Below, piece after piece: positions 1-62,722 of a stretch of 62,722 nucleotides of DNA. The notes beneath the pieces were generated by a model. The model was given only the letters and a program-made list of their open reading frames with translations, did not search any database and was not told the origin of the DNA. The first letter of the stretch is position 1; every line of letters begins with the position of its first letter. This stretch comes from a virus: IMG/VR virus record IMGVR_UViG_3300046522_000408, positions 1 through 62,722 of that record; one strand, 5' to 3'. The translations under genes were made by a program, and so were the position numbers.

Positions 1-478
1 GTCCGCCGGCCGCGCGCGGGAAGGGGCCTACCCCCGGGCCGGGGGTACCGGACAAAATGTCCGGTGTTTGACCCGGCGGAACGCTCACCCGCGGTCGGGC
101 GTGGCGGTCGAACATGGGTTCGGGTCGGGGGTCGGGGCGGTCGAACGGCCGGGGCCGGGCGTGTGCGCCACGCTACCGGGCGTGGCGGTCCGGGTCGGGG
201 CCGGGTCGGGTCGGGGCCGTGGCCGCGCCGGGTCGGGCGTGTGGGGGGTCGGGCGTGGGCATGTCCGGTGTTTGGCCAGGTGGAAGAATCCCGGGCGTGT
301 CGTTGTTCGGGTCGGGGTTCCGCTGCGCTTGTGCCAGGTACGCCAAAAGGCCGGCATTTTGTGGATCACGTAGCCGGGCGTGGCGTGGGCCCCGTTTCGG
401 GGGTACCAGGTACGCCCGTGCCGGACATGGAAGCGGGCCCCGTTGCCGGGGCCCGCTATCCGCCTTGCCGGGGTTGGG
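1..478. repeat. gene-free left end with repeated GGGCGTG motifs
   Basis: No convincing gene lies here; the long frames that cross it are GC-rich artefacts. The core GGGCGTG recurs at least seven times (about 98, 157, 178, 236, 251, 293 and 375), always preceded by C, and a longer unit ATGTCCGGTGTTTG recurs at 57-70 and 261-274. CCAGGTACGCC occurs twice (about 334 and 407). The clustering of short iterated words at a replicon end resembles an iteron origin or a packaging or terminal recognition region. No function is proven. Confidence 0.5.
47..65. repeat. perfect palindrome near left end
   Basis: ACCGGACA-AAA-TGTCCGGT forms 8-bp arms around a 3-base loop. It directly follows a second GC palindrome at 31-45 (CCCCC-GGGCC-GGGGG). 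One arm is also the start of the repeated ATGTCCGGTGTTTG unit. Two palindromes within the first 65 bases are reminiscent of end structures of linear actinobacterial replicons, but an operator is equally possible. Confidence 0.55.
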
Positions 479-1957
479 TCACCGCTTCCGGTCCCGGTTC
501 CGCGCCCGGCGGAGACCGTCGGCCGCCGCCTTGCCACCGGCCACCACGGGAACGGCGAACGGGTCCCCGCCGGGGCCCGCCTTGGCTTCCGCTTCCGCCA
601 TGGCGGCCGCCTTGCGGTCCGCTTCCGCCTTGCGTGCGGCACGCTGGGCCTTGGCTTCCGCGGCCCGGACCGCTTCCGCCGCGGCCGCGTCATTCGCCGC
701 CCGTCCGGCCGCGCACCGGTTCCGGTACTCGATCCGCCGCGCGGCGTCCTTGTCCCCGGCGGCCGCCGCCACGATATCCGCCGCCGCCGCCCGGTCCCGC
801 TTCCGTTGCTTCTTCAGCCGGTCCGCTTCCCGGCGTTCCACTTCCGTCCGGACTGCCTTGCGTCGTTGCGTCTTGCGCGCGTCTTCCGCCATGACTGCCA
901 AGGCGTCCGGGCCCAGTTCGCGCGCGTCCCGTGAGGCGCGGGAGGGGCCCGCGTGGTCGGTCCCCGTGGCGCCAGCCCATTGCATGGAACGGGACGCATG
1001 CACGGGGGACGGAAACACGCGGGGAGTCTTCACGGGCGCCAGTTCCGGGCGGAGCGATTCTGCCAGTTCTGCCAGTTCTGCCAGCCCTGCCAGTTGGGCC
1101 GTATGGTCCCCGATAAAGCACTCATAGCCGGTTCCATGCGGCCGAACCGTGACGACGTAGCGCGCATCTTGCCCGGTCACGGATGACGGTTCCGGGCGGG
1201 GCCGCCCGTGGTCGTCGGTTCCCATGACGGCCCGGTCGGGGGACGTCTCCACAATGGGCGTCCCGTCCGGATCGGTAAGGGGTTGGGCGTGGCGCATGCG
1301 TCCGGTCCGCTGGACTGTCACCCAATCCCCGGACCATGCCGCCATGGCGACGATGCACGCGCGTGGGGCCGCGTCTTCCCAGATTGTTTCCCGTTCCGCG
1401 TCCGTCATGCCGGGCATGGCGGCGAGTACGGACGGGGCCGGTGGCAGATAGCCCAGGGCGGCCGCGAGGACGGCGGCCACCTCCCCGGCGGGACCGGCGG
1501 CAAGGCGTTCCAGTTCGGCACGGGGCGCGGATGAAACCCACGCGGCCGGGCGGTCCGCGCGTGTCCAGTTCTCCCCGTCGTCGGTCCGGACGCGGGCCCG
1601 AACCACGGTTCCGGTCCGGGCGCGGTCACGTTCCGCTTTGGCCGCGGCTTCCGCAGTCACGGCCGACGCCACGGCATCCAAGTTCGCCGCCATGTCTTCC
1701 GGCGGGATACCGGCCGCCGCCGCAAGGCGTTCCACGTCGGCAACGCGTTCCGCCCACGCTTCCGTAACGTGGTCGGGGGTCAACAGTTCCATGCGTTCCA
1801 GCTTCAATAGCCGGGCGTTCCGCTTCCGGTCGTCCGCCACGACTTTGGACATGTCGTCCGCTTGGATGGCGGCACGCGCGTGGTCCAGTTCCGGGCCGGG
1901 CGTCCCCGCTTCCAATACCGCCTTATAGCGGTCCCGGGCGTACTTTGTGAGTCTCAT
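479..1957 (-). CDS. hypothetical Ala/Arg-rich protein, coiled-coil C-terminus
   Basis: I do not recognise this 492-residue protein. The N-terminal part is acidic-basic mixed (MRLTKYARDRYKAVLEAG). The last ~140 residues are almost pure Ala/Arg/Lys/Glu helix (for example KAEADRKAAAMAEAEAKA), predicting a long basic coiled coil. A tandem repeat of TTCTGCCAG near 1067-1101 encodes an LAELAEL run. The ATG follows GGGAACGG. It stands alone and reads toward the left end, away from the early block. A DNA-end or nucleoid role would fit its basic tail and position, but that is inference. Competing frames on both strands overlap it; this one has the best start and a protein-like helical composition. Confidence 0.6.
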   Translation of the reverse strand: MRLTKYARDRYKAVLEAGTPGPELDHARAAIQADDMSKVVADDRKRNARLLKLERMELLTPDHVTEAWAERVADVERLAAAAGIPPEDMAANLDAVASAVTAEAAAKAERDRARTGTVVRARVRTDDGENWTRADRPAAWVSSAPRAELERLAAGPAGEVAAVLAAALGYLPPAPSVLAAMPGMTDAERETIWEDAAPRACIVAMAAWSGDWVTVQRTGRMRHAQPLTDPDGTPIVETSPDRAVMGTDDHGRPRPEPSSVTGQDARYVVTVRPHGTGYECFIGDHTAQLAGLAELAELAESLRPELAPVKTPRVFPSPVHASRSMQWAGATGTDHAGPSRASRDARELGPDALAVMAEDARKTQRRKAVRTEVERREADRLKKQRKRDRAAAADIVAAAAGDKDAARRIEYRNRCAAGRAANDAAAAEAVRAAEAKAQRAARKAEADRKAAAMAEAEAKAGPGGDPFAVPVVAGGKAAADGLRRARNRDRKR

Positions 1958-2024
1958 TTTCCGTTCCCTATCTACTGGTTAGGTTCGGCGCCCGTTGCAT
2001 GGGGCCCCGTGATCTAAAAATACA

Positions 2025-2066
2025 GGGGTTGTGGTCGTCCCCCTATAGTTGGGACATTTTTAGCAG
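2025..2066. repeat. direct repeat copy 1 (GGGG-TTGTGGTCGT-CCCC)
   Basis: GGGGTTGTGGTCGTCCCC followed by a partly conserved tail ending TTTTTAGCAG. Copy 2 lies at 2159-2200 and matches over about 38 bases with identical spacing of its parts. The G and C runs make each copy a small hairpin as well. An A-rich tract precedes both copies. The design suggests a paired operator or twin promoter. Confidence 0.65.
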
Positions 2067-2158
2067 GCAGGAAACACCGGGCCCGACGGGCCCGGTCCCC
2101 CCGGCCGGGCGTACGGTAGCCGGTCCGAATGGATCGGCCGCCGGGCCCCAAGAAAATA

Positions 2159-2200
2159 GGGGGTTGTGGTCGTCCCCCTTAGAGCGGGATGCTTATAGCA
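2159..2200. repeat. direct repeat copy 2 (GGGG-TTGTGGTCGT-CCCC)
   Basis: GGGGGTTGTGGTCGTCCCCC followed by a tail ending CTTATAGCAG. It matches copy 1 (2025-2066) in the 18-base core and in the GGGA and TAGCAG elements of the tail. The start-to-start distance is 134 bases. Confidence 0.65.
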
Positions 2201-2307
2201 GAAGGGAAGCAAGGGAATCCCCAAGGCTTCCGGATCGGGGCTCAGGTCAAAGTCAAACGACCCCCCGGACAATAGACAGGCACCGGATCGGATCGCCACC
2301 CACCAAC

Positions 2308-2334
2308 GACCCCCCGCCCAGCCGGGCGGGGGTC
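2308..2334. terminator. GC-rich hairpin before the early operon
   Basis: GACCCCC and GGGGGTC arms enclose a GCCC/GGGC inner stem, giving a very stable hairpin. There is no T-run on either side, so it may be a Rho-independent-like block, an operator, or a leader hairpin rather than a classical terminator. Confidence 0.4.
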
Positions 2335-2396
2335 GGGCAACCATGCGCTGGCTCGCGCCAGCGGGCGCCCGAAGGGTCCGAGAGATTGGACGAACC

Positions 2397-2663
2397 ATGG
2401 GTAGCACGATCCAAGACAGAGGCAACCGCGCGATCCTGCGCTACGGGGTCCAGCGCGCCATCTTCTGTCCCATCAGCAACAAGCTGTTGGATGTCCGGCA
2501 GGCCGTCTACGTGGAGATGGTCCGGGGCGATCAGCGCCGGGGCACGGTGGTCCACGCCGAGGTGTACGACGGCATGAAGGGTGCAATCGCCAACGGCACG
2601 GCACCGGACGGCCTCACGATCGACGACGCCGAAACCATCGACGGGCGGAAGTTCAATTGGTGA
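2397..2663 (+). CDS. hypothetical protein, first gene of left early block
   Basis: The product is 88 residues starting MGSTIQDRGNRAIL. I do not recognise it. It has a compact mixed alpha/beta composition (RAIFCPISNKLLDVRQAVY, AEVYDGMKGAI) with no membrane segment. An in-frame ATG at 2343 would add 18 Arg/Ala-rich residues lying inside an inverted repeat, so I prefer the ATG at 2397, although its ribosome site is weak. Its stop overlaps the GTG start of the next gene by four bases, indicating translational coupling. Confidence 0.7.
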   Translation: MGSTIQDRGNRAILRYGVQRAIFCPISNKLLDVRQAVYVEMVRGDQRRGTVVHAEVYDGMKGAIANGTAPDGLTIDDAETIDGRKFNW

Positions 2664-2956
2664 GGCCGGACGCATCGCCGTACACCATCCCGACCGACGA
2701 CGATCCGGACGCGCAACGGTTCTGGTACGGCAACGTGGTGCGGGTGTGCGCTGGCTTCCACTGGCTGGCTGAGCCGGAGGAGCTGGAGTCTGGTGAGACG
2801 CGCTGGCAAGGCGTTGGCCACCCTGCCGGGGTGCTGGTGGTGCGTCGGTGCCTCTGGGTTGCCGACTCTGGCACGTGGGTCTATGACCTGCGGCAGCGGT
2901 ACACCAAGTGCATGGTGCACGCTGTGCCGGGTGCCCACCTGATGCCGGTTGTGTGA
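2660..2956 (+). CDS. hypothetical protein
   Basis: The 98-residue product begins MRPDASPYTIPTDDDPDAQ. It is rich in Trp and Val and looks like a small beta-barrel or SH3-like fold (RVCAGFHWLAEPEEL, GVLVVRRCLWVADSGTW). It starts with GTG overlapping the stop of the gene upstream (GTGA); a TTG one codon earlier is also in frame. No family is recognised. Confidence 0.75.
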   Translation: MRPDASPYTIPTDDDPDAQRFWYGNVVRVCAGFHWLAEPEELESGETRWQGVGHPAGVLVVRRCLWVADSGTWVYDLRQRYTKCMVHAVPGAHLMPVV

Positions 2957-3041
2957 GGGCTGGGCACGGGCTGCCGTCCGTGCCCGGCACCCATCCAACC
3001 GGGTGGAGTGGAATCGGAACAACTGGAAAGGAGGTGGGGTG

Positions 3042-3308
3042 ATGGAGGAGAGACAACACGTGTCCCCCGAGGTGACGCGCATGTGCCGCGCGTCCTACAA
3101 GCACGGCATGGCCATGGCATACGTGGCCCGGCAACGCGGGTTCCGCACCATGGCCGACGTGCCGATGGTGGAGCAGCTGCGCGGCGCGCTGGCGGGGAGC
3201 TTCGGCCATGTCCCGACCGACCAGCAATGGCTGGAGGCGGCGAACGCATGGATGGACGGTTACCTGCACGGGGAGCCGCTGGAGTGGGAGGGGATGGAGT
3301 ATGTGTGA
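3042..3308 (+). CDS. hypothetical protein
   Basis: The 88-residue product begins MEERQHVSPEVTRMCRAS. It is mostly helical with a surfeit of Met and Trp and ends LEWEGMEYV. The start is set by an excellent AAAGGAGG at 3027-3034; a GTG one codon earlier is possible. Upstream in-frame codons overlap the previous gene and lack a ribosome site. Function unknown. Confidence 0.75.
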   Translation: MEERQHVSPEVTRMCRASYKHGMAMAYVARQRGFRTMADVPMVEQLRGALAGSFGHVPTDQQWLEAANAWMDGYLHGEPLEWEGMEYV

Positions 3309-3404
3309 TCCGTGATCGTGGGGTGATGCGGGGCCCGGCCGCGTGGAGGCTGCCGGGCCGTGCATGGCCACCATGGCCAGTACCAACCAACCGAAGGAGG
3401 ATGC

Positions 3405-3692
3405 ATGAACCCGAGAGTTGTTGCCACCGGCGCCTGTTTGGCGGCGGTGGCTGGCACCAGCGTGCTATCGGCACCGGCCCCGGCGGCCCCGCCTGCCCAG
3501 CAGGTGATCGGCCCGGCGTACACGTTCGAGGAGGCCATAGGCCAGTGCGAACGGGCGTACGTCGATGACCGGCTGGAGCTGTCGGACTGCATCAATGCCG
3601 CGATCGTGAGCTGGTGCATGTTCGAGCCCCTGCCCCCTGATAATCCTCACTACAAGGAGGATGTGGACGGCCGCTGTGCGGCTGGCCGATAG
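3405..3692 (+). CDS. small secreted Cys-containing protein
   Basis: The 95-residue precursor starts MNPRVVATGACLAAVAG and has a classical Sec signal: a short basic n-region, a hydrophobic Ala/Val core and an Ala-Pro cleavage region (SAPAPAAPPAQQ, about residues 22-34). The mature part is acidic with four cysteines (QCER, DCIN, WCMF, RCAA), fitting two disulfides outside the membrane. GAAGGAGG precedes the ATG. A phage-encoded exported peptide expressed beside the clamp gene may act at the envelope, for example in superinfection exclusion; that is inference. Confidence 0.75.
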   Translation: MNPRVVATGACLAAVAGTSVLSAPAPAAPPAQQVIGPAYTFEEAIGQCERAYVDDRLELSDCINAAIVSWCMFEPLPPDNPHYKEDVDGRCAAGR

Positions 3693-3695
3693 ACG

Positions 3696-3721
3696 CAACG
3701 GTTACCGCAACGCAACCGTTG
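3696..3721. repeat. inverted repeat upstream of the clamp gene
   Basis: CAACGGTT and AACCGTTG are perfect 8-bp arms separated by 10 bases. The repeat sits just after the stop of the secreted-protein gene and about 75 bases before the clamp start. It could be a repressor operator or a weak terminator; no T-run follows. Confidence 0.5.
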
Positions 3722-3795
3722 TGCCCATGCCACAAGGGTTCCGGTAACGGAAGGCTAGTGGCAAACCTAACCAAATATTAAGGAGAGACAGACTG

Positions 3796-5013
3796 ATGTC
3801 TATCGACAACCTGCCCCCGACCGAAAGGGAGGTGGCGGCTGTTGTCGCCCCCTCTCCCGTTTCCCTTGCCGTCATCTCCGGCGACCTACTGAAGGTGGCG
3901 CAGTGGCTGGAGTCCATCACCCGCAAGTCGAACCTGAAGGTCAAGCAGGCACCGCCCCTGTGCGGGTACGTGCTGGCCGAGGCCGAGGGCGGGTGGCTGT
4001 ACCTGTCCGCGTTCGACTACGAGCGTCGGGCCCGGTACGAGCTGGGCGTGGTGCCCGCGGCCTTGGATGGCACGCGGGTGCTGGTGCCCGGTGATGGGCT
4101 GCTGAAGTTGGCCAAGATCGCGGCCGGTACCAAGGTGGCCACCAAGCGTGAGCCGGTGACGTTCACCTTCGGTCCGGGCACGTTCACGCTGAAGGGGTTC
4201 AACCTGGCCAAGAACGCACCTCCGGTGACGGACTACCCCCACGAGGGGTTCGGCGGGTATCCGCTGAACCACATGGGAGTGTTCCGGACCAAGGAGTTCA
4301 CCGCTGCCTTCGACAAGGTGGTGGTGGCCGCGGCCAAGGACGACACCCTGCCGATCCTCTGCACCGTCAAGGTGGAGATGGATGCGGGCCGGGCCACGCT
4401 GTTGGCGACGGACCGGTACCGGCTGGCACGGTGCCCGCTGGAGCCGGTGGTCCCGGACGTGGACGTGAACAGCGACGTGCTGATCCGGGCCAGCCACTTC
4501 TCGCACGCGGCCAAGGTGTTCACGGCTGACAAGGTGTACCTGCGGGCCAACGCCCACACGTACCTGCTGGCCTGCGGACCGGCCACGTACGAGGGCGTGC
4601 TGGTGGACGGGGACTACCCCAAGATCCGGAGCCTGTTTCCGGACCGGTGCCCGTCCAGCTGGACCGTGAACCGCACCCAGTTGCTGGAGGCGGTCAAGGC
4701 TGGCGCGCTGGTGGCGGAACGGAACACGCCCGTGCGGATCACGTTCGGCGAGGGCACCTGCGTCTTGGACGCGGGAACGGGAGAGGAACTGCAATGGGAG
4801 TCGGACCCGATCCCATTCGACGGCGACATGTCCGAAATCAAGGCGGTGGCTTTCAACCCGGCCTATCTGGGTGAGGGGCTGCTGTCCGTGGACGGCGACC
4901 GGGTGACCTTCGGGCACACCACGGCGCCGTCCCCGGCGATCCTGCACGCTGAGGACGCCGACACGCTGGTGGGACACGCGTACCTGGTCATGCCGGTGCG
5001 CCTGCCCAACTGA
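3796..5013 (+). CDS. dnaN: DNA polymerase III beta sliding clamp
   Basis: The 405-residue product fits a bacterial beta clamp (usually ~370 residues) with a 25-residue N-terminal extension. It shows three repeated clamp domains: residues ~28-155 (LLKVAQWLESITRK), ~160-280 (KEFTAAFDKVVVAAA, ATDRYRLARCPL) and ~285-405 (NRTQLLEAVKAGALVAERN). It ends with the diagnostic YLVMPVRLPN, as in DnaN. AAGGAGAG precedes the ATG. The ring would tether a replicative polymerase to phage DNA. No phage polymerase is present, so it presumably recruits the host enzyme and phage partners with clamp-binding peptides. Confidence 0.93.
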   Translation: MSIDNLPPTEREVAAVVAPSPVSLAVISGDLLKVAQWLESITRKSNLKVKQAPPLCGYVLAEAEGGWLYLSAFDYERRARYELGVVPAALDGTRVLVPGDGLLKLAKIAAGTKVATKREPVTFTFGPGTFTLKGFNLAKNAPPVTDYPHEGFGGYPLNHMGVFRTKEFTAAFDKVVVAAAKDDTLPILCTVKVEMDAGRATLLATDRYRLARCPLEPVVPDVDVNSDVLIRASHFSHAAKVFTADKVYLRANAHTYLLACGPATYEGVLVDGDYPKIRSLFPDRCPSSWTVNRTQLLEAVKAGALVAERNTPVRITFGEGTCVLDAGTGEELQWESDPIPFDGDMSEIKAVAFNPAYLGEGLLSVDGDRVTFGHTTAPSPAILHAEDADTLVGHAYLVMPVRLPN

Positions 5014-5019
5014 TCTACC

Positions 5020-5063
5020 GCCCTGCTCCACTCTGGTGGCGCCGGTTCACGACCGGGCAGGGC
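5020..5063 (+). terminator. possible attenuator hairpin after the clamp gene
   Basis: GCCCTGC (5020-5026) and GCAGGGC (5057-5063) pair around a 30-base loop that itself contains GGTGGCGCC. There is no U-run, so it may only reduce read-through or protect the 3' end of the clamp mRNA. Confidence 0.35.
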
Positions 5064-5107
5064 ACGGTGCGAACAACCGCACTACCGATGAATCGAAAGG
5101 CATGACG

Positions 5108-5512
5108 ATGACCGAGATCATCACCCCGACCATGCAGGAACTGGTGGCCGGGATCAAGGAGACGTGCGCCAAGACGCGCCCCAGCTACGGCGAGAAGACG
5201 TCGAGGACGCTGGAGGGGCGGGCCGTGCTGCGCGTGTCCGGGGAGCTGCACACCGAGCTGGTGCTGTCCGTGTCCCACTGGAAGGAGCGCAAGGTGTTCA
5301 TGTGCGGCCTGAGCGTGGTGACGGTGGGCCCGGTGTTCACCCGGCACAGCCTGATGGACCAGCGGTACAACGCGCGCCTGCCGTACATCCCGGTGGCCCG
5401 GTTCTCCGAACCGGCGCTGACCAACGCGTGGCTGTCCTCACTGGCGCACTTCGCGGCGCACGCCGAGGAGCTGACCGCCGGGCTGGACTTGGGCATGGAG
5501 CCGGTGGACTAA
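5108..5512 (+). CDS. hypothetical protein
   Basis: The 134-residue product begins MTEIITPTMQELVAGIKETC. The middle is beta-rich (AVLRVSGELHTELVLSVSHWKE), then a helical C-terminus (AHFAAHAEELTAG). No family recognised. ATGs at 5102 and 5108 are in frame; GAAAGG at 5095-5100 gives a normal 7-base spacing only for 5108. Confidence 0.75.
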   Translation: MTEIITPTMQELVAGIKETCAKTRPSYGEKTSRTLEGRAVLRVSGELHTELVLSVSHWKERKVFMCGLSVVTVGPVFTRHSLMDQRYNARLPYIPVARFSEPALTNAWLSSLAHFAAHAEELTAGLDLGMEPVD

Positions 5513-5515
5513 CCG

Positions 5516-5863
5516 GTGGCCGTTGACATTGACACCCGCTTCACGCTGATCCCCAATCCCAACGGGAACGGGGATCAGCTGTGGTGGGACTACGACGAGT
5601 TGGGCGACACGCCCCTGGAAAGGGTGTGGACGGTCGTTGAGGGGGAGGAGGCAGAAACCTGCGCCTGCCCCGGGTTCGACATGGAGCGGTACGAGGCCGA
5701 CGACCCAGCAATGACGGACGATTTTTGCCATGACGCGGACTGTGAGTGGCACTTCCCGCCATTGTGTCCGTCGCCGGGTTACCACGTGGTGAACCGGCTG
5801 TACTACCTAGTCACGAAGGAACCATGGACGGACGCGGACGCGAACGTCGACTGGAGATTCTGA
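5516..5863 (+). CDS. hypothetical Cys/Trp-rich protein
   Basis: The 115-residue product starts MAVDIDTRFTLIPNPNGNG with GTG three bases after the previous stop. It carries five cysteines and two histidines in the middle third (CACPGF, FCHDADCEWHF, LCPS), a plausible zinc site, and a Tyr/Trp-rich acidic surface. Function unknown; coupling to its neighbours is by very short spacing. Confidence 0.7.
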   Translation: MAVDIDTRFTLIPNPNGNGDQLWWDYDELGDTPLERVWTVVEGEEAETCACPGFDMERYEADDPAMTDDFCHDADCEWHFPPLCPSPGYHVVNRLYYLVTKEPWTDADANVDWRF

Positions 5864-5879
5864 AATCAAGGAGGCGCTC

Positions 5880-6857
5880 ATGAGCGCATGGATTGTGTCC
5901 AAGGACACGATCGACCTGCTGACCACGGCCACGGCCCGCATCGCCACCAAGGCGTACGAGCCGCAGCTGCTGGAGAAGATGGGTCAGGACCTGTGGGAGG
6001 AGAACCATCGGTCGGTGAACTACCGGTACTCGGAGAACGAGCCGACGCCGGTCTATCACCGGGAGCCGGTGGCCGAGCTGCCACCGGCGCTGGACATGAC
6101 TGGTTGGCACTGGGTGACGATCCTGAAGACGGCCCAGTGCTACGAATACCAGACGTGCGAGCATCCCGAGTGGGGCGAGAGCCTGCTGCGCGGGATCATC
6201 CTCGCCATGCAGGAAGCGGTCGAGGAGAAGCTGACCAACTTGGGCTGGCCCAAGGGGTCCCGGTATCCCGGATCGCAACCCGACTGGCTGGGCATGGACA
6301 AGGCCGCGTGGGGGTGGAACCGGGAGGATGGATTCCCGGAACCTGACCCGGAGCCGGAGCCCCGACCGCCGACGGTCTACATCCCGGCCACCGAGGTGGC
6401 GAAGCTGCTGCGGGCCGACCTGAAAGCGCACTGGCCGGGCATCAAGTTCAGTGTGCGCACCGACCGGTCCGGCACCCTGAACGTGTCGTGGACCGACGGC
6501 CCGCCCACCAATCTGGTGGACGAGGTGGCCAAGCCGTACGCCGGGGAGGGTTTCGACGGCATGACGGACATGCGTTACAGCATGGGCAACGGATACCTGA
6601 CCGACTTTGTGTTCACGCACCGTGAGCTGAGCCCGGAGGCTCAGGCGGCGCTGACCGCCGAGATCCGGGAGTCGCTGCGGAAGGACGACGGGTACGAGTG
6701 GGACGAGTCCCACCGGTACCTGCCGGTGATCCCGCAGATCATCATGCGGGAGACGGGCCGGTGCCCCGAGGCCAGCATGTGGAGCTACGTGGTCATGCTG
6801 TCCGAGCACCGGGCCATGAAGCAGTACGCAACCGACAAGGAGCAGGAGGACGCATGA
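5880..6857 (+). CDS. two-domain protein: plasmid/phage ENxRSVxYRY family plus LPD29-like domain
   Basis: The N-terminal half (residues ~1-110) carries the pattern MSAWIVSKDTID, ENHRSVNYRY and ILKTAQCYEYQTCEHPEW, which I recall from a small stand-alone protein common in actinobacterial plasmids and phages. After an acidic Pro linker (PEPDPEPEPRPP, ~150-162), the C-terminal part (ADLKAHWPGIKFSVRTDRSG, then WTDGPPTNLVDEVAKPY and MTDMRY) resembles the large polyvalent-protein-associated LPD29 domain. Such domains occur in proteins co-transferred with invading DNA. The 325 residues thus look like a fusion. AAGGAGG precedes the ATG. Role unknown; counter-defence is an inference. Confidence 0.8.
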   Translation: MSAWIVSKDTIDLLTTATARIATKAYEPQLLEKMGQDLWEENHRSVNYRYSENEPTPVYHREPVAELPPALDMTGWHWVTILKTAQCYEYQTCEHPEWGESLLRGIILAMQEAVEEKLTNLGWPKGSRYPGSQPDWLGMDKAAWGWNREDGFPEPDPEPEPRPPTVYIPATEVAKLLRADLKAHWPGIKFSVRTDRSGTLNVSWTDGPPTNLVDEVAKPYAGEGFDGMTDMRYSMGNGYLTDFVFTHRELSPEAQAALTAEIRESLRKDDGYEWDESHRYLPVIPQIIMRETGRCPEASMWSYVVMLSEHRAMKQYATDKEQEDA

Positions 6858-7234
6858 CCCGCATGGACGTTGAAGGCTGGTCCACGTTGGGCATCAGTGC
6901 GCAGGGCGTGGAGTACAAGACCATGCCGCACGTGCTGGCCCGGCTGGCCGAGCTGCAATACGAGAACCTGGGCCCGGCCGGTGAGTCGGATGGTCGGGTG
7001 ACGGAAACGAACCTGATCTTCGAGGCGCTGGAGGTCATGGCCCGGGACTTCGGGGCCGAGCACGTGGGCAGGGCGGTGCAGTACCTGTTCACCATGACCA
7101 CGTGGCTGATGCTCAATGACGCGCCGATCAACCCGATCGGCACGGAGATGGGCGTGGCCGTGGGCAATTCCAACCTGGGCATCGTGTTCGGGCGGGGACG
7201 CAAGTGGGAACCGTGGCCGAAAGTGAGGAGCTGA
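6854..7234 (+). CDS. hypothetical protein
   Basis: The 126-residue product starts MTRMDVEGWSTLGISAQG at an ATG overlapping the previous stop (ATGA). It is helical (TNLIFEALEVMARDFGAEHVG) with a central moderately hydrophobic stretch (YLFTMTTWLMLNDAP) too short and polar for a confident membrane helix. No family recognised. Confidence 0.75.
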   Translation: MTRMDVEGWSTLGISAQGVEYKTMPHVLARLAELQYENLGPAGESDGRVTETNLIFEALEVMARDFGAEHVGRAVQYLFTMTTWLMLNDAPINPIGTEMGVAVGNSNLGIVFGRGRKWEPWPKVRS

Positions 7235-7235
7235 C

Positions 7236-7634
7236 ATGAGCTTGGATTTCAGCGTGAAGGACGTGAAGGACGCGACCATCCTGGCCCGCTGGGAAGGGGA
7301 CCGGGAGTATTGGTCCCACGAGGTCGAGGCCGTGGTGCACTGGTCCTACGCCATCGGCATGAACCGGATCGTCAACGAGGCGGACCGCAAGCTGTGGTAC
7401 CGGCGCTACGTGGCCATCCAGATGGCCATGGGCTACGGGAAGGACGACCTGTGGGTCACGCCGGAGATGCTGGACAGGTTGGAGGGGCTGACCACCAACG
7501 TGAGCCAGATGACCGACACCCAGTTCAACAAGCGGCTGGTCAACGTGGTGTGGGACCACGTGGACACCCGACTCAGGCTGCAAGCCATGGACAAACTGAA
7601 GGAGCGGGCTGATGAACAAGCAAGCGCTGACTGA
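7236..7634 (+). CDS. hypothetical protein
   Basis: The 132-residue product starts MSLDFSVKDVKDATILARW. It is Trp-rich, helical and charged, and ends in a Lys/Glu helix (MDKLKERADEQASAD). AGGAGC precedes the ATG. Its 3' end overlaps the next start by 23 bases. Function unknown. Confidence 0.75.
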   Translation: MSLDFSVKDVKDATILARWEGDREYWSHEVEAVVHWSYAIGMNRIVNEADRKLWYRRYVAIQMAMGYGKDDLWVTPEMLDRLEGLTTNVSQMTDTQFNKRLVNVVWDHVDTRLRLQAMDKLKERADEQASAD

Positions 7635-7977
7635 CCAGAACCTGCTGGACATGATCGAGGCCGCCGGCTACGGCATCGGGTACTGGGCGACCGAAGGTCA
7701 GGTGGACGGGGCCGCCCGCACCTATACGGTGCACGAGGCCGACCCATGCGACGACGGCAACGGTGTGCACGTGCTGACCTTCGACAAGCTGAAGGAGGCG
7801 TACTGGACGCTGGTCGATCCTGACCAGACGTTCCTGACCTCACGGCTTCACGAGTATTTCCTGGAGTCGTACCGGGAGCGGACCCCGGAGGACGGCATCG
7901 ACTGCGGGTACATCGACGCCGAGGCGGCCGACTGTCTGGTGCAGCTGGCAGCATTCAACACGATCGTCTACGGATAG
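7612..7977 (+). CDS. hypothetical protein
   Basis: The 121-residue product starts MNKQALTDQNLLDMIEAAGYG. It has the pattern GIGYWATEG...YTVHEADPCDDG that I associate with a small conserved protein of actinobacterial phages, and ends CLVQLAAFNTIVYG. GGAGCGGG is the ribosome site, inside the preceding gene. Function unknown. Confidence 0.75.
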   Translation: MNKQALTDQNLLDMIEAAGYGIGYWATEGQVDGAARTYTVHEADPCDDGNGVHVLTFDKLKEAYWTLVDPDQTFLTSRLHEYFLESYRERTPEDGIDCGYIDAEAADCLVQLAAFNTIVYG

Positions 7978-7994
7978 CGATAAGGAGCGGGACC

Positions 7995-8156
7995 ATGGCA
8001 CGGGAGCGCAAGACGTACAAGGAGCTGGGCGAGATCATGCTGGCCGAGGCCGGCGAGGAGGCGTGCCGGGAGGGATACGACACGACCGACCCGGCACTGG
8101 TCGGGCGGCTGGCCCTCGGGTACGGGGACATCAACGAGGACGGCACGACCAACTGA
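7995..8156 (+). CDS. very small hypothetical protein
   Basis: The 53-residue product starts MARERKTYKELGEIMLAEAG and ends GYGDINEDGTTN. AAGGAGCGGG lies 6 bases before the ATG. It fits exactly between two coupled genes without overlap. No motif recognised. Confidence 0.65.
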   Translation: MARERKTYKELGEIMLAEAGEEACREGYDTTDPALVGRLALGYGDINEDGTTN

Positions 8157-8166
8157 AGGAGGAGCA

Positions 8167-8376
8167 ATGGCAGCAACCGAGTTTGACGTGTGGTTCACGG
8201 GCCTGACCGCCGAGGATGCGGTGGCAGGCATGGTGTGGGACAACGAGGATGCCGCCAAGGAGTCGGCCTACGACAACGGGTCGGGGTGGGCGGTGTACCG
8301 AGTGACGGTAAGCGTCGATCCTGCGGCACTGGTTGAGGTGTACCGGGAGGATGAGGACGAGGAGGAGGAGAGGTGA
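8167..8376 (+). CDS. small acidic hypothetical protein
   Basis: The 69-residue product starts MAATEFDVWFTGLTAEDAV and ends in a poly-acidic tail (DEDEEEER). The body reads as a small alpha/beta fold. AAGGAGGAG precedes the ATG. Its stop overlaps the next GTG. The acidic tail suggests either mimicry of nucleic acid or simple solubility; nothing decides this. Confidence 0.7.
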   Translation: MAATEFDVWFTGLTAEDAVAGMVWDNEDAAKESAYDNGSGWAVYRVTVSVDPAALVEVYREDEDEEEER

Positions 8377-8642
8377 GCTGGAATAACGGCGACCGGGCGG
8401 ACCGGGCATGGTGGGCGCTGGCCGCCTACCTGGGCGACGAGTACCGGCGGAAGCAGGAGGTTGACCAGGCGATGCAGGACCCGTCCGATCCCGACAACAA
8501 GGCGGCGCTGGACGAGGTGGTGGGGGATCTGCTGTGCGACCTCCAGCACTGGGCCGACCGGTACCGGCTGGACTGGGACCAGCTGGTGGACAGGGCCCGG
8601 GACGGGCACGACATCGAGGTGGCCGAGGAGAGGCAGCCATGA
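8373..8642 (+). CDS. hypothetical protein
   Basis: The 89-residue product starts MSWNNGDRADRAWWALAAY with a GTG overlapping the previous stop. It is helical with many Trp and Asp residues (LQHWADRYRLDWDQLVDRAR). No family recognised. Confidence 0.7.
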   Translation: MSWNNGDRADRAWWALAAYLGDEYRRKQEVDQAMQDPSDPDNKAALDEVVGDLLCDLQHWADRYRLDWDQLVDRARDGHDIEVAEERQP

Positions 8643-8848
8643 GCGAGGAGCATGACGGGGACACTGCACCCCGGATGGTGGAGCTGTGGTGGCACCAGAC
8701 GGTGCACTACGAGGGCGTGGTGCCGGTGGCCCCGGGCGAGAGCCTGGAGCAGGCGATCGCCAGGCTGACGCCGGCGCAGCTGGCCGCAATGGAGTATCAC
8801 CGGAGTTACCCGGTGGTCGGACACCGAGGACAGGAGGAGAAGCAGTGA
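8639..8848 (+). CDS. hypothetical protein
   Basis: The 69-residue product starts MSEEHDGDTAPRMVELWWH. It has a beta strand pair and one helix (PGESLEQAIARLTPAQLAA). ATGA overlap with the preceding gene and GTGA overlap with the following one make it part of a tightly coupled string. Confidence 0.7.
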   Translation: MSEEHDGDTAPRMVELWWHQTVHYEGVVPVAPGESLEQAIARLTPAQLAAMEYHRSYPVVGHRGQEEKQ

Positions 8849-8988
8849 GCATCGCTACCTGCACCCTCTGCGGGAGCGAGGGGGAGGAGCCATTCGCGGT
8901 CCCGTGGGACGAGATCGGCATCCAGCTGATGAAGGCCCACATGGCAGACAAACATCCGGATCAATGGAAGGAGAAAGACCATGGCTGA
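8845..8988 (+). CDS. mini zinc-finger-like protein
   Basis: The 47-residue product is MSIATCTLCGSEG followed by a helix and HMADKHPDQW. CxxC near the N-terminus and HxxxxH in the helix form a C2H2-type zinc site. The GTG overlaps the previous stop. A single-finger protein of this size could bind nucleic acid or protein; no target is evident. Confidence 0.7.
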   Translation: MSIATCTLCGSEGEEPFAVPWDEIGIQLMKAHMADKHPDQWKEKDHG

Positions 8989-9190
8989 ACTTGAACTGAC
9001 CACGGCGCAGGTGCTGGGCGCGCTGCGCCCGGACCCGATCCCGGCCGCTGAGCTGCTGACCGACAGGCTGGGCATGTCCTGGCCGGAGGACGCACCCGAG
9101 CTGCGCCGGTGCCTGCTGGAGCTGCACGCTTCCGGCAAGGCTGACATCGAGTACGGTCGGGGCTGGTACCTGACCGGGAAGGAGGAGTGA
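8981..9190 (+). CDS. small winged-helix-like protein
   Basis: The 69-residue product starts MAELELTTAQVLGALRPDP. The order helix, helix-turn-helix (AELLTDRLGM...APELRRCLLELHASG), then a beta hairpin (ADIEYGRGWYLTG) matches a minimal winged helix. It overlaps the previous gene by 8 bases. A DNA-binding role is plausible. Confidence 0.65.
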   Translation: MAELELTTAQVLGALRPDPIPAAELLTDRLGMSWPEDAPELRRCLLELHASGKADIEYGRGWYLTGKEE

Positions 9191-9495
9191 TGCAACTGGT
9201 CACGAAGCATGGCAACCCGGCATCCAAGGACCAGGCGGTGAAGCGCACCCGGCGGTTCTTCAAGGACGGGTGGAACTTCACAAGCTACGGCAGTTTCATT
9301 GCGTTCAAGGCTGACGACGGGACCGTGTACCTCGGTCACGAGTGGGACCACAGCAACACCACCCGGTTCTACCGGTGCCAGTTCCTCGGCGAGAACACCG
9401 CTGCCACCCGGAAGAAGATCGAGAGCGGGGAGTACACGTTCCCGTTCAAGAAGGTGTATGACTTTCCGGTGATCGTGAAGAAGGAGGAGACATGA
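9190..9495 (+). CDS. hypothetical protein
   Basis: The 101-residue product starts MQLVTKHGNPASKDQAVKR and is basic with many aromatic residues (RFFKDGWNFTSYGSFIAF). It looks like a beta-rich small domain. The ATG at 9190 has GGAGG five bases upstream; a GTG one codon earlier is possible. Confidence 0.72.
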   Translation: MQLVTKHGNPASKDQAVKRTRRFFKDGWNFTSYGSFIAFKADDGTVYLGHEWDHSNTTRFYRCQFLGENTAATRKKIESGEYTFPFKKVYDFPVIVKKEET

Positions 9496-9773
9496 ACAGC
9501 TAGTGGGGTGAGAAGGACAGCGTGTACGCCCGGGTCTACCCGGACGGGGTGTACCTGGAACCGGACCAGCAGGAACCGACAACGGGCATGGCGCTGGCGA
9601 TCCACTGCGCCCCGGAGGGCGCGATCGTGGAGGGTTTCGCCAGCCGGCTGGAGATCGCCGAATGGTTGGAGGACCTGGCCCGCAAGGTGCGGCTGGGTCT
9701 GATCAATGCCGAGGAGGGCAGCGAATACGAGCTGCCGGATACCGAGAGCGAGGAGAGCGATGAAGAAGTCTAA
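9492..9773 (+). CDS. hypothetical protein with in-frame amber near its natural start
   Basis: The best-placed start is ATG 9492, which overlaps the previous stop (ATGA) and follows AAGGAGG, but codon 4 of that frame is TAG (M-N-S-stop-W-G-E-K). The same frame is then open to 9773. Translation could restart at GTG 9522 (MYARVYPDGVYLEPDQQE, 83 residues), which has GAGAAGGA upstream. The protein ends in an acidic Glu/Ser tail. The TAG may be a simple mutation, a leader peptide, or a suppressible codon. Confidence 0.65.
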
Positions 9774-10173
9774 GGCGCTGCGCATCGTCATTGATGCGGC
9801 CGAGAACTGGGACAACGAGCTGCTGTCCAACATCATCCCGGTCCACGAACAGGACCCGGAGACGAAGGCCGAGGCCAAGGAGTACCGCAAGGATTCCAAC
9901 AAGATCGGGAAGGCGATCGCCCTGCTGACGGCGGAGCCCCAGTTGCTGACCCAACCCGAGATGGTCGGCATCGCCCGGTCCGTGATTGACGAGATGTACG
10001 ACCTGCCCGACAAGGAGTGGGCCCTGGGCTTCATCCAGACGTCGGACCATTGGCGGTGCCTAACCCACCGTGACCGCGGGGTCGCCGATGCCACGGAGAT
10101 CATCTATCTGGTGCACCAGACGGGCAACCGGCTGGGCTGGACCAAGACCGAGACCTGGGAGGAGCCGGAATGA
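9760..10173 (+). CDS. hypothetical protein
   Basis: The 137-residue product starts MKKSKALRIVIDAAENWDN. It is helical and charged, with DHWRCLTHRDRG in the C-terminal third. It overlaps the preceding gene by 14 bases; GAGGAGAG is the ribosome site. No family recognised. Confidence 0.74.
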   Translation: MKKSKALRIVIDAAENWDNELLSNIIPVHEQDPETKAEAKEYRKDSNKIGKAIALLTAEPQLLTQPEMVGIARSVIDEMYDLPDKEWALGFIQTSDHWRCLTHRDRGVADATEIIYLVHQTGNRLGWTKTETWEEPE

Positions 10174-10379
10174 GCAGGGTGCAGATCCATGGCACGATCA
10201 AGATTGACGGGGTGGAGACGCAGTTCGTGTTCCATGCCGACCACGGGTCGTGGGAGCAGTGGGGGGCCGGTGCCAGTAGGGAGGAGCTGGGGGAGAGGGT
10301 GCAGTACCTGGAGGCCATGTCCACCGGGCTGGCCGAGGACAGCGACTATTACAACCAACCGGAGGAGGAGGAGCTGTAA
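10170..10379 (+). CDS. small hypothetical protein
   Basis: The 69-residue product starts MSRVQIHGTIKIDGVETQF, a likely beta hairpin, followed by a helix (SREELGERVQYLEAMS) and an acidic end (PEEEEL). ATGA overlap upstream and a one-base overlap (TAATG) downstream. Confidence 0.7.
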   Translation: MSRVQIHGTIKIDGVETQFVFHADHGSWEQWGAGASREELGERVQYLEAMSTGLAEDSDYYNQPEEEEL

Positions 10380-10573
10380 TGCCGAAGAAAATCTACTGGG
10401 ACATGGTCGATGACGGGGATGACCCGAACCGGGCGTGGGGGGACAACACGGCACGGATCATCGACATGGAGGTGGGCGGGGTGGTCGCCTACTGCCACAA
10501 GGATGCTGCGCCCCGGCTGGTGAAGGCGTTCCGCATCTACCGGCAGGTACGAGACATCTTGGACACGCCGTGA
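10379..10573 (+). CDS. small hypothetical protein
   Basis: The 64-residue product starts MPKKIYWDMVDDGDDPNRA. It has an acidic loop and a basic C-terminal helix (RLVKAFRIYRQVRDIL). GGAGGAGGAG upstream. No function evident. Confidence 0.7.
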   Translation: MPKKIYWDMVDDGDDPNRAWGDNTARIIDMEVGGVVAYCHKDAAPRLVKAFRIYRQVRDILDTP

Positions 10574-10935
10574 GCGGGAGCGAGCATGTGATCTGGACCC
10601 CGCCCGAGGATGACCCGCACTGGGCCAGGATCGTGGGCCGCAAGGATGACATGGTGCACCTGTGGATGCCCGACGGGGGCATGGCGTGGGTGCCCGAGAC
10701 CGAGGTGCAGCCGATCCCGCCGCCGGTGATCGACACCGGCGTTGCCGGCCGGGGGGTGGAGGTCCCGGGCATGGCGTGGGTCAACTACGACGACCTGAAC
10801 GTGACCGTGACCCGGTCCACCGAGGACGGGCAGCTGGTGGTCTACGTCAACGCCCTGGACGAGGACGGCAGGGTGCGGGTGCGGGTGAAGGAGGCGGCAC
10901 GGGACACCGTGCTGTGGGAAGGGGAGGTGCTGTGA
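10570..10935 (+). CDS. hypothetical beta-rich protein
   Basis: The 121-residue product starts MSGSEHVIWTPPEDDPHWAR. Two beta modules are joined by a Pro linker (QPIPPPVIDTG); the second (LNVTVTRSTEDGQLVVYVN) is strongly beta. The GTG overlaps the previous stop. Function unknown. Confidence 0.72.
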   Translation: MSGSEHVIWTPPEDDPHWARIVGRKDDMVHLWMPDGGMAWVPETEVQPIPPPVIDTGVAGRGVEVPGMAWVNYDDLNVTVTRSTEDGQLVVYVNALDEDGRVRVRVKEAARDTVLWEGEVL

Positions 10936-11123
10936 CCGACGAGATCGAGAGCGAACTGGAGCGGTTGGAGGCCAAGCGCGTCCGGTACCTGAACCTGGCC
11001 AAGATGGCCGAGGGTGACCCGCCATCCCCGATCAACGTCGCCATGAAACGGGCGTCGATCAGGCGGGCAATCGAAATCGAGGGACAGATTGACCGGCTGC
11101 GGGCCGGGGGAAAGGAGAAGTGA
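10932..11123 (+). CDS. short coiled-coil protein
   Basis: The 63-residue product starts MTDEIESELERLEAKRVRY and has heptad-like Leu/Ile spacing at both ends (IRRAIEIEGQIDRLRAGG), predicting a helical hairpin or dimer. GTGA and TGATG overlaps couple it to both neighbours. Confidence 0.7.
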   Translation: MTDEIESELERLEAKRVRYLNLAKMAEGDPPSPINVAMKRASIRRAIEIEGQIDRLRAGGKEK

Positions 11124-11554
11124 TGGACCAGGAACTGGCGGCGGTGCTGGACGCCGCCGTGAACACCGTCCCCGAGGCCGACTGGAGGGACGAGCTGTGG
11201 GTGGGAACCACCGGGTTCACCCCCACCACGGGCACCATGCGGGTGCGTGGCGGCGGGCTGGGCTCGGGCGCCTGGGTCGCCAGGATCACCGGCACCCATG
11301 AGAAGTACGGGGTGGAGCGTGAGTTCATGGACGCCAAGCGCCACCTGTCCGGCAGTGGCCGGTCCGGGGACATCGACTGGGAGCTGGACGGGGACGGCAT
11401 CTACGAGTTCCGTGACGTGTGCACCGACAGCCGGCGCACCGAGAGCGGGTTCTTTCTGGTGTCCGAGGGGCGGGTGGCCAGGTTGGATGTGACCCGCAAG
11501 AAGGTGGCCGCATGGTTCACCGCAGAACCACTAACCGAGAGCGAGAAGGAGTAG
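11123..11554 (+). CDS. hypothetical protein
   Basis: The 143-residue product starts MDQELAAVLDAAVNTVPEAD. The centre is Gly-rich beta (MRVRGGGLGSGAWVARITG), followed by an acidic strand-turn segment (GDIDWELDGDGIYEF). AAAGGAG precedes the ATG. No family recognised. Confidence 0.72.
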   Translation: MDQELAAVLDAAVNTVPEADWRDELWVGTTGFTPTTGTMRVRGGGLGSGAWVARITGTHEKYGVEREFMDAKRHLSGSGRSGDIDWELDGDGIYEFRDVCTDSRRTESGFFLVSEGRVARLDVTRKKVAAWFTAEPLTESEKE

Positions 11555-11558
11555 GAAC

Positions 11559-12197
11559 ATGGCAACCAGGATTAATGTTGAACTGACCCTGATTGACGAG
11601 GAGGGGGGGGCCAGCGCGATCGGCGGCAAGTGCCTGAAGATCATCGCCCGGCAGGTCAAGGACGGCAACACGCACGGCCACGGGGAGATCTTCCACCCGG
11701 AGTATGGTGTGCCCGAGGCCCGCTGGATCTACACCGTGCGGCCCATGCTGGAGGAGGGCCAGTACACCGACGGGGCAGGCAACACCGTGGATGTTGACGA
11801 GGACGGCATGGTGTCCGGCGTGACCAATGCTGCCGGCCAGGTGACGCTGACCGAGATCACCCTGGAGGACGCCCCGATCGAGGCGATCGAATGGTTCCGT
11901 GACCATGGCGGCATCCGGACCGGAACCCCGATCCACCAGCAGCCGGTGCTCCTGGAGTTCGAGCACGAGGGCAAGGACTACGTGATCCGTGGGGAGCAGC
12001 ACGGCCCCACCCGGGCCCTCTTTGAGGGCAACACGTTCCTCCAATGGGTCAACCACCCGGGAGACCCTGACGACCCGGACCTGGCGATCGCCGTCGCCAA
12101 GAGCGTGCTGGACCGCATCGCCGACAACAAGGAGCGGATCGCCGCCGCCAAGAAGGCGCAGGAGGAGGCCAAGCGCAAGGCGGAAGGCGATAGCTGA
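11559..12197 (+). CDS. hypothetical protein
   Basis: The 212-residue product starts MATRINVELTLIDEEGGAS and ends in a Lys/Ala/Glu helix (KERIAAAKKAQEEAKRKAEG). The body is a beta-rich acidic domain. AAGGAGTAGGAAC gives the ribosome site. Function unknown. Confidence 0.72.
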   Translation: MATRINVELTLIDEEGGASAIGGKCLKIIARQVKDGNTHGHGEIFHPEYGVPEARWIYTVRPMLEEGQYTDGAGNTVDVDEDGMVSGVTNAAGQVTLTEITLEDAPIEAIEWFRDHGGIRTGTPIHQQPVLLEFEHEGKDYVIRGEQHGPTRALFEGNTFLQWVNHPGDPDDPDLAIAVAKSVLDRIADNKERIAAAKKAQEEAKRKAEGDS

Positions 12198-12237
12198 TCT
12201 ATGGCAATCGTGTGGCCCGCAGGTGGACCATTGGCGT

Positions 12238-12510
12238 ATGACGGTACACAAGTATGCGGTGGGGATCGGCGGGTGCACGCAGGAGCAGGCCGACGGGCTC
12301 ATGGCCCGCAAGTTCGGCGGCTCCGAGGGTGACGGATTCGAGTACGTGGCCGTGTGGCAGGTCGTGGACCGGCCACCCGACCAGTACCCGATCAGCTATG
12401 ACGGGTGGCAGGCCGCCGTCACCGACGGCAACACCATGCAGGGATTCAGCGACTGGGTGGCGTACAAGGGCCGGCTGGCCCGGGAACTAAAACAAAGGGG
12501 AGGGCGGTGA
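12238..12510 (+). CDS. hypothetical protein
   Basis: The 90-residue product starts MTVHKYAVGIGGCTQEQAD. It is a mixed alpha/beta domain with a basic tail (RLARELKQRGGR). The start is uncertain: no good ribosome site is visible, and GTG 12223 lies in the same frame. Confidence 0.6.
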   Translation: MTVHKYAVGIGGCTQEQADGLMARKFGGSEGDGFEYVAVWQVVDRPPDQYPISYDGWQAAVTDGNTMQGFSDWVAYKGRLARELKQRGGR

Positions 12511-12514
12511 GGTA

Positions 12515-12637
12515 ATGGCAACACTGGAGGAAATTGCCCGATGGTTGGGCACCAGCGTGGAGCTGGTGCCGGACAAGCAGGCAGCGGCAGAGGAGCGGGA
12601 GGAGGATGATGGCACACGTGGAGCCCGGGCAGGGTGA
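12515..12637 (+). CDS. 40-residue hypothetical protein
   Basis: The product begins MATLEEIARWLGTSVELVPD, which reads like a single helix-turn-helix, then an acidic stretch (EEREEDDG) and a basic end. It follows AAGGGGAGGG and overlaps the next gene by 29 bases. The coding claim rests on start, ribosome site and spacing only. Confidence 0.5.
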   Translation: MATLEEIARWLGTSVELVPDKQAAAEEREEDDGTRGARAG

Positions 12638-13085
12638 ACTGTTCGGCCCGGAGCAGGCGGCCGGCCGGTACGTGGACTGCGTGTACGTGCTGCACTACGA
12701 CCCGCGGACCGACCGGGAGGAGGGCGAGTATAACGTGACGGTCTACGCTGCCATGCCGGACGCCGAACGGCCTCCGTCGATGGTGCGCATGGACACGGAC
12801 ACCATCCTGGCCATGGACTGGCTGCCCCTGGACCGGGGGCAGTATCCGGACGAGGTGTTCATCCCCGTGGGACTGCGGGGCATGCCGCCGGAGAACTTCG
12901 AGGGCCGGTTCGGGCAGCGCATTGCGCTGGCCGCCCTCCGGGCCCTGTCCACCGCCGTGCAGGCGGAGATCAGCGGCTACCGGGTGGACAACGAGCTGAA
13001 CGTGGCCCGCTGGCGGGCCCCCAACCCGGGGGCCGTGGCGTTCCTGGAGCGGGTGCACGACGCAGCCGCCCGGCTTCAAGGGTAG
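12609..13085 (+). CDS. hypothetical protein with N-terminal QxxLF peptide
   Basis: The 158-residue product starts MAHVEPGQGELFGPEQAAG. QGELF near the N-terminus matches the QxxLF form of the bacterial clamp-binding peptide, in a flexible region. The rest is a mixed alpha/beta domain (VYVLHYDPRTDREEGEYNV; IALAALRALSTAVQAE). GGAGGAGG precedes tandem ATGs at 12606 and 12609; the second has better spacing. A terminator follows at 13094. Confidence 0.72.
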   Translation: MAHVEPGQGELFGPEQAAGRYVDCVYVLHYDPRTDREEGEYNVTVYAAMPDAERPPSMVRMDTDTILAMDWLPLDRGQYPDEVFIPVGLRGMPPENFEGRFGQRIALAALRALSTAVQAEISGYRVDNELNVARWRAPNPGAVAFLERVHDAAARLQG

Positions 13086-13093
13086 GGATAGGG

Positions 13094-13121
13094 AAAATGT
13101 CACCAATCGGTGACATTTTTC
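13094..13121 (+). terminator. intrinsic terminator, A/T-tract flanked
   Basis: AAAATGTCACC and GGTGACATTTT are perfect 11-bp arms with an AATC loop, followed by further T. The symmetric A-run would also terminate leftward transcription. It ends the first part of the early block. Confidence 0.8.
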
Positions 13122-13149
13122 TTGCCCCGCATGTAAAACGTAGTAAGAT
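13122..13149 (+). promoter_or_regulatory. promoter for 13172-14729
   Basis: TTGCCC (13122-13127) and TAAGAT (13144-13149) are separated by 16 bases, directly downstream of the terminator. The surrounding A/T-rich sequence is unusual for this region. It would restart transcription for the nuclease and clamp-partner genes. Confidence 0.55.
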
Positions 13150-13171
13150 CAAAACGACAAGGGAGTATACC

Positions 13172-13408
13172 ATGGGCTGGATGAAGTCGATCTACACCGA
13201 CGAGCAGCTGCTGGACGAGGAGCTGGCCGTCGAGCCTCCGGGCTTCGGCGTGCAGATAGTGCGGGATCACGGCTGGCTGTGCCCGACCGAGATCCTGGCG
13301 GTGCAGCAGGCCATCGAGGCTGGCGACCAGCACCGTGCGCTGGGCATCCTGCGGGATGCGCAGAAGCGCGAGGACCCTGACGCCACCACCAAGTTCGCCC
13401 CGCTCTAA
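13172..13408 (+). CDS. hypothetical protein
   Basis: The 78-residue product starts MGWMKSIYTDEQLLDEELA and is helical (TEILAVQQAIEAGDQHRAL), a pattern like a short TPR-type helical pair. AAGGGAG precedes the ATG. It is the first gene after the terminator-promoter unit. Confidence 0.72.
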   Translation: MGWMKSIYTDEQLLDEELAVEPPGFGVQIVRDHGWLCPTEILAVQQAIEAGDQHRALGILRDAQKREDPDATTKFAPL

Positions 13409-13493
13409 TCTAGACCGGATGCGGAGCGGATCGACCGGACCTCCACCCGGCCGATCCGCCCGCGTCCCTTTACCGAAATCGAAAGGCTCGGGG

Positions 13494-14018
13494 TTGCCGG
13501 TTACCGCCAAAGAGATCGAACAGGCCGTGCTTTTCAAGTACCTGGTCCAGCAGCAGGGATGGGCCGTGCTGCGTGAGGTGTCGATCGACACCGACGAACC
13601 TACCCGTCGACGTCGACCGCATCTCAGGCGCATCGACATCCTTCTGATGCGCATCGGCCGCAACTCCACCCCCCGCCACGAGAGGATCGCCCTGGAGATT
13701 AAGGTCAGCCGGGCGGATTTCCGCCGGGACACCCCGGAGAAACGGGAGCCCTGGTTCCGGGTGGCGGACCGGTTCGCCTACGTCTGCCCCGTGGGCATGA
13801 TCGCCAAGGCCGAGGTGCCCGAGGGGTGCGGGCTGCTGGAGTTCGACCCGAACACAATCGGCTTCAGCCAGCTGCGGTGGGCGCTGCCGGCGCCCCGCAA
13901 CCCGAACCCCGCCGCCTTCGAGCCGCAGTTCACCGCCTACCTGGCCGGCCGGGCCTCCCGGGCCGAGGCCGAGGTCAGGGAACTGATGAAATCAAGAAAT
14001 CATGAAAACCTGAATTGA
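13494..14018 (+). CDS. MmcB-like PD-(D/E)XK nuclease
   Basis: The 174-residue product starts MPVTAKEIEQAVLFKYLVQQ. It shows the restriction-fold signature: an N-terminal Glu helix, RRIDILLM (catalytic Asp), then ALEIKVSRADFR (E-x-K), and VADRFAYVCP. The E-x-K followed by SRxDF is typical of MmcB-like DNA repair nucleases. The TTG at 13494 has GAAAGG at correct distance; ATG 13419 would add a low-complexity Gly/Pro stretch. It probably processes DNA during replication or repair. Confidence 0.75.
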   Translation: MPVTAKEIEQAVLFKYLVQQQGWAVLREVSIDTDEPTRRRRPHLRRIDILLMRIGRNSTPRHERIALEIKVSRADFRRDTPEKREPWFRVADRFAYVCPVGMIAKAEVPEGCGLLEFDPNTIGFSQLRWALPAPRNPNPAAFEPQFTAYLAGRASRAEAEVRELMKSRNHENLN

Positions 14019-14030
14019 TGAAAGGATGAA
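13985..14030. promoter_or_regulatory. A/T-rich TGAAATCA motif cluster, site A
   Basis: ATGAAATCAAGAAATCATGAAA (starting near 13986) followed by TGAATTGATGAAAGG. The same words recur at 20343-20430 beside parA and at 24912-24960, and nowhere else that I noticed. It spans the end of the nuclease gene and the ribosome site of the next gene. Confidence 0.5.
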
Positions 14031-14729
14031 ATGGGGGAAGTAGGATTTCTGGTGAACCCCAAACACCTGAGTGCCGTGCTGGGCAACGCCGTGACCATCA
14101 TGCGGGAGCGGATCGCCAAGGATGCGCCCACCCATGCCCTGATCCGGTACGAGTACGACCAGGAGACCGGCAAGGGCCAGGTGTGCGCCGTGGGCGTGGG
14201 CCGGTGGGCCGCCGGCCTGGACTGGTGCGAGGTGGAGGGCGGACCGGACACCTACGCCGAGGTGATGGTGCTGGCCTCCAACCCGGTCAAGACCGACATC
14301 GTGGATGACCTGGCGAAGCTGGCGACCGCCGTCCGTGGCACCAGCACCGCCCAAAGCGCTCTGGTGCGGGTGACGATGGTGGATGGGTACCTGCTGGGGG
14401 TGACGTTCGGCGACGAGTTCCTGGGCGAGCTGGCCCACACCTCCGTGGCCCGTGCCCCGTTCAACCGGGCCGAGAACATGATCGACCTGCTGGAAGAGTC
14501 GCCCGTCAAGCACACCCCCACCCTGTTCCACCAGGACGTCATCGGCCGGCTGGCGCACATCAAGGCGGCCGGCAGGAGCCAGGACTGGGGCATGATCGAC
14601 ATGGCGCAGCACCCGGATCTCCCGATCGCCGGGATCAAGATCGGGCCGACGTTCCGTGCCCTGCTCGGGGCCGTGGACCGTGCTCAGTACGCCGCCACCG
14701 GTCCGGAGCAGCAATCCGTGCTGTTCTAG
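14031..14729 (+). CDS. possible clamp-fold protein ending in a clamp-binding peptide
   Basis: The 232-residue product starts MGEVGFLVNPKHLSAVLGN. The first part (PKHLSAVLGNAVTIMRER, then VCAVGVGRWAAGLDW) and the part near residue 165 (TLFHQDVIGRLAHIKAAG) resemble the opening helix-strand pattern of beta-clamp domains, so a two-domain clamp relative is possible. The last five residues, QSVLF, match the QxxLF clamp-binding consensus and are exposed at the C-terminus. This suggests interaction with the phage (3796-5013) or host clamp. No firm family assignment. Confidence 0.65.
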   Translation: MGEVGFLVNPKHLSAVLGNAVTIMRERIAKDAPTHALIRYEYDQETGKGQVCAVGVGRWAAGLDWCEVEGGPDTYAEVMVLASNPVKTDIVDDLAKLATAVRGTSTAQSALVRVTMVDGYLLGVTFGDEFLGELAHTSVARAPFNRAENMIDLLEESPVKHTPTLFHQDVIGRLAHIKAAGRSQDWGMIDMAQHPDLPIAGIKIGPTFRALLGAVDRAQYAATGPEQQSVLF

Positions 14730-14950
14730 CCCCCGTCGACCTGGCGGAGCATCGCCACGATGCCCGGCGTCAGGTTCCACCCCTCCGCCTTGGCCGGGTC
14801 GTACGGCTCGGCCCGGTAGATGTCCGTCTGGAGGTACCGGTTGCAGATGTCGGCGACCTCCCGGGCGTCCGCCTCGTCCGTGACCTTCTGCACGGACTCA
14901 ACACCATCCGGCCAAACGATCTTCACCACCCAGCGAGGGCCGTCCGTCAT
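14726..14950 (-). CDS. small hypothetical protein, last of leftward operon
   Basis: The 74-residue product starts MTDGPRWVVKIVWPDGVES. A beta hairpin is followed by a helix (DEADAREVADICNRYLQ). Its TAG is formed from the same CTAG that ends the convergent gene 14031-14729, so the two stop codons overlap. ATGA overlap with the gene upstream. Confidence 0.75.
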   Translation of the reverse strand: MTDGPRWVVKIVWPDGVESVQKVTDEADAREVADICNRYLQTDIYRAEPYDPAKAEGWNLTPGIVAMLRQVDGG

Positions 14951-15096
14951 TTGCTGGAGCACTTCCGGGCGTCGGCCGCCACGTCGAACCAATACCCGGC
15001 CAGGTCGTCGTCCCCGTCGATCTTGTAGGCCATCGCCACGTCCAGCGCATCCTTGATGATGCGCTCCAGCAGCTCGTTCCGCTGCACTGCCTTCAC
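14947..15096 (-). CDS. 49-residue hypothetical protein
   Basis: The product starts MKAVQRNELLERIIKDALD with a GTG overlapping the upstream stop. It is two short helices with an acidic turn (YKIDGDDDLAGYW) and a CSSK end. No function evident. Confidence 0.7.
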   Translation of the reverse strand: MKAVQRNELLERIIKDALDVAMAYKIDGDDDLAGYWFDVAADARKCSSK

Positions 15097-15338
15097 GCCG
15101 GCAGCTCGTCCATGAGGTCGGCGATACGGCGCAGAATCTTGGCGCTCACGTCGAAACCCTTGAACTTCTTCGCCCGGAACCCCCATCCCCCAGGGTTGGG
15201 GGACACCCAGCCAATTGTCTGGTGGCGCAGCTCCGCCGGCGCCTCCGGGTTGTCCAGGACCACGGCCTGGGTTTCGCAGTCATCGCACAGCTCCAGGCTG
15301 ACCGTGGTCACGATCTCGATCTCGATCGGTTCGCTCAT
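15093..15338 (-). CDS. small protein with CxxC
   Basis: The 81-residue product starts MSEPIEIEIVTTVSLELCD. CDDCETQAVVLDN gives one CxxC; there is no second pair, so zinc would need a dimer or other ligands. The C-terminal half is basic then helical (SAKILRRIADLMDELPA). ATG overlaps the upstream stop. Confidence 0.72.
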   Translation of the reverse strand: MSEPIEIEIVTTVSLELCDDCETQAVVLDNPEAPAELRHQTIGWVSPNPGGWGFRAKKFKGFDVSAKILRRIADLMDELPA

Positions 15339-15505
15339 GGTTTCCTTCCGTTCTTGATCAGCGGCTTCATGCCGGAATTGCGCCACACCTTGTGGCAGGC
15401 AAGACAGTACCGGTACCGGTACCAGAATCCCGTGCCGTCGGCGTACCTGGACCAATGGCCTCGGGGATGCCCTTCGACGGGGAAGTACGGGGTGGTCGGG
15501 CTCAC
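15335..15505 (-). CDS. 56-residue CxxC protein, tail shared with its neighbour
   Basis: The product starts MSPTTPYFPVEGHPRGHW, has an aromatic block (FWYRYRYCLACHKVW) containing CLAC, and ends MKPLIKNGRKP. The neighbouring 15502-15672 product ends RKPLLHKGRKP, so the two share a C-terminal basic peptide. GTGA overlap. A small RNA- or DNA-binding peptide is plausible. Confidence 0.68.
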   Translation of the reverse strand: MSPTTPYFPVEGHPRGHWSRYADGTGFWYRYRYCLACHKVWRNSGMKPLIKNGRKP

Positions 15506-15672
15506 GGCTTGCGCCCCTTGTGCAGCAGCGGTTTCCGGACCGGCTGCCACCGGTGCAGCTCCCGGTCGAAGTCCCGCCGGTTCGTCTCATGGATGAACAC
15601 GTACGCCCGCTTCTTGCCCGGCTCCGGGATCAGGGTAACGTGCCCCCGAATGTTACGTGGCCTGGATTTCAT
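15502..15672 (-). CDS. 56-residue basic protein
   Basis: The product starts MKSRPRNIRGHVTLIPEPG and ends RKPLLHKGRKP. Strongly basic, beta then helical (YVFIHETNRRDFDRELHRW). The ending matches that of the downstream neighbour. ATGA overlap with the gene upstream. Confidence 0.68.
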   Translation of the reverse strand: MKSRPRNIRGHVTLIPEPGKKRAYVFIHETNRRDFDRELHRWQPVRKPLLHKGRKP

Positions 15673-15875
15673 TTGTGAAACCCCAATCCGGGCAGCGCAT
15701 GCCACCCGTGAATGATATACGGCAGCGCGTCCTCGATCAGCCACGTCTGCCGATCGTGGGGCAGGTCATCGAACAACGCCCCCCCGGCCCACTGCGCCCG
15801 GCTGTCCCACTTGCCCCGTGCTGCGGCCATCGCCAGCACGGCCAGCTCGTGGTCGTTCAGCTCGGGCGTGCTCAC
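15669..15875 (-). CDS. small hypothetical protein
   Basis: The 68-residue product starts MSTPELNDHELAVLAMAAA. It has a helical start, then FDDLPHDRQTWLIEDALPY. GTGA overlap with the lipoprotein gene upstream. No family recognised. Confidence 0.7.
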   Translation of the reverse strand: MSTPELNDHELAVLAMAAARGKWDSRAQWAGGALFDDLPHDRQTWLIEDALPYIIHGWHALPGLGFHK

Positions 15876-16066
15876 TGTCCCCCCTCCCAGTCGCATGACA
15901 GCCCACCCTTTTTGACACCGCTGGCCCAGATGCAGGTCACGGGGTCCCGGCCCGGGACCTCCTGCACGAACACCGACGTGTTCGGCCGGACGGCGGGCCC
16001 GCCACCGCCGCAAGCGACCAGCGCCAGCAGGACGGGGGCCAGGGCGAATGCTCCGAGACGCCTCAC
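15872..16066 (-). CDS. small phage-encoded lipoprotein
   Basis: The 64-residue precursor starts MRRLGAFALAPVLLALVAC, a textbook lipoprotein signal with lipobox L-V-A-C and the lipidated Cys at residue 19, followed by a GGGG tether. The mature part is about 45 residues with two further Cys (TCIW, SCDW) that could form a disulfide. It would be anchored on the outer face of the host membrane. Known small phage lipoproteins often block superinfection, so exclusion is a reasonable but unproven role. GTG start overlapping the upstream stop. Confidence 0.78.
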   Translation of the reverse strand: MRRLGAFALAPVLLALVACGGGGPAVRPNTSVFVQEVPGRDPVTCIWASGVKKGGLSCDWEGGQ

Positions 16067-16227
16067 TCGACGCACATCCCGGCGATCAGGATGCGGCGGG
16101 CGTCGACCTTCGCCTGCCGGCGGGCCTGCACGGTCAGCGCCTCCCACGGCAGCCCGGGGTGTGCGAACACCGCGTACACCTTGGCGGCCTGCCGGATCTG
16201 GTCGGCCGTCACGTAGAACTTAGGCAT
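16063..16227 (-). CDS. 54-residue hypothetical protein
   Basis: The product starts MPKFYVTADQIRQAAKVYA. It is a helical protein with basic C-terminal helix (VQARRQAKVDARRILIAG). Tandem ATGs at 16230 and 16227 are possible; GGGGAG fits the second better. It may form a helix-turn-helix-like unit. Confidence 0.68.
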   Translation of the reverse strand: MPKFYVTADQIRQAAKVYAVFAHPGLPWEALTVQARRQAKVDARRILIAGMCVE

Positions 16228-16426
16228 CATCGTCTCCCCACACGTTGCCGGTATCCAGCCACACCTCGTCAATCCACTTCTGCGTGGCCGCATGCCGGTA
16301 GTCGTCCGCCGGCCACCGGTTCACGGCGGTGCCGTCCTTCAGCACCTTCACGCTCCACCCGTCGTACACGCCCCGGATCTCCACCAGATGCGACACCAGA
16401 TCGTCCGGGTCCTGTTCCTGCCTCAT
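16220..16426 (-). CDS. small acidic hypothetical protein
   Basis: The 68-residue product starts MRQEQDPDDLVSHLVEIRG and ends NVWGDDDA. The middle is a beta hairpin and helix (GWSVKVLKDGTAVNRW; YRHAATQKWIDEVW). ATG overlaps the upstream stop. Confidence 0.7.
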   Translation of the reverse strand: MRQEQDPDDLVSHLVEIRGVYDGWSVKVLKDGTAVNRWPADDYRHAATQKWIDEVWLDTGNVWGDDDA

Positions 16427-16566
16427 TCGTTCTCCCCCGTAGCTTGTTCCCAGCAGTCGTGGTCCGGTTCCTGGCAGTACCATTTCCGGCCGTACCGTTT
16501 GACCTCGGACAGCATGTCCGGGTGTTCGTGCCCGCAGATGCAGCACACCCTCACGCTCCCGCTCAC
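16423..16566 (-). CDS. 47-residue zinc-ribbon-like protein
   Basis: The product starts MSGSVRVCCICGHEHPD and continues WYCQEPDHDCWEQ. CCICGHEH plus CQEPDHDC offers four to six Cys/His ligands, a likely single zinc ribbon. The GTG overlaps the upstream stop. One of several metal-binding miniproteins in this operon. Confidence 0.7.
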   Translation of the reverse strand: MSGSVRVCCICGHEHPDMLSEVKRYGRKWYCQEPDHDCWEQATGENE

Positions 16567-16922
16567 GGCTGGGCCTCCGCCAGCGCCCGGTCGATGATGC
16601 CGGCCAGGCAGGCGGGGTGGGACACCGAACAGCCCACGTAGTGGGTGCCGATGTGGTCTCCCCACTCCCCGAGCACCGTCTGGGTCAGCTCCCGCACCCG
16701 GGCGACCGCCTCCCGCAGTTCGTGCAGCTCGACCGCCGTCCTCACGGCGCGCAGGTCCAGCTCCTGGTCCACCGCCTTCAGGACCAGCCGGCGCAGACGC
16801 TCGGCCTCGTCCGCATCCTCCAGCAACCCGGTCAGGGTCTCCCGGGACAGGAAAAACAGTTGCTGCGGGCTGTCGTCCAGCAGAAGCTGGAGATCGGCCC
16901 GCTTTTCCGGCGTGATGCTCAT
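16563..16922 (-). CDS. helical hypothetical protein
   Basis: The 119-residue product starts MSITPEKRADLQLLLDDSP. It is almost wholly helical with Leu heptads (ETLTGLLEDADEAERLRRLV; VARVRELTQTVLGEW) and ends with a Cys/His segment (YVGCSVSHPACL). A dimeric coiled coil is likely. ATG overlaps the upstream stop. Confidence 0.72.
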   Translation of the reverse strand: MSITPEKRADLQLLLDDSPQQLFFLSRETLTGLLEDADEAERLRRLVLKAVDQELDLRAVRTAVELHELREAVARVRELTQTVLGEWGDHIGTHYVGCSVSHPACLAGIIDRALAEAQP

Positions 16923-17218
16923 GCTGCTTGCTCCTTCGCCAGCTGGGTGATGGGCGTGCGCCCCTGTTGGATGTCCAGGCCCTCGATCAGGGCCAGGGCG
17001 GCCACCCGGAACGCCAGCTGCGTTTCGTCAACGCCCCGGGTGTCCGGGAAGTCCTTGCGGAACCCCTCCAGGGCCTTGAACCAGTTCATGACGCCCTCGG
17101 CGGCCGACTCGGTCAGCGCAGCCAACACGCCCTCGGGCGTGGCCGCCTTGGGCTTGGGCACCACGGCCAACGGCGGACGCCGGGGGCTGGTGGGCTTGCG
17201 GGTCTTAGACTTCGGCAT
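16919..17218 (-). CDS. basic-tailed hypothetical protein
   Basis: The 99-residue product starts with a very basic Pro-rich leader (MPKSKTRKPTSPRRPP) and continues with a helical domain (EGVLAALTESAAEGVMNW; QLAFRVAALALIEGLD). The leader could bind nucleic acid. Overlaps the upstream gene by 14 bases. Confidence 0.72.
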   Translation of the reverse strand: MPKSKTRKPTSPRRPPLAVVPKPKAATPEGVLAALTESAAEGVMNWFKALEGFRKDFPDTRGVDETQLAFRVAALALIEGLDIQQGRTPITQLAKEQAA

Positions 17219-17495
17219 CTTCGGCCCCCTCGATCTCGATCTCGATGTCCTGATTCACGGAGGAGGATTCCCGGGTCCACACCGTGGTCCGGCCGGTGCG
17301 CAACCGGGCCATCAGCGCCACCACGTCCCGCCATGCGCCCCGCACGTCCTTCGGAGGGTTTCGGCCCCGCACGTAGTACCAGTGCTGGAGGTCATCCAGC
17401 GCCTGCGCGGCCTTGCGGGCCGCCCGGTACTCGTCCAGCTTGGCCAGCGGAACATGCCTGGTCCCCCGCCCCTCGCCCTCGCCCTCGTCAGTCAT
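17205..17495 (-). CDS. hypothetical protein
   Basis: The 96-residue product starts MTDEGEGEGRGTRHVPLAK. Helical centre (YRAARKAAQALDDLQHWYY) and an acidic tail (IEIEIEGAEDAEV). Overlaps the upstream gene by 8 bases. Function unknown. Confidence 0.72.
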   Translation of the reverse strand: MTDEGEGEGRGTRHVPLAKLDEYRAARKAAQALDDLQHWYYVRGRNPPKDVRGAWRDVVALMARLRTGRTTVWTRESSSVNQDIEIEIEGAEDAEV

Positions 17496-17688
17496 CGTCG
17501 GCCTCGGTCCGGGGCCAGTAGACGGTCGCCGGGTCCCGGCGCACGTAGATGCCCATGTCGGTGGCCGTGCCGCACATGCAGCACACCTCCACCGGCCCAG
17601 GGAGACTCTGATACGGCAGGCGGCCGGGATTTTCGGCCTCCCAGCACATGCCGCACAGCGGCTGCGTCCAGCTGGGCCTACTCGTCAT
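17488..17688 (-). CDS. double CxxC zinc-ribbon protein
   Basis: The 66-residue product starts MTSRPSWTQPLCGMCWEAE. CGMC and CCMCG, spaced by ~20 residues, form a classical four-Cys zinc ribbon. The tail is acidic (TEADDD). It could bind nucleic acid or host RNA polymerase. ATG lies 11 bases inside the upstream gene. Confidence 0.75.
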   Translation of the reverse strand: MTSRPSWTQPLCGMCWEAENPGRLPYQSLPGPVEVCCMCGTATDMGIYVRRDPATVYWPRTEADDD

Positions 17689-18118
17689 CGGAACCGTCCT
17701 CGTCCAGCTTGATCCTGTCCAGATCGCCCAACAGCAGCCCCAGGGCGGCCGCCGTGTCCGGGGCCCGGAGACGGGTCAGCGGACCCCACTCGGCGTCGAT
17801 CTTCTCCACCATGCGCCGGTGCCCGGACTTGGCCTGCGCCAGCGTGCAGTACCGGTCCTCGTCGTCCTCTTTCCACCGGCGATCGAAGAACGCCAGCGTC
17901 TGGAAGATCACCGGCCGCCGGCTCCGGCCGTAGAGCATGTCCAGGCCCACCCACACGGTGGACACGTGGATCACGCCCTCGACACGGTCGGAGTGGAAGA
18001 AGTCCTCGGCCACGTGCACGTCGGCCTCCTTCATCGCCAGCCACTCGTCCTGGCTGATCGGATTCCCGTTCAGGTCGTAATAAAACTTCCGAAACAGGCC
18101 GTCGTACCCGACGCTCAC
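17678..18118 (-). CDS. hypothetical protein
   Basis: The 146-residue product starts MSVGYDGLFRKFYYDLNGN with a GTG overlapping the upstream stop. It contains ISQDEWLAMKEADVHVAED and a helical C-terminal part (LGLLLGDLDRIKLDEDG). It has a mixed alpha/beta look; no family recognised. Confidence 0.74.
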   Translation of the reverse strand: MSVGYDGLFRKFYYDLNGNPISQDEWLAMKEADVHVAEDFFHSDRVEGVIHVSTVWVGLDMLYGRSRRPVIFQTLAFFDRRWKEDDEDRYCTLAQAKSGHRRMVEKIDAEWGPLTRLRAPDTAAALGLLLGDLDRIKLDEDGSDDE

Positions 18119-18411
18119 GCGCGGGCCCCGGCCGCGCCACGCTTCTGCATCGGGGGCAGCAGGCTGCCGCTGTCCGGCGCCCAATCCATCAGCGGCACCA
18201 GCTCGCGCACCTTGCGGCTGGTCTGGTCGCTGGACATGAACCGGAGCCGCTTCAGCCCCTGCGGCAGGTTGGAGAACAGGTACGACAGCGGTTCGGCATG
18301 CTGCGTGCACAAGTAAATGGTGGCAATTTCGCGGGGCCCGCGGATCAGCCATTCCTCGGCCTCGTCGGCCCCGCATTCAAAGCAGGGGCGGGCCTTCACG
18401 TCGGTCTTCAT
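18115..18411 (-). CDS. zinc-binding hypothetical protein, first of leftward operon
   Basis: The 98-residue product starts MKTDVKARPCFECGADEAE. CFEC followed by YLCTQH gives a CxxC/CxxH zinc site, then a basic C-terminal region (KRLRFMSSDQTSRKVREL). The ATG follows GGTGG, weak. It leads the 16-gene operon and is read away from the structured gap at 18412-19254. Confidence 0.72.
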   Translation of the reverse strand: MKTDVKARPCFECGADEAEEWLIRGPREIATIYLCTQHAEPLSYLFSNLPQGLKRLRFMSSDQTSRKVRELVPLMDWAPDSGSLLPPMQKRGAAGARA

Positions 18412-18522
18412 GCCACCAGCATAGGGCTGCCGGGTGGGCCGGCGCCACTGGGGACGTGCCACATTTTACGGATGCCGTCGATGCCGAGGTGAAAAGTTGA
18501 CCGGTTTTGTGGTAAAACGGTA

Positions 18523-18883
18523 GAACCCCCCGCCCGGGAGACCGGGCAGGGGGTTCGGAACCCTATGGAAACCGCGAGACCCAAAAGAACAGGAGGCCAG
18601 GGGAGGGGAATCCCCGCAGCTGATCGAAGCGCCAACTTCGATCGGTCCGTCTTCATACTGCGGTCGCAGAACCGGCGCTGTGCGCCGACCTTCTCTGCGC
18701 TTCCGATACTAGCAGGCCCTGACACCAAGGGCCAAGCCGCTGCATTGTCCCGCGTCAATCGCGGGCGTGCAACATGTGTCGACCGCAGGTGGAGATTACT
18801 TCCCTGCGTGAGCTGGAGGACGCTACATGGCTCCAGGCCCGGCTAACACCCGTGGTCGACTCCCCGTCGTTGGGGGTGCGACC
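18523..18883 (+). ncRNA. candidate structured RNA (chain of hairpins)
   Basis: At least six stem-loops follow each other: GAACCCCC/GGGGGTTC with an inner GCCCGG/CCGGGC; GATCGAAG/CTTCGATC; CGGCGC/GCGCCG nested in GCAGA/TCTGC; GGCCCT/AGGGCC; CCCGCG/CGCGGG; GGTCG/CGACC with TCCCC/GGGGG inside. Such density of perfect stems in 360 bases is not seen elsewhere except at 30311-30764. Strand is inferred from the promoter-like sequence at 18497-18526. No known RNA family was recognised. Confidence 0.4.
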
Positions 18884-18990
18884 CGTGCCCAGAACTGGTC
18901 GGGCACACCCCGGGATGTGGATGGGGGATGATTTTGAGATTTGAAATTGTCCAGGGCTTTTCGGGGAGAAGCGTGACGAAGTCGCGCTTG

Positions 18991-19012
18991 AAGGTGCAGT
19001 TCACTGCACCTT
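18991..19012. repeat. perfect 22-base palindrome
   Basis: AAGGTGCAGT-TC-ACTGCACCTT has 10-bp arms and a 2-base centre. The short centre favours a dimeric repressor operator over an RNA hairpin. It lies about 250 bases upstream of the rightward gene at 19255. Confidence 0.65.
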
Positions 19013-19043
19013 CCCTACCCCAAAGAAAACAGAACTTAAGAAC
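19010..19043. repeat. imperfect direct repeat, copy 1
   Basis: TTCCCTAC...CAAAGAAAACAGAACTTAAG. Copy 2 is at 19138-19173. The CTTAAG hexamer is palindromic and appears a third time at 19208-19213 before the gene at 19255. Confidence 0.55.
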
Positions 19044-19137
19044 AATCCTGGAGCTGGCCCACCCGGCCAGAACCAGGTGAGAACGACGCCAGGAGGCGCC
19101 GTGAGCAGCCGGGGACGCAACCCGGCCGGCACTTAGG

Positions 19138-19173
19138 TTCCCTACTCCTTCAAAGAAAAAAGATTCTTAAGAC
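19138..19173. repeat. imperfect direct repeat, copy 2
   Basis: TTCCCTACTCC...CAAAGAAAAAAGATTCTTAAG, matching copy 1 with a few substitutions and short indels; 128 bases separate the copies. The A-rich composition is unusual here and suggests a protein-binding or unwinding site. Confidence 0.55.
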
Positions 19174-19254
19174 GACATGGGGTCCAAGACTTTGCCACGG
19201 ATCGTCACTTAAGTTAACGCGTGCGAAGCTGAAAAATCGCGTAGCATTTGCGAC

Positions 19255-19686
19255 ATGAGCCGAGTATTTTCGCCCCGCATTGAAGGCCGCATTCGCGCGA
19301 AGGCCGAGCGCGAGCACAAGTCCGAGGCCTGGAAGATGACCAAACGGTACGGGAAGCTGAGGCCCGAGCCGGCCCGGGGTCCCGGAGGGACCCTGGCGAT
19401 CGACCAGGTCTGGGTCGTGGACACGGGCTACACGTTTCACATCGAGTGGTGCAAGGCCCTGGAGGGCGCATCCATGTGGCGGGTGGTCGTGGTGTCCACC
19501 GCCGGCGTGGGGAAGCGCCAGCTGTGCAAGTGGTGCGCCGGCGGGGAGGACGAGGAGCTGGAGCTGGAGCTGGAGGACGACGTCCCCATGGCCTTGGAGC
19601 CCGAGCCGATCCCGCAGCAGCCGGCCTTGCTGCCGAAGCCGGCGTGGGGTAAGGCGCAGAAGTTCCCGACCCCGCATAAAGTGTGA
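19255..19686 (+). CDS. hypothetical protein, possibly leaderless
   Basis: The 143-residue product starts MSRVFSPRIEGRIRAKAER. A basic N-terminus is followed by a beta domain (AIDQVWVVDTGYTFHIEW), CKWC, and an acidic repeat (ELELELEDD). No ribosome site is present; instead TAGCAT (about 19242-19247) sits 7 bases before the ATG, which is the geometry of a leaderless transcript, common in actinobacteria. Function unknown. Confidence 0.72.
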   Translation: MSRVFSPRIEGRIRAKAEREHKSEAWKMTKRYGKLRPEPARGPGGTLAIDQVWVVDTGYTFHIEWCKALEGASMWRVVVVSTAGVGKRQLCKWCAGGEDEELELELEDDVPMALEPEPIPQQPALLPKPAWGKAQKFPTPHKV

Positions 19687-19688
19687 GC

Positions 19689-19838
19689 ATGACCACACCG
19701 CAGAACGTCGAGCGTCGCCAGCAGGAGCGCAAGGCCGCCGACAGGGCCCGCAAGGAGCATTTCCGGGCCCTGAGGGCCGCCGAGTGGGACCGCCGGCGTC
19801 AGGGTCAGGGCTCGAGGATTTCGATAGGATCTAAATAA
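19689..19838 (+). CDS. 49-residue basic protein
   Basis: The product starts MTTPQNVERRQQERKAADR and is nearly all Arg/Lys/Glu/Ala helix (RKEHFRALRAAEWDRRR). The ATG lies two bases after the preceding stop. Its end overlaps the convergent gene by 8 bases. A basic helical peptide could bind nucleic acid. Confidence 0.6.
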   Translation: MTTPQNVERRQQERKAADRARKEHFRALRAAEWDRRRQGQGSRISIGSK

Positions 19839-20298
19839 TATCCTGGGGCCCCTGGATCACCCAGGGCTTTTCCACCCGGTGCTTCATCCTCACGGCAGCC
19901 AGGCCGAGGTCCGAGCGGCGCTTGTAGACCGAGCGCAGCGACCGGCCCAGGGACACGGCGATCTCCTCGTAGCTCTGCACCCCGACCTTCTCCCGCAGGT
20001 ACGTGTCGTCCTCCTTGGACCACTGCCGGCGCTTGTTCGTCTGCAACACCTCCGGCGGCCGGGGTGCGGGCACCCCGATGCCCCTCTCCTCACGGTCCCG
20101 CTTCTTCTGCGCGTTCACGCAGTGATGGCAGTTCCGCCGGCGTGCCCCGGTGCCCGTGATGACCGGGAAGCTGTCCCCGTCGGCCAGCTCCCCGCAGTCC
20201 AGGCACGTGCGCGCCAGCAGCGTGCGCCGGCCCGTCGACCAGGGGCTGTGCGGCCCCTTGGTCGGCAGCAGGCCCTTCGGTCCCCGTCGCTTGCCCAC
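19831..20298 (-). CDS. zinc-finger plus Myb/SANT-like DNA-binding regulator
   Basis: The 155-residue product starts MGKRRGPKGLLPTKGPHSP (GTG after AGGGGAGGGG). A four-Cys zinc site (CLDCG ~33-37, CHHC ~63-66) is followed by a SANT/Myb-type helix-turn-helix at ~100-140 (RRQWSKEDDTYLREKVG, then EEIAVSLGRSLRSVYKR). The RSxxSVxxR recognition helix is common in phage DNA-binding proteins. It is read divergently from parA across the 20299-20423 control region and may regulate it. Confidence 0.75.
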   Translation of the reverse strand: MGKRRGPKGLLPTKGPHSPWSTGRRTLLARTCLDCGELADGDSFPVITGTGARRRNCHHCVNAQKKRDREERGIGVPAPRPPEVLQTNKRRQWSKEDDTYLREKVGVQSYEEIAVSLGRSLRSVYKRRSDLGLAAVRMKHRVEKPWVIQGPQDII

Positions 20299-20423
20299 AA
20301 TCCCCTCCCCTTGTAGAAGTACACACAAGTACACAGCCTTGTCATGAAATCATGAAAACCACATTTGGTGGTTTCCGCATTTCACCATATCCTGAAGTCA
20401 AGGAATCAGGAAAAGGTGGAATC
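20299..20423. promoter_or_regulatory. divergent control region before parA
   Basis: It contains a tandem ten-base repeat AAGTACACA(C/G) at 20317-20336, an inverted repeat AACCAC/GTGGTT at 20357-20373, and the TGAAATCATGAAAA word shared with 13985 and 24912 (site B). This concentration of repeats next to a partition ATPase makes it a candidate operator and/or centromere. Confidence 0.6.
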
Positions 20424-21032
20424 ATGAAAAATGCAACCGTGATCGCCGTCTGCAACTACAAGGGCGGCACCGCCAAAACGACCAGCGCGCTCTACCTCGC
20501 CGCCGTGTGGCAGGCCCAGGGCAGGCGTGTGCTGATCGTGGACGCCGACCAGCAGGAGTCCAGCGCCTACTTCGACAGCGAGGCCCGGCCCCCGGTGGAC
20601 GTCAGGTACCTGCACGCGCCCCGCCTCGGGGCCACCGTCCGCCAGCGGTGGGGGCACCGGTACGACATCATCATCATCGACAGCCCGCCCTCGGAAGGGC
20701 GGCACTCGGTCATCACCGGCGCCATGGCCGCCGCGGACTACGTGCTGATCCCCGTGGGCGCAACCCAGCTGGAGCTGGAACAGCTGCCCAAGACCGTGCA
20801 CGCCGCCATCGCGGCGGGCAAACCGCACGGGGTCGTGCTCAACCGGGAGCCGGTGAACAGCACCCGGGTCAAGGAGGCGGCCGAGCTGATCGGCGGTGCG
20901 GGCTACAACCTGTTGCGCCCGGCGATCCCCCGCCGGGCCGCCATCCAGGACGCCTACCGCGCCGGCGTGGACCACCGCACCTTCGGGTACGACCTCATTG
21001 CCCAACAGATCATCGAACAGATCGGAGCATGA
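20424..21032 (+). CDS. parA: ParA-like partition ATPase
   Basis: The 202-residue product has a deviant Walker A KGGTAKTT (about residues 13-20), ADQQ after a VDAD strand, and DSPPS as Walker B/A'. The size matches small type Ib ParA/ParF-type ATPases. The ATG at 20424 is chosen because AGGAAAAGGTGG precedes it; ATG 20352 would add a 24-residue non-conserved leader. It is followed two bases later by a small DNA-binding-type gene, the usual order of a partition operon. It implies active segregation of an extrachromosomal form. Confidence 0.9.
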   Translation: MKNATVIAVCNYKGGTAKTTSALYLAAVWQAQGRRVLIVDADQQESSAYFDSEARPPVDVRYLHAPRLGATVRQRWGHRYDIIIIDSPPSEGRHSVITGAMAAADYVLIPVGATQLELEQLPKTVHAAIAAGKPHGVVLNREPVNSTRVKEAAELIGGAGYNLLRPAIPRRAAIQDAYRAGVDHRTFGYDLIAQQIIEQIGA

Positions 21033-21033
21033 C

Positions 21034-21273
21034 GTGGCGCGTTTGGACCTCAACAAGAAAGAGGAGCAGGGCGACGGCCCCAAGATCCGGCTCACCACCG
21101 ACGTCTCCCTGGAGGACAGCGTCGATCTCCAGGAGTGGGGCCGGCAGCTCGGCGCGCGGTCCGGCAAGGTCCGCATTCCCGTGGCCCAGATCATGCGGGC
21201 CATGATCCGCCGCGCCATGACGGACGAGGAGTGGAGGGAAACCATCGCCCGGGACGTCCTCGACACGTGGTGA
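21034..21273 (+). CDS. small ribbon-helix-helix-like partition partner
   Basis: The 79-residue product starts MARLDLNKKEEQGDGPKIR at a GTG two bases after parA. A basic, flexible N-terminus is followed by a strand (KIRLTTDVSL) and helices (RIPVAQIMRAMIRRAMTDEE), the arrangement of RHH centromere-binding proteins that pair with small ParA ATPases. It probably binds a centromere and the parA promoter. Length and context support this; sequence similarity is not asserted. Confidence 0.7.
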   Translation: MARLDLNKKEEQGDGPKIRLTTDVSLEDSVDLQEWGRQLGARSGKVRIPVAQIMRAMIRRAMTDEEWRETIARDVLDTW

Positions 21274-21303
21274 ACGGTCCACGTCAACGCCGATTCGGCG
21301 CTA

Positions 21304-21323
21304 TTGACAAGTTTAAGTAAACT
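21304..21323. promoter_or_regulatory. TTGACA with overlapping inverted repeat
   Basis: TTGACA at 21304-21309 is a consensus -35 box and is immediately followed by AGTTTA-AG-TAAACT (21310-21323), a perfect palindrome inside the promoter spacer. No good -10 is at 17 bases. The layout suggests a repressor-controlled promoter for the regulator at 21426. Confidence 0.5.
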
Positions 21324-21425
21324 GCGGAGTGACCCCTTGCGACACGGAAAGTCCTTGTGCCGGCGTGCCACGGATGGAAATATCGGCAGTGGGGGACACC
21401 CAAATAACCGGAAGGAACGGAAAAG

Positions 21426-21935
21426 ATGGAACGAAAGCTTCCACCCGCATCCGTGCTGCAAAAGCTTCGGGCTGTTGACGGCCTGACGCTGACGGAGATC
21501 TCCAAAAAGTACGGGACCACCCCGGCCGCCGTCTGGCACTCGCTGGACCGGGCCGGCATGACCGAATCCTCGGCCATGTACAACGAAATTGTGCCGTGGC
21601 AGATCCAGGCGCAGCACCGGTCGCTCGTGATCCTGGAGCACTTCCGCCGGCTGGCCAAGCGCGCCAAGGGCCTGCCGCTGGACGAGCACGCCGAGAAGTC
21701 CCTGAACAACTGGCTGCGGGACATGGCCCACGCAAACGTCGTGGTCGCCTACCACCCGGACGCGCCGCCGAACGCCGCCAGCAAGGTCGGCGGGTTCTAC
21801 TACGTCACGCGGGAGGACTTCGACGGGGACCGCTGGTACCGGGACCCGGTGCGGGAAGCGGTGCGCCTGGCGGAGGTGCGCGAGGCGCAGCGCGATCGGA
21901 AACCCCTGGGCGCCCACGCCGAGGTCAGCAACTAA
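21426..21935 (+). CDS. helix-turn-helix regulator
   Basis: The 169-residue product starts MERKLPPASVLQKLRAVDG. Residues ~10-45 form a helix-turn-helix (LTLTEISKKYGTTPAAVWHS). The remaining part is helical then beta (VGGFYYVTREDFDGDRW). AAGGAACGGAAAAG precedes the ATG, with a palindromic promoter upstream. It is a candidate lysogeny or copy-number regulator because it sits between partition and replication genes. Confidence 0.72.
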   Translation: MERKLPPASVLQKLRAVDGLTLTEISKKYGTTPAAVWHSLDRAGMTESSAMYNEIVPWQIQAQHRSLVILEHFRRLAKRAKGLPLDEHAEKSLNNWLRDMAHANVVVAYHPDAPPNAASKVGGFYYVTREDFDGDRWYRDPVREAVRLAEVREAQRDRKPLGAHAEVSN

Positions 21936-22030
21936 ATCTGACCGGTTGGCATAACACACGGACCCGACCGTTTGACGACGTTGGAAAAACCTTCAAATAA
22001 CCCATGGATTAATCGCGTGAAACAGATAAA

Positions 22031-22080
22031 GTTTCCGTGTGATGGAAACGCCGAACGGGGCCCCGTCAAGGGCCCCGTTC
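22031..22080. repeat. two adjacent hairpins after the regulator
   Basis: GTTTCC/GGAAAC (22031-22049) and a strong GAACGGGGCC/GGCCCCGTTC (22053-22080) follow each other. The second has 10-bp arms and could act as a terminator despite lacking a T-run. Confidence 0.5.
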
Positions 22081-22155
22081 GTGCGTTAACATCCGCCCAT
22101 TGGGGAAACGTGTACCCCGCCGGCCGCGGCGGGTACCTTCGGAGCAGGGGGCAGA

Positions 22156-22449
22156 ATGCCGCATCGTATCAGGGATCGGGCAGGTCAGGCCGTCGGAACG
22201 GAGTGGATGACGACACCGTACATTCCGTTCCAGATGGTGCATGAGAGCGAGCACCTTTCCATCTTTACCGAGTACGGGGTTCCCGTGGGGGAAGTCCGGA
22301 CCGGTCGGTACACCCTGGACGAGATCAACAGGGCCGCCAGCCTCTACGGGCTGGCGCTGAAGGACCACCAGGCCCGGGGCAACGGCCTCACGGCCCTGTG
22401 GTTCTGCAACGCCGACGAGATCAATGAAGGAGTCAGGGCTGGGCACTAA
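22156..22449 (+). CDS. hypothetical protein
   Basis: The product from ATG 22156 is 97 residues (MPHRIRDRAGQAVGTEWMT); ATG 22207 (MTTPYIPFQMVHESEHL) is an alternative with CGGAG close upstream. The body is a small alpha/beta domain (YTLDEINRAASLYGLAL; ALWFCNADEIN). It overlaps the exonuclease gene by 26 bases. No family recognised. Confidence 0.68.
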   Translation: MPHRIRDRAGQAVGTEWMTTPYIPFQMVHESEHLSIFTEYGVPVGEVRTGRYTLDEINRAASLYGLALKDHQARGNGLTALWFCNADEINEGVRAGH

Positions 22450-23365
22450 ACCGGGGACCTCCATCGCGCACCTGGAGGAGTTGGGGACGGCCGTCAAGGT
22501 CGGCCAGTACGAGGACGGGACCCCCGAATGGCATGCCGCACGCGCGGCCGGCATCGGGGGATCGGACATCGCAAGCATCCTGGGCATCGGCTTCGTCAGC
22601 CGCTACATGCTGTGGATGCACAAGGCCGGGGTGGTTCCCCGGACCGAGGAGCCGGACAACCCGTTCTTTGAGTGGGGGCACCGGCTGGAGCCGGTGATCG
22701 CCGAGAAGTTCCGGGACATGCACGGCGAGTACGAGCTGATCACCGAGACCGGGTCCTGGCACCACCGCGACCGGCGGTGGCAGCTGGCCAACCCGGACGG
22801 GTTCCTGGTGGACCGGTACTCCGGCCTGATCGAGGGAATCCTGGAGATCAAGACCTCCATGACCGGCGCCGGCTGGGGGCCCGAATCCGACGAGGAGAAG
22901 GGCGTGCCGGCCAAGTACCTCGCGCAGGTCCGGTGGTACCTGGGCGTGTTCGGGTTCGCCTGGGCCAAGATCGTGGTGCTGATCGGCCTGGCCGACTACC
23001 GGGAATACTACGTGTTCCAGGACGAGGCCTGGCTGACCGAGGCGCTGCTGTCGGCCGATGCTTTCATGTTTTCGATCGGGGCCGGGCAGGCCCCGCCGAT
23101 CGACGGGGGCAAGGACACCTACAAGTACCTGCGCGAAACCAATCCGTCCATCGACCCGAAGCACAAGGTGCAGATCTCGGAGGAGATGCACTTTATGGTG
23201 AAGGAGGCCCGGGGCCTGGAGAAGCTGGCCGAGGCGGAGATGCTGCGCGCCAAGGGGCACCTGCTGGCGCACATGGGCACCGCCAAGACGGCGATGTTCG
23301 GGGACACGGTCATCGCCAACCGCATCGCCAAGGGCGGCGGCGTGCCGTACGTCCAGTTCAAGTAA
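22424..23365 (+). CDS. YqaJ-type viral recombinase exonuclease
   Basis: The 313-residue product shows the lambda-exonuclease/YqaJ fold: GIGGSDIASILG (~44-55), WGHRLEPVIAEKF with a conserved Glu (~84-96), NPDGFLV (catalytic Asp) and GILEIKTS (E-x-K, ~142-149), then the AQVRWYLGV helix with conserved Gln. It degrades one DNA strand from ends for recombination; a RecT-type annealing partner is not seen here. ATG 22424 is kept, but AAGGAG at 22427-22432 could serve a start slightly downstream. Confidence 0.88.
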   Translation: MKESGLGTKPGTSIAHLEELGTAVKVGQYEDGTPEWHAARAAGIGGSDIASILGIGFVSRYMLWMHKAGVVPRTEEPDNPFFEWGHRLEPVIAEKFRDMHGEYELITETGSWHHRDRRWQLANPDGFLVDRYSGLIEGILEIKTSMTGAGWGPESDEEKGVPAKYLAQVRWYLGVFGFAWAKIVVLIGLADYREYYVFQDEAWLTEALLSADAFMFSIGAGQAPPIDGGKDTYKYLRETNPSIDPKHKVQISEEMHFMVKEARGLEKLAEAEMLRAKGHLLAHMGTAKTAMFGDTVIANRIAKGGGVPYVQFK

Positions 23366-23388
23366 CAAAACGTAACAAATTTTGTGTC

Positions 23389-23419
23389 TTGACAGTAAAA
23401 CGTCTTGGCACATTATACT
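23389..23419 (+). promoter_or_regulatory. consensus sigma-70-type promoter
   Basis: TTGACA (23389-23394) and TATACT (23414-23419) are near-perfect boxes, spaced 19 bases (18 if TTATAC is used). This is the clearest host-type promoter in the window. It should start a leader of about 165 bases before 23594. Confidence 0.8.
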
Positions 23420-23487
23420 TGGACCAACGCAGGAACACCGAATCGGTCAACAGGTTCGGCGGCTCCCCTGCTGGGTTGGTGGGCAGG

Positions 23488-23541
23488 AAAAAGGGGTGGG
23501 GCCCGTCCCCCCGTTCGGTCATAGGGCTCCGCCCCTTTTTT
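23488..23541 (+). terminator. attenuator/terminator in the leader of the replication genes
   Basis: AAAAAGGGG (23488-23496) pairs with CCCCTTTTT (23532-23540), T-run extended by one base, around a loop containing GCCC/GGGC. It lies between the strong promoter and the first replication gene, so most transcripts would stop unless read-through is allowed. This is the usual design of an attenuator or antitermination target. Confidence 0.7.
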
Positions 23542-23593
23542 CGTCCCCTCCTTGTAAAACATGGCACCCACATAACAACGTGAGGACATCACT

Positions 23594-24115
23594 TTGACTT
23601 TGCCTGAAGCCCCGTTGAGCGTCACCTTCAAGTCCGGCAAGGACTTCGATGCGGCCCTGTTCACCGTCCGCGGGGCCAACGCCCAGGAGCTGGAATCCCA
23701 GCTCCAGTCGGTTGAGGCCGGCGCCATCCTGGCCACGGTCGGTCGGGTGAATGAGCAGTTCAAGGCCCAGTACAACCTCGGCCAGGGCCTCGGCGCCCGG
23801 GGCATGGACGCCCCGCAGGCGGCAGCGGCCCCGCAGCCGCAGCAGCAGCTCGGATGGGACACCCCCGCGACCGCCCCGGCTCCGGCTCCGGCGGCTCAGG
23901 GCTGGTCCCAGCAGCCGGCGGCCCCCCAGGCCGCCCGTCCGGGTGTCCCGATCGTGCTTGGCCAGGAGGCCAAGTGGATCGACAAGGGCAGCTGGAAGGC
24001 GTGGGCCGATCCGCGCCCGGCCCAGGCCACCCAGCACCTGACCGAGAAGACGGACAACCCCAACCACCCGGGGCTCCAGGCCGGGACCCACAAGTTCTGG
24101 GCCTTCGTCCGCTAG
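23594..24115 (+). CDS. replication-region protein with disordered P/A/Q linker
   Basis: The 173-residue product starts MTLPEAPLSVTFKSGKDFD (TTG). The N-terminal ~60 residues form a beta-beta-helix domain (ALFTVRGANAQELESQLQS). A long Ala/Pro/Gln linker (~75-120) leads to a small C-terminal domain (KFWAFVR end). Actinophages often encode a similar protein beside helicase genes; an SSB-like or nucleoprotein role is inferred only from architecture and position between an exonuclease and a helicase. Confidence 0.68.
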   Translation: MTLPEAPLSVTFKSGKDFDAALFTVRGANAQELESQLQSVEAGAILATVGRVNEQFKAQYNLGQGLGARGMDAPQAAAAPQPQQQLGWDTPATAPAPAPAAQGWSQQPAAPQAARPGVPIVLGQEAKWIDKGSWKAWADPRPAQATQHLTEKTDNPNHPGLQAGTHKFWAFVR

Positions 24116-24118
24116 TAG

Positions 24119-24913
24119 GTGCTCACCCTTAGCCAAGGGAGACGCAAGAACCTGTCGGCCGGCGAACCGATCCACACCCCGTTCCACGGGCTGGCGGTGA
24201 GGGGAGCCGAAATCCGCAGGTCGGGGCTGCATCTCCTGGCCGCGGGGCCCGGCACAGGGAAATCGGCGATCGCCCAATACATGACGCAGGTCGGGGACGG
24301 AAGGGGCAACGTGGACCACACGCTGTACTTCTCGGCCGACTCCGACGCCGCAACGATGTTCAAGCGGGGGGCCGCCATCGCCACCGGCTGGGAACAGAAC
24401 GAGGTGGCGCGCCTGCTGCGCGACGGCAACGCCGCCGGCATCGAGGCCACCGTAAACCGGGCGACGGCGCACATGCGCTGGCGTTACGACAGCGCACCGG
24501 ACCAGAAGTACATCCTTCACGGGATGCTGGCCCATCGCACCGTGTACGGGGAGTACCCGGCCGTGGTGGTGGTCGACAACCTGAAGAACTGTTTCTCCGA
24601 CGGGGAGAACGAGTACCAGGCGCTGGAATCAACGTGCGAGTTCCTGGCGCAGCTGGCCAAGGACACGAACGCGGCGATTCTCGCCCTGCATCACGTCGTC
24701 GGGGATGCGGAGGACGGCAACAAGCCGATCCCCCTTTCGGGGCTCCGGGGCAAGGTCGGGAAGACCCCGATTTGGGTCGGGACCCTGCACCGGGGCGCCG
24801 AGGGGTGGCTGAACATGTCGATCGTGAAGAACCGCAACGGGATCGCCGACCCCTCGGGGTACAGCCACTTCCCGATCGCGGCCGACCTCGGCCGCATGAG
24901 CTTCAACGGATGA
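24119..24913 (+). CDS. RecA/DnaB-fold replicative ATPase
   Basis: The 264-residue product has Walker A AAGPGTGKSAIAQ (~42-54), SADSDAATM, Walker B PAVVVVDNLKN (~144-154) and a later ALHHVVGD sensor-like segment, typical of DnaB/RepA hexameric helicase cores. It lacks the DnaB N-terminal domain, like RepA-type phage helicases. GTG start follows tandem TAG stops of the previous gene. It would unwind DNA together with the primase genes downstream. Confidence 0.82.
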   Translation: MLTLSQGRRKNLSAGEPIHTPFHGLAVRGAEIRRSGLHLLAAGPGTGKSAIAQYMTQVGDGRGNVDHTLYFSADSDAATMFKRGAAIATGWEQNEVARLLRDGNAAGIEATVNRATAHMRWRYDSAPDQKYILHGMLAHRTVYGEYPAVVVVDNLKNCFSDGENEYQALESTCEFLAQLAKDTNAAILALHHVVGDAEDGNKPIPLSGLRGKVGKTPIWVGTLHRGAEGWLNMSIVKNRNGIADPSGYSHFPIAADLGRMSFNG

Positions 24914-24980
24914 AATCAGGAAATGGTGAAAGGCGGGAATCATGGAATCAGGAAATGGTGAATTGAGTGGAACCGGGATC
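24912..24980. promoter_or_regulatory. A/T-rich TGAAATCA motif cluster, site C
   Basis: ATGAAATCAGGAAATGGTGAAAGG and then GGAATCATGGAATCAGGAAATGG-like units repeat within 50 bases. The words match site A (13985) and site B (20343-20430). It separates helicase and the next gene, in a genome where most genes overlap. Confidence 0.5.
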
Positions 24981-25256
24981 ATGTTCGATGCCGAGTACCA
25001 GGTCGACTTCACCGGCGACTACCCGCAGCGGGTGGTCGCCCTGACCCTCACGCTGGAGGACGTCCAGGAGCTGGCCACCATGTGCGCCGCCGCCGTGATC
25101 GGCGCACACAACCTGGCCCACGAGCACTCCGACACGGCCCAGTGGGTGGACTTCGCCGACGACGCCCAGCAGTTCCGGACCATCCGCGAGTTCTTCGTGG
25201 CCGCCTGGCGGCAGCTGGAGCGTCCCCTTCCCCGGGCGGGCCAGGTTGGCGCGTAG
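24981..25256 (+). CDS. hypothetical protein
   Basis: The 91-residue product starts MFDAEYQVDFTGDYPQRVV. It is helical in its second half (DDAQQFRTIREFFVAAWRQ). An in-frame ATG at 24942 would add 13 residues encoded by the repeated A/T-rich motif, so 24981 is preferred. Function unknown. Confidence 0.68.
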   Translation: MFDAEYQVDFTGDYPQRVVALTLTLEDVQELATMCAAAVIGAHNLAHEHSDTAQWVDFADDAQQFRTIREFFVAAWRQLERPLPRAGQVGA

Positions 25257-25611
25257 CCGGGCCTCGGCCAAGCAGGCGGGGTCCCGCTTCGAGCGGGAGC
25301 AGGCCGACTACCTCCGGGTCAACGTGTCCCGGTTCATCGACCGCAAGGTCCGGACCGGGGCCCTTGACCAGGGGGACATCGCCAACGTGGAAACGTCGGT
25401 GGGCTGGCAGATCGCCGTGGAATGCAAGAACTACGGCGGGCAGATCAAGGCGGCCGAATGGGTTGCGGAGGCACACGCCGAACGCGACAACTCGGGGGCG
25501 GCCGCCGGGATCGTCATCGCCAAACGTCGGGGCACCACCGCACCGGGGGCCCAGTGGGTCCTCATGACCGTGGACGACCTTGTCGTCCTGCTGAGGGACT
25601 GGGGCCCGTGA
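25246..25611 (+). CDS. PD-(D/E)XK Holliday-junction-resolvase-like nuclease
   Basis: The 121-residue product shows RFEREQADYL (catalytic Glu helix), GALDQGDIANVE (Asp) and IAVECKNYGGQIK (E-x-K) followed by AAEWVAEAHAER, the layout of phage/archaeal Hjc-like resolvases and related nucleases. The size matches. TTG start overlaps the previous gene. It would act on branched DNA before packaging. Confidence 0.78.
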   Translation: MARSRASAKQAGSRFEREQADYLRVNVSRFIDRKVRTGALDQGDIANVETSVGWQIAVECKNYGGQIKAAEWVAEAHAERDNSGAAAGIVIAKRRGTTAPGAQWVLMTVDDLVVLLRDWGP

Positions 25612-26003
25612 GCAAGATCCCGATCAAGCCGGTCCTGGAGCACTACGGGGCCGACCACCTCCCCGAGCGGGGCGGGTGGGTCAAGATCCGCTGCGTCCTG
25701 CACGAGGAGACGCGCGCCAGCGCCACGTTCAACGAGCAGAAGCAGGCGTTCCGCTGCTTCGCGTGCGACGTGTACGGGGACGCCATCGACCTGATCAGGC
25801 TGAAAGAAGGACTGGACTATGCCGGAGCTGTCGCCCGCGGAGCGGAAATCACTGGCTTCAAGGATGTTGGAGTACCACGAGCAGCTCCTGTCGCCGTCCG
25901 GGTCCGACCAGCTCGACTACCTGGTCTCGGCCAGGGGCCTGAGCCTGGCGACGATCGAGAGGTTCCTGCTGGGCGCCGTCGTGCGCCCCGACGCATCGGA
26001 TGA
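25608..26003 (+). CDS. primase zinc-finger (CHC2) frame
   Basis: The frame starts MSKIPIKPVLEHYGADHLP (GTG). Residues ~20-62 form a CHC2 zinc finger: CVLHEE then CFAC, with RASATFNE between, and DAIDLIRLKEGLDYAGAV as in DnaG-type primases. The last ~45 codons after ITGFKDVG turn into Arg/Pro-rich sequence and overlap the Toprim frame, so they look like out-of-frame read-through. It initiates primers together with 25819-26469. Confidence 0.78.
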   Translation: MSKIPIKPVLEHYGADHLPERGGWVKIRCVLHEETRASATFNEQKQAFRCFACDVYGDAIDLIRLKEGLDYAGAVARGAEITGFKDVGVPRAAPVAVRVRPARLPGLGQGPEPGDDREVPAGRRRAPRRIG

Positions 26004-26469
26004 CATGTACCGGGGCCGCATCTCAATCCCGTACCTGACGGCCGCCGGCCCGGTGTGCATGCGCTTCCGGGATGTCACCGGGGAGGCCCGGACCAAGTAC
26101 CTCCAGCCCAAGGGCTCGGACATCTCGATCTTCAACGTGCACCAGTTCACGGTGCCCAGCTCCTGGATCGTGGTGTGCGAGGGGGAGATCGACACCATGA
26201 CCGCCTGTCAGGCGGGCCTGCCGGCCGTCGGGATTCCGGGGGTCAGCAACTGGATGGACCACTACGCGGTGATCTTCGAGGGGTACGAGAAGGTCATGAT
26301 CCTGGCCGACAACGACGACAAGGGCCAGGGGCAGAAGTTCGCCGAGAAGGTCGCCGAGCAGGTGCCGGGGCCGGCAATCCGCCTGCTTCCGGATTCCCAC
26401 GACGTCAATTCGTTCACCGTCGAGCACGGGCCGCAGGCCCTGCTGGAGCACCTGAAGGTGAGGCTCTAG
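25819..26469 (+). CDS. primase Toprim frame
   Basis: The 216-residue product starts MPELSPAERKSLASRMLEY. It continues the domain order of phage primases: linker helices (LDYLVSARGLSLATIERFL), beta domain (RISIPYLTAAG), then Toprim VCEGEIDTMTA (~119-129) and LADNDDKGQG (acidic motif, ~160-169). It overlaps the zinc-finger frame by 185 bases in the +1 frame. Either two subunits or a frameshifted single primase results. Confidence 0.82.
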   Translation: MPELSPAERKSLASRMLEYHEQLLSPSGSDQLDYLVSARGLSLATIERFLLGAVVRPDASDDMYRGRISIPYLTAAGPVCMRFRDVTGEARTKYLQPKGSDISIFNVHQFTVPSSWIVVCEGEIDTMTACQAGLPAVGIPGVSNWMDHYAVIFEGYEKVMILADNDDKGQGQKFAEKVAEQVPGPAIRLLPDSHDVNSFTVEHGPQALLEHLKVRL

Positions 26470-26471
26470 CC

Positions 26472-26789
26472 ATGTCCATCATTTTCGATCCCGGGGATCT
26501 GGTGCAGCTGAGGGAACCGCTCGGCCGGCTCCTGCCGGAAGGCCTCGTGGGCACGATTATTCGGGTCTATCCGCCGATGCCCCACTTCACGTCCAGGTCA
26601 GGGGCCCTTTCGGTCACCCAGCCCCGCTACGGGGTGTACTTCCCGTCACTGCGGAAGACCTGCCCGCCGCCGGCGGGCCCCTGGTACCCGCCGGGCATCC
26701 ACCCTGACGGCATCACGGCCGCGGACATCGTCCCCGTGGCCACCGAAGAACTGGAATACCTTGGGACCCCCGGTCAGGGCGGCGCATAA
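26472..26789 (+). CDS. hypothetical protein
   Basis: The 105-residue product starts MSIIFDPGDLVQLREPLGR. The N-terminal half resembles a small SH3-like barrel (GTIIRVYPP; YGVYFPSLR), with many Pro residues. It is placed between primase and HNH genes and overlaps the next start by one base. No family recognised. Confidence 0.7.
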   Translation: MSIIFDPGDLVQLREPLGRLLPEGLVGTIIRVYPPMPHFTSRSGALSVTQPRYGVYFPSLRKTCPPPAGPWYPPGIHPDGITAADIVPVATEELEYLGTPGQGGA

Positions 26790-27346
26790 TGAGCCCACAT
26801 TTCACCGGTTATCTAGCCAGGGAAAAGGTGGTCCGCGTGGTTGCCAAAACGCCCATCGTTGACGGCAGGAAACAGTGCTCCAGGTGCAAAGCTTGGCTGC
26901 CGGTCTCCGCGTTTCACACCGACGTCAGGACTTCGACAGGCCTCACGTCCGCCTGCAAGACCTGCACCCGGGACCAGCGGCAGGGGAACTCGTCGCGGAC
27001 ACCTGAGAAGGCCAAGGAATACTACCTCGGCTACGTGCAGCGGCACCCCGAACTCAACAGGGCCTCCCGTCGGAGGGCGACCCTGAAGGCGAACTACGGC
27101 GTAACGGCGCAGTGGTACGCCGCCAAGCTGGCCGAGCAGGAGGGCGTTTGTGCCATTTGCATGGAGCTGGAAACGGTGACGTCGGGGAGCGACGCGCCGA
27201 GGCGGCTGTCCGTTGACCACGACCACCTGACCGGCGAAAACCGAGGGCTGCTGTGCTCCCGGCATAACCTCGGCATCGGCCTGTTCGACCACGACCCGGC
27301 CCTGCTCCGCGCGGCCGCCGACTACCTCGAAAGGTACAAAGAATGA
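26789..27346 (+). CDS. endonuclease VII-type HNH nuclease
   Basis: The 185-residue product has an N-terminal four-Cys zinc site (CSRC, CKTC, ~30-60), a basic linker, CAICME, and the signature LSVDHDHLTGENRGLLCSRH then GLFDHDP, characteristic of recombination endonuclease VII of phages. It would cut branched DNA, or act as a homing-type nuclease. ATG overlaps the preceding TAA by one base. Confidence 0.85.
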   Translation: MSPHFTGYLAREKVVRVVAKTPIVDGRKQCSRCKAWLPVSAFHTDVRTSTGLTSACKTCTRDQRQGNSSRTPEKAKEYYLGYVQRHPELNRASRRRATLKANYGVTAQWYAAKLAEQEGVCAICMELETVTSGSDAPRRLSVDHDHLTGENRGLLCSRHNLGIGLFDHDPALLRAAADYLERYKE

Positions 27347-27963
27347 TTGTAGTGGGGATCTTGGGGTACTCCCGTTCCGGCAAGGATACGCTCGCGGACC
27401 TGCTGGTGCAGCGCCACGGGTTCGTGAAGCTGTCCTTCGCCGCCCAGCTGAAGGACATGCTCCGGGTCCTGGACCCCTACATCGAGGCGTGGGACGGCGG
27501 CATCCGCCTGACCCAGGCCGAGGGGCAGGGCCTCACCGAGGATGACATTAAGGAGCACTTCCCGGAGTACCGGCGGCTGCTCCAGGTGCTCGGCACTGAC
27601 TGCATCCGGGCCCTGGACCCCGGATTCTGGGTGCGGGCCGTCGCCGACAACCTCATGTACCAGGCCCCTGACGCCCGCATTGTGATCCCGGACGTCCGGT
27701 TCCCCAACGAGGCGGACTTCGTGAAGAAGGGCGTCACCGAGGACGACCACTACGCGACCGTCCCGGGGGAGAAGTTCAGCGGCCGGCTGTGGCGGGTGCA
27801 CCGCCCGCTGCGCACCGAGAAGGACGTCCACCCGTCCGAGACCGGGGTCGACCGGATCAAGACGGACGAAACGATCCACAACAACCAGGGCATCGGCGAG
27901 CTGATCCCGCTGGTGGACTCCCTGGCCCGGACGCTGGTCTCCGACCACCGGCGGGAGTCCTAG
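27343..27963 (+). CDS. deoxynucleoside monophosphate kinase-like
   Basis: The 206-residue product has a P-loop GYSRSGKDT at residues ~8-16, then FAAQLKDMLRVL and VIPDVRFPNEADF, the pattern of phage dNMP kinases. It phosphorylates dNMPs to supply phage DNA synthesis. ATGA overlap with the HNH gene. Confidence 0.82.
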   Translation: MIVVGILGYSRSGKDTLADLLVQRHGFVKLSFAAQLKDMLRVLDPYIEAWDGGIRLTQAEGQGLTEDDIKEHFPEYRRLLQVLGTDCIRALDPGFWVRAVADNLMYQAPDARIVIPDVRFPNEADFVKKGVTEDDHYATVPGEKFSGRLWRVHRPLRTEKDVHPSETGVDRIKTDETIHNNQGIGELIPLVDSLARTLVSDHRRES

Positions 27964-28211
27964 TGAGTCTGGTGAGTTTGGTTCAGGACGGCCCCCGGCC
28001 CGTGATCCACCGGGACCGGATCATCGAGGCCCTGGACCAGGTGCTCAGCCCCGAGGAACGCGCGGCGTTCCGGGAGCTGCTGCCGAACCCGGCCTTCAGC
28101 GCCCCGGCCATCGCCCAGGCCCTCCAGGACCTCGGCATTGCGGTAAACGCCTCCCAGGTCAACCACCTGCGCCGCAAGCTGCGCGAGGGAAGGTTGGCCT
28201 TTGAGTCTTAA
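27963..28211 (+). CDS. small helix-turn-helix protein
   Basis: The 82-residue product starts MSLVSLVQDGPRPVIHRDR. A helical part (IEALDQVLSPEERAAFREL) precedes a helix-turn-helix (APAIAQALQDLGIAVNAS, then QVNHLRRKLREG). GTG overlaps the previous TAG. A regulator or replication accessory is likely. Confidence 0.7.
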   Translation: MSLVSLVQDGPRPVIHRDRIIEALDQVLSPEERAAFRELLPNPAFSAPAIAQALQDLGIAVNASQVNHLRRKLREGRLAFES

Positions 28212-29370
28212 CGAGCTGCTGGCCACCCAGCAGGCAACCGAGCTGGCCGCCGTCCAACGGCAGGCCCCCACCGGCTGGCAGGCCGGACGGGAAGTCGTCG
28301 GCAGTGTGGGCGTGGGCATCACCCGCGGAACCCTCACGGGCGTCGACCCGGACCACCGGCAGATGCTGAAGGACGCCGGATTCGACCCCGACCGGTGGAC
28401 CATCGTCGGGGACGTCCACCACCGGGAGTGGGACGCGCAAACCAAGACCGGCATCCAGGTGCTGGTGTCCCGGCGCTTCAACGCCCGCCTGATCGGCGGG
28501 GAAGGGCAGAACATTGATGACCTCCTCAAACTTGTCCGCAGACGACGAGGCCCGAGCCGCCCTGCGGCTGAGTCAGGCGGTGGCGGCACTTTCGTACTCG
28601 CGCAAGGTGACTTCCAGCTTGGAAAAGGTGACGGAGACGGGACTAGCGGCACTGTCGATCGCATTGTCCGGTCCATCGATCAGGCCGCAGCCGAGTATCG
28701 CGCCCTGCGTCGTCTACGCCCAATGCCGTTTGTCCACCTCCCTTTTTTGGGAGACTGCATCGAAGGGTTCGTGTCCCAAGGCGGGCGGCTCGCGTGGCGG
28801 ACCGAACTAACCCTCACCGAGCAGCTGCGGCTCACCCGCCGGCTGATGCTCTACACCATCGACCAGTTCGCGCCCCTGGCCGAACGGGTAACCGCCGTCA
28901 GTGTCCCGGGAAATCACGACGAGGCCACGCGTGAACCAATGACCCGGTTCGATGACAGCTTCGCCGTGGACGCGCTGGTCGCCGTCCAGGACGCCATGCT
29001 GCTGAACAGCGCCGCCTACGGTCACGTAGAAACTGTGGTCCCCCGTACGGACGAACTCACCGTAACGATGGATGTTAATGGCACCGTCTTTGTCCATCTG
29101 CATGGTCACCAGTTTAGGCCCGGCAAGCACTGGGAGTGGTGGAAGGGGCAGGCGTTCGGCGGGTCCGACGCGCACCAGGCCACGGTCATGCTCCACGCCC
29201 ATTCTCACCACTTCCACCTGGACACCAAGGGGCAGCGCACCGCCATCATGGCGCCGGCGCAGGAATCCCGCAGCCAGTGGTGGGTCAACAAGACCGGCGA
29301 GGTGGGCGCCCCGGGCGCCCTGATCTTCACCACCGAACAAGGAAAGGCCAGGGATTTTTCCATTGTCTAG
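28201..29370 (+). CDS. metallophosphoesterase
   Basis: The 389-residue product has calcineurin-like motifs in order: QGDFQLGK (~145), LGDCIEGF (~190), PGNHDEAT (~240), HLHGHQF (~302) and HAHSHHF (~331). An extra N-terminal ~130 residues resemble a DNA-interaction or HTH-containing region. Phage proteins of this type may act as DNA exonucleases or as phosphatases. TTG start overlapping the gene upstream. Confidence 0.83.
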   Translation: MSLNELLATQQATELAAVQRQAPTGWQAGREVVGSVGVGITRGTLTGVDPDHRQMLKDAGFDPDRWTIVGDVHHREWDAQTKTGIQVLVSRRFNARLIGGEGQNIDDLLKLVRRRRGPSRPAAESGGGGTFVLAQGDFQLGKGDGDGTSGTVDRIVRSIDQAAAEYRALRRLRPMPFVHLPFLGDCIEGFVSQGGRLAWRTELTLTEQLRLTRRLMLYTIDQFAPLAERVTAVSVPGNHDEATREPMTRFDDSFAVDALVAVQDAMLLNSAAYGHVETVVPRTDELTVTMDVNGTVFVHLHGHQFRPGKHWEWWKGQAFGGSDAHQATVMLHAHSHHFHLDTKGQRTAIMAPAQESRSQWWVNKTGEVGAPGALIFTTEQGKARDFSIV

Positions 29371-29980
29371 CCCTGAAGAACTCGACCTGGACCTGGACGC
29401 CGTCCTCCTGGAACTCGACGCCCCCGCCGCCACGGCCCTGTCCCGGGCCTCCCGGGCCGAACGCAATGCGGTGTTCGCCGAACTGTACGGCGACATCGTC
29501 CGTTCGGTCGCCAAGCGCGAGCACCGGCAGTCGACCACGACCACCCGGGAGGACCTGGAGCAGGAGCTGTTCCTGTTCTTCTACTCCCGCATGGACTCGA
29601 TCGCCCGGTTCTCCGAACCGGGTATCCGGTCCCTGGCCATCACCGCCGCCCGGGACATCATGCTCCGCGAACGCCTGGACTACATGTATTTCTCCGGCGC
29701 CTACGTCTATATCCCGCCCATGGTCAGCGCCCTGCTGAAGGAATGCGTGTGGACCGAGGTCGACGGGTGCCCCGACATTGAGGGGCGCATGGACGTGACC
29801 ATCGCGGTGAAGGAGCTGCCGCTGGAAACGCAGCGGCTGCTGTTCGGCAAGTACGCGCTCGGGGAGGCGCACGACGTCCGCTCGGCCGCGTACAAGCGGG
29901 TCGAACGGGCCATCGACACCATCACCCACCGGCTGAACATGGGCAGCGTCCCGTACCAGGTCGACATCGAAACCGCATAG
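29363..29980 (+). CDS. sigma-factor-like protein
   Basis: The 205-residue product has a region-2-like helical segment (REDLEQELFLFFYSRMDS; FSEPGIRSLAITAARDIM) and a region-4-like helix-turn-helix at the C-terminus (LPLETQRLLFGKYALG, SAAYKRVERAIDTI). The order and length resemble divergent phage sigma-like proteins. It is the last regulator of the early block and could direct RNA polymerase to late promoters. TTG start. Confidence 0.68.
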   Translation: MSSPEELDLDLDAVLLELDAPAATALSRASRAERNAVFAELYGDIVRSVAKREHRQSTTTTREDLEQELFLFFYSRMDSIARFSEPGIRSLAITAARDIMLRERLDYMYFSGAYVYIPPMVSALLKECVWTEVDGCPDIEGRMDVTIAVKELPLETQRLLFGKYALGEAHDVRSAAYKRVERAIDTITHRLNMGSVPYQVDIETA

Positions 29981-29994
29981 CCTGAGGAGGCCCA

Positions 29995-30288
29995 ATGACC
30001 GTTTATAGCACCGCAACCCCCGGCTCCATCCCGACCGATCCCGACGACGAGGACGAGGTCATCCCCGTCAAGATCGTCCGCCCGGAAACGGGCGGCCTGG
30101 ACCTGGCCGCGGCCTTGATCTTCATGGTCCTGCACCAGGCGTTCATCGCCGGGATGCTGTGGCTGTTGGCGGCCCTGCTGATCCCGGAGGCTGGCATCCA
30201 TTACGGCATCACCGTGCTGGTGGCGCTGACGTTCCGGCTGGCGATCTTCACCCGCCACCGCTACTCGTGGTGGACGCACTCCAGCTGA
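29995..30288 (+). CDS. small membrane protein
   Basis: The 97-residue product starts MTVYSTATPGSIPTDPDDE with an acidic head. Two transmembrane helices follow (AALIFMVLHQAFIAGMLWLL; IHYGITVLVALTFRL) with a basic Trp-containing end. CTGAGGAGG is the ribosome site. A holin-like or exclusion role is possible; the lysis genes, however, are on the other strand. Confidence 0.75.
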   Translation: MTVYSTATPGSIPTDPDDEDEVIPVKIVRPETGGLDLAAALIFMVLHQAFIAGMLWLLAALLIPEAGIHYGITVLVALTFRLAIFTRHRYSWWTHSS

Positions 30289-30310
30289 GCTGATCCCGAG
30301 CCGGAAACAA

Positions 30311-30340
30311 CAAAAGCCCCCCGTTTCCGGGGGGCTTTTG
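30311..30340. terminator. bidirectional terminator E1
   Basis: CAAAAGCCCCCC-GTTTCC-GGGGGGCTTTTG is a perfect 12-bp stem with A- and T-tracts, terminating transcription in both directions between the convergent early and late operons. Confidence 0.9.
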
Positions 30341-30392
30341 CTATGGGGGGTGGTCGGCCAGGGGCCTCACGCGGCCAGCTTAACACAAAAAG

Positions 30393-30470
30393 AAGCCCCC
30401 AGCTGTCCCCGCCCGCGACCAAGCGGGGTTGGAGTCCGTCCGAGGAATCCAGGGGGAGAGCTGGGGGCTT
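30393..30470. terminator. compound hairpin E2
   Basis: AAGCCCCCAGCT (30393-30404) pairs with AGCTGGGGGCTT (30459-30470), a 12-bp stem. The 54-base interior folds into CCCCGC/GCGGGG (30407-30428) and a GGA-TCC/GGA-TCC hairpin, giving a three-way junction. It is symmetric enough to stop both strands. Confidence 0.65.
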
Positions 30471-30520
30471 TAGATTGGTCACCGACCAAGGTGAACCCGA
30501 ACAGCGTAGCACCGACAGCA

Positions 30521-30579
30521 AAAAGGCCCCCAATCGTCCTCCGGGAGGAGCCGGAGTTGGTAAAGGCTGGGGGCCTTTT
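30521..30579. terminator. compound hairpin E3
   Basis: AAAAGGCCCCCA (30521-30532) pairs with TGGGGGCCTTTT (30568-30579). The interior contains TCCT/AGGA and GCC/GGC stems. CAGC before and GCT after extend the pairing. Confidence 0.65.
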
Positions 30580-30626
30580 CGCTTTACCTGGCAGCAAGGA
30601 AACTGCACGGCCAGCCTACCAGAAAC

Positions 30627-30723
30627 AGCAAAAAGCCCCGGAACCTTTCCCTTCCCTGAGCTGAGTGACCAGACCAGGACGCCCCTTGCAACTAGGGGCT
30701 CGGGAAAGCCGGGGCTTTCGCTG
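30627..30723. terminator. compound hairpin E4
   Basis: CAGC-AA-AAAGCCCCGG pairs with CCGGGGCTTT-C-GCTG, and the stem continues after an AAC bulge with CTTTCCC/GGGAAAG (30645-30651, 30702-30708). An apical GCCCCT/AGGGGC hairpin lies at 30681-30699. It is the longest stem in the array. Confidence 0.65.
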
Positions 30724-30729
30724 TGCGGA

Positions 30730-30764
30730 CTACGGTGCTGGCGGGTACCCGGCGGACACCGTAG
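30730..30764. repeat. hairpin E5
   Basis: CTACGGTG (30730-30737) and CACCGTAG (30757-30764) form 8-bp arms around a GC-rich loop. There is no T-run; it closes the array before the holin gene end. Confidence 0.55.
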
Positions 30765-30828
30765 CCTGCTGGTAACCTAACCAAAGGAACCATGTCAAGC
30801 GTAGCACCCATGCCGGATGCCGCAAGGG

Positions 30829-31107
30829 CTATCCGCCGCGGGTTCCGCCCTTCAGCGCGGACACCCCGCCCGTGCCCTTCAGCCGGTGAAGGTAGCTGGC
30901 CGTGGAGGCCAGCACGGATTTGATGACCAGCACCCCGACCGCGGACCAGAACTGGAGACTGGTCACGGGCGCCTCCCCCAGGAGTACGGTCAGGCCGGCG
31001 CCGACGGTCACCAGGGCGTCGATCAGGATGTTCTGCTTGAAACTGCGCCACGCCCTGTCTAGGGCGTCCGCGTACCGGTCACGGTCATCCGCCACGTGCT
31101 CAGACAT
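30829..31107 (-). CDS. holin-like protein
   Basis: The 92-residue product starts MSEHVADDRDRYADALDRA. An amphipathic head is followed by two hydrophobic helices (LIDALVTVGAGLTVLLG; LQFWSAVGVLVIKSVLA) and a basic Gly/Lys tail (LHRLKGTGG). It overlaps the endolysin gene by 8 bases. The features match two-TM phage holins that release the endolysin. Confidence 0.8.
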   Translation of the reverse strand: MSEHVADDRDRYADALDRAWRSFKQNILIDALVTVGAGLTVLLGEAPVTSLQFWSAVGVLVIKSVLASTASYLHRLKGTGGVSALKGGTRGG

Positions 31108-31786
31108 CCTTGATCACCGCCCCGCTGCCCTTGGCCACGTAGATCTGCACCCGGCCCCACTTCTGGGTGTCGATCAACGCGACCTGCCCGGGAACCGTCC
31201 AGCCCTTGATCGTGTACGTCATGCCGTTGTACCGGGCCGGCGCGAGGTACGCGAACACGTTCTTGGCCACCGGCCGGGCCCCAACCCGGTAGACTCCCCA
31301 GACGGTGGCGGTCCTGGGCAGGTGCACCGTCTGCTTCTTCCCAATCCCGGTTGCGGGCTTCGCGGCCGCCGGCTTCGGGACCGCCGCCGGCTTGACGGTC
31401 ACGGTCGGCAGGGCCAGCGTCCACGCGTGCCCCTGCTCGGCCGCCTTGGTGTGCTTCAGGCTGATGTGGATGTGCTTCTCGTGGGCGTTCAGGCCCGTGT
31501 ACGGGCGCCACCGGGTGCCGCCCCAAATGCGGCCCTCGTAGATGACGTAGGACACGCGCGGGTCATGCAGCACCGCCTCCAGGACCACGGCGGTGTCGAT
31601 GCCGTCCTCGTCCACGTCGATGGCCCGCACGATCCCGCCGTTCGCGTAATCCGGGTTGTGGTCGGACTTGGTGGCCTGGTGGCTGGCGTCGCCGATCCAC
31701 CCGTCCGACGCCTTGTCGCGCTTGGGCCAGCGGCTGTCGATCTGATCCCGCAGCTTCACCAGCGACGGGGCAAGGTAATAGGTCAT
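31100..31786 (-). CDS. endolysin, M15-type peptidase plus SH3-like domain
   Basis: The 228-residue product has an N-terminal peptidase with ASHQATKSDHNPD (~34-46), RAIDVDEDGID (~54-64) and EKHIHISLKH (~102-111): the His/Asp/His zinc ligands of M15 D,L-type peptidases. A Pro/Ala/Lys linker (~130-150) leads to a C-terminal beta domain (WGVYRVGARPV...VQIYVAKG), probably cell-wall binding. It cleaves peptidoglycan peptides at lysis. Confidence 0.85.
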   Translation of the reverse strand: MTYYLAPSLVKLRDQIDSRWPKRDKASDGWIGDASHQATKSDHNPDYANGGIVRAIDVDEDGIDTAVVLEAVLHDPRVSYVIYEGRIWGGTRWRPYTGLNAHEKHIHISLKHTKAAEQGHAWTLALPTVTVKPAAVPKPAAAKPATGIGKKQTVHLPRTATVWGVYRVGARPVAKNVFAYLAPARYNGMTYTIKGWTVPGQVALIDTQKWGRVQIYVAKGSGAVIKDV

Positions 31787-31848
31787 GGTGCCCTCCTTGG
31801 GCAGGGGAAAGGCGGCCCCCGAAGATCGGGGGCCGCCCTGGTGGTTGG

Positions 31849-33831
31849 TTACTTCTCGATGCCGCCGGACACGTCGCGGAAGACCACCGCGACCTCCACG
31901 CCGCCGAGCACGACACGCTCCGACGCGGGCAGCACCGTGTACGCGACCGTGGCCGTGGACGTCAGACCGTCCCCGTCGGTGACGGTCAGCTCGAAGCCGA
32001 GCACCGTACCCGTGACCGTGGGCGGGGCGATGACCGTCCGGGTCGCCCCGGTGCCGGTGATCGTGACCGTCTCACCGGCCGTCTGCGCCCACGCGAACGA
32101 GGCGATCGTGCCGTCCGGGTCGGTGGACGCTGTGCCGTTCAGGAACAAGGTCGTGCCCGGTTCCACGTTGTTCGCACCCGACCCGGCATTGGCGATCGGC
32201 GGGACCGCCAGCGGCGCGTGCGGGCCCAACAGCGACGTGCTGGTGGGGTCGTAGGTCACGGAATCGAAGTAGAAAGTGTTGTTGCCGGCGTTGTCGATCT
32301 TGCCGAAACGCATCAGCACCATCGGGTCGATGCCCAGGTTCTCGGTCGTGGACGTGAACGTGTCCACGGCCGTGGTCGAATCCAGCGAGTACAGCCCGAA
32401 CCAGACCTTGGAGTTGGCGGTCGTCGTGCCGATCTCCACCGCGAACTCCACCCGGTACCAGGCGTTGGTGGTCAGCACCGGGGTGTCGTGGATCGAGGAA
32501 CCCGCGGCGCCGGTCACCTGGAGCTTGCCCGTGGTGTGCCAGATGATCCCGGCCGCCTGCGCGGCCTCGGACCGGTAGATGACCACGTTGTTGGACGCGG
32601 TCGGCAGGGCCGGGTACCGGACGTAGAACCGGCCGGTCAGCTTCTTGGTCGAACCGACCGACCACTGCACGAACCCCTTGCCGGCGTTGCCGGCGGCCAC
32701 CATGGCCTTGCCGCCGTGCGCGGCCGTGGTCGTGAACTTGATGGACCCGCCGGTCGTGGTCTCCGTGTAGTCGAACGCCGTACCCGACCCGCCGCCGGAG
32801 TTGGCGGGGGTGATGTCCGACCCGCTCATGCCGCCGTCGAACGTGTTCTGCACCTGCGTGCTGGTGCCGCCCGGGGACAGTACCGAGAACGACACGCTGT
32901 CGGTGCCGGTTGCCCCGCTGTTGTCCGTGACGGTCAGCGTGAAGTCCAGGTTCGTCCCCCCGGCCACGGCCGGGGCCGTGAACGTGCGCACCGCCCCGCT
33001 GCCGGTCAGGACCACCGTCGGACCACCGGTCTGCGCCCAGCTGTACGAGGAAATCGTCCCGTCGCTGTCCGTCGAGTTGGACCCGGTCAGGGTGATCACG
33101 GTACCGGGCAGGATGCCGGACCCGCCCGAACCCGCAACCGCGGTCGGGGCCAGGTTCGCCGCCACGTACGGGGCGATCCACCCACTGGTCAGCGTCTGCG
33201 CCTGCATCGAGTCGTAGTACACGGTCCACGTCTGCGCGCGGCCCGTGGACCGGCCCAGGTACACCGACGCCGAGTTGGTGGTGCCCGTGTTCTGTACCGA
33301 GCTGGTCCACGAAAACACCGGGGTGGTGGACTCGCCCACGAAGTAGCGGTACCCCATAAGCCCGTCCGTGGTGGTGGTGCCCTTCTGGACCTCCACCTCC
33401 AGGCGCAGCCACGTGTCGGCCGGGATCGCGTTGGTCGCGCGGGACGCGCTGATGCCCGCGCCGGCCGCGTTGGTCATGACCAGCTTCCCGTCCGCGCCGA
33501 TACCCAGCACGCACATGGTGCCCGTCGCGTTGCGCACCGCCATCACGTCGTCGACCACCGTCGGGACGGTCTCCGCCAGGAAATAGGTGGTGAACACCAG
33601 GCGCCCGGCCTCCGCGAAGTTCCACAGCACGCGGTGCGCCGCACCGCCGGAGGCGTGGATCATGGTCAGGGACCGGGACCCGTGGCCGGTGCGGAACGAC
33701 GTGGCTTCCATCGTGGAACCCGTGGACAGGGTCACCGTATTGGCGGCGTTGCCCGACGTGCCGCCCGAGTTGGTCGTGGTGAGGGTCGTGCCCAGCGGCA
33801 CGCCCTCCAGGGTGTTGATGATCGAAGGCAT
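31849..33831 (-). CDS. virion surface protein with duplicated LamG-PKD modules
   Basis: The 660-residue product is Thr/Ser/Gly-rich and modular: a concanavalin/LamG-like domain (~1-225), a PKD/Ig-like domain (~226-325; TDSDGTISSYSWAQTGG), a second LamG-like domain (~330-545), and a second PKD domain (~548-645; TDPDGTIASFAWAQTAGE). The two halves are clear duplicates. Such domains bind glycans on host surfaces, so this is probably a fibre or tail-tip decoration. ATG at 33831 after AAGGAGTC. Confidence 0.78.
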   Translation of the reverse strand: MPSIINTLEGVPLGTTLTTTNSGGTSGNAANTVTLSTGSTMEATSFRTGHGSRSLTMIHASGGAAHRVLWNFAEAGRLVFTTYFLAETVPTVVDDVMAVRNATGTMCVLGIGADGKLVMTNAAGAGISASRATNAIPADTWLRLEVEVQKGTTTTDGLMGYRYFVGESTTPVFSWTSSVQNTGTTNSASVYLGRSTGRAQTWTVYYDSMQAQTLTSGWIAPYVAANLAPTAVAGSGGSGILPGTVITLTGSNSTDSDGTISSYSWAQTGGPTVVLTGSGAVRTFTAPAVAGGTNLDFTLTVTDNSGATGTDSVSFSVLSPGGTSTQVQNTFDGGMSGSDITPANSGGGSGTAFDYTETTTGGSIKFTTTAAHGGKAMVAAGNAGKGFVQWSVGSTKKLTGRFYVRYPALPTASNNVVIYRSEAAQAAGIIWHTTGKLQVTGAAGSSIHDTPVLTTNAWYRVEFAVEIGTTTANSKVWFGLYSLDSTTAVDTFTSTTENLGIDPMVLMRFGKIDNAGNNTFYFDSVTYDPTSTSLLGPHAPLAVPPIANAGSGANNVEPGTTLFLNGTASTDPDGTIASFAWAQTAGETVTITGTGATRTVIAPPTVTGTVLGFELTVTDGDGLTSTATVAYTVLPASERVVLGGVEVAVVFRDVSGGIEK

Positions 33832-33840
33832 TTAGACTCC

Positions 33841-34920
33841 TTAGGCCCAGCCGATGCGGATACCGCTGGCCGCAGGCTGCACCAGCAGGGTCCCGTCGTC
33901 CTCCCAGACGGAGGACGGGGTGCCCGTGAAAATGCCGTCAACGATCGTGTCCGTCGCGTAGGCCGTGGACGTGGCGATGATCCAGGTACCCGACCAGGCC
34001 TCGCCGGCGGCGCCCGCGGGGCGCTTGGCCGTCACCCGGCTGTGCTTGTTGTTCTTCACCGCGTACGTGCCCGGCTGGAGCTGAAGGTGGCACAGGCCGC
34101 CCCAATACCAGTTCTTCTCCACCACCACGTTCGGGCCCAGGGGGGTCGCGTCGGCGTTGCCCTGGATGATCGTGCCACTGCCGTTCGCGTGCCCGATCGT
34201 GTGCATCCACGGCTTGGTGGGGCTGTCCAGCGAACCGGGCCCCTTGTGCCCGGACATCTCGAAGTAGTTCCCGATGACGTGGATGTTCCCGCCACCCTGG
34301 ATCTGGAGGCCGTCGTTGTGGGTGCCGTCCGTGTGCCAGGTCGCACCGCTCGAACCAACCTTGTAGTCCGGGTAGAAGTACGCCAGGTCGGACGTGTAGC
34401 AGCCCTCGACGGTCACGTTCGCATCGTTGATGCCCGTGACGGCCGCGACCTTGTCGGTCTGGAACACGCCGAAACCGTCGATCGTGTTCTTCACCCGCAC
34501 CCGGCGGGCCGTGTACTCGTGGCCCACCATTCCGTCCCGGTTCACGGACGGCACGTGCGGGTCAATCGTGCAGTCCTCCACCAGGAGGTTGAACACGGCC
34601 GCACTGTTGCAGTCGATCACCGCACTCGCGCCGCCGGGCTTGTGGGACCCCCCGCGCAGGTAGCAGTTGCGGATCGTGATGTCCGCCGCCGTGATCCGGA
34701 TGTCCCCGTAGATTTCCAGGTTCTCGTAGACCGCGCCCGCGGTGCCGAAGACCACCGTCGTGGTGGACGTGGTGCCCTGCTTGGGCAGGCTCACGCCGAC
34801 ATGGCCGGTGTTCGTGTTGTCCGGCTTGTACGTGCCCGGCACCAGGGAGGACCGCGGGTTGGACGCCGTGCGGCGCACCAGGGCGCCGCCCACCGCATGC
34901 TTGTAGGTGATGGGGCTCAA
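33841..34920 (-). CDS. beta-helix tail spike-like protein
   Basis: The 359-residue product has repeated short strands typical of right-handed parallel beta-helices (YENLEIYGDIRITAADITIR; VEDCTIDP; IHVIGNYFEMSG). Cys, Asn and Gly ladders recur every ~22-25 residues. It may bind or depolymerise a host polysaccharide. TTG start overlaps the previous stop. Confidence 0.75.
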   Translation of the reverse strand: MSPITYKHAVGGALVRRTASNPRSSLVPGTYKPDNTNTGHVGVSLPKQGTTSTTTVVFGTAGAVYENLEIYGDIRITAADITIRNCYLRGGSHKPGGASAVIDCNSAAVFNLLVEDCTIDPHVPSVNRDGMVGHEYTARRVRVKNTIDGFGVFQTDKVAAVTGINDANVTVEGCYTSDLAYFYPDYKVGSSGATWHTDGTHNDGLQIQGGGNIHVIGNYFEMSGHKGPGSLDSPTKPWMHTIGHANGSGTIIQGNADATPLGPNVVVEKNWYWGGLCHLQLQPGTYAVKNNKHSRVTAKRPAGAAGEAWSGTWIIATSTAYATDTIVDGIFTGTPSSVWEDDGTLLVQPAASGIRIGWA

Positions 34921-35894
34921 GGCGTCACCAGCCGGATGTCGATGTTGTCACGCATCCCGCCCGTCCCGGTGGACACGATCGCCGGGCTCGGGTCGGCCCC
35001 CTTCCACTGGACGATGATGTCCGAGCGGGACGTGGGCCGTGCCGGCCACACGCCGGCGGACTTGGTCACGGTCAGCGTGGTCAGCGGGGCCGCATTGGCC
35101 GCCGTCACGGTGGTCACCACCCCGGCCACGGCCGTGGTGATCTGTCCACTCACCCAGGTCTTCAGGGCGGTGGCGAACGCACTCGTGTTCGCCGTGTTCT
35201 TCGCGTTCAGCATGGTGTCGATGGCCGCCGAGGTCAGCGCGTCATCCACGATGCCCGCGATGGTCGCATCCGTGACCGACGCGCCGCCGGTGGCGGCGGT
35301 GATCTGGGCCGTGACCCACGTCTTCAGGGCGGTCGCGAAAGCGGAGCTGTTCACCGTGTTGCGGGTGTTCAGCATCGTGTCGATCGCGGTCGCGGCACTC
35401 GCGTTCGCGGCAACCACCGCCGCCACGTTCGCGTCGGACACCTCGCCCGGTTCGCCCTTGGTCACCCAAACCCCGCTGTTGGACGGCACCGGCAGGGCGT
35501 CCGCCAGGTCGATCACCCCGCCCGAGACCACGTTGAACGGGTACGGGCCGAAACGGCGCGGAACGGTCTCACCCGACGCGGTCAGCGTCAGACTGATGGT
35601 GTAGTTGAAGTTCGTCGGCACCACATCACTGGCCGGAGCCAGCAGCATCACGTACGGGTTGCCGTTATGGGTCAGCAGGCCCTGCCCGTCCACGATCACC
35701 GGGATCTCCGAGGGCAGGTAGAACTCCTTCGCCCCCGCGCCCGTGTTGCGGGCGTGGTTGGCGTTCATCGTGATCGAGCCGGTACCGGTCAGCGCGACGA
35801 AGTCGGGGATGTCATCCGAGTCCGCGCCGTCCGCAACGAAAGTGCGGAACCGGCCCGTTACCTTGCAGTAGGTTGCGTTAGTTGGATTTGCCAC
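34917..35894 (-). CDS. minor tail protein with 54-residue repeat
   Basis: The 325-residue product has a beta-rich N-terminal half resembling an upper baseplate or fibre attachment domain, a collagen-like KGEPGE (~146-151), and a helical repeat AIDTMLN..NT.N.SAFATALKTWV at ~169-200 and ~223-254 (period 54). The helical repeats could form a trimeric coiled coil. GTG start. Confidence 0.72.
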   Translation of the reverse strand: MANPTNATYCKVTGRFRTFVADGADSDDIPDFVALTGTGSITMNANHARNTGAGAKEFYLPSEIPVIVDGQGLLTHNGNPYVMLLAPASDVVPTNFNYTISLTLTASGETVPRRFGPYPFNVVSGGVIDLADALPVPSNSGVWVTKGEPGEVSDANVAAVVAANASAATAIDTMLNTRNTVNSSAFATALKTWVTAQITAATGGASVTDATIAGIVDDALTSAAIDTMLNAKNTANTSAFATALKTWVSGQITTAVAGVVTTVTAANAAPLTTLTVTKSAGVWPARPTSRSDIIVQWKGADPSPAIVSTGTGGMRDNIDIRLVTP

Positions 35895-35918
35895 CAGGCC
35901 TCCAGGTTTGTGCGAGTG

Positions 35919-36215
35919 TTATTGGGGGAGCGTGAACTTGGGGCGGGGAGGCTTGCCCGGCGGGTCGGGCATGCCGGCGGCATGCCACTCCTCCCAGGCC
36001 AGGCCGTAGTCGCGGAACTCCAGGGCCATCCCGTGGACCTCGCCCAACTTGGCCTCCATGCGGGTGTTCTGGGCCTGTAGCAGGGTGAAGACAGCCAGGA
36101 GCTGGTCGAAGGGGGAGGGCCGCTTGTTGATCAGGGCAACCACGATGGTTGCCAGGCCGCCGGCCCCGAACAGGCCCGAGACCATGGCGATCGTGGCGGC
36201 CAGCTGCGGGTCCAT
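35919..36215 (-). CDS. small membrane/coiled-coil protein
   Basis: The 98-residue product starts MDPQLAATIAMVSGLFGAG. One transmembrane segment (TIAMVSGLFGAGGLATIVVA) is followed by a coiled-coil-like helix and a Pro-rich end. Its place in the lysis-proximal tail region and single TM suggest a spanin-like or accessory holin function, without proof. Confidence 0.68.
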   Translation of the reverse strand: MDPQLAATIAMVSGLFGAGGLATIVVALINKRPSPFDQLLAVFTLLQAQNTRMEAKLGEVHGMALEFRDYGLAWEEWHAAGMPDPPGKPPRPKFTLPQ

Positions 36216-36460
36216 CAGGCGCCCGCGCCCAGCGCGGTGATGGCCGTGTCGATCTGGGTGTCCGTCACGGCCGACGTCACCACCGCCCCGGCCTCGTTCA
36301 CGGAAATGCTGGCGACCACCGCACTGGTGATGGCCAGCCGGTTCGCCCGGCTGTCCTCCATCCCATGCAGCTCCAGGGCGATCGAGAGGCGGGCACCCCA
36401 CCAGTCGTCGCCGTCCAGCGCGCGGGAAATCTTCAGGTAATCGGAAGTGGTTTCGGCCAT
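36215..36460 (-). CDS. small hypothetical virion-region protein
   Basis: The 81-residue product starts MAETTSDYLKISRALDGDD. The C-terminal half is a Thr/Ala/Val helical repeat (VTSAVTDTQIDTAITAL) like the repeated helix of the neighbouring 34917-35894 product. ATGA overlap downstream. Confidence 0.7.
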   Translation of the reverse strand: MAETTSDYLKISRALDGDDWWGARLSIALELHGMEDSRANRLAITSAVVASISVNEAGAVVTSAVTDTQIDTAITALGAGA

Positions 36461-36475
36461 GGGATCTCCAGTTGG

Positions 36476-39322
36476 CTAGGCGGTATACGTGACACGAATC
36501 CGGGTCTTGGCCGCAGTGGTGTACAGGTAGAATTTCGGGTCGTCACTGGTCGCACCGAGCGAAAACGCCTTGATGGTGCCGGACTTGATGCCCGCGTGCC
36601 ACGACGTGGGGAGGGTGATCCACCGGCCTTCCGGCTTCTTCATCGCCACGCTCTTGGTGTTCGTGGTGGACGCCGTCCCGTAGCTGGACGGCGCGGCATC
36701 CGTGTCCGTGGTGTTGTTGTTCGGCCAGGACGAGATGTTGATCGTGCCGCCGGAGTTGTAGTGGGTGTGGGCCACGTAGACGTAGGCCTCCACCTTGTTC
36801 ACGGTCTTGGTGGACAGCGTCGAGCTGACCGTGTCCGGGAACTTGATCAGCGCCCGGCTGCGGCCGTTGCCGGACGCGTACGGGCTGTAGCCCTGCGCCG
36901 GCTTGCCGTCGTAGAAGCTGTTGGACGTGCCGTTGCCCCGGTACGTTTTGTTCCACCAGCCCGACCCGTAGTTCCAGGTCTTGACGATGCGCTCCGGCTC
37001 GTCCGGCGCGGGCGTGGACGTGCCCGTGGTCGTGGCCGACTGCTTTTGCAGGTCCACCAGCTGGCCGTCGTTGGACAGCCGCGACACCCCGAGGTCCATG
37101 ACCCCGATCTCCCACCGGTTCGCGTCCGTGGTGGTGGTGGACTCGGCGGTGAAATCCTCGTAGACATACACCTCCACGCCCAACATCACCTTGCCCTGGG
37201 GGACGTCTTCGGGACAGCGGACCACCGTCGTCATGGACGCCACCGTGTGGCTGCCGCCCCGCGGCAGGTACATGCGGGTGCCCCTCACCGTGGGGCTGGC
37301 GTCGCCGGCCGTGACCACCCCGCCCGAGGCCGAACGGCGCACATGCGCCGCACCCACGTTCCCGGTACCCAGGGTTCCGGTCTCCCGGATGGCCGGGGTC
37401 CGGTACGTGATCTGGTACATGCGGCCGGGCAGGAAATTGGCCGTCACCGTCAGGGGGATGCGGTAGTGCAGGTCCCCGCCGGTGCCGGACCAGGTCCAGG
37501 CCGTGGCCTGCTCCCGCCACCCGTTGGCGATCACGCCGTGCGGGACCACCGTCATCCAACTGTTGTTGTCGGACATGTTCGGGTGCTGATCCACGTACCG
37601 GGTGAACGTCGGGCCCAGCAGGGACCGGCCGTTCATCACCGGACCCCAGTCGCCGCTGGACTCGAACCCGTTGTGGGCCGTGGTCAGCGGGTCCCCGTTG
37701 ATGACCACCAGCCCGTCGATGCGGGCATCCCCGGCCACCGCCAAACTCTGTCCGGTTAGGGCGCCGGTGGACGCCATGCCGGCCAGGTACTCGGTCGGCC
37801 CGGACTTCACCCCGTCCGTGTCGGCCTCCTGGCCGTAGATGCCGATCGTGTTCTCCTCCAGGTCGGAGGAGATCCGGAAGTACTGCTCCCCGGTCGAATC
37901 GAAGGCGACCAGGCCGCCGCCGCCCTCCACGTCGGCGTACATCTTCATGCCGACATTCGGGAGATCGTCGGTCTGGAAAACCGTGCCGGTGAACGTGTAC
38001 CCCTTGAACGTGTTGGCGACCATCCGGTCCGCCTCCACCGAGCCGGCCTTGATGCGTCCGCCGTCCAGGTCCGAATACGTGCCACTGCCGATATTCACCT
38101 GCGGCAGGAACTCCTCACCCCACTGCATCTGCACCCAACCGGTGGACGTCCAGCGGAACCAGTCCGCCACCTTCTGCGTCAGCGGGTCCGGGGTGTCATA
38201 TTTGTACCAATGGTCGCCGATGGCCCAGCCGCCCGCCGGCGGCGTGGGCTCCGCGAAGCTGAACGCAATCTGGTAGTCCCCGGACGCCGAGGTGATGATG
38301 CCGTCGGCGATGTCCGGGGCGCTGACCAAAGGCGTCAGGGTCACGCTGTCCGCGGCGCTGCGGGTCGACTCGTTGCCGTGCAGATCCCTGGAACTGAGCG
38401 AGAACCAGGTGTCGTCGTTGTAGGGCACGTCGGTGAAGATCAGCGACCCCTTGCCGAACAGCAGGCCCGCGGCCGTCCACGTGCCCGTCAGGCCCGAGGC
38501 GCTGCGCCACACCACCGTGTGCTTGTAGTCGGCCGGCTGCGGGGCTCCGCCCACGCCCAGGCCGTCCCAGTACAGGGTCGCCACGCCCCGCTCCCCGTTC
38601 ACCACCGGGGTGCTGGGCACCGGCGGGGCCAGCAGGTCCATGGGCAGGTCCAGGGGGGTCTCGGCCGACCAGTCGCCGGCCTCCCCGTTCGGGAACACGG
38701 CCCGCACCCGGAACGCCCAGCTCTCGCCGGCCGGCAACCCGAGCAGCTCCGCATCCAGGTCATCACCCGGCACCGTCGCCAGGGTGGACCAGACGCCGTC
38801 GGCGATCCGCCCCTGCACCTCATAGGTGGCCGGCGCATCCCTGTCCACGTCCGGGGCCACGACTCCGGTCTCGTTCTCCACCAGGAAATCCGTGTCCAGA
38901 AGCGCGCCCAGCGTTTCGGCCTCGGTCGGGAGATCCGGCAACGCCGGCGACGCCGGCCCCTCCGGGACCGCGTCCCAGGCATCCGCCTCCGGCGGCACGG
39001 CCGACGCCGCATACAGGTCATCGTCATCGTCCAGCTCGTCGTCCGACGCCTCCAACGTGACATGGTCACCGAGGGCGTAGAACAGGGGAACGGGGGTTCG
39101 GGCCGTGGTTTCCTGCACCCCGGCAATGCCCAACCCGGGAGGGGACAGGACCTCCTCCGCCGCCACGGCGGCCCCGTCCACCGGGTCCCCCGTCGGTTCG
39201 GCCAGGAACGGAGACCCGTCCGGGACGGACGCGGGGTCCGGCGTGAGGTCCCCGTAGTCGTCCGTCAGGTCCTCGGCTGTCGGGACGTAGCCCAGCAGGT
39301 CGTCGGGCAGTTCATCAAACAC
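36476..39322 (-). CDS. large minor tail protein with Fn3-like and C-terminal receptor-binding-type domains
   Basis: The 948-residue product starts with an acidic Pro-rich region (GTG), then fibronectin-III-like modules (~165-230 TYEVQGRIADGVWSTLA; ~235-335 VATLYWDGLG), a region common in actinophage tail tips (ADGIITSASGD; GGRIKAGSVEADRMVAN), beta domains, and a C-terminal Ser/Thr/Asn-rich domain (~770-948) with SRALIKFPD. This suggests the tail-tip adhesin that contacts the cell surface. Confidence 0.8.
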   Translation of the reverse strand: MFDELPDDLLGYVPTAEDLTDDYGDLTPDPASVPDGSPFLAEPTGDPVDGAAVAAEEVLSPPGLGIAGVQETTARTPVPLFYALGDHVTLEASDDELDDDDDLYAASAVPPEADAWDAVPEGPASPALPDLPTEAETLGALLDTDFLVENETGVVAPDVDRDAPATYEVQGRIADGVWSTLATVPGDDLDAELLGLPAGESWAFRVRAVFPNGEAGDWSAETPLDLPMDLLAPPVPSTPVVNGERGVATLYWDGLGVGGAPQPADYKHTVVWRSASGLTGTWTAAGLLFGKGSLIFTDVPYNDDTWFSLSSRDLHGNESTRSAADSVTLTPLVSAPDIADGIITSASGDYQIAFSFAEPTPPAGGWAIGDHWYKYDTPDPLTQKVADWFRWTSTGWVQMQWGEEFLPQVNIGSGTYSDLDGGRIKAGSVEADRMVANTFKGYTFTGTVFQTDDLPNVGMKMYADVEGGGGLVAFDSTGEQYFRISSDLEENTIGIYGQEADTDGVKSGPTEYLAGMASTGALTGQSLAVAGDARIDGLVVINGDPLTTAHNGFESSGDWGPVMNGRSLLGPTFTRYVDQHPNMSDNNSWMTVVPHGVIANGWREQATAWTWSGTGGDLHYRIPLTVTANFLPGRMYQITYRTPAIRETGTLGTGNVGAAHVRRSASGGVVTAGDASPTVRGTRMYLPRGGSHTVASMTTVVRCPEDVPQGKVMLGVEVYVYEDFTAESTTTTDANRWEIGVMDLGVSRLSNDGQLVDLQKQSATTTGTSTPAPDEPERIVKTWNYGSGWWNKTYRGNGTSNSFYDGKPAQGYSPYASGNGRSRALIKFPDTVSSTLSTKTVNKVEAYVYVAHTHYNSGGTINISSWPNNNTTDTDAAPSSYGTASTTNTKSVAMKKPEGRWITLPTSWHAGIKSGTIKAFSLGATSDDPKFYLYTTAAKTRIRVTYTA

Positions 39323-39340
39323 GGGGAACCCCTCACAGGT

Positions 39341-41188
39341 TTAGTAGTCCGGGATCAGCTCCCCGGCATCGGTTTCATCGCCCGGCTCGTCCTCGGGCTC
39401 CTCGGGCACAAACGCGTCCTCACCCGGAGGGGTCCAGGCGATGTTCAGGATGGTGGCCGCATGCCCGGTGGCCTCGTTGATGCCCGCACGGGCACCAACC
39501 ACCACGCTCACGGCCGTCTCGCGGACCACCGGGTCCACCGAGTCCGGGGGAGGCGGCAGCATCGGCACCGTCCCGCCGCCCAGCGTCTTCTCGTAGCCGC
39601 CCAACGTGAGCGCGAGGCTGTTGCGGAAGTTCAGTGCGGTGGCCAGGAACCTGTCATCGAGCACCAGGTTGCCCGACACCCAGCCGCCCGGCTCCCGGGT
39701 CAGGGTGATCTGCATCACCCGCACCCGCTGCATCTCGCCGTCCGCGCCGTACACGCGGATCGTCTGGCCGGGCAGGTAGTCGAACATCGGACGGGGCGCC
39801 TCCGCGTGCACGATCAGCCCGCGGGTGGATTCGAGCTTGATCCGCTTCAGGGTGCCCTTGGCCTCCTTCAGCGCCATCTTCTTCGCGTCCGCCGTCTTCT
39901 TCGCACCCGACGCCGTCAGCGCCTTCTCCCAGGTGCCCCAGCCCATGCCGGGGTCAACATCTCCGGTTGCTTTCATCCCGAAACTGAGATTTCCCTCGCC
40001 GCGAATTACCCAATAGTTTGCGTATTCATGGCGGGACGCCTTGTCCGGCGCCTCGGTCAGGTCACGGCCCAGGTGCAGGCCCACGACGTCGGAGACGTCC
40101 ACGTTGAAGTCGCCCGGCCGGAACATGTCCAGCTGCCGGCCGCGCATCTGCCACTCGCACACGCCCATCTTGGTCAGCTCCAGGAGTAGGTCCAGGATGC
40201 TCATGCCGATGGTCAGGTCGACGTCGAAGCGTTCCTTCCACTTGCGGTGGAATTTCCCGGAGCTGTTCTTCCCGGTCGCGTAGGTGCCGTTGAACGTGCG
40301 GCCCATGCCCTTCAGCCGGGACCCGCCACGGGCCTGGGACTCCTCCCAGTGGCGCTTGATCGCCCAGCCGGCGGTCGTGTCCACCATGGGACGCTTGCCG
40401 GCCTTGGTGGCCTCCCGGGCGTTGTACTTGGCCTTGTCGTAGGACTTCTTTTTGGCGTTGTAGACGGCCGTTTTCCCGGCCAGGGCGGACGCCTTGGTGG
40501 TCGCATCCCCGATCTTGGACGTCGCCCCCGGCTGGGTCAACAAATACCATTTTGAATCGGCACTCTTATACCAATAGAACTTGTGCCGTGACGTGTGAAA
40601 AAGAATGGATTTATTTTTCGGCTTAACCTGTTTCTTCCCGGACTTCACGGTCTTGGGGAACTTGGCCAGCGCGTACGCGCCACCCTTGTACTTCAACGTC
40701 GAACGCACCGTGGACAGGACCGAATTGAGGGAGGACTGCGCCGAATCCATCTCGGACTTGGCGTCGTCCATTTCCTTCTTCGCATCCTCCTCCACCTTGT
40801 TCAGGGCGTCGTCCTTCTTGCCCTTCAGAATCAAGTGCTTGGACATCAGCCAGGCGTAGCCGGGACAGGTGAAGCGAATCGTGTTCGTATCGTCCACGAC
40901 GTCGTCCTCCCACTGGAGGACCACGAAACGGTGGTTGGGCGGTTCGATCCACTCCCCGGACACGGCCTCCCAGACCATGACCGCGATCTCGAAGCCGCCG
41001 GACTGGCCGATCACCCATTCGGCACCCGGGGAGTCCTTCGGATACTCGAAGACCAGGGAACTCACGTCGCACCAGGGGACGCCGACGTCCAGCTTCAGCG
41101 GGTGCGGCATCCAGCCCAGCGGGTCCCCGCCGGGCTCGTAGGCCAGCAGCGCCAGGTCGTATTCCTGGCCAACGCCCGTGCCCTCCAT
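39341..41188 (-). CDS. tail hub (Gp37-like) protein with Lys-rich insert
   Basis: The 615-residue product has the layout of tail-hub/Tal-like proteins: N-terminal beta domain (SSLVFEYPKDSPGAEW), a hub domain (FDVDLTIGMSILDLLLEL, ~315-335) and VHAEAPRPMFDYLPGQTIRV. An insert at ~125-280 is Lys/Ala-rich and coiled-coil-like (KKDDALNKVEEDAKKEMDD). It connects tube and tip. Confidence 0.78.
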   Translation of the reverse strand: MEGTGVGQEYDLALLAYEPGGDPLGWMPHPLKLDVGVPWCDVSSLVFEYPKDSPGAEWVIGQSGGFEIAVMVWEAVSGEWIEPPNHRFVVLQWEDDVVDDTNTIRFTCPGYAWLMSKHLILKGKKDDALNKVEEDAKKEMDDAKSEMDSAQSSLNSVLSTVRSTLKYKGGAYALAKFPKTVKSGKKQVKPKNKSILFHTSRHKFYWYKSADSKWYLLTQPGATSKIGDATTKASALAGKTAVYNAKKKSYDKAKYNAREATKAGKRPMVDTTAGWAIKRHWEESQARGGSRLKGMGRTFNGTYATGKNSSGKFHRKWKERFDVDLTIGMSILDLLLELTKMGVCEWQMRGRQLDMFRPGDFNVDVSDVVGLHLGRDLTEAPDKASRHEYANYWVIRGEGNLSFGMKATGDVDPGMGWGTWEKALTASGAKKTADAKKMALKEAKGTLKRIKLESTRGLIVHAEAPRPMFDYLPGQTIRVYGADGEMQRVRVMQITLTREPGGWVSGNLVLDDRFLATALNFRNSLALTLGGYEKTLGGGTVPMLPPPPDSVDPVVRETAVSVVVGARAGINEATGHAATILNIAWTPPGEDAFVPEEPEDEPGDETDAGELIPDY

Positions 41189-42115
41189 CTAGTACCACAT
41201 CCTGCGGGACCGGATGGCGACCTGGAGGTTCGCCACGTGGCTGTTCACGTGCACCCAGCCCACGCCCGATTCCTGCTCGGGAAGGATGGTCAGCGCACTG
41301 CCCATGGGCCGTTCCCGGGGCTCGATCAGCCCACTGCCGGGCTTGGGGCAGGCCCAGTCGATGGCGGCCGCCGTGGCGGCCATGCTCACCCCGTACCGCC
41401 ACGTGTTGGTGTTGATCAGCAGCCACCCGCCGGACGGGGCGGCCAGGGACTTGCCCTTCACGCCGAGCTTGAAGCCGGCGCCGTGGCCGTTGGTGATCGT
41501 GACGCGCGAACCGTACGCGGACGTGAACGGGCCCTTCAGGGCGATCACGTTGTCCATCGCCGGGGCGGTGCCCGCGGGCACCTTGACCTTGACGGCCTGT
41601 CCCGTGGTCGTGATCGTGGCCAGGGTCGTGGTGAACGACGGGCTCGCCCACAGCCCGGACGGCACCTCGAAGATCAGGGTCAGCGTCGCGTAGTCGGAGC
41701 GCGGGTCGTACTCCGGGGTGGCCGAGGCCACCAGCCGGCCGGCGCACACGCGCGAGTCGGTCGCGGAGTAGTGCCGGCGGATCTCCACCAGCCCCAGGAA
41801 CCCCGACCGGGCCAGGGCGGTGGTCTGGAAGAACAGGTCAAGGTTCTCGGTGATCGCCTTGGTGCGGGCCTCCAGGCCCCACGCAAGGGACCCGGCCGTG
41901 CCCTGGACCGCGTTGAAGCGCATGGCCAGGGACACGGTCATCGACTCGCCCGGCGCGTAGGCCGAGGAGCGGCTGCCCGCCGAACCAGGGATCGTCCAGT
42001 TTGTGGCACGACGTCCGGGAAAGGCGGGCAGCAGGTTGGTGCCGGGCAGCAGTTCCCACCTGCCGGACGGGTCATCGCATGCGACGCCCGCAATCGAGTA
42101 GGTAGGGTATGCCAC
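41189..42115 (-). CDS. distal tail protein
   Basis: The 308-residue product starts MAYPTYSIAGVACDDPSGR (GTG). It is beta-rich with RSSAYAPGESMTVSLAMRF and LTLIFEVPSGLWASP, and lies directly after the tape measure gene, the standard place of the Dit protein that forms the tail-tip ring. It ends one base before the start of the hub gene. Confidence 0.8.
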   Translation of the reverse strand: MAYPTYSIAGVACDDPSGRWELLPGTNLLPAFPGRRATNWTIPGSAGSRSSAYAPGESMTVSLAMRFNAVQGTAGSLAWGLEARTKAITENLDLFFQTTALARSGFLGLVEIRRHYSATDSRVCAGRLVASATPEYDPRSDYATLTLIFEVPSGLWASPSFTTTLATITTTGQAVKVKVPAGTAPAMDNVIALKGPFTSAYGSRVTITNGHGAGFKLGVKGKSLAAPSGGWLLINTNTWRYGVSMAATAAAIDWACPKPGSGLIEPRERPMGSALTILPEQESGVGWVHVNSHVANLQVAIRSRRMWY

Positions 42116-42124
42116 GTTCGCTCC

Positions 42125-45100
42125 TTAGCTCAGGCCGGGGACGCTCGCGTACTGGAGCGCCCGATTCACGGTGGTGCTGGTCTTCTCGGCCACCGGGTAG
42201 TAGTTCGTCACGTTGATCGTCGGACCGCCGGAGGAATTGGAAATTCCGCCATCCGCAAACTCCTGCGCACCGAGCAGCCGGCCCGTCTCCCGCCAAATCT
42301 GGAGGGACCGCTTCCGCTTGGAGGCGCTGAGCGGGATAAATACCTCCCCGCCCGTCTGAGGCTCCGCAAAAATGCGGTACTGGCTGGCGGGCTTGTAGAT
42401 CTTTGCCCCGCCCAGCGGCTCGTTGACGATTCCGCCATCCGCAAACGCATGGAACTGGGGCGCGAACTTCTTGGAGTACACGCCCCGGCCGTACGAGATG
42501 CCGCCGTCCTCGGTGCCGGGGGTGACCACCACGCCCGGGGGTTTGGGCATCGACTTGAACTTGGTCTCGTACGTGGTGACCACGGACGTGCGGGCCACCG
42601 TGCCGTCGATGATTCCCAGCAGGGAGTTGATGGAGTTCAGCCGGCCCTGCGCGGTCGCGGTCTCCGCGATCACCTCGGGGGTCGGCTTCTGCCGGCCCAG
42701 CTCCCGGATCTTGTTCATCACAACCAGGCGTTCGGTCTCGAACATCCGCGGGTCCATGTCCGCGCCCACCGTCGGGTTCTGCAAACCCAGTTCGATCAGC
42801 GCGGCGATGACCTGATCCTTCTTCGCGTTCAGCTCGTCCGGGTTCAGGTCCGCGTACGCGGTGGCGATCAGCCCGTCCACGGTGTCAAGGTCGCCCTTGG
42901 CCTCCAGGATCTTGCCGGCCAGGCCTTCCTTGTCGGCGGTGATCTCCGCGACCGTGCGCTTGCCCTGAAGCTCGCCCAGCAGCCGGTTGACCTCCTCGAC
43001 GGTCAGCGGAACGCCGTCCGCGTTGGCCGTGATCAGCGTGGTCAGCTCGCCCGGGTTGGCGCCCATCATCTCGTCGTAGACCCGCAGCGCCACGTCCCGT
43101 CCTCCCAGCGAGGCGGCGGACGCATCGGCCCACGCGTTGCGCTGGTTCTTCAGGTACTTGTTGACGTTGCCGACGCTTTCGCCCGAGGCGTCCATGCTGA
43201 TGGCCGTCTGGAGGGTGGTGTCCTTCACCTTCTCCAGGGACCGGGACAGCTCGATGCCCTCGCGGGAACCGAGCTTGATCACGCCCGTGGACTTCTCGAT
43301 AGCCTTCTTGTAGGAGACGACATTGCCCTCGGCGTCCTTCCACATGTCCTTCGCGTCCAGCATCGCCTCGTTCGAGTCCCGCTGGGAGTCGATCAGGTCC
43401 GGCTGCACGCCGTTCAGGTCGTCGATCGCCTGCTTCAGGGCCCGGGTCTTCTCCTCGGCCGAGGCCGTGTCGTCCGCCAGGACGCTCATGGCATCCTGGA
43501 ACGACTGGATGACCGGCTTCGCGCCTTCGGCCTGGTCCGCCACCCACCGCAGCTCGTCGCCGGTCGTGGAGATCGTGCCGCGGTTGTTCTGCATGAAGCT
43601 GATCAGGTTGCGCACCTTCACCTCGGTGGTGTTCACCGCGCCGGCCGCGTACCCCATCTCCTGCTCCCAGGCGTTCAGCTCCTCGCGGCTGCCGGCCGTT
43701 TCGTTGCCGTAGGCATCGAACTGGGGTCCGGCCGCATGGAGGGCATCGGCCAGGGAACTGAGCTTGCCGACCATCCCGTCGAACGCCGGACCGCCGTCGG
43801 TGGTCGCCTTGATGACGTCGTCCACCCCAAGCTTCAGCTCCCGCAGGGTCTCGATCTCGCGGGTGTCGTTGCCCATCCAAAGGAACCCGTCCTGCCGCTG
43901 GTTCATGATCTCGGCCTTCAGGAACGCGTTGGTCGCGTCCGTCGCCGCACCGGTCACCTGATCCAGGGTGTCGCGCAGCTGCTGTGCCTTGGCCGCAGCC
44001 TCGGCCTGCTTCTGGGCCAGCAGGCCCAGCGCCACCACCGCGCCCATGATGGCGATGCCCCAGCCGCCGCCGAGGGCCTCGACCAGGCCCGCACCGGCCC
44101 GCCGCAGCGGACCGGTCATGGCCTTGCCCGCGTTGACCGCGGCCGTCGCCAGGGCACTCACGTGCCCGGTCGCCGTCTGGGCGAACCGGGAGATCGGGGC
44201 GAAGGCCGCACTGGCCTTGCCCCCCACGTACCCGAACGCGGTTGTCATCTTCGTGCGGAACTCGGCCGCCTGGGCGATCGGCCGGGCCAGGACCGACTGC
44301 ATGACGTTGCCCATGCCCTGCCCGAAGCGGGTCACCGCGCCGGTGGCCACGGTCATGCTCCGCAGCGTGTCCTGCCCGAGCGTGCGGGCACCGAGGCGGA
44401 CGTCCGAGAACGCCCGGCCGGCGAACTGCCCGAACCGCTGCATGATGGGAGGCAGCTGGCCGAAGGCCCGCACCGTATCCTGCCCGACCACCTTGGCGGC
44501 CGCACCCAGCTCCCGGAACCGGGTCCGGGTGTTGGTCACGTCCCCGCCGAGCTTCCGGGCCTCGGTTGCGGCCAGGCCCATCAGCATGCCGTTGGTGCCG
44601 ACCTTCTTGATTTCCTCGGCCGTCTTGCCGGCCAGCGCCTGCTGGGTGGCCCATTCCTTGCGCATGCGCGCGAACGGTGCGGTCGCCAGCAGCGCCGCCA
44701 TGGTCTTGCCCAGGGCTCCGCGCAGCAGCAGGAACGCGCCCGCGGCAATCGCCACGGACTTCAGCACGCCCGGCCAGCTGTCGAAGATCTCCAGCCCGTC
44801 CGCGGCGATCTTCGCCACCGACCCCAGGACGTTCCCCAGGGTCGTCAGGGACCCGGCCAGCTGCTTGGTCAGCAGCGGGCTCAGCTTGGACAGGGGCCCG
44901 GCCAGCTCCTGCATCATCCGGCTTACGCCGGTGATGATGGAGGAGAACACCGGGGCCAGGGTCCGGAACGCGTTGCCCGAGAGGGTACCGATGTCGCCGA
45001 TGATCGTCCCGAGATCCTCGAAGACCGGGTTCAGTTCCTTGGACAGCTCCAGCAGGCCGGAGAACGAATCCAGCACACCCGACTGGAGCCGGGTGTTGCT

Positions 45101-48100
45101 CAGCGCGGAGGCCAGGTTGATCAGCCACTGCCCGCCGATCTGGCCGGTCACGTCCAGGAAATCGCGCCAGAACCCGGAGGTCCTACCCAGCACGTCCCCG
45201 AGGCGTTCCACGCCGTCCCACAGGGCCGAGGCCCCCTCGCGCATGCCGTCGAACAGGTCGCCCATGCGACTGCGGAACGGCTCCTGGTTCATGGACGCCG
45301 CGATCTTGTCCATGCCCCGGGCGAAATCGGTCAGGGACGGGGCGCCGGCGTCGGACGCCGCGGAGGTCAGGCCGCGGAACATGTCGATGACCGAATCCCC
45401 GATGTCCCACATGTCCTGGAGGGACTGCACGCCATCCTGAATCCAGCGGTCGATGTCCCCGGTCTTGGCGGCCGTGCGCACCCACCGGTCGAACTGGTTG
45501 GCGATGTCCGTGATCCAGGTGCCGAACATCGGCAGGTACGCCGAGCCGCGCAGGCCCAGCAGATTGAACGCGTCAAAGAACGGCTGGGCCGCCCCCGAGA
45601 GGTTGTCGAACATCAGGGATATGTTGGTGAACATGTCCTTCAGCTGGCCCTGGTCGGCCAGCTTGATGAACGAATCCAGGATGCCCTTGGTCAGCCGGCC
45701 GGCGGCCGGCGCGATCTGCACCAGGCCCTCCTTCACCCCGGGGATCAGGCGGTCCTTCAGGCGGGAGATCGAGTCCCCCATTTCCTTCCAGTAGGCCTCC
45801 TGCACCGGGTCGGCCAGGTCGCGGAAGGTTCCCCGCAGGGACTCCACGGCCTTGCGGGCCAGCGGGGGCAGCTTCGCCAGGGCGTCCTTGGCCACCACGG
45901 GGATGTCGGAGAACGCCTGGGCGAAGTTGGAGTAGGCCATGGAGAACACCGAGAACCCGGCGGCCGCCGAGAACAGGGCGGTCGGGGCCAGCGTCAGCAG
46001 GCCCACCACGTCCAGCACGCCCTCGCCGATGCCCAGCAGGGAGCTGGTCAGGGACCCGACGACGTTGGCGACGTTGCCCACGATCACGGAGATCTTGCCC
46101 ACGCGCAGGGCCCAGGTGTCGAAGTTGGTGAAGATGCTCTCGAACTTGCGGCCGATGTCCTGGGCCACGTTCAGGCCGGCCAGGGACAGCAGGGCGCCCT
46201 CGGCAATCGCAAAGGACTTCTCGTTGACCTTGGCCAGGATGTTCACGGTTCTCGGCCGCGTGAGGAACTGGAACCGGGCCGCCGTCAGCGCAAGGCCGGT
46301 CGGGTTCACCTCGATCTCCGCCTCCATGGCGTCGATCTTGTCCTTCAGCTCCTGGGCCTCGTGCTTGGCCCGCTCGATCGACTCCTTGGACACGCCCACG
46401 GACAGCTCCGCGAACCGGGCCTTCTGCGTCTTGTCGCCGGTCAGGGACCGCAGCCACGCCTCGCGCAGCTTGGACGTGTCAAAATCGTCCGCGGCCGCCA
46501 GGTCGGCCAGGCGCAGGGCATTGCCCAGATCCTTGACCTCCTCGACCATGTCCGAAGACAGGTCCCGGATGTCCCGCTGGAAAGCGAGCCGGGCCTGGGC
46601 ATCCCCGGCCAGCGCCTTGCGCCACGTGTCCGCCAGACTCGGGGCGTTCGCCGCCTCGTCCGCGGCCCGCACGATCGCCAGGCGCAGCCGGTTGCCGGCC
46701 TCCTTGATCTCCTTCACCGCATCATCGGTGATGGTGCGGGACTCCTCGGCCCACCGCAGGCGGGCCTTCACGTCCCCGGCCAGGGTCCGCTCGAACAGCT
46801 TGGTCATCTCGGCCATGTCGACCGAGGAGAACAGGTTGTCGTACATGCGCTGGCGGATCGCCCGGAAGCGGCCGTTGTCCCTGGCCGCCTGCCGGTACGC
46901 CTCCTGCTCGATGCGCTCCAGCTCGATCCGGCCGTTGTCGCGCAGCTGGTCGGCCCGGTTCGCGTTCTCGCTGCCGAAACGCTGGCGGCCCTGCTGGTCC
47001 AGACGTTCGCGCTCGATGCGCAGCCGGATCGCCGTGGCCAGCGCGTCCGAGGCCAGGTCGTTGTCCAGTACCTGCCACCGCAGGGACCGCAGCTGGGACA
47101 GGCTCAGCTTGTCGATCAGCTGGGTCTGTTCCTTGATTTCCCGCTCGCGCTTGTCCACCACCCGCAGGCGCATGGCCTCCGAGATCGGATCGTCATCGGC
47201 GCCCTGCGCATCGAGCAGGTCCGTATACAGCATCTTGCTGAAGCGGGCATACTCGGCGGTGGCCCGGCGCATCCGGACTTCCGACTCCAGTTCGACCAGG
47301 CCGGACTCCGCGAAATACTCCTTCGCGGAGCGGACGGCGTCGTCGTAGTAGTCCGACATCTCGCGGTTCTGCCGGCGCTGATTGGCCAGAGCCTTGTCAA
47401 CGACGCCCTGCCGGCGCCGGAACGCCGCCGCCTCCGCGGCAAAGATGCCCCGGTACGTGTCGGGGAATGCCCGCGCGTACTGCTCCAGGTGGTAGACCGA
47501 CTGCTCGCGCAGCCACTTGGCCTCCTCCTCCATCTTCGCCATTTCGTTCAGGCGATCCTGGGCCAGCTTCAGGTTGTCGTCGTCCGTGAACTGCTCCAGC
47601 AGAGCCTGCCATTCGGAGGCGTCAATGATCTTGCCCTCGGCGTCCTTCTTGACGAACCGATCGCGCTGCACCAGGAACTTTTCGAGCTGGTCGCGCTGGT
47701 CGCGCAACCGGTCCAGCGTTTCCTTCAGGTTGAGGCGGTCCGCGAAGTCGGCGATCGGGCCCAGGACGCCGGAGTTGCCCTCCTTGACCTTCTTGTCCAG
47801 GTCGTCAATCATCGCGTCGTACTGGCCGGCCAGCTGCTTGACCGTCTCCAGGTCGGCCTTGTTCTTGTCGATCAGCTTCTGATGGTCCTGGAACCCGGCA
47901 TCCACGATGTCGGTCTTGAACTCCTCCGCCATCGCCTTGTGGTCCTTGGCCGCCTCGACCATCTCGCGGCGCAGCGCCTTGACGTCCTTGGACGCGCGCA
48001 TCATGTCCCGGAACCAGTTGGCCGGCACCACCGTGTTCTTGTCCTTCAGGAACCGGGCCTGCTCGTTCAGCAGCCCCAGCTCCTCGCGCAGCGGCCGCAG

Positions 48101-48469
48101 CGCCTCCTGGAGGGACTTGGAGAACCGGATGATCGCGCCCTCGGTGGACTTGTCCATCCCCTCCGGGGTGATCTTCACCTTGATCCGCAGGGACTGGAGG
48201 TCCTTCATCTTGTCCAGCTCGCGCTGCAAGTCCTTGCGCTGAAGCTCCGGGTTCACCGGCAGCTTCGCGCCCTCCGCCGCCTGGCGCTTGGCCTCGGCCA
48301 TGACCTTGGTCATGGCGGTCTTGTCCAGGTCCGGCTTCGCCTCGACGTTGATCTTCGGATCGACGTCCGCCAGCTCGCGCCGGACCCCGCGCTCGGTCTC
48401 CTCGCCGAAGCCGCGGGTGTCAGGACGAACCTTGACGCCTACGGCACCGATCAGCTTAATGTCGGCCAA
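42125..48469 (-). CDS. tape measure protein
   Basis: At 2114 residues this is the longest gene. It has long coiled-coil helices in the first ~800 residues (KDKNTVVPANWFRDMM; EKFLVQRDRFVKKD), hydrophobic segments mid-protein (LLTLAPTALFSAAAGFSVF; VAIAAGAFLLLRGALG; GWGIAIMGAVVALGLLA), and a Gly-rich C-terminus (GGEVFIPLSASKRK). By the usual ~0.15 nm per residue it would set a tail of about 0.3 micrometre. TTG start at 48469. A 2653-codon frame on the other strand is its shadow. Confidence 0.93.
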   Translation of the reverse strand: MADIKLIGAVGVKVRPDTRGFGEETERGVRRELADVDPKINVEAKPDLDKTAMTKVMAEAKRQAAEGAKLPVNPELQRKDLQRELDKMKDLQSLRIKVKITPEGMDKSTEGAIIRFSKSLQEALRPLREELGLLNEQARFLKDKNTVVPANWFRDMMRASKDVKALRREMVEAAKDHKAMAEEFKTDIVDAGFQDHQKLIDKNKADLETVKQLAGQYDAMIDDLDKKVKEGNSGVLGPIADFADRLNLKETLDRLRDQRDQLEKFLVQRDRFVKKDAEGKIIDASEWQALLEQFTDDDNLKLAQDRLNEMAKMEEEAKWLREQSVYHLEQYARAFPDTYRGIFAAEAAAFRRRQGVVDKALANQRRQNREMSDYYDDAVRSAKEYFAESGLVELESEVRMRRATAEYARFSKMLYTDLLDAQGADDDPISEAMRLRVVDKREREIKEQTQLIDKLSLSQLRSLRWQVLDNDLASDALATAIRLRIERERLDQQGRQRFGSENANRADQLRDNGRIELERIEQEAYRQAARDNGRFRAIRQRMYDNLFSSVDMAEMTKLFERTLAGDVKARLRWAEESRTITDDAVKEIKEAGNRLRLAIVRAADEAANAPSLADTWRKALAGDAQARLAFQRDIRDLSSDMVEEVKDLGNALRLADLAAADDFDTSKLREAWLRSLTGDKTQKARFAELSVGVSKESIERAKHEAQELKDKIDAMEAEIEVNPTGLALTAARFQFLTRPRTVNILAKVNEKSFAIAEGALLSLAGLNVAQDIGRKFESIFTNFDTWALRVGKISVIVGNVANVVGSLTSSLLGIGEGVLDVVGLLTLAPTALFSAAAGFSVFSMAYSNFAQAFSDIPVVAKDALAKLPPLARKAVESLRGTFRDLADPVQEAYWKEMGDSISRLKDRLIPGVKEGLVQIAPAAGRLTKGILDSFIKLADQGQLKDMFTNISLMFDNLSGAAQPFFDAFNLLGLRGSAYLPMFGTWITDIANQFDRWVRTAAKTGDIDRWIQDGVQSLQDMWDIGDSVIDMFRGLTSAASDAGAPSLTDFARGMDKIAASMNQEPFRSRMGDLFDGMREGASALWDGVERLGDVLGRTSGFWRDFLDVTGQIGGQWLINLASALSNTRLQSGVLDSFSGLLELSKELNPVFEDLGTIIGDIGTLSGNAFRTLAPVFSSIITGVSRMMQELAGPLSKLSPLLTKQLAGSLTTLGNVLGSVAKIAADGLEIFDSWPGVLKSVAIAAGAFLLLRGALGKTMAALLATAPFARMRKEWATQQALAGKTAEEIKKVGTNGMLMGLAATEARKLGGDVTNTRTRFRELGAAAKVVGQDTVRAFGQLPPIMQRFGQFAGRAFSDVRLGARTLGQDTLRSMTVATGAVTRFGQGMGNVMQSVLARPIAQAAEFRTKMTTAFGYVGGKASAAFAPISRFAQTATGHVSALATAAVNAGKAMTGPLRRAGAGLVEALGGGWGIAIMGAVVALGLLAQKQAEAAAKAQQLRDTLDQVTGAATDATNAFLKAEIMNQRQDGFLWMGNDTREIETLRELKLGVDDVIKATTDGGPAFDGMVGKLSSLADALHAAGPQFDAYGNETAGSREELNAWEQEMGYAAGAVNTTEVKVRNLISFMQNNRGTISTTGDELRWVADQAEGAKPVIQSFQDAMSVLADDTASAEEKTRALKQAIDDLNGVQPDLIDSQRDSNEAMLDAKDMWKDAEGNVVSYKKAIEKSTGVIKLGSREGIELSRSLEKVKDTTLQTAISMDASGESVGNVNKYLKNQRNAWADASAASLGGRDVALRVYDEMMGANPGELTTLITANADGVPLTVEEVNRLLGELQGKRTVAEITADKEGLAGKILEAKGDLDTVDGLIATAYADLNPDELNAKKDQVIAALIELGLQNPTVGADMDPRMFETERLVVMNKIRELGRQKPTPEVIAETATAQGRLNSINSLLGIIDGTVARTSVVTTYETKFKSMPKPPGVVVTPGTEDGGISYGRGVYSKKFAPQFHAFADGGIVNEPLGGAKIYKPASQYRIFAEPQTGGEVFIPLSASKRKRSLQIWRETGRLLGAQEFADGGISNSSGGPTINVTNYYPVAEKTSTTVNRALQYASVPGLS

Positions 48470-48902
48470 TGTGCCCCATTTCGTTCATCAGGTCCGAAAT
48501 GGTCTTCGGCCCCCGGGTGGATGTCTTCTCCTCCCGCCATTCGGCCGGGCCGATGATCGGGAACTCCGGCCCCTTCCCGTCCTTCCACGTGCCGGACACG
48601 CGGATCAGTACGTTCAGCTGGTTCAGGATCTGGGCCAGCAGGCGCCGGTCCTCGGTCCACGTCATGCGGTCCAGGACGGCCTCAACTGCCGGGTCAAGAG
48701 GGGGCTTTTCTTCTTGTGGTTCGTCGCTGTCATCAGGGGCGGACATGATGGCGACGTAGCGGCTGCCCTCGGGCAGGTTGCGGATCATGGCGAGGACCAG
48801 GCTGGAGCTGCACGCGGTGATCCCGGCCAGCGCGTCGGCCAGGTTGAACCGGTAGTGCAGCATCAGGTCCGTGTAGATTTCCTCGCCATGGTCATCCAGC
48901 AA
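48456..48902 (-). CDS. tail assembly chaperone, frameshifted (gpT-like) part
   Basis: The frame (TTG 48902, LLDDHGEEIYTDLMLHYRF) is in the -1 frame relative to 48914-49252 and is open upstream past the slip site at 48920-48926. It is therefore expected to be translated mainly as a fusion of about 265 residues (…DPEK-SLTLAR-LLDD…). The sequence YRFNLADALAG matches chaperone extensions of long-tailed phages. Its end overlaps the tape measure start. Confidence 0.82.
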   Translation of the reverse strand: MLDDHGEEIYTDLMLHYRFNLADALAGITACSSSLVLAMIRNLPEGSRYVAIMSAPDDSDEPQEEKPPLDPAVEAVLDRMTWTEDRRLLAQILNQLNVLIRVSGTWKDGKGPEFPIIGPAEWREEKTSTRGPKTISDLMNEMGHIGRH

Positions 48903-48913
48903 CCGTGCGAGGG

Positions 48914-49252
48914 TTAGGCTTTTTCCGGATCGGTCTGCGCCTCGAACTGGTGGAACAGTTCCTGCCAGGTCGCCGGGTCGTCACCCACGGCGGCAGCCAG
49001 CTTCTCAAAATCCTCGGGCGTCTTCGCCACGATCTTGAACGCCGCCTGGAACAGGTCGAACTTGTCATCGTCCGGGTTGGTCTCGACCCGCTTCTCCAGG
49101 TCGAACACCTCCACCAACCCCTGGCGCCGTTCCTTGGGAATGCGCATCGGGTTCTGGAAAACGAGGGTGTCCCCGTCGGCGGTGACCACTTCAAGGTCGC
49201 CGAACTTGTGCTCGGCCGCGGACTGGACATTGGACAGCTGAATCTGAGGCAT
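48914..49252 (-). CDS. tail assembly chaperone (gpG-like)
   Basis: The 112-residue product starts MPQIQLSNVQSAAEHKFGD. Acidic, helical, with VETNPDDDKFDLFQAAFK. It lies between the major tail protein and tape measure genes. The 3' end reads GGAAAAAGCC (48926-48917), where a -1 slip moves into the downstream frame. CCGGAGGAG precedes the ATG. Confidence 0.85.
   Translation of the reverse strand: MPQIQLSNVQSAAEHKFGDLEVVTADGDTLVFQNPMRIPKERRQGLVEVFDLEKRVETNPDDDKFDLFQAAFKIVAKTPEDFEKLAAAVGDDPATWQELFHQFEAQTDPEKA
48920..48926 (-). other. -1 ribosomal slip site
   Basis: On the minus strand G-GAA-AAA in the zero frame becomes GGA-AAA after slipping, with AAA re-pairing perfectly and GAA to GGA imperfectly. 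The zero frame ends two codons later (TAA at 48914-48916). The location at the end of the first chaperone gene is exactly where phage frameshifts occur. Confidence 0.7.
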
Positions 49253-49256
49253 GCGG

Positions 49257-49340
49257 ACTCCTCCGGAAGGGAATATAAGGATGTATAAGGCCGTATAAAA
49301 AAATTCTTATACGAATACAATTAGGGTCTAAATAAAGTCG
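49257..49340 (-). promoter_or_regulatory. A/T-rich promoter/operator inside the late operon
   Basis: Reading leftward, TTGTAT and TATACG are separated by 17 bases, a good host-type promoter, about 35 bases before the chaperone start. On the plus strand TATAAGG occurs twice (about 49274 and 49284), and CGTATAA/TTATACG (49292-49298, 49307-49313) form an inverted repeat. This A/T island stands out sharply from its surroundings. Confidence 0.6.
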
Positions 49341-49361
49341 CGGACTGATCTGAAGGGGGTA

Positions 49362-49396
49362 CCGCGGGGGCCAAGGTCCGCACCTGGCCCCCGCGG
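49362..49396 (-). terminator. strong hairpin after the major tail gene
   Basis: CCGCGGGGGCCA and TGGCCCCCGCGG are perfect 12-bp arms around an 11-base loop, between the end of the major tail gene and the A/T-rich promoter. No T-run follows, so it may protect the 3' end of the abundant tail mRNA as much as terminate. Confidence 0.6.
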
Positions 49397-49408
49397 GGTC
49401 TTGGGACG

Positions 49409-49954
49409 CTAGGCGTCGGTGGAGCGCGGCGGGATGACGGACAGCGCCGACTCCTCGCCGTCCACGTTCAGCGCGGTCACGCGGATCGGCAGGGCCGCCA
49501 GGGAGTTGGCATCGGCAATGGCGATGTCCTCTGCCCTAAAGATCGACGCTTTTGCCGCGTAAAATCCGGCCACGTTCTCGCCGTCCTCCAGGACCACCAG
49601 GAAGGCGGCCTCGGTCGGGGTCGGCTCGGACGGAATCTCGATCGCACCGTCAGCAGCGATAACGGCATTTGCGCCGTAATAAAGCTTCAAAGAATCGTCG
49701 GTCCAATCCAGAAGGGAAACCGAGAAAGATTCCGTACGGGGTGCGACGGACTGGCGCAGGTTCGGATTCTGGAGCGAGCCCAGCGTGGTGGTCTCGCCAC
49801 CTTCCGAGGTGAGCGCGATGATGTTGTCCAGCGTGGTGTTGCCCAGGTAGGTCCAGGCGACAGCCGGCTCCTTCAGCAGGGCGACGGTCAGGGGGCGGGC
49901 GGTGGAAACGGCGGCCTTGTAAAACTTGGCGGTTGAGACTTTCAACACAGACAT
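49409..49954 (-). CDS. major tail protein
   Basis: The 181-residue product starts MSVLKVSTAKFYKAAVSTA. Beta-rich, with SEGGETTTLGSLQNPNLR and TESFSVSLLDWTDDSLKLYY, and an acidic C-terminus, typical of siphovirus tube subunits. It follows the tail completion genes and precedes the chaperones. CAAGGAGTC is the ribosome site. Parts of the gene use noticeably more A/T-ending codons than neighbours, which fits high expression. Confidence 0.85.
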   Translation of the reverse strand: MSVLKVSTAKFYKAAVSTARPLTVALLKEPAVAWTYLGNTTLDNIIALTSEGGETTTLGSLQNPNLRQSVAPRTESFSVSLLDWTDDSLKLYYGANAVIAADGAIEIPSEPTPTEAAFLVVLEDGENVAGFYAAKASIFRAEDIAIADANSLAALPIRVTALNVDGEESALSVIPPRSTDA

Positions 49955-49978
49955 GCGGCTTGACTCCTTGGGTCAAAG

Positions 49979-50005
49979 AAAAACCCCCGCCCTACGGGGC
50001 GGGGG
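49979..50005 (-). terminator. intrinsic terminator before the major tail gene
   Basis: CCCCCGCCC and GGGCGGGGG pair around TACG; on the minus strand the stem is followed by TTTTTCTTT. It would end transcripts of the connector genes just before the major tail gene. Confidence 0.75.
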
Positions 50006-50510
50006 TAACGAAGCGGTTGGTGATCGTGGACTGTTGCGGAGGACGCACCAGGACGCGCCATATGGACTCTGAACGAACCCAATTTTTTGGCAGGCTGGCG
50101 TACTGCACGGCCGAGCTGGACGTCGCCCAGTCGGACACGCGGGCGGCCGGGGAACTGTTTTTGATGATCGACAGGGTCCCGGCATCCGGGAACGTCCACT
50201 GCTGCTGCTGCGCGGTGCGCATCGCCAGGCGGCACGCCTCCTGCAACTCGTCGGCCTGCTCATCGGCGTCCACCCCGCTGGTGATCGTCGTGATGTTGCA
50301 GATGGCCGTCTGGATAAACCGGTCGTCCTTGGTCTCCAGGGCGCTCTCACCGCTGGCCTTGGAACGGCGGGCAATGATCACCGGCGGCACCAGGTCGTCG
50401 GAGAACAGGGTGCCGATGTGGATCTCCGGATGGTCCGCGAAGAACCGGCGCATGATCCCCATCAAGAGGTCATCGGTCGCGCCGAACACGGGCAGGCGGG
50501 ATTCGGGCAT
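49992..50510 (-). CDS. tail terminator/completion protein
   Basis: The 172-residue product starts MPESRLPVFGATDDLLMGI. It has the mixed alpha/beta look of tail terminators (IHIGTLFSDDLVPPVIIAR; IQTAICNITTITSG) and is the last connector gene before the major tail protein. Its C-terminal end is encoded within the hairpin terminator at 49979-50005. Confidence 0.72.
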   Translation of the reverse strand: MPESRLPVFGATDDLLMGIMRRFFADHPEIHIGTLFSDDLVPPVIIARRSKASGESALETKDDRFIQTAICNITTITSGVDADEQADELQEACRLAMRTAQQQQWTFPDAGTLSIIKNSSPAARVSDWATSSSAVQYASLPKNWVRSESIWRVLVRPPQQSTITNRFVTPAP

Positions 50511-50923
50511 CAGGCACCCCCGATCGCGTTGCCCAGGATGTGCGCGCCCGGAATGATGTAGACCTTGCCGCGGATCACGCGGCGGCCGCCAAGCTCCAGG
50601 CCGATCGGGCCGCCCCAGGACGTCTCGCCGTCCTGGCCACTGCCGTTGTTCCCGTCCTCCCACCCGTCGCCCGGATTGGTGTCATGCAGAACGACCCAGG
50701 AATCCAGCCACGGGAAGTCGGACATGTTGTGCCGGTGGATCACCTTGATCTGCATGCCGCCGGTCCTGCGGTGGGACGCGTTCAGGTTGGTTTCGGCCTG
50801 CTCGGCGATCACGGTTGCGTGATGCTTCAGCGCCTTGACCACCGGGGTGGTGTAGGCGACGCGGTGTCCCACCGAACCGTGGCCGGTCGGCGGGCCGTAG
50901 AGGGTGAACCAGGTGGCGCCCAT
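50510..50923 (-). CDS. head-tail connector/neck protein (HK97 gp10-like position)
   Basis: The 137-residue product starts MGATWFTLYGPPTGHGSVG. A helix (VKALKHHATVIAEQAETNL) and Gly-rich beta part (VYIIPGAHILGNAI) match small connector proteins. Assigned from gene order, not strong sequence similarity. TAATG overlap with the gene upstream. Confidence 0.7.
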   Translation of the reverse strand: MGATWFTLYGPPTGHGSVGHRVAYTTPVVKALKHHATVIAEQAETNLNASHRRTGGMQIKVIHRHNMSDFPWLDSWVVLHDTNPGDGWEDGNNGSGQDGETSWGGPIGLELGGRRVIRGKVYIIPGAHILGNAIGGA

Positions 50924-51276
50924 TACAGCCCCACCCCCGCCTGGTTGCGGGACCGCAGGATGAACTCCACGTGGTCGGAGGCCCGGGACGGGCCCGTCAC
51001 GAACCGGGGAGGGGACTGGAGGTCCCAGGTCTCCCCGGCGTACTCCACGCGCGCCCAGGACCCCACGGGGGCCCACCGGGTGAGCACCCTGACCACCTTC
51101 ACCGACACCTGGCCGGCGATTTCCGCGTCCGACTGGCGGTCCTCCGCCGTGGTCACCCTGATCTCCACCGGGGTATCGTCCGGGACCACCACCGTGTTCC
51201 CCCGGCTGTCCGTCCTGCGGACTTCGGGGAAGATCCACATGGTCTCCCGGCCCCGGTCAAGAAGCCGGCTCCTCAC
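50923..51276 (-). CDS. head-tail stopper-like protein
   Basis: The 117-residue product starts MRSRLLDRGRETMWIFPEV (GTG). It is a beta-barrel-like protein (TPVEIRVTTAEDRQSDAEI; GSWARVEYAGETWDLQSPP) as in head-closure proteins. Assigned by position second after the capsid gene. Overlaps the upstream stop. Confidence 0.72.
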   Translation of the reverse strand: MRSRLLDRGRETMWIFPEVRRTDSRGNTVVVPDDTPVEIRVTTAEDRQSDAEIAGQVSVKVVRVLTRWAPVGSWARVEYAGETWDLQSPPRFVTGPSRASDHVEFILRSRNQAGVGL

Positions 51277-51731
51277 GGGCACCACCCGAGCGGGAACGGC
51301 TTGGTGCCGTCCTCCATGGGCGCGTAGCCGCGCTCGGTGATCACCCGCGCCGTCCGGTCCAGGGGACGGTCCGGGTTGGACATGGCCACGCTGATGACCG
51401 ATCCCCGGACCCGGTAGGGCTTCAGGATCTCGATCTCGGACGGGGTCAGCTCGGTCCCGTGCGCATAGTCCTCGAGACGGTTGAAGGTTTGACTATCTCC
51501 ACGCTCCATCTGGAAGCCGGCGGGGTTCAGGTAGCCCCGCGCGGCCGCCGCGACAACGATGTCAACGGCGGCCGCGGGAGCGTTGAAGGCCGTCGGCCAG
51601 GGGCGCCCATAGTGGCGCACCCTGGTCGACGCCTCCCTCAGAACCCCGTCGGCCAGCGCCAGCTCCTCGGGCGTGGTGATCGGTTCCCCGACACGCGCCG
51701 CAAGCCGGTCAATCGTGGCCAGGGGCTCCAC
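51273..51731 (-). CDS. head-tail connector (gp6-like)
   Basis: The 152-residue product starts MEPLATIDRLAARVGEPIT, with a helical bundle at the N-terminus (ELALADGVLREASTRVRH; AVDIVVAAAARGYLNP). This is the typical adaptor protein placed directly after the capsid gene. It lies three bases beyond the capsid stop. Confidence 0.78.
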   Translation of the reverse strand: MEPLATIDRLAARVGEPITTPEELALADGVLREASTRVRHYGRPWPTAFNAPAAAVDIVVAAAARGYLNPAGFQMERGDSQTFNRLEDYAHGTELTPSEIEILKPYRVRGSVISVAMSNPDRPLDRTARVITERGYAPMEDGTKPFPLGWCP

Positions 51732-51734
51732 GGC

Positions 51735-52901
51735 TTACGGCTCGTGCGTGTGGTCGGCCGGAGCCATCTCGTTGCCGCCCAGCGGCCACAGCTCGCCCTC
51801 GGGCACGGTGACGGTAACGCCGGTGTGGTTCCAGGCCTTGGCCAGCCAGCTGGTGGCGGAGCCGCCGGGGGTACCGGTGCCGCCGTCGCCGGGCTTCTGC
51901 TCGGTGGAGCCGAAGGTGCCGCCCTTCAGGCCCAGGCGAATGCCGCGGACAAAGAACTCCTCGGTGCCAACATGGCCAATTCCCTGCGCGTCATAAAGCT
52001 TAAGACGGTCGCGGGTGTAGGCGGTTCCGAAATAGGTATCGAACACCGAACGATCGGTCAAATAACCGGTGTCGTAATCCATAAGCCAGCGCAAAGCCCA
52101 GCCATTGGCGTTGGCACTCGCCCCAAAAGGAACGCTGTTAGGAATGGAGGCAACGCCGGTGTAAACCAGGTAGCCGGAAGCGCCATACATGTAGGCCACG
52201 TCTTCCGCAATGTGAACGGAAGGAACGAAATTCACGCCGGCAATAGTGCCAATAGAATCGTTCGCCAAAGCGGAATCACCGGTGCCCTGGTTCTTGACCA
52301 GCTTGTTGGACTTCACCAGCAGGTCGGCCAGGGCCAGGCCCACCACGCAGGTGAACCGGGTGTCCGGGCTGCGCAGCTTGCGCAGGGACGTCTTGGCCTC
52401 GACCACGGCGTTGAAGAACAGGTCATAGCCGCGCTTCTGCGCGGCCGTCCAGGCGGTGTCCGAGTCGTCGATCAGGATCGTCCGCTCGTACGGAGCGTTC
52501 TTGATCAGGTCAAGGACCTTCAGCTCCAGGTGTTCGCCGATAGCACTGGTTTGTGCATCAACAATGTCGCCCCAACCATCCTGGAAATCCCAATCCTTTT
52601 GCTCGTCGGTCAGCTTGATTGCCGAGTACGGGCGATCCTGGGAAATCGTAATGTTTACGACGGTTTCCGAATAGGTGTCGGTCTTGATCGGTTCGGAACG
52701 GTCATTCCGGGGGGCGTAATACCGAACAGGAACCGATCCCTTAACGCGCTGGGAAATGGTATCTCCCTCAGCGGCGTAAAAGGTCTTCGCGTCGGCACGC
52801 TTGGTGACGGTATTGGAAACAACCAGCTTCTCGTCAAGGGCTTCAACAGCCGCTTCAACCAGAATTTCTGGTTTCACTTTCAGGTGAGGCGTATATGACA
52901 T
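51735..52901 (-). CDS. major capsid protein with C-terminal extension
   Basis: The 388-residue product starts MSYTPHLKVKPEILVEAAV and has the P22-coat-like pattern NTVTKRADAKTFYAAEGDT then ISQRVKGSVPVRYYAPRND. After GLKGGTFG a Gly-rich linker leads to an extra ~60-residue domain (SATSWLAKAWNHTGVTVTV, ending HTHEP), perhaps an exposed decoration-type domain. GAAAGG precedes the ATG. A/T-ending codons are enriched in two stretches. Confidence 0.88.
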   Translation of the reverse strand: MSYTPHLKVKPEILVEAAVEALDEKLVVSNTVTKRADAKTFYAAEGDTISQRVKGSVPVRYYAPRNDRSEPIKTDTYSETVVNITISQDRPYSAIKLTDEQKDWDFQDGWGDIVDAQTSAIGEHLELKVLDLIKNAPYERTILIDDSDTAWTAAQKRGYDLFFNAVVEAKTSLRKLRSPDTRFTCVVGLALADLLVKSNKLVKNQGTGDSALANDSIGTIAGVNFVPSVHIAEDVAYMYGASGYLVYTGVASIPNSVPFGASANANGWALRWLMDYDTGYLTDRSVFDTYFGTAYTRDRLKLYDAQGIGHVGTEEFFVRGIRLGLKGGTFGSTEQKPGDGGTGTPGGSATSWLAKAWNHTGVTVTVPEGELWPLGGNEMAPADHTHEP

Positions 52902-52924
52902 TGTTTTTACCTTTCAAAAGGCAT

Positions 52925-52952
52925 GAAAAAAGCCCCGACGTTTATCGGGGCT
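52925..52952 (-). terminator. hairpin between scaffold and capsid genes
   Basis: AGCCCCGA/TCGGGGCT arms with a 6-base loop, followed on the minus strand by TTTTTT. It is a proper intrinsic terminator lying 24 bases before the capsid start, so it either lowers scaffold-to-capsid read-through or stabilises the processed capsid mRNA. Confidence 0.75.
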
Positions 52953-52972
52953 CAAAGGGGGGGAGGGCGTTG

Positions 52973-53494
52973 CTACTGGCGCTTCTTCCACGCCCGGTAC
53001 ACTTCCCGGCCGTTCGGTTCGGCGGCATCCCCGGGGGTCGTGCCCCCGGTGGGCGGCAGCTTCGTCACGTTGACCACCTGCACGGGCGGCGGGACGGACA
53101 GGGCGGCCAGCTTCGCGGCCTGAGCCTCGATCTCCTCCGGGGTCGCCCCGGTCAGGAAATCCGTCAGGTCCTCGGGCAGGCTGTGCCTTCGTGCGGCAGC
53201 CGCCACCTGGGCGGCACGTTCCGCGGCCTCGGCCCGCGCGATCAGCTCGACCCGGAGACTCTCGTAGTCCTCCGGCGTCTTGGCATCCTTGTACTTGTCG
53301 GCCGTCTCGCGCGCGGCAACGCGCGCGGCCGCGGCTTCGCGGCGGGTCGTTTCCAGCTCCTTCACCATCCACTGGAAGGAGTCCGGCAGCCCCTCGTACG
53401 GGGCCGGGGTGGTTCCCGCCGGCGGTTCGCCGGCGGCGGGGGTTTCGGCAGGTGCGGCCTCCTGGACGGCATCCTTGTTCTCAACAACGCTCAC
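52973..53494 (-). CDS. scaffolding protein
   Basis: The 173-residue product starts MSVVENKDAVQEAAPAETP (GTG after AGGAGGACAA). Acidic/Pro-rich head, a long coiled-coil centre (WMVKELETTRREAAAARVA) and a basic C-terminal end (REVYRAWKKRQ), the normal build of a capsid-binding scaffold. It lies directly before the capsid gene. Confidence 0.82.
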   Translation of the reverse strand: MSVVENKDAVQEAAPAETPAAGEPPAGTTPAPYEGLPDSFQWMVKELETTRREAAAARVAARETADKYKDAKTPEDYESLRVELIARAEAAERAAQVAAAARRHSLPEDLTDFLTGATPEEIEAQAAKLAALSVPPPVQVVNVTKLPPTGGTTPGDAAEPNGREVYRAWKKRQ

Positions 53495-53508
53495 TTGTCC
53501 TCCTGGGA

Positions 53509-54660
53509 CTAAGGTTCGGAACTCGCCAGGACGGGCTGTGCGTCAGCCGGCGTCCTGCGCTCTGCGTTGAGCAGCTTGCGCCACTCGTTGCGCGCCTCCT
53601 TGGGGGGCAGTCGCCGCGGGGCGATCTTGTCCGCCCACAACTTCTGGAGGCGCGCGTTCTCGGCGGGCAGCACCGGCTGCCGCGAGAAAGTTACTATGGG
53701 GTAACAATGGCAATTCACGTGGTACTTGCGCACCTGGTCACCCACAAAATTCCCGGCCACCGTTTTGGACCGGGTAGTCGTCATCGCCGCAGCGGGAGAA
53801 TAAACGAACCCACGTGAAGCAAGCATTGAACAAAATGCGCACGGGTTCGGGCCAAGGCCCCGGGCCACCCCGACCACGCGGCGGTCGAACCGCATCGCCT
53901 GGTCGATCTGTTCCCGGCCGGCGGAGATCCCGCCGTAGTCCACCCCGGCGGCGCCCTTGGAGCCGGACAGCTGGTGCTCCTCCTCCAGCTTGCGCAGCGC
54001 CCGCTCCTGGGCGTCCTCCGCCTCCTGGCGGTACAGGCGCACGTTGCGCTCCTGCCCGCCGACCGCGATCCGCTCCAGGCCCCGCTCGAAGCGGGACCGG
54101 ACCTGGGCCTGGTCAAGGTCCGTCGGCCAGTCGAACCGGTCCACGGTGATCCGCGGATCGTCGGACCCGGAGGACCGTTCCAGGTCCTTCAGGTAGTCGG
54201 CCAGGTCCGTGTCGGACAGCCGCAGCTTCCGGGACCCGCCGACGTCGTCGGCGTCCCCCAGCTCCCGCAGCTCCGCGTCCAGCCAGTCCTCGTCCACGTC
54301 CCCGCTGCGGCCGGCCTCGAACTTGGCGGCGGCCTGCACCTGCTCGGCGAACTGCTCGCGCAACTCCCGCAGGCCCACGGCCCGGGCGTCCTCCTGCCCG
54401 TCCGGCCCGCCCAGGGTGCGCCCCGTTTCCAGGGCCCTCACCAGCTGGTAGTAGGCACGGGCCAGCCGCGCGCTCTTGATGCGCGCCGCGTAGATCGCCC
54501 GGATCGCCGCGTCGATCCACCCCCGAGAGGTGGACCGCGGGCTGATCGCCGAGACGGTGCCCCACCGGTCCAGCGCCAGGAACGCGGCGGCCAGCCCGAT
54601 GCGGGCCTGCGCCGCGCGGTGCGCCTCGTGCACCGCGCGCAGCTCGTCCTTACGCGCCAT
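53509..54660 (-). CDS. MuF-like head morphogenesis protein
   Basis: The 383-residue product is helical for ~220 residues and ends with the MuF signature: GPNPCAFCSMLASRG (~285-299) and YHVNCHCYPIVTF (~325-337). It is a minor capsid protein attached to the portal. ATGA-type overlap with the portal gene. Confidence 0.82.
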   Translation of the reverse strand: MARKDELRAVHEAHRAAQARIGLAAAFLALDRWGTVSAISPRSTSRGWIDAAIRAIYAARIKSARLARAYYQLVRALETGRTLGGPDGQEDARAVGLRELREQFAEQVQAAAKFEAGRSGDVDEDWLDAELRELGDADDVGGSRKLRLSDTDLADYLKDLERSSGSDDPRITVDRFDWPTDLDQAQVRSRFERGLERIAVGGQERNVRLYRQEAEDAQERALRKLEEEHQLSGSKGAAGVDYGGISAGREQIDQAMRFDRRVVGVARGLGPNPCAFCSMLASRGFVYSPAAAMTTTRSKTVAGNFVGDQVRKYHVNCHCYPIVTFSRQPVLPAENARLQKLWADKIAPRRLPPKEARNEWRKLLNAERRTPADAQPVLASSEP

Positions 54661-56158
54661 CGGCGGGCTCCGCGGCCGGCCGGCGTTCGCGGGCCGAGGT
54701 CAGGGTGTCGCGCGGCTCGGCGAACAGGTCGTCGTTGACCTCCTCCTCCTTCAGCTGCTCCCAGTCCTTCAGCATCCCGCTGGTCACCCCGGGGACCATC
54801 GCCCACGCGGCACGGTGCGGCATGCCGACCGATTCGACCAGCTTCGCCAGCCCGTCCACCACGGCGCTGAACGCCTTCTGCGTGAAGTCGCGCCAGCGCA
54901 CCTCGCCGCCGTAGGACGTCGCGCCCTCGGTGTCGCCCAGGGCCGCCGCGATCATGCGGAACAGCTCCTCGTGACTCTCGCCGGCCGACAGCCAGAACGC
55001 CTCACAGAACCGGCGGAACTGGGCCTCCAGGGCCGCCAGCGCCTCGGCGCTGAGGTTGGAGACCGAGCCCATGAGGGCGTGGATCGGCAGCTGGGATATT
55101 GCGGCCAGGTTCTTGATCGCCTGATCCTCGTTGCGCAGGTACCCGTCCAGCGGGGTTTCGTCCAGCTGGCCGAACTTGGTCTGCGGGTCATCCGAGAGCA
55201 GCAGCCGGGCCTGGGACACCTGCACCGGCTCGTACACGTAGTTGCCGTTCGGGTCCACCACCGGTTCCCCGTCGGCGCCGATCTTCACGTTCGGCACCAG
55301 GCCGGCGGCCGTACGCACCTTGAACGCACCGAAATCGGCGGTGATGTTGGTGGAAAACACCGACTGGTTCACCCGGTTCTGCATCGGGATGCCCGGCTCC
55401 ACCACGCCCGTGGTGCAGCCCTCGTCGTCCACCGTGCACACGTAGCGGACCACCGGGCACCCGTCCATGCCGTGCGCGGCCGGGTTCGGCTGCAACGTGA
55501 ACTCGCCCTCGTTGGTCCACAGCACCTCGTAGCGGTGCGTCGCATCCCAGTACACGGCCAGGCCCGGAGTGTCCTGGAACGGCTGCGTCTTGATCGTCAG
55601 CACGTAGGCCGGGCGGATGTCATTCACCGGGTCATCGAAAAACGCCACCGTGTTGCGGGTCGGCAGGATCTCGATCTTCGGTTCACCCGGCACCAGCGTG
55701 TTCAGATGAACGAACGCATGCCCGTACGTGAACGCCGCCCGGTAGATGATCGCCTGGCGGGCGTCCATCCGCTCCTTCTGCCACACGTCGTACTCCGGGG
55801 GAAACCGGACCGACTCGTCCTCGGTGTCCGACTCGCCGCGACTGCGCAGCGCGCTACCGCGCCGGTACCCGTCGACCATGGACACCTGCGTGGGCAGGTT
55901 CACCAGCCAGGGAATCATGTTCGTCACCGACCGCGCCTGGAGGTCCCGGATCTGGTCGGAGGCGTCCCGCGGCGCGAAGGGCAGCAGGTGCCGGCCGGCC
56001 ATGTAGTCGTGGCACTTGTCGAACACCCGTGCACGATCGTGCATCAGGGTGTCGTACATGTGTTTCAGCATTTCGGACGTGGCAGGCTGCGGTGCCGGCA
56101 ACGCCACGGGCAGGCTGGCATTGCCGTTCGCCGCGGCGAATTGGTGCATCGTGGCCAA
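54650..56158 (-). CDS. portal protein
   Basis: The 502-residue product contains SEMLKHMYDTLMHDRARVF (clip/wing helix), RQAIIYRAAFTYGHAFVHL, and HALMGSVSNLSAEALAALE, which are landmarks of actinophage portals. It follows TerL in order. TTG 56158 has AGGAG five bases upstream; ATG 56149 is a poorer alternative. Confidence 0.86.
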   Translation of the reverse strand: MATMHQFAAANGNASLPVALPAPQPATSEMLKHMYDTLMHDRARVFDKCHDYMAGRHLLPFAPRDASDQIRDLQARSVTNMIPWLVNLPTQVSMVDGYRRGSALRSRGESDTEDESVRFPPEYDVWQKERMDARQAIIYRAAFTYGHAFVHLNTLVPGEPKIEILPTRNTVAFFDDPVNDIRPAYVLTIKTQPFQDTPGLAVYWDATHRYEVLWTNEGEFTLQPNPAAHGMDGCPVVRYVCTVDDEGCTTGVVEPGIPMQNRVNQSVFSTNITADFGAFKVRTAAGLVPNVKIGADGEPVVDPNGNYVYEPVQVSQARLLLSDDPQTKFGQLDETPLDGYLRNEDQAIKNLAAISQLPIHALMGSVSNLSAEALAALEAQFRRFCEAFWLSAGESHEELFRMIAAALGDTEGATSYGGEVRWRDFTQKAFSAVVDGLAKLVESVGMPHRAAWAMVPGVTSGMLKDWEQLKEEEVNDDLFAEPRDTLTSARERRPAAEPADGA

Positions 56159-56166
56159 AAGGGCTC

Positions 56167-57831
56167 CTAAAACTCTATGAGCTTGCGCGAGTAGATCGGC
56201 TTGGGCTTCTTCCCGGACTCGAACAGGTCCGTCATCGCCATGTAGGCCAGGAGGGTGGCGGCGTACGCGTCCACCTTGCGCGGGGATTCGGCCGACTCTT
56301 TTCCGAAGATAAGTCCGAACCGATTTCTGCGGCGCTTGCAATTTAGAACATGGCTTCTAAGAATTTTGTCGCCATTGTGCTGGATCTTGCCGTCCACCAC
56401 CGTCTGCACCAGGGCCTCGTTGCCGCGCGCAACCCTTTGCTGGTTGCCGCGCATGTCGAACCCGACGGCCGACTGCGGGCCCTTGATCAGGAGGCGTTCA
56501 CGGTACGTCTCGCCCCACTCGTGGACGTATGACTCCCACAGGGCCAGGTCGCAGTACATGCTCCTGACGTCGTAGCTGGCGAACGCCTGGTGCACCTCGG
56601 ATTCGACCTCGGAGACCGGCACGTGCCACTCCCGGTTGCGGTCCGGGTTCTGCCACACGCCCAGGGGCACGATCAGCCGGTCCTCGTGGCGGATCGCCAC
56701 CAGCGCGGTTGCGTCATCCGTGGCACTGCCGTCAAAACCGAGAGAACAGATGTCGCCCGGCTTCAGGTCAGCCTTGGTGCCCGTCATGCCCTCGGCCAGG
56801 CACCCGGCCCATTCCCCGGGGGAAATCAGGGCATCTGCGGTTGCCACCACCTGGTTGAACCACATTCTCCGGTGGGTGGACGCGGGGATCGACGTGTCCT
56901 GAAGGGATTGGACAATGATGTCCGTATTAAGCCAGTAAGCGTCGCCCTTAATTGTGTTAACAATATGGGGGGCCCATTCCTCAGACAATGGCGATTCCGG
57001 GTGGGCCTCGATCGAATCGTAGAGCCAGCCGCTGGGCTTCGCCAGGCCGGCCCACACCTTTTCCTGCTCCTCGCGGATTGTCTGCGCCACGGAATCTTCG
57101 CCCGGTTCATACGCGTTCGTGATGCACAAAAACCGGCCGGGAATCTTTGTGATGTTGTTCTTTAGCGTGAGATAGAACTTGTCACCGCCCTTTTGTGGCA
57201 CCCAGTGATGTGTCTCGTTTAACACCGCGAAGGAGACACGGGCACCTTCCGCCGTGCGGAATGCCGCACCAACGGCACGCAGCTTGTTGCGTCCGCCGTT
57301 CGCGTAGATGATCTGCTTCTGCACGTCCATCCGGTACTTCAAGCGGGTGCGGTCCGGCAGCAGCGACGGGAACAGGTCGGTCGTGTTGGACGTCTGGTCG
57401 AAGCTCACGGCCGTAATCTGCACGTGCGCCTGGGGGTTCGGCTTGCCCTTCGGCTCGCCGTCCGGCGTCCAATGCGAGAACTGGGAAGGCCCAATCAATT
57501 CCACAATTGAAATCACAGCCGCGACAGGATCTTTGCCCCAACCTTTACACCTTTGTAATACGCCTTGGCGATAACAAAAATCGCCGTTGTTGTCGATGGC
57601 ATAAAACCAAAGAATGAATCGGGCCTGCTCGCCCGTGGCCATCCACGGCCCGCCGTCCGGGTTGGTCAGCTCCTCGGCCACCCAGCCCAGGATCTGCCAG
57701 CCCAACGTGTGCTCCGGCAGCAGCCAGCTGCCGTCCTCGTTCGTCTGCCAGGTCGGGCCGATCAGGATCGGCGGGAACAGTTCCGCCGCGGCCGTCGCCG
57801 ACGGACGGACATGCTCGATGTCGACGTTCAC
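56167..57831 (-). CDS. terL: terminase large subunit
   Basis: The 554-residue product has the ATPase with an atypical Walker A RCKGWGKDPVAA (~94-105) and VSFAVLNETHHW (Walker B, ~202-213), and a nuclease domain with GFDGSATDDATAL (~370-382), CDLALWESYV and DAYAATLLAYM (~525-535). It cuts and pumps phage DNA into the procapsid. ATGA overlap with TerS. Confidence 0.93.
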   Translation of the reverse strand: MNVDIEHVRPSATAAAELFPPILIGPTWQTNEDGSWLLPEHTLGWQILGWVAEELTNPDGGPWMATGEQARFILWFYAIDNNGDFCYRQGVLQRCKGWGKDPVAAVISIVELIGPSQFSHWTPDGEPKGKPNPQAHVQITAVSFDQTSNTTDLFPSLLPDRTRLKYRMDVQKQIIYANGGRNKLRAVGAAFRTAEGARVSFAVLNETHHWVPQKGGDKFYLTLKNNITKIPGRFLCITNAYEPGEDSVAQTIREEQEKVWAGLAKPSGWLYDSIEAHPESPLSEEWAPHIVNTIKGDAYWLNTDIIVQSLQDTSIPASTHRRMWFNQVVATADALISPGEWAGCLAEGMTGTKADLKPGDICSLGFDGSATDDATALVAIRHEDRLIVPLGVWQNPDRNREWHVPVSEVESEVHQAFASYDVRSMYCDLALWESYVHEWGETYRERLLIKGPQSAVGFDMRGNQQRVARGNEALVQTVVDGKIQHNGDKILRSHVLNCKRRRNRFGLIFGKESAESPRKVDAYAATLLAYMAMTDLFESGKKPKPIYSRKLIEF

Positions 57832-58259
57832 TGGGCCTGCTTGCCCGACAGGATGTCCTTGTAGGCCGCGATCGCCACCACCGTGGCATCCTGCGCGTCA
57901 GCGTCCGGCTCGCTCAGCTCCAGCCTCAGCACCGCCCGGCGGTCGCCCTCCGTGGTGCCCAGCCGGCCCATGATCGCGTTCAGCTCCGCGATCATCTGCG
58001 CGCACCGGTAGAACCGCTGCTCGTAGATGTGCGTCATCAGGTCGCACGCGAACAACGCCATCGACCAGTCGCTGTTCTGGTAGTAGTCGCTCATGCCCGA
58101 GGACCGCAGCGCCCCGTACCAGGCCTTCGCCCGCGGATGCCACTTCGGGTCCGCCCGAGGGATGCTAACCGGACGCAGCTCGCCCTGGCGGGCGGGGCCG
58201 CCGGCCGGTTCGGGGCGGCGGGTGCGTTCTTCGGATCTTTTCGGGGCAGGACCGGGCAT
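57828..58259 (-). CDS. terS: terminase small subunit
   Basis: The 143-residue product starts MPGPAPKRSEERTRRPEPA, a basic flexible N-terminus typical of TerS, then helices (SMALFACDLMTHIYEQRFY; AELNAIMGRLGTTEGDRRA). Position directly before TerL supports the call. It would recognise the packaging site. Confidence 0.82.
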   Translation of the reverse strand: MPGPAPKRSEERTRRPEPAGGPARQGELRPVSIPRADPKWHPRAKAWYGALRSSGMSDYYQNSDWSMALFACDLMTHIYEQRFYRCAQMIAELNAIMGRLGTTEGDRRAVLRLELSEPDADAQDATVVAIAAYKDILSGKQAQ

Positions 58260-58285
58260 GGTTGTCTCCTAGGCTGTGTTCAGTG

Positions 58286-58630
58286 TCAAAATCCCTTGTG
58301 TGGGGGCGGGGGAAGGGGCTTCGAGGGGTCGATAAGACCGGGATGTGGTTCGGGGGGGCGCGTCAGGGTCGCCCTGGCCGCCGCTTGGGCGGCAGCGCCC
58401 TCCTGGGCGCTCTTGACACCATGGTGATAGGTGCAAATGGCTTGGAGGTTGGAACGCGAATCGTCGTCGCCGGGCACGATGTGGTCCACGGCCGTGGCCG
58501 TATCCCAGCAGCGCCGGCCATTGGCCTTGGTGACCTCGCACCTCCCGCCGGAGTCCCTCAGGACGCCCGCGCGGATGCGCGGCCAGTCCGGCGGGAGGCG
58601 GGACCGGCGGTTGCTACTCGCCCACGGCAC
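58286..58630 (-). CDS. HNH endonuclease
   Basis: The 114-residue product has CEVTKANGRRCWDTATAVD then HIVPGDDDSRSNLQAICTYHH, a complete HNH motif with zinc Cys residues. HNH genes next to terminase are common in siphoviruses and stimulate cos cleavage by TerL in some. Overlaps the redoxin gene by 17 bases. Confidence 0.86.
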   Translation of the reverse strand: MPWASSNRRSRLPPDWPRIRAGVLRDSGGRCEVTKANGRRCWDTATAVDHIVPGDDDSRSNLQAICTYHHGVKSAQEGAAAQAAARATLTRPPEPHPGLIDPSKPLPPPPHKGF

Positions 58631-58883
58631 CGGGGCCCGGCACGATCTCGGAGTGCAGGTCGATGATTTCCTTCACCCCGTGCGGGTTGAAACCGGAGAA
58701 CGTTTCCACGCCGGTGGCCTCCACCACGGGGGCGGAGAGGTGGCCGTGGTCAACGAACCTGGCCAGGACGCCGGGAAATTCGTTCAGCATCTTCTCGGTG
58801 TAGGGAACACCGGCGCGGTCGAACGCGAGCTTCACGGCATTGCACTGCACACACTTGGGCTTGGACCAAACGGTGACGGACAT
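58614..58883 (-). CDS. glutaredoxin/NrdH-like redoxin
   Basis: The 89-residue product starts MSVTVWSKPKCVQCNAVKL with a CVQC active site at residues ~11-14 and the TrxA-fold VxxxTGVETFSGFNP. NrdH-type proteins donate electrons to ribonucleotide reductase. No reductase is encoded here, so the host enzyme would be the partner. GGGAGGGAAAC precedes the ATG. It is the first gene of the late strand. Confidence 0.83.
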   Translation of the reverse strand: MSVTVWSKPKCVQCNAVKLAFDRAGVPYTEKMLNEFPGVLARFVDHGHLSAPVVEATGVETFSGFNPHGVKEIIDLHSEIVPGPGAVGE

Positions 58884-58962
58884 GTTTCCCTCCCGGGGAC
58901 TCAGCCCCGGGGGGCACTTGTTGAATGTGTGAGATGTCAATGCGTGCCTGTACGCTTGACCC
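58884..58962. promoter_or_regulatory. divergent gap between late and right-hand operons
   Basis: A GC hairpin (CCCGGGG/CCCCGGG around 58893-58910) lies before the redoxin gene. Leftward TTGACA is at 58940-58935, without a clear -10. Rightward, TACGCT (58951-58956) is six bases before the GTG at 58963, the geometry of a leaderless transcript. Confidence 0.4.
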
Positions 58963-59487
58963 GTGAACAGGGATCAAGCCGCGAACGGCGACGAATGGGA
59001 AGACTGGGCGGTGGACGCCGGCACGGACGACGAGCATTGGGAGGCGTGGCCCGACGGGCCACCCGATGACGGGCAGGTTCGCATGAGCGACGCCGCGTGG
59101 GGGGCCTGGACCTACCCCGGGTACTTGGGGTCCGTCAGGCACGAGACGGTGATGTGCTGGCTGTGGGGCGGCGGGGCCGTGGGCATCGTGGGAATGAACG
59201 TCTACCGCGGATTCCAGAACCCCGCATGGTCGTGGCCGTCGACCGTGGCGGTCTGCCTGGCGGCGGTGATCTTCGGGTACAACCTCGCGCTGTCCAGGGG
59301 CAGGCTGCGACGTGCGAAGCTGCGCCGGGACAATCCGCTGCCCGGTCCGGATCAGCAGTGGATTGCGATGATGCGCGGCTTGGAGCGCGACTACAACAAG
59401 TGGGCCAGTCGGCGCAGGGGCCGCCGGAAGCTCCCCAAGGAGCATTGGACGTTCATGCGTGACACGATCCGGAAGGATGCGCGATGA
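58963..59487 (+). CDS. membrane protein
   Basis: The 174-residue product starts MNRDQAANGDEWEDWAVDA (GTG). Acidic N-terminal ~60 residues; two transmembrane helices (TVMCWLWGGGAVGIVGMNV; TVAVCLAAVIFGYNLAL); then a strongly basic cytoplasmic tail (SRGRLRRAKLRRDN). No ribosome site is visible, so a leaderless start is likely. Function unknown. Confidence 0.74.
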   Translation: MNRDQAANGDEWEDWAVDAGTDDEHWEAWPDGPPDDGQVRMSDAAWGAWTYPGYLGSVRHETVMCWLWGGGAVGIVGMNVYRGFQNPAWSWPSTVAVCLAAVIFGYNLALSRGRLRRAKLRRDNPLPGPDQQWIAMMRGLERDYNKWASRRRGRRKLPKEHWTFMRDTIRKDAR

Positions 59488-59741
59488 TCAAGTTCGGAAC
59501 CGAGACCGGCAGCGTCTACCTGTACGACGCCGACAAGGGCACGCTGGCCAGGGTTCTTGTGGGGGACAAGGCCGATCCGCTGCGGCGGGACGGCGACACC
59601 TTGAAGGTGCTGCAACCCGCGACGATTCGGTTGGGGCACCCCGCAGTGTTTGTCCTTGAACCTTTGGCGATCGACGCCAAAAACACGATTCGCACCACCA
59701 GCCACGTCACGTGGGTCAAAACAGTAAAGAAAGGGTTCTAG
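59484..59741 (+). CDS. hypothetical protein
   Basis: The 85-residue product starts MIKFGTETGSVYLYDADKG. All-beta composition (TLARVLVGDKADPLRRDGD; PAVFVLEPLAI). ATGA overlap with the membrane protein gene. No family recognised. Confidence 0.7.
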   Translation: MIKFGTETGSVYLYDADKGTLARVLVGDKADPLRRDGDTLKVLQPATIRLGHPAVFVLEPLAIDAKNTIRTTSHVTWVKTVKKGF

Positions 59742-59743
59742 CC

Positions 59744-61072
59744 ATGTCGGTAGCACCAGGCATCCTCCCGGGCATCAGCAGCCGGGTCAGCAATCGCCAG
59801 TTCATCAAGCACATGGAACGGTGGGGCTGGGAACAGCTCAACACCAAGGCGGAGAACACCGAGATGCGGTCCCCGCAGGGCATCAAGGTCCAGGTTCGTG
59901 CCGCGGAGTACAGCGGCAAGAACAGCACCGAGACGATCCGCAAGGTGCTGGCCGTGACCGGCAAGACCGAGACCGAGTTCTTCGGGCCGGACGCCAACGC
60001 GGAGACCGTGCCGACGTGGTCGGACGTTCAGGCCGCGGCCGAGGGCATGGGCAGTGACAAGGAGTTGGAGAAGGCGTACGCCCGGGCCGCGAGGCAGTCG
60101 GCAGCGTACGAGAAGCAGCAGCAGAAGCAGAAGGACAAGCCGCCGCTGTCGATGGAGGATCGGCTGGCCGCAGCCACGGAGGGCCGGCGGGCCGCCAAGC
60201 GCCGGCGGGACGCCGAGCTGGCCGCATCTGCCCGCAAACCGGAGGGGGATACGACAACACGGGATGACATCATGGAGGCCGTCAGGGGGCTGGATGAAGG
60301 CGAACCCTTTACCACCCACTGGCTGAAGGTCCAGACCGGACGTCCCGTTTCCAGCGTCGGCAACGCCACCTCACGCATGGTCAATGAGGGCATCCTGGAA
60401 CGGGTCCAGCAGGGCACGTTCCGGGTGGTTCCCGGCCAGCTGAAGCTCGCCAGTGCGCCAAGGGTGAAAACCGAACCGATCCCGGCCCCCATGCCGGAGC
60501 CGGAGACGTCCCCGGCCGGGTACACCCTCGGCGCCACCCCGAAAATCCTGGAGCTGATCCAGGCCCAACCTCAGGGGATGGAGGTCACGACTGCGTGGGT
60601 GAGGCAGCAGACCGGGTTCAAACCGGCCACGGTCCACAACTCCCTGAGCGCCATGACCGTGAAGGGCGTCCTGCGCCGGGTGTCGACGGGCGTGTACGTG
60701 CTGAATCAGCAGCCGCAACCGGCGCCCGCGGCGTCGGTCACCACCCCCCTCCAGGAGGCCGTGGCCGGGCTCGTGCCGGCCATCCTCGCGGTCCCCTCCC
60801 GCGGCGACCAGCGGGTGATCGCGGGCCGCCCGCCGCGCGTCCGGGAGCCCCAGGAGCTGGAGACGCCGGTCACGGCGGTGCCGTCCGCCGCCGAGGCGGC
60901 GGAGATCGCGGGGACCACTCTCGATTCGGCTCTCGCCGGCAAGGATGCTGACGATGTCATCGACCAGCTCCTTGACCGCCTGTTCCCGTCCGGGTTCAAG
61001 GCCCGCCACCTGAAGGTCATCGACCGGTGGCGCACGGCCACCCACGCCCTGATCGAAGAAATCGAGGGGTAG
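59744..61072 (+). CDS. HicA-fold domain fused to tandem winged helices
   Basis: The 442-residue product starts MSVAPGILPGISSRVSNRQ. Residues ~18-75 (QFIKHMERWGWEQLNTKAEN, RSPQGIKVQV, TIRKVLAVTG) follow the HicA dsRBD-like fold, but NTEMRSP stands where HicA has its GSHH catalytic site. Two similar winged helices follow at ~172-230 and ~264-320 (FTTHWLKVQTGRPVSSVGNA versus VTTAWVRQQTGFKPATVHNS). The end is a helical domain. It probably binds nucleic acid; a regulator or partition-type role is possible. Confidence 0.72.
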   Translation: MSVAPGILPGISSRVSNRQFIKHMERWGWEQLNTKAENTEMRSPQGIKVQVRAAEYSGKNSTETIRKVLAVTGKTETEFFGPDANAETVPTWSDVQAAAEGMGSDKELEKAYARAARQSAAYEKQQQKQKDKPPLSMEDRLAAATEGRRAAKRRRDAELAASARKPEGDTTTRDDIMEAVRGLDEGEPFTTHWLKVQTGRPVSSVGNATSRMVNEGILERVQQGTFRVVPGQLKLASAPRVKTEPIPAPMPEPETSPAGYTLGATPKILELIQAQPQGMEVTTAWVRQQTGFKPATVHNSLSAMTVKGVLRRVSTGVYVLNQQPQPAPAASVTTPLQEAVAGLVPAILAVPSRGDQRVIAGRPPRVREPQELETPVTAVPSAAEAAEIAGTTLDSALAGKDADDVIDQLLDRLFPSGFKARHLKVIDRWRTATHALIEEIEG

Positions 61073-61555
61073 ATGGAACTGGCGAACGCCGGCTGGAACC
61101 GGCGCCTGTCCCCGGGCGTCGAGCTGATCGGCTCCCGGGCGCACCAGAACATGGCCGAGGCGTGGTACACGATCGACCGCCGCATCCAGGTGACGGTCGG
61201 CTGGGCGTTCGGCGCCAGCGGGCCGACGTATCTGGAAATGCAGGGGTGGCGGGGCGGGGACATGGCCATCATCGACCGGAACGACGCTCTCCGGCACCTG
61301 CCCATCGGGCACGCGCGGTCGGTGCTCCGGCCGTACATCGAGGAGTGGGCCCTGGCCAGGGCGCGCAAGGAGATCGGGGACCTGCCCAAGCGCACCGACA
61401 CCGAGGAGCAGTACCAGCTGTCCGCCACGGCGTACCGCCGGCTGGTGGAGCTGGGCGTCGTCCGCACCAACGAGGTCCTGTCCCAATGGTCGGGCGCCAG
61501 CGTGGAAACGTGGACGGCCCGTGTCCGCCGGATGCGCAGGGACGGCCTACTGTAG
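61073..61555 (+). CDS. hypothetical protein with C-terminal helix-turn-helix
   Basis: The 160-residue product starts MELANAGWNRRLSPGVELI immediately after the previous stop. An N-terminal beta domain (QVTVGWAFGASGPTYLEMQ) is followed by helices ending VLSQWSGASVETWTARVRRM, a helix-turn-helix-like recognition end. It probably works with the HicA-fold protein. Confidence 0.7.
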   Translation: MELANAGWNRRLSPGVELIGSRAHQNMAEAWYTIDRRIQVTVGWAFGASGPTYLEMQGWRGGDMAIIDRNDALRHLPIGHARSVLRPYIEEWALARARKEIGDLPKRTDTEEQYQLSATAYRRLVELGVVRTNEVLSQWSGASVETWTARVRRMRRDGLL

Positions 61556-61722
61556 GTACAGCTAGAACCCCGGGATCGACCCGACTCACCGCGATGGTGG
61601 TCTCGGGCCGTTCCCGGGGCTCCGCGTTTTCAAGGGTACATCGACCCAAGCCGTTACGGGCATTACCGCTGTGCATGGCTGACCCCGCCCTGTCAGGGTT
61701 GGCGGGGTTCCCGTAACTCCGT

Positions 61723-61793
61723 GCCGCTGCCAGGAACCGAACCTGGACCTCCCGCCTTCTGGGACGGGCGCTCTACCATTGAGCTACAGCAGT
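61723..61793 (-). tRNA. tRNA-like sequence 1, unusual anticodon arm
   Basis: On the minus strand it has a 6/7-paired acceptor stem (ACTGCTG/CAGCGGC, first pair A-C), TA at 8-9, D arm GCTC-AATGGTA-GAGC, and T arm CCAGG-TTCGGTT-CCTGG, with the normal number of bases between D and T arms. The anticodon arm pairs well only as CCCGT/GCGGG with an eight-base loop CCCAGAAG; with the canonical seven-base loop the stem is broken and U33 is absent. The amino acid cannot be assigned. It may be decaying, or a non-decoding tRNA mimic. Confidence 0.5.
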
Positions 61794-62065
61794 GGGTGAG
61801 GGGGAGGTTATGAATCTCCATCCGGGCTGGACTTCATATGCAAATGGAACCCGAAATCACACCTTCGCCGCTAAGCAGGGCATCCCGTTCACGGCCGCTA
61901 AGCCGATCCGTTTCCCGTCCCCTCAGCACTTGCCGTTGGTCGCGGTTCCCGGTTGGGTACCCAGGTGTGTGCCTTGCCCCGTCCCGCTAGCCATCCTGAG
62001 CTGCGGGCAAGGGGCTAATCAGCCACCCTCTGATCGGTCTCGGCTGGCCGGCCAAGCCCGAACGT

Positions 62066-62135
62066 TCCGACGGCAGGAATCGAACCTGCATCCCCCAGGC
62101 CTAGGCCCGCGCTCTACCCACTGAGCTACATCGGA
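62066..62135 (-). tRNA. tRNA-like sequence 2, anticodon loop missing
   Basis: On the minus strand the acceptor TCCGATG/CGTCGGA (seven pairs, one wobble), TA, D arm GCTC-AGTGGGTA-GAGC and T arm GCAGG-TTCGATT-CCTGC are all intact. Only 21 bases lie between D and T arms instead of about 23, and they contain the palindrome GGCCTAGGCC; the best stem CGGGC/GCCTG leaves a four-base loop CTAG. It therefore has a tRNA body without a normal anticodon. Confidence 0.55.
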
Positions 62136-62459
62136 TACCCGGAAGGAACTTCCGAACCCGACGATCGTAGCACCTTGCCGTGCCATAAAGCGTCAGGGGG
62201 AAGAACCCGCCGTGTCGCCCTTAACCCCGGGCCGGGAGATACGGTTACCTCCGATCGAAGACACTACGCACCTGCACCCAGACTATCGCCTGGACTTGTG
62301 TTCCCCGCCCCGTGGACCCGAGCCTCATTACTCGACCACGTGGGGGGCGGGGACAGTTTTGTTCGCCGGGAATCTCGGAACCAGGACCGGCCAGGCAGGC
62401 AGCGAAAGGAGGGGAAAGCTGCCTACACCAGGTCACCAGGAGTCGTCCGGCGAACAGGG

Positions 62460-62635
62460 TGAAGGACGTAGCCTTCACCAGTCAATGGAAATCTTTTCGG
62501 ATCGGAGCGGAGCGGTCGGTTCCCTGGTGGGGAACCGCTCCCAACCCAACCACCACCAAACCGGGTTGGTGTACCGACACTGTGGTGTCGGCCGGATCGG
62601 ATCGGTTAACCAGTAGGGCGGCCCTTGGGGGCCGC
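62460..62635. repeat. chain of palindromes near the right end
   Basis: TGAAGG/CCTTCA (62460-62477), GGTTCCC/GGGAACC (62518-62536), CCGACAC/GTGTCGG (62574-62591) and GCGGCCC/GGGCCGC (62618-62635). Clustered end palindromes are a mark of linear Streptomyces replicons, but the left end is not an inverted copy, so this remains only a resemblance. Confidence 0.5.
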
Positions 62636-62689
62636 TACCGGCCGGCCGTTACGGTCCGTACCAGCGCCGGCGTTGCCGTCGCCCGCACA

Positions 62690-62722
62690 CCCCCCCCCCC
62701 CCCACCCCCCAACCCCCACCCC
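62690..62722. repeat. C-rich low-complexity terminus
   Basis: A run of 14 C is followed by C tracts broken only by A. It may be a genuine end, but terminal homopolymers commonly arise in sequencing or assembly, so coordinates near the end should not be trusted. Confidence 0.5.

Follow-up and report, generated by a model that had tools for sequence, protein, structure and literature searches.

A stack of four terminator-like hairpins between converging early and late operons of a probable actinobacterial phage

INTRODUCTION

Where two phage operons converge, why should the gap between them hold five hairpins? We addressed this question for IMG/VR virus record IMGVR_UViG_3300046522_000408, a linear record of 62.7 kb from a tailed phage with a GC content of ~67%; the whole stretch of 62,722 nucleotides was analyzed and is referred to here as the window. 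An earlier note, made from the letters of the sequence, had read the gap at positions 30289 to 30828 as an array of stacked compound terminators and had suggested that three of them, E2 to E4, might give rise to related small RNAs or make up a repeated family of regulatory RNAs.

RESULTS

Gene setting and probable host. The late genes lie on the minus strand and include those for the terminase small subunit (57828-58259), portal (54650-56341), maturation protease (53509-54660), major capsid protein (51735-52901), and tape measure protein (42125-48469). Nearer the gap is an endolysin-like late gene (31100-31786), which matched phrog_32486 (unknown function; 6e-18) and phrog_5182 (endolysin; 4.5e-4). 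The last gene of the late operon (30829-31107) matched phrog_32276 (unknown function), and its position suggests that it encodes a holin. On the plus strand, the early operon approaches the gap with an exonuclease gene (28201-29370), a second-last gene for a sigma-factor-like protein (29363-29980; phrog_354, sigma-K factor; E value of 4e-12), and a last open reading frame for a 97-amino-acid protein (29995-30288), which has a third-position GC content of 0.92 and for which no family match was found. Similar portal, capsid, and exonuclease proteins occur in named phages, mostly of Mycobacterium, Streptomyces, and other actinobacteria, all at <60% identity; the host is therefore most likely an actinobacterium. 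Elsewhere in the window, the protein encoded at 3796-5013 matched DNA polymerase III beta-clamp domains, and two minus-strand tRNA genes were found (61721-61793 and 62064-62135; Rfam scores of 49 and 55 bits). ARAGORN assigned neither tRNA a normal three-base anticodon, giving four bases in one and two in the other.

Five hairpins fill the convergent gap. The gap spans 540 nt directly behind the converging stop codons, from the early gene end at 30288 to the end of the holin-like gene at 30829, and ~460 nt of it is taken up by the five hairpins of the earlier note, all of which we located. E1 (30311-30340) is short and has the textbook layout of a terminator for both directions, with a perfect 13-bp stem and a 4-nt loop. 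E2 (30387-30476) is three-way branched, with a closing stem (30393-30410/30453-30470) around two inner stems, and E4 (30625-30724) likewise branches three ways around two inner stems. E3 (30516-30584) is compound, its closing stem (30517-30532/30568-30583) enclosing one main inner stem. The enclosed lengths (~42, ~35, and ~67 nt for E2, E3, and E4) agree with the note, as do the internal stems, except that E3 has essentially one. Spacers between elements are ~40 to 50 nt. All five fold far better than dinucleotide shuffles, with z-scores on the plus and minus strands of −2.5 and −5.2 for E1, −6.5 and −5.7 for E2, −3.7 and −3.7 for E3, −6.7 and −5.6 for E4, and −3.8 and −3.3 for E5.

In E1 to E4, GC-rich closing stems sit between A-tracts and T-tracts, so that on either strand a GC-rich stem is followed by a U-tract. 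The 8 nt after the stem contain 5 T residues on the plus strand and 6 on the minus strand for E1, 5 and 7 for E2, 5 and 6 for E3, and 4 and 6 for E4. Since Streptomyces terminators typically carry 3 to 4 U residues in 10 nt (PMC12207403), E1 to E4 look usable in both directions. E5 (30725-30769), in the 3′ untranslated region (UTR) of the late operon, has no T-tract and does not share this form; four of the five hairpins are thus terminator-like. Hidden genes in open reading frames spanning the array were rejected because GC content by codon position is not coding-like there (third-position values of 0.60 to 0.61, versus 0.88 to 0.94 in the flanking genes). A lone long A-tract/T-tract hairpin also occurs in the early region of the window, at 23488-23540.

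A four-member array is uncommon. A mechanical finder of A-tract/GC-stem/T-tract hairpins, which counts two-sided elements and leaves clusters of one-way terminators uncounted, grouped E1 to E4 as a single four-member array, a tandem array being at least two complete terminators in one intergenic region. Run on 100 shuffled windows, it averaged 0.5 single hits and never reported an array. Across a comparison set of 302 further viral loci totaling 2.66 Mb, a few of which overlap and over one-third of which had been fetched because they contain a tandem-terminator word, the finder returned 116 elements, among them four pairs and no triple. Because the shuffles held no arrays and the other viral loci held four pairs and no triple, we conclude that the four-element array is real and uncommon, and the stacking described in the note is supported. 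No homologue of the array was present among 50,697 phage records. Tandem pairs of bidirectional terminators were seen in viral contigs L188, L204, L236, and L267; in the first three, the two members differ little or not at all, as a duplication would leave them.

Relatives carry a single element at the same junction. Exonuclease alignment identified four related phages (L083, L106, L109, and L110), with exonucleases 57 to 63% identical and portal or capsid proteins 51 to 59% identical to those of the window. In all four, the early operon is followed directly by one long hairpin of the A-tract/GCCCC...GGGGC/T-tract form, in keeping with the note's remark that one terminator normally suffices. 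The arms are AAAAAGCCCCAGCTTCGACC...GGTCGAAGCTGGGGCTTTTT in L083, AAAAAGCCCCCCACC...GGTGGGGGGCTTTTT in L106, and AAAAAGCCCCCTACCCCGGG...CCCGGGGTAGGGGGCTTTTT in L109; the L110 hairpin is that of L109 minus one base per arm, a matching loss. L106 shows direct synteny on either side of the junction (sigma-like protein, 37% identical; holin-like protein, 45% identical over 77 amino acids), and its 214-nt gap holds a single T-tract terminator. The sigma-like protein is 37 to 41% identical to the product of the same-place gene in L106 and L109.

In the four relatives the stem is fully paired while its sequence differs. Since pairing is kept while sequence is replaced, the element type is conserved at this junction and multiplied in the window's phage, four against one. 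Such compensatory changes, which the note had looked to as a sign of a regulatory RNA, are thus present, in the one terminator that each relative has; they support a terminator stem and not a regulatory RNA, and E2 to E4 of the window have no orthologues. The branched form also recurs at the junction within the group, as the L106 hairpin has two inner stems and branches like E2 and E4. A direct descent of E1 or E4 from the relatives' terminator was considered and rejected, the similarity being no better than that to the terminator of unrelated contig L103.

Other features were seen near the junctions of the relatives. Behind the holin-like gene of L106, the closest relative with synteny, the late 3′ UTR (9220-9362) contains a branched fold closed by TGTCCGGTA/TACCGGACA, with a z-score of −3.6 on the minus strand and no T-tract; E5 occupies the same place in the window. 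Behind the junction terminator, L083 carries a TIR_2-domain gene (11306-12223), and L109 carries four plus-strand genes without a Pfam match together with a minus-strand DUF4062 gene (9438-12855). The spot behind the junction terminator may be a site for cargo or defense genes.

Used as single-sequence queries against viral contigs, the holin-like and sigma-like proteins retrieved no relatives; the exonuclease alignment did. The exonuclease had only two distant hits in 395 genomes from the class of Micromonospora. The nearest named phages were set aside as a direct comparison because early and late genes are on the same strand in Streptomyces phage Marav, and the stretch of Bxb1 read for comparison has no convergent junction.

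E2 to E4 do not form a recognizable RNA family. The likeness among E2, E3, and E4 is limited to the terminator ends and ~20 nt of left flank; the interiors are unrelated, and the elements are not homologous over their full length, as copies of one family would be. An array of full duplicated copies was rejected for this reason. Similarity was greatest for E3/E4 and E2/E4 (P of ~0.005, as the best pairs among ten comparisons). The window contains the word CAGCAAAAAG at two places only, E3 and E4, and CAAAAAGCCCC also marks terminators of unrelated viruses. A AACGACAAAAAGCCCC-type word is common to L083, L106, L109, and the unrelated terminator of L103 and so reads as a common terminator idiom. 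The word shared by E2 to E4 resembles terminators on unrelated viral contigs to an equal degree. Long terminators carrying the AACGACAAAAAGCCCC-type word turned up, each as a single element, in ten viral contigs (one of which, L095, is the L109 phage itself), and 9 of the 10 fold as closed stems.

We found no sigma-70-type promoter site in positions 28000 to 33000, including between the hairpins. At curated Rfam thresholds, the array had no match and only the two tRNAs passed in the window; the best match touching the array reached 28 bits, where the threshold is 55, and loose thresholds gave no credible match to the array. A MAFFT alignment of all elements was too poor for a covariance model. 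The proposal of three related small RNAs or a repeated RNA family is thus unsupported: the interiors are unrelated, sigma-70-type promoter sites and curated-threshold Rfam matches are lacking, and the array has no homologue in the phage records.

DISCUSSION

We consider it quite probable that E1 to E4 are a stack of four bidirectional intrinsic terminators, which form a redundant two-way barrier at the meeting point of the two operons, and that E5 is a hairpin of the late 3′ UTR. Polymerase leaving the early operon would meet E1 first, while polymerase from the late/lysis operon would pass E5 and then E4, E3, E2, and E1, with E4 as the first T-tract terminator reached by late transcription. 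Each element would stop part of the traffic, so that the stack would keep late transcription out of the early genes, where it would be antisense, and likewise early transcription out of the late genes. Termination at E1 to E4 is predicted from sequence and structure. The T counts, which are higher on the minus strand for every element, suggest that strength may be biased toward the late operon.

Published work offers precedents for such an arrangement. In Mycobacterium smegmatis, tandem hairpins outperform single ones in termination, and hairpin clusters are commoner at high GC content (PMC8355165). Bidirectional ends in Streptomyces clavuligerus show low read-through (PMC8269248), and the converging units of phage tf have a bidirectional terminator between them (PMC3517423). 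The stack would presumably benefit the phage, but that four relatives manage with one element argues against redundancy being generally needed, and hairpins of great length may be weaker terminators than short ones.

The number of elements might instead be historical. If the junction tolerates accessory genes, extra terminators could have been left over as cassettes repeatedly came and went or as short duplications arose; each would still work, but their number would not be under selection. This account is possible, although we think it somewhat improbable. The TIR-domain gene of L083 and the multigene DUF4062 block of L109, both behind the junction terminator, are consistent with it, as are the left flanks of E2, E3, and E4, which are alike over 20 to 28 nt, and the duplicated tandem terminators of L188, L204, and L236. 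Against it, a scan of the relatives' cargo found no bidirectional terminator belonging to that cargo, and the 40- to 50-nt spacers are too short for a gene remnant. An exact 11-mer, AGCGTAGCACC, flanks the segment from E3 to E5 (30503-30513 and 30798-30808), but ~9% of shuffled gaps hold a repeat as long; a direct repeat within chance does not help this account, and we rejected it as an insertion scar. Four elements rather than one could reflect a tighter barrier favored by selection, accretion at a cargo site, or both. The two are not mutually exclusive, and for this reason our confidences in the barrier and in accretion add up to more than unity.

A role as small RNAs, in which the branched E2 to E4 (or E5) would be cut from read-through transcripts or be transcribed from promoters of their own and act as regulators or decoys during infection, seems to us very unlikely. 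The branched folds are very stable (z-scores to −6.7), and the late 3′ UTR of L106 is also branched without a T-tract; beyond stability, nothing points that way. The E2 to E4 interiors share no homology with each other, no promoter-like site or curated-threshold Rfam match was found, and the array has no homologue elsewhere, the relatives having one element only. Equally doubtful is a broader version, in which the branched terminators together with the late 3′ UTR structure would be released as stable phage RNAs late in infection, their branched shape selected while the sequence turns over; under that version, the RNAs might serve as a regulator, a ribonuclease decoy, or an exonuclease block. 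Least probable of all, and in our view hardly credible, are palindromes acting as double-stranded DNA, whether as operators, as an attachment site, or as cruciforms. Every element is an inverted repeat, and E5 is palindrome-like without a T-tract, but A- and T-tracts directly at GC stems are needed by terminators and not by operators, and the window shows no enrichment of the 11-mer near E3 and E5. An attachment site was also set aside because a search of the record for tyrosine integrases gave no match.

A two-way terminator stack would leave the view of the termination mechanism unchanged. It offers a clear natural case of terminator stacking, with four elements here and one in each of four relatives, and the array could be a source of strong two-way terminators for use in GC-rich hosts and could be used to test why converging phage operons add barriers.

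Among known systems, the closest in kind are the bidirectional intrinsic (Rho-independent) terminators of phage tf (PMC3517423) and S. clavuligerus (PMC8269248), which share the GC-rich stem, the A-tract and T-tract sides, and the placement between converging units. The array differs from them in having four terminators in tandem, not one, and in that three elements enclose further stems where a loop of 4 to 8 nt is usual. Tandem (U-shaped) terminators and hairpin clusters (PMC8355165), such as the M. smegmatis gyrA tandem hairpins cited there, are alike in that several hairpins make up one unit. Those clusters consist of short hairpins with 2- to 10-bp stems <15 nt apart, whereas the stems here are long, the spacers are ~40 to 50 nt, and every element carries a T-tract of its own on either strand. 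The junction terminators of L083, L106, L109, and L110 match in position and outer form, and that of L106 shares the three-way branching, but each stands singly and has unrelated inner sequence. The parts of the stack are those of ordinary terminators; their number is unusual.
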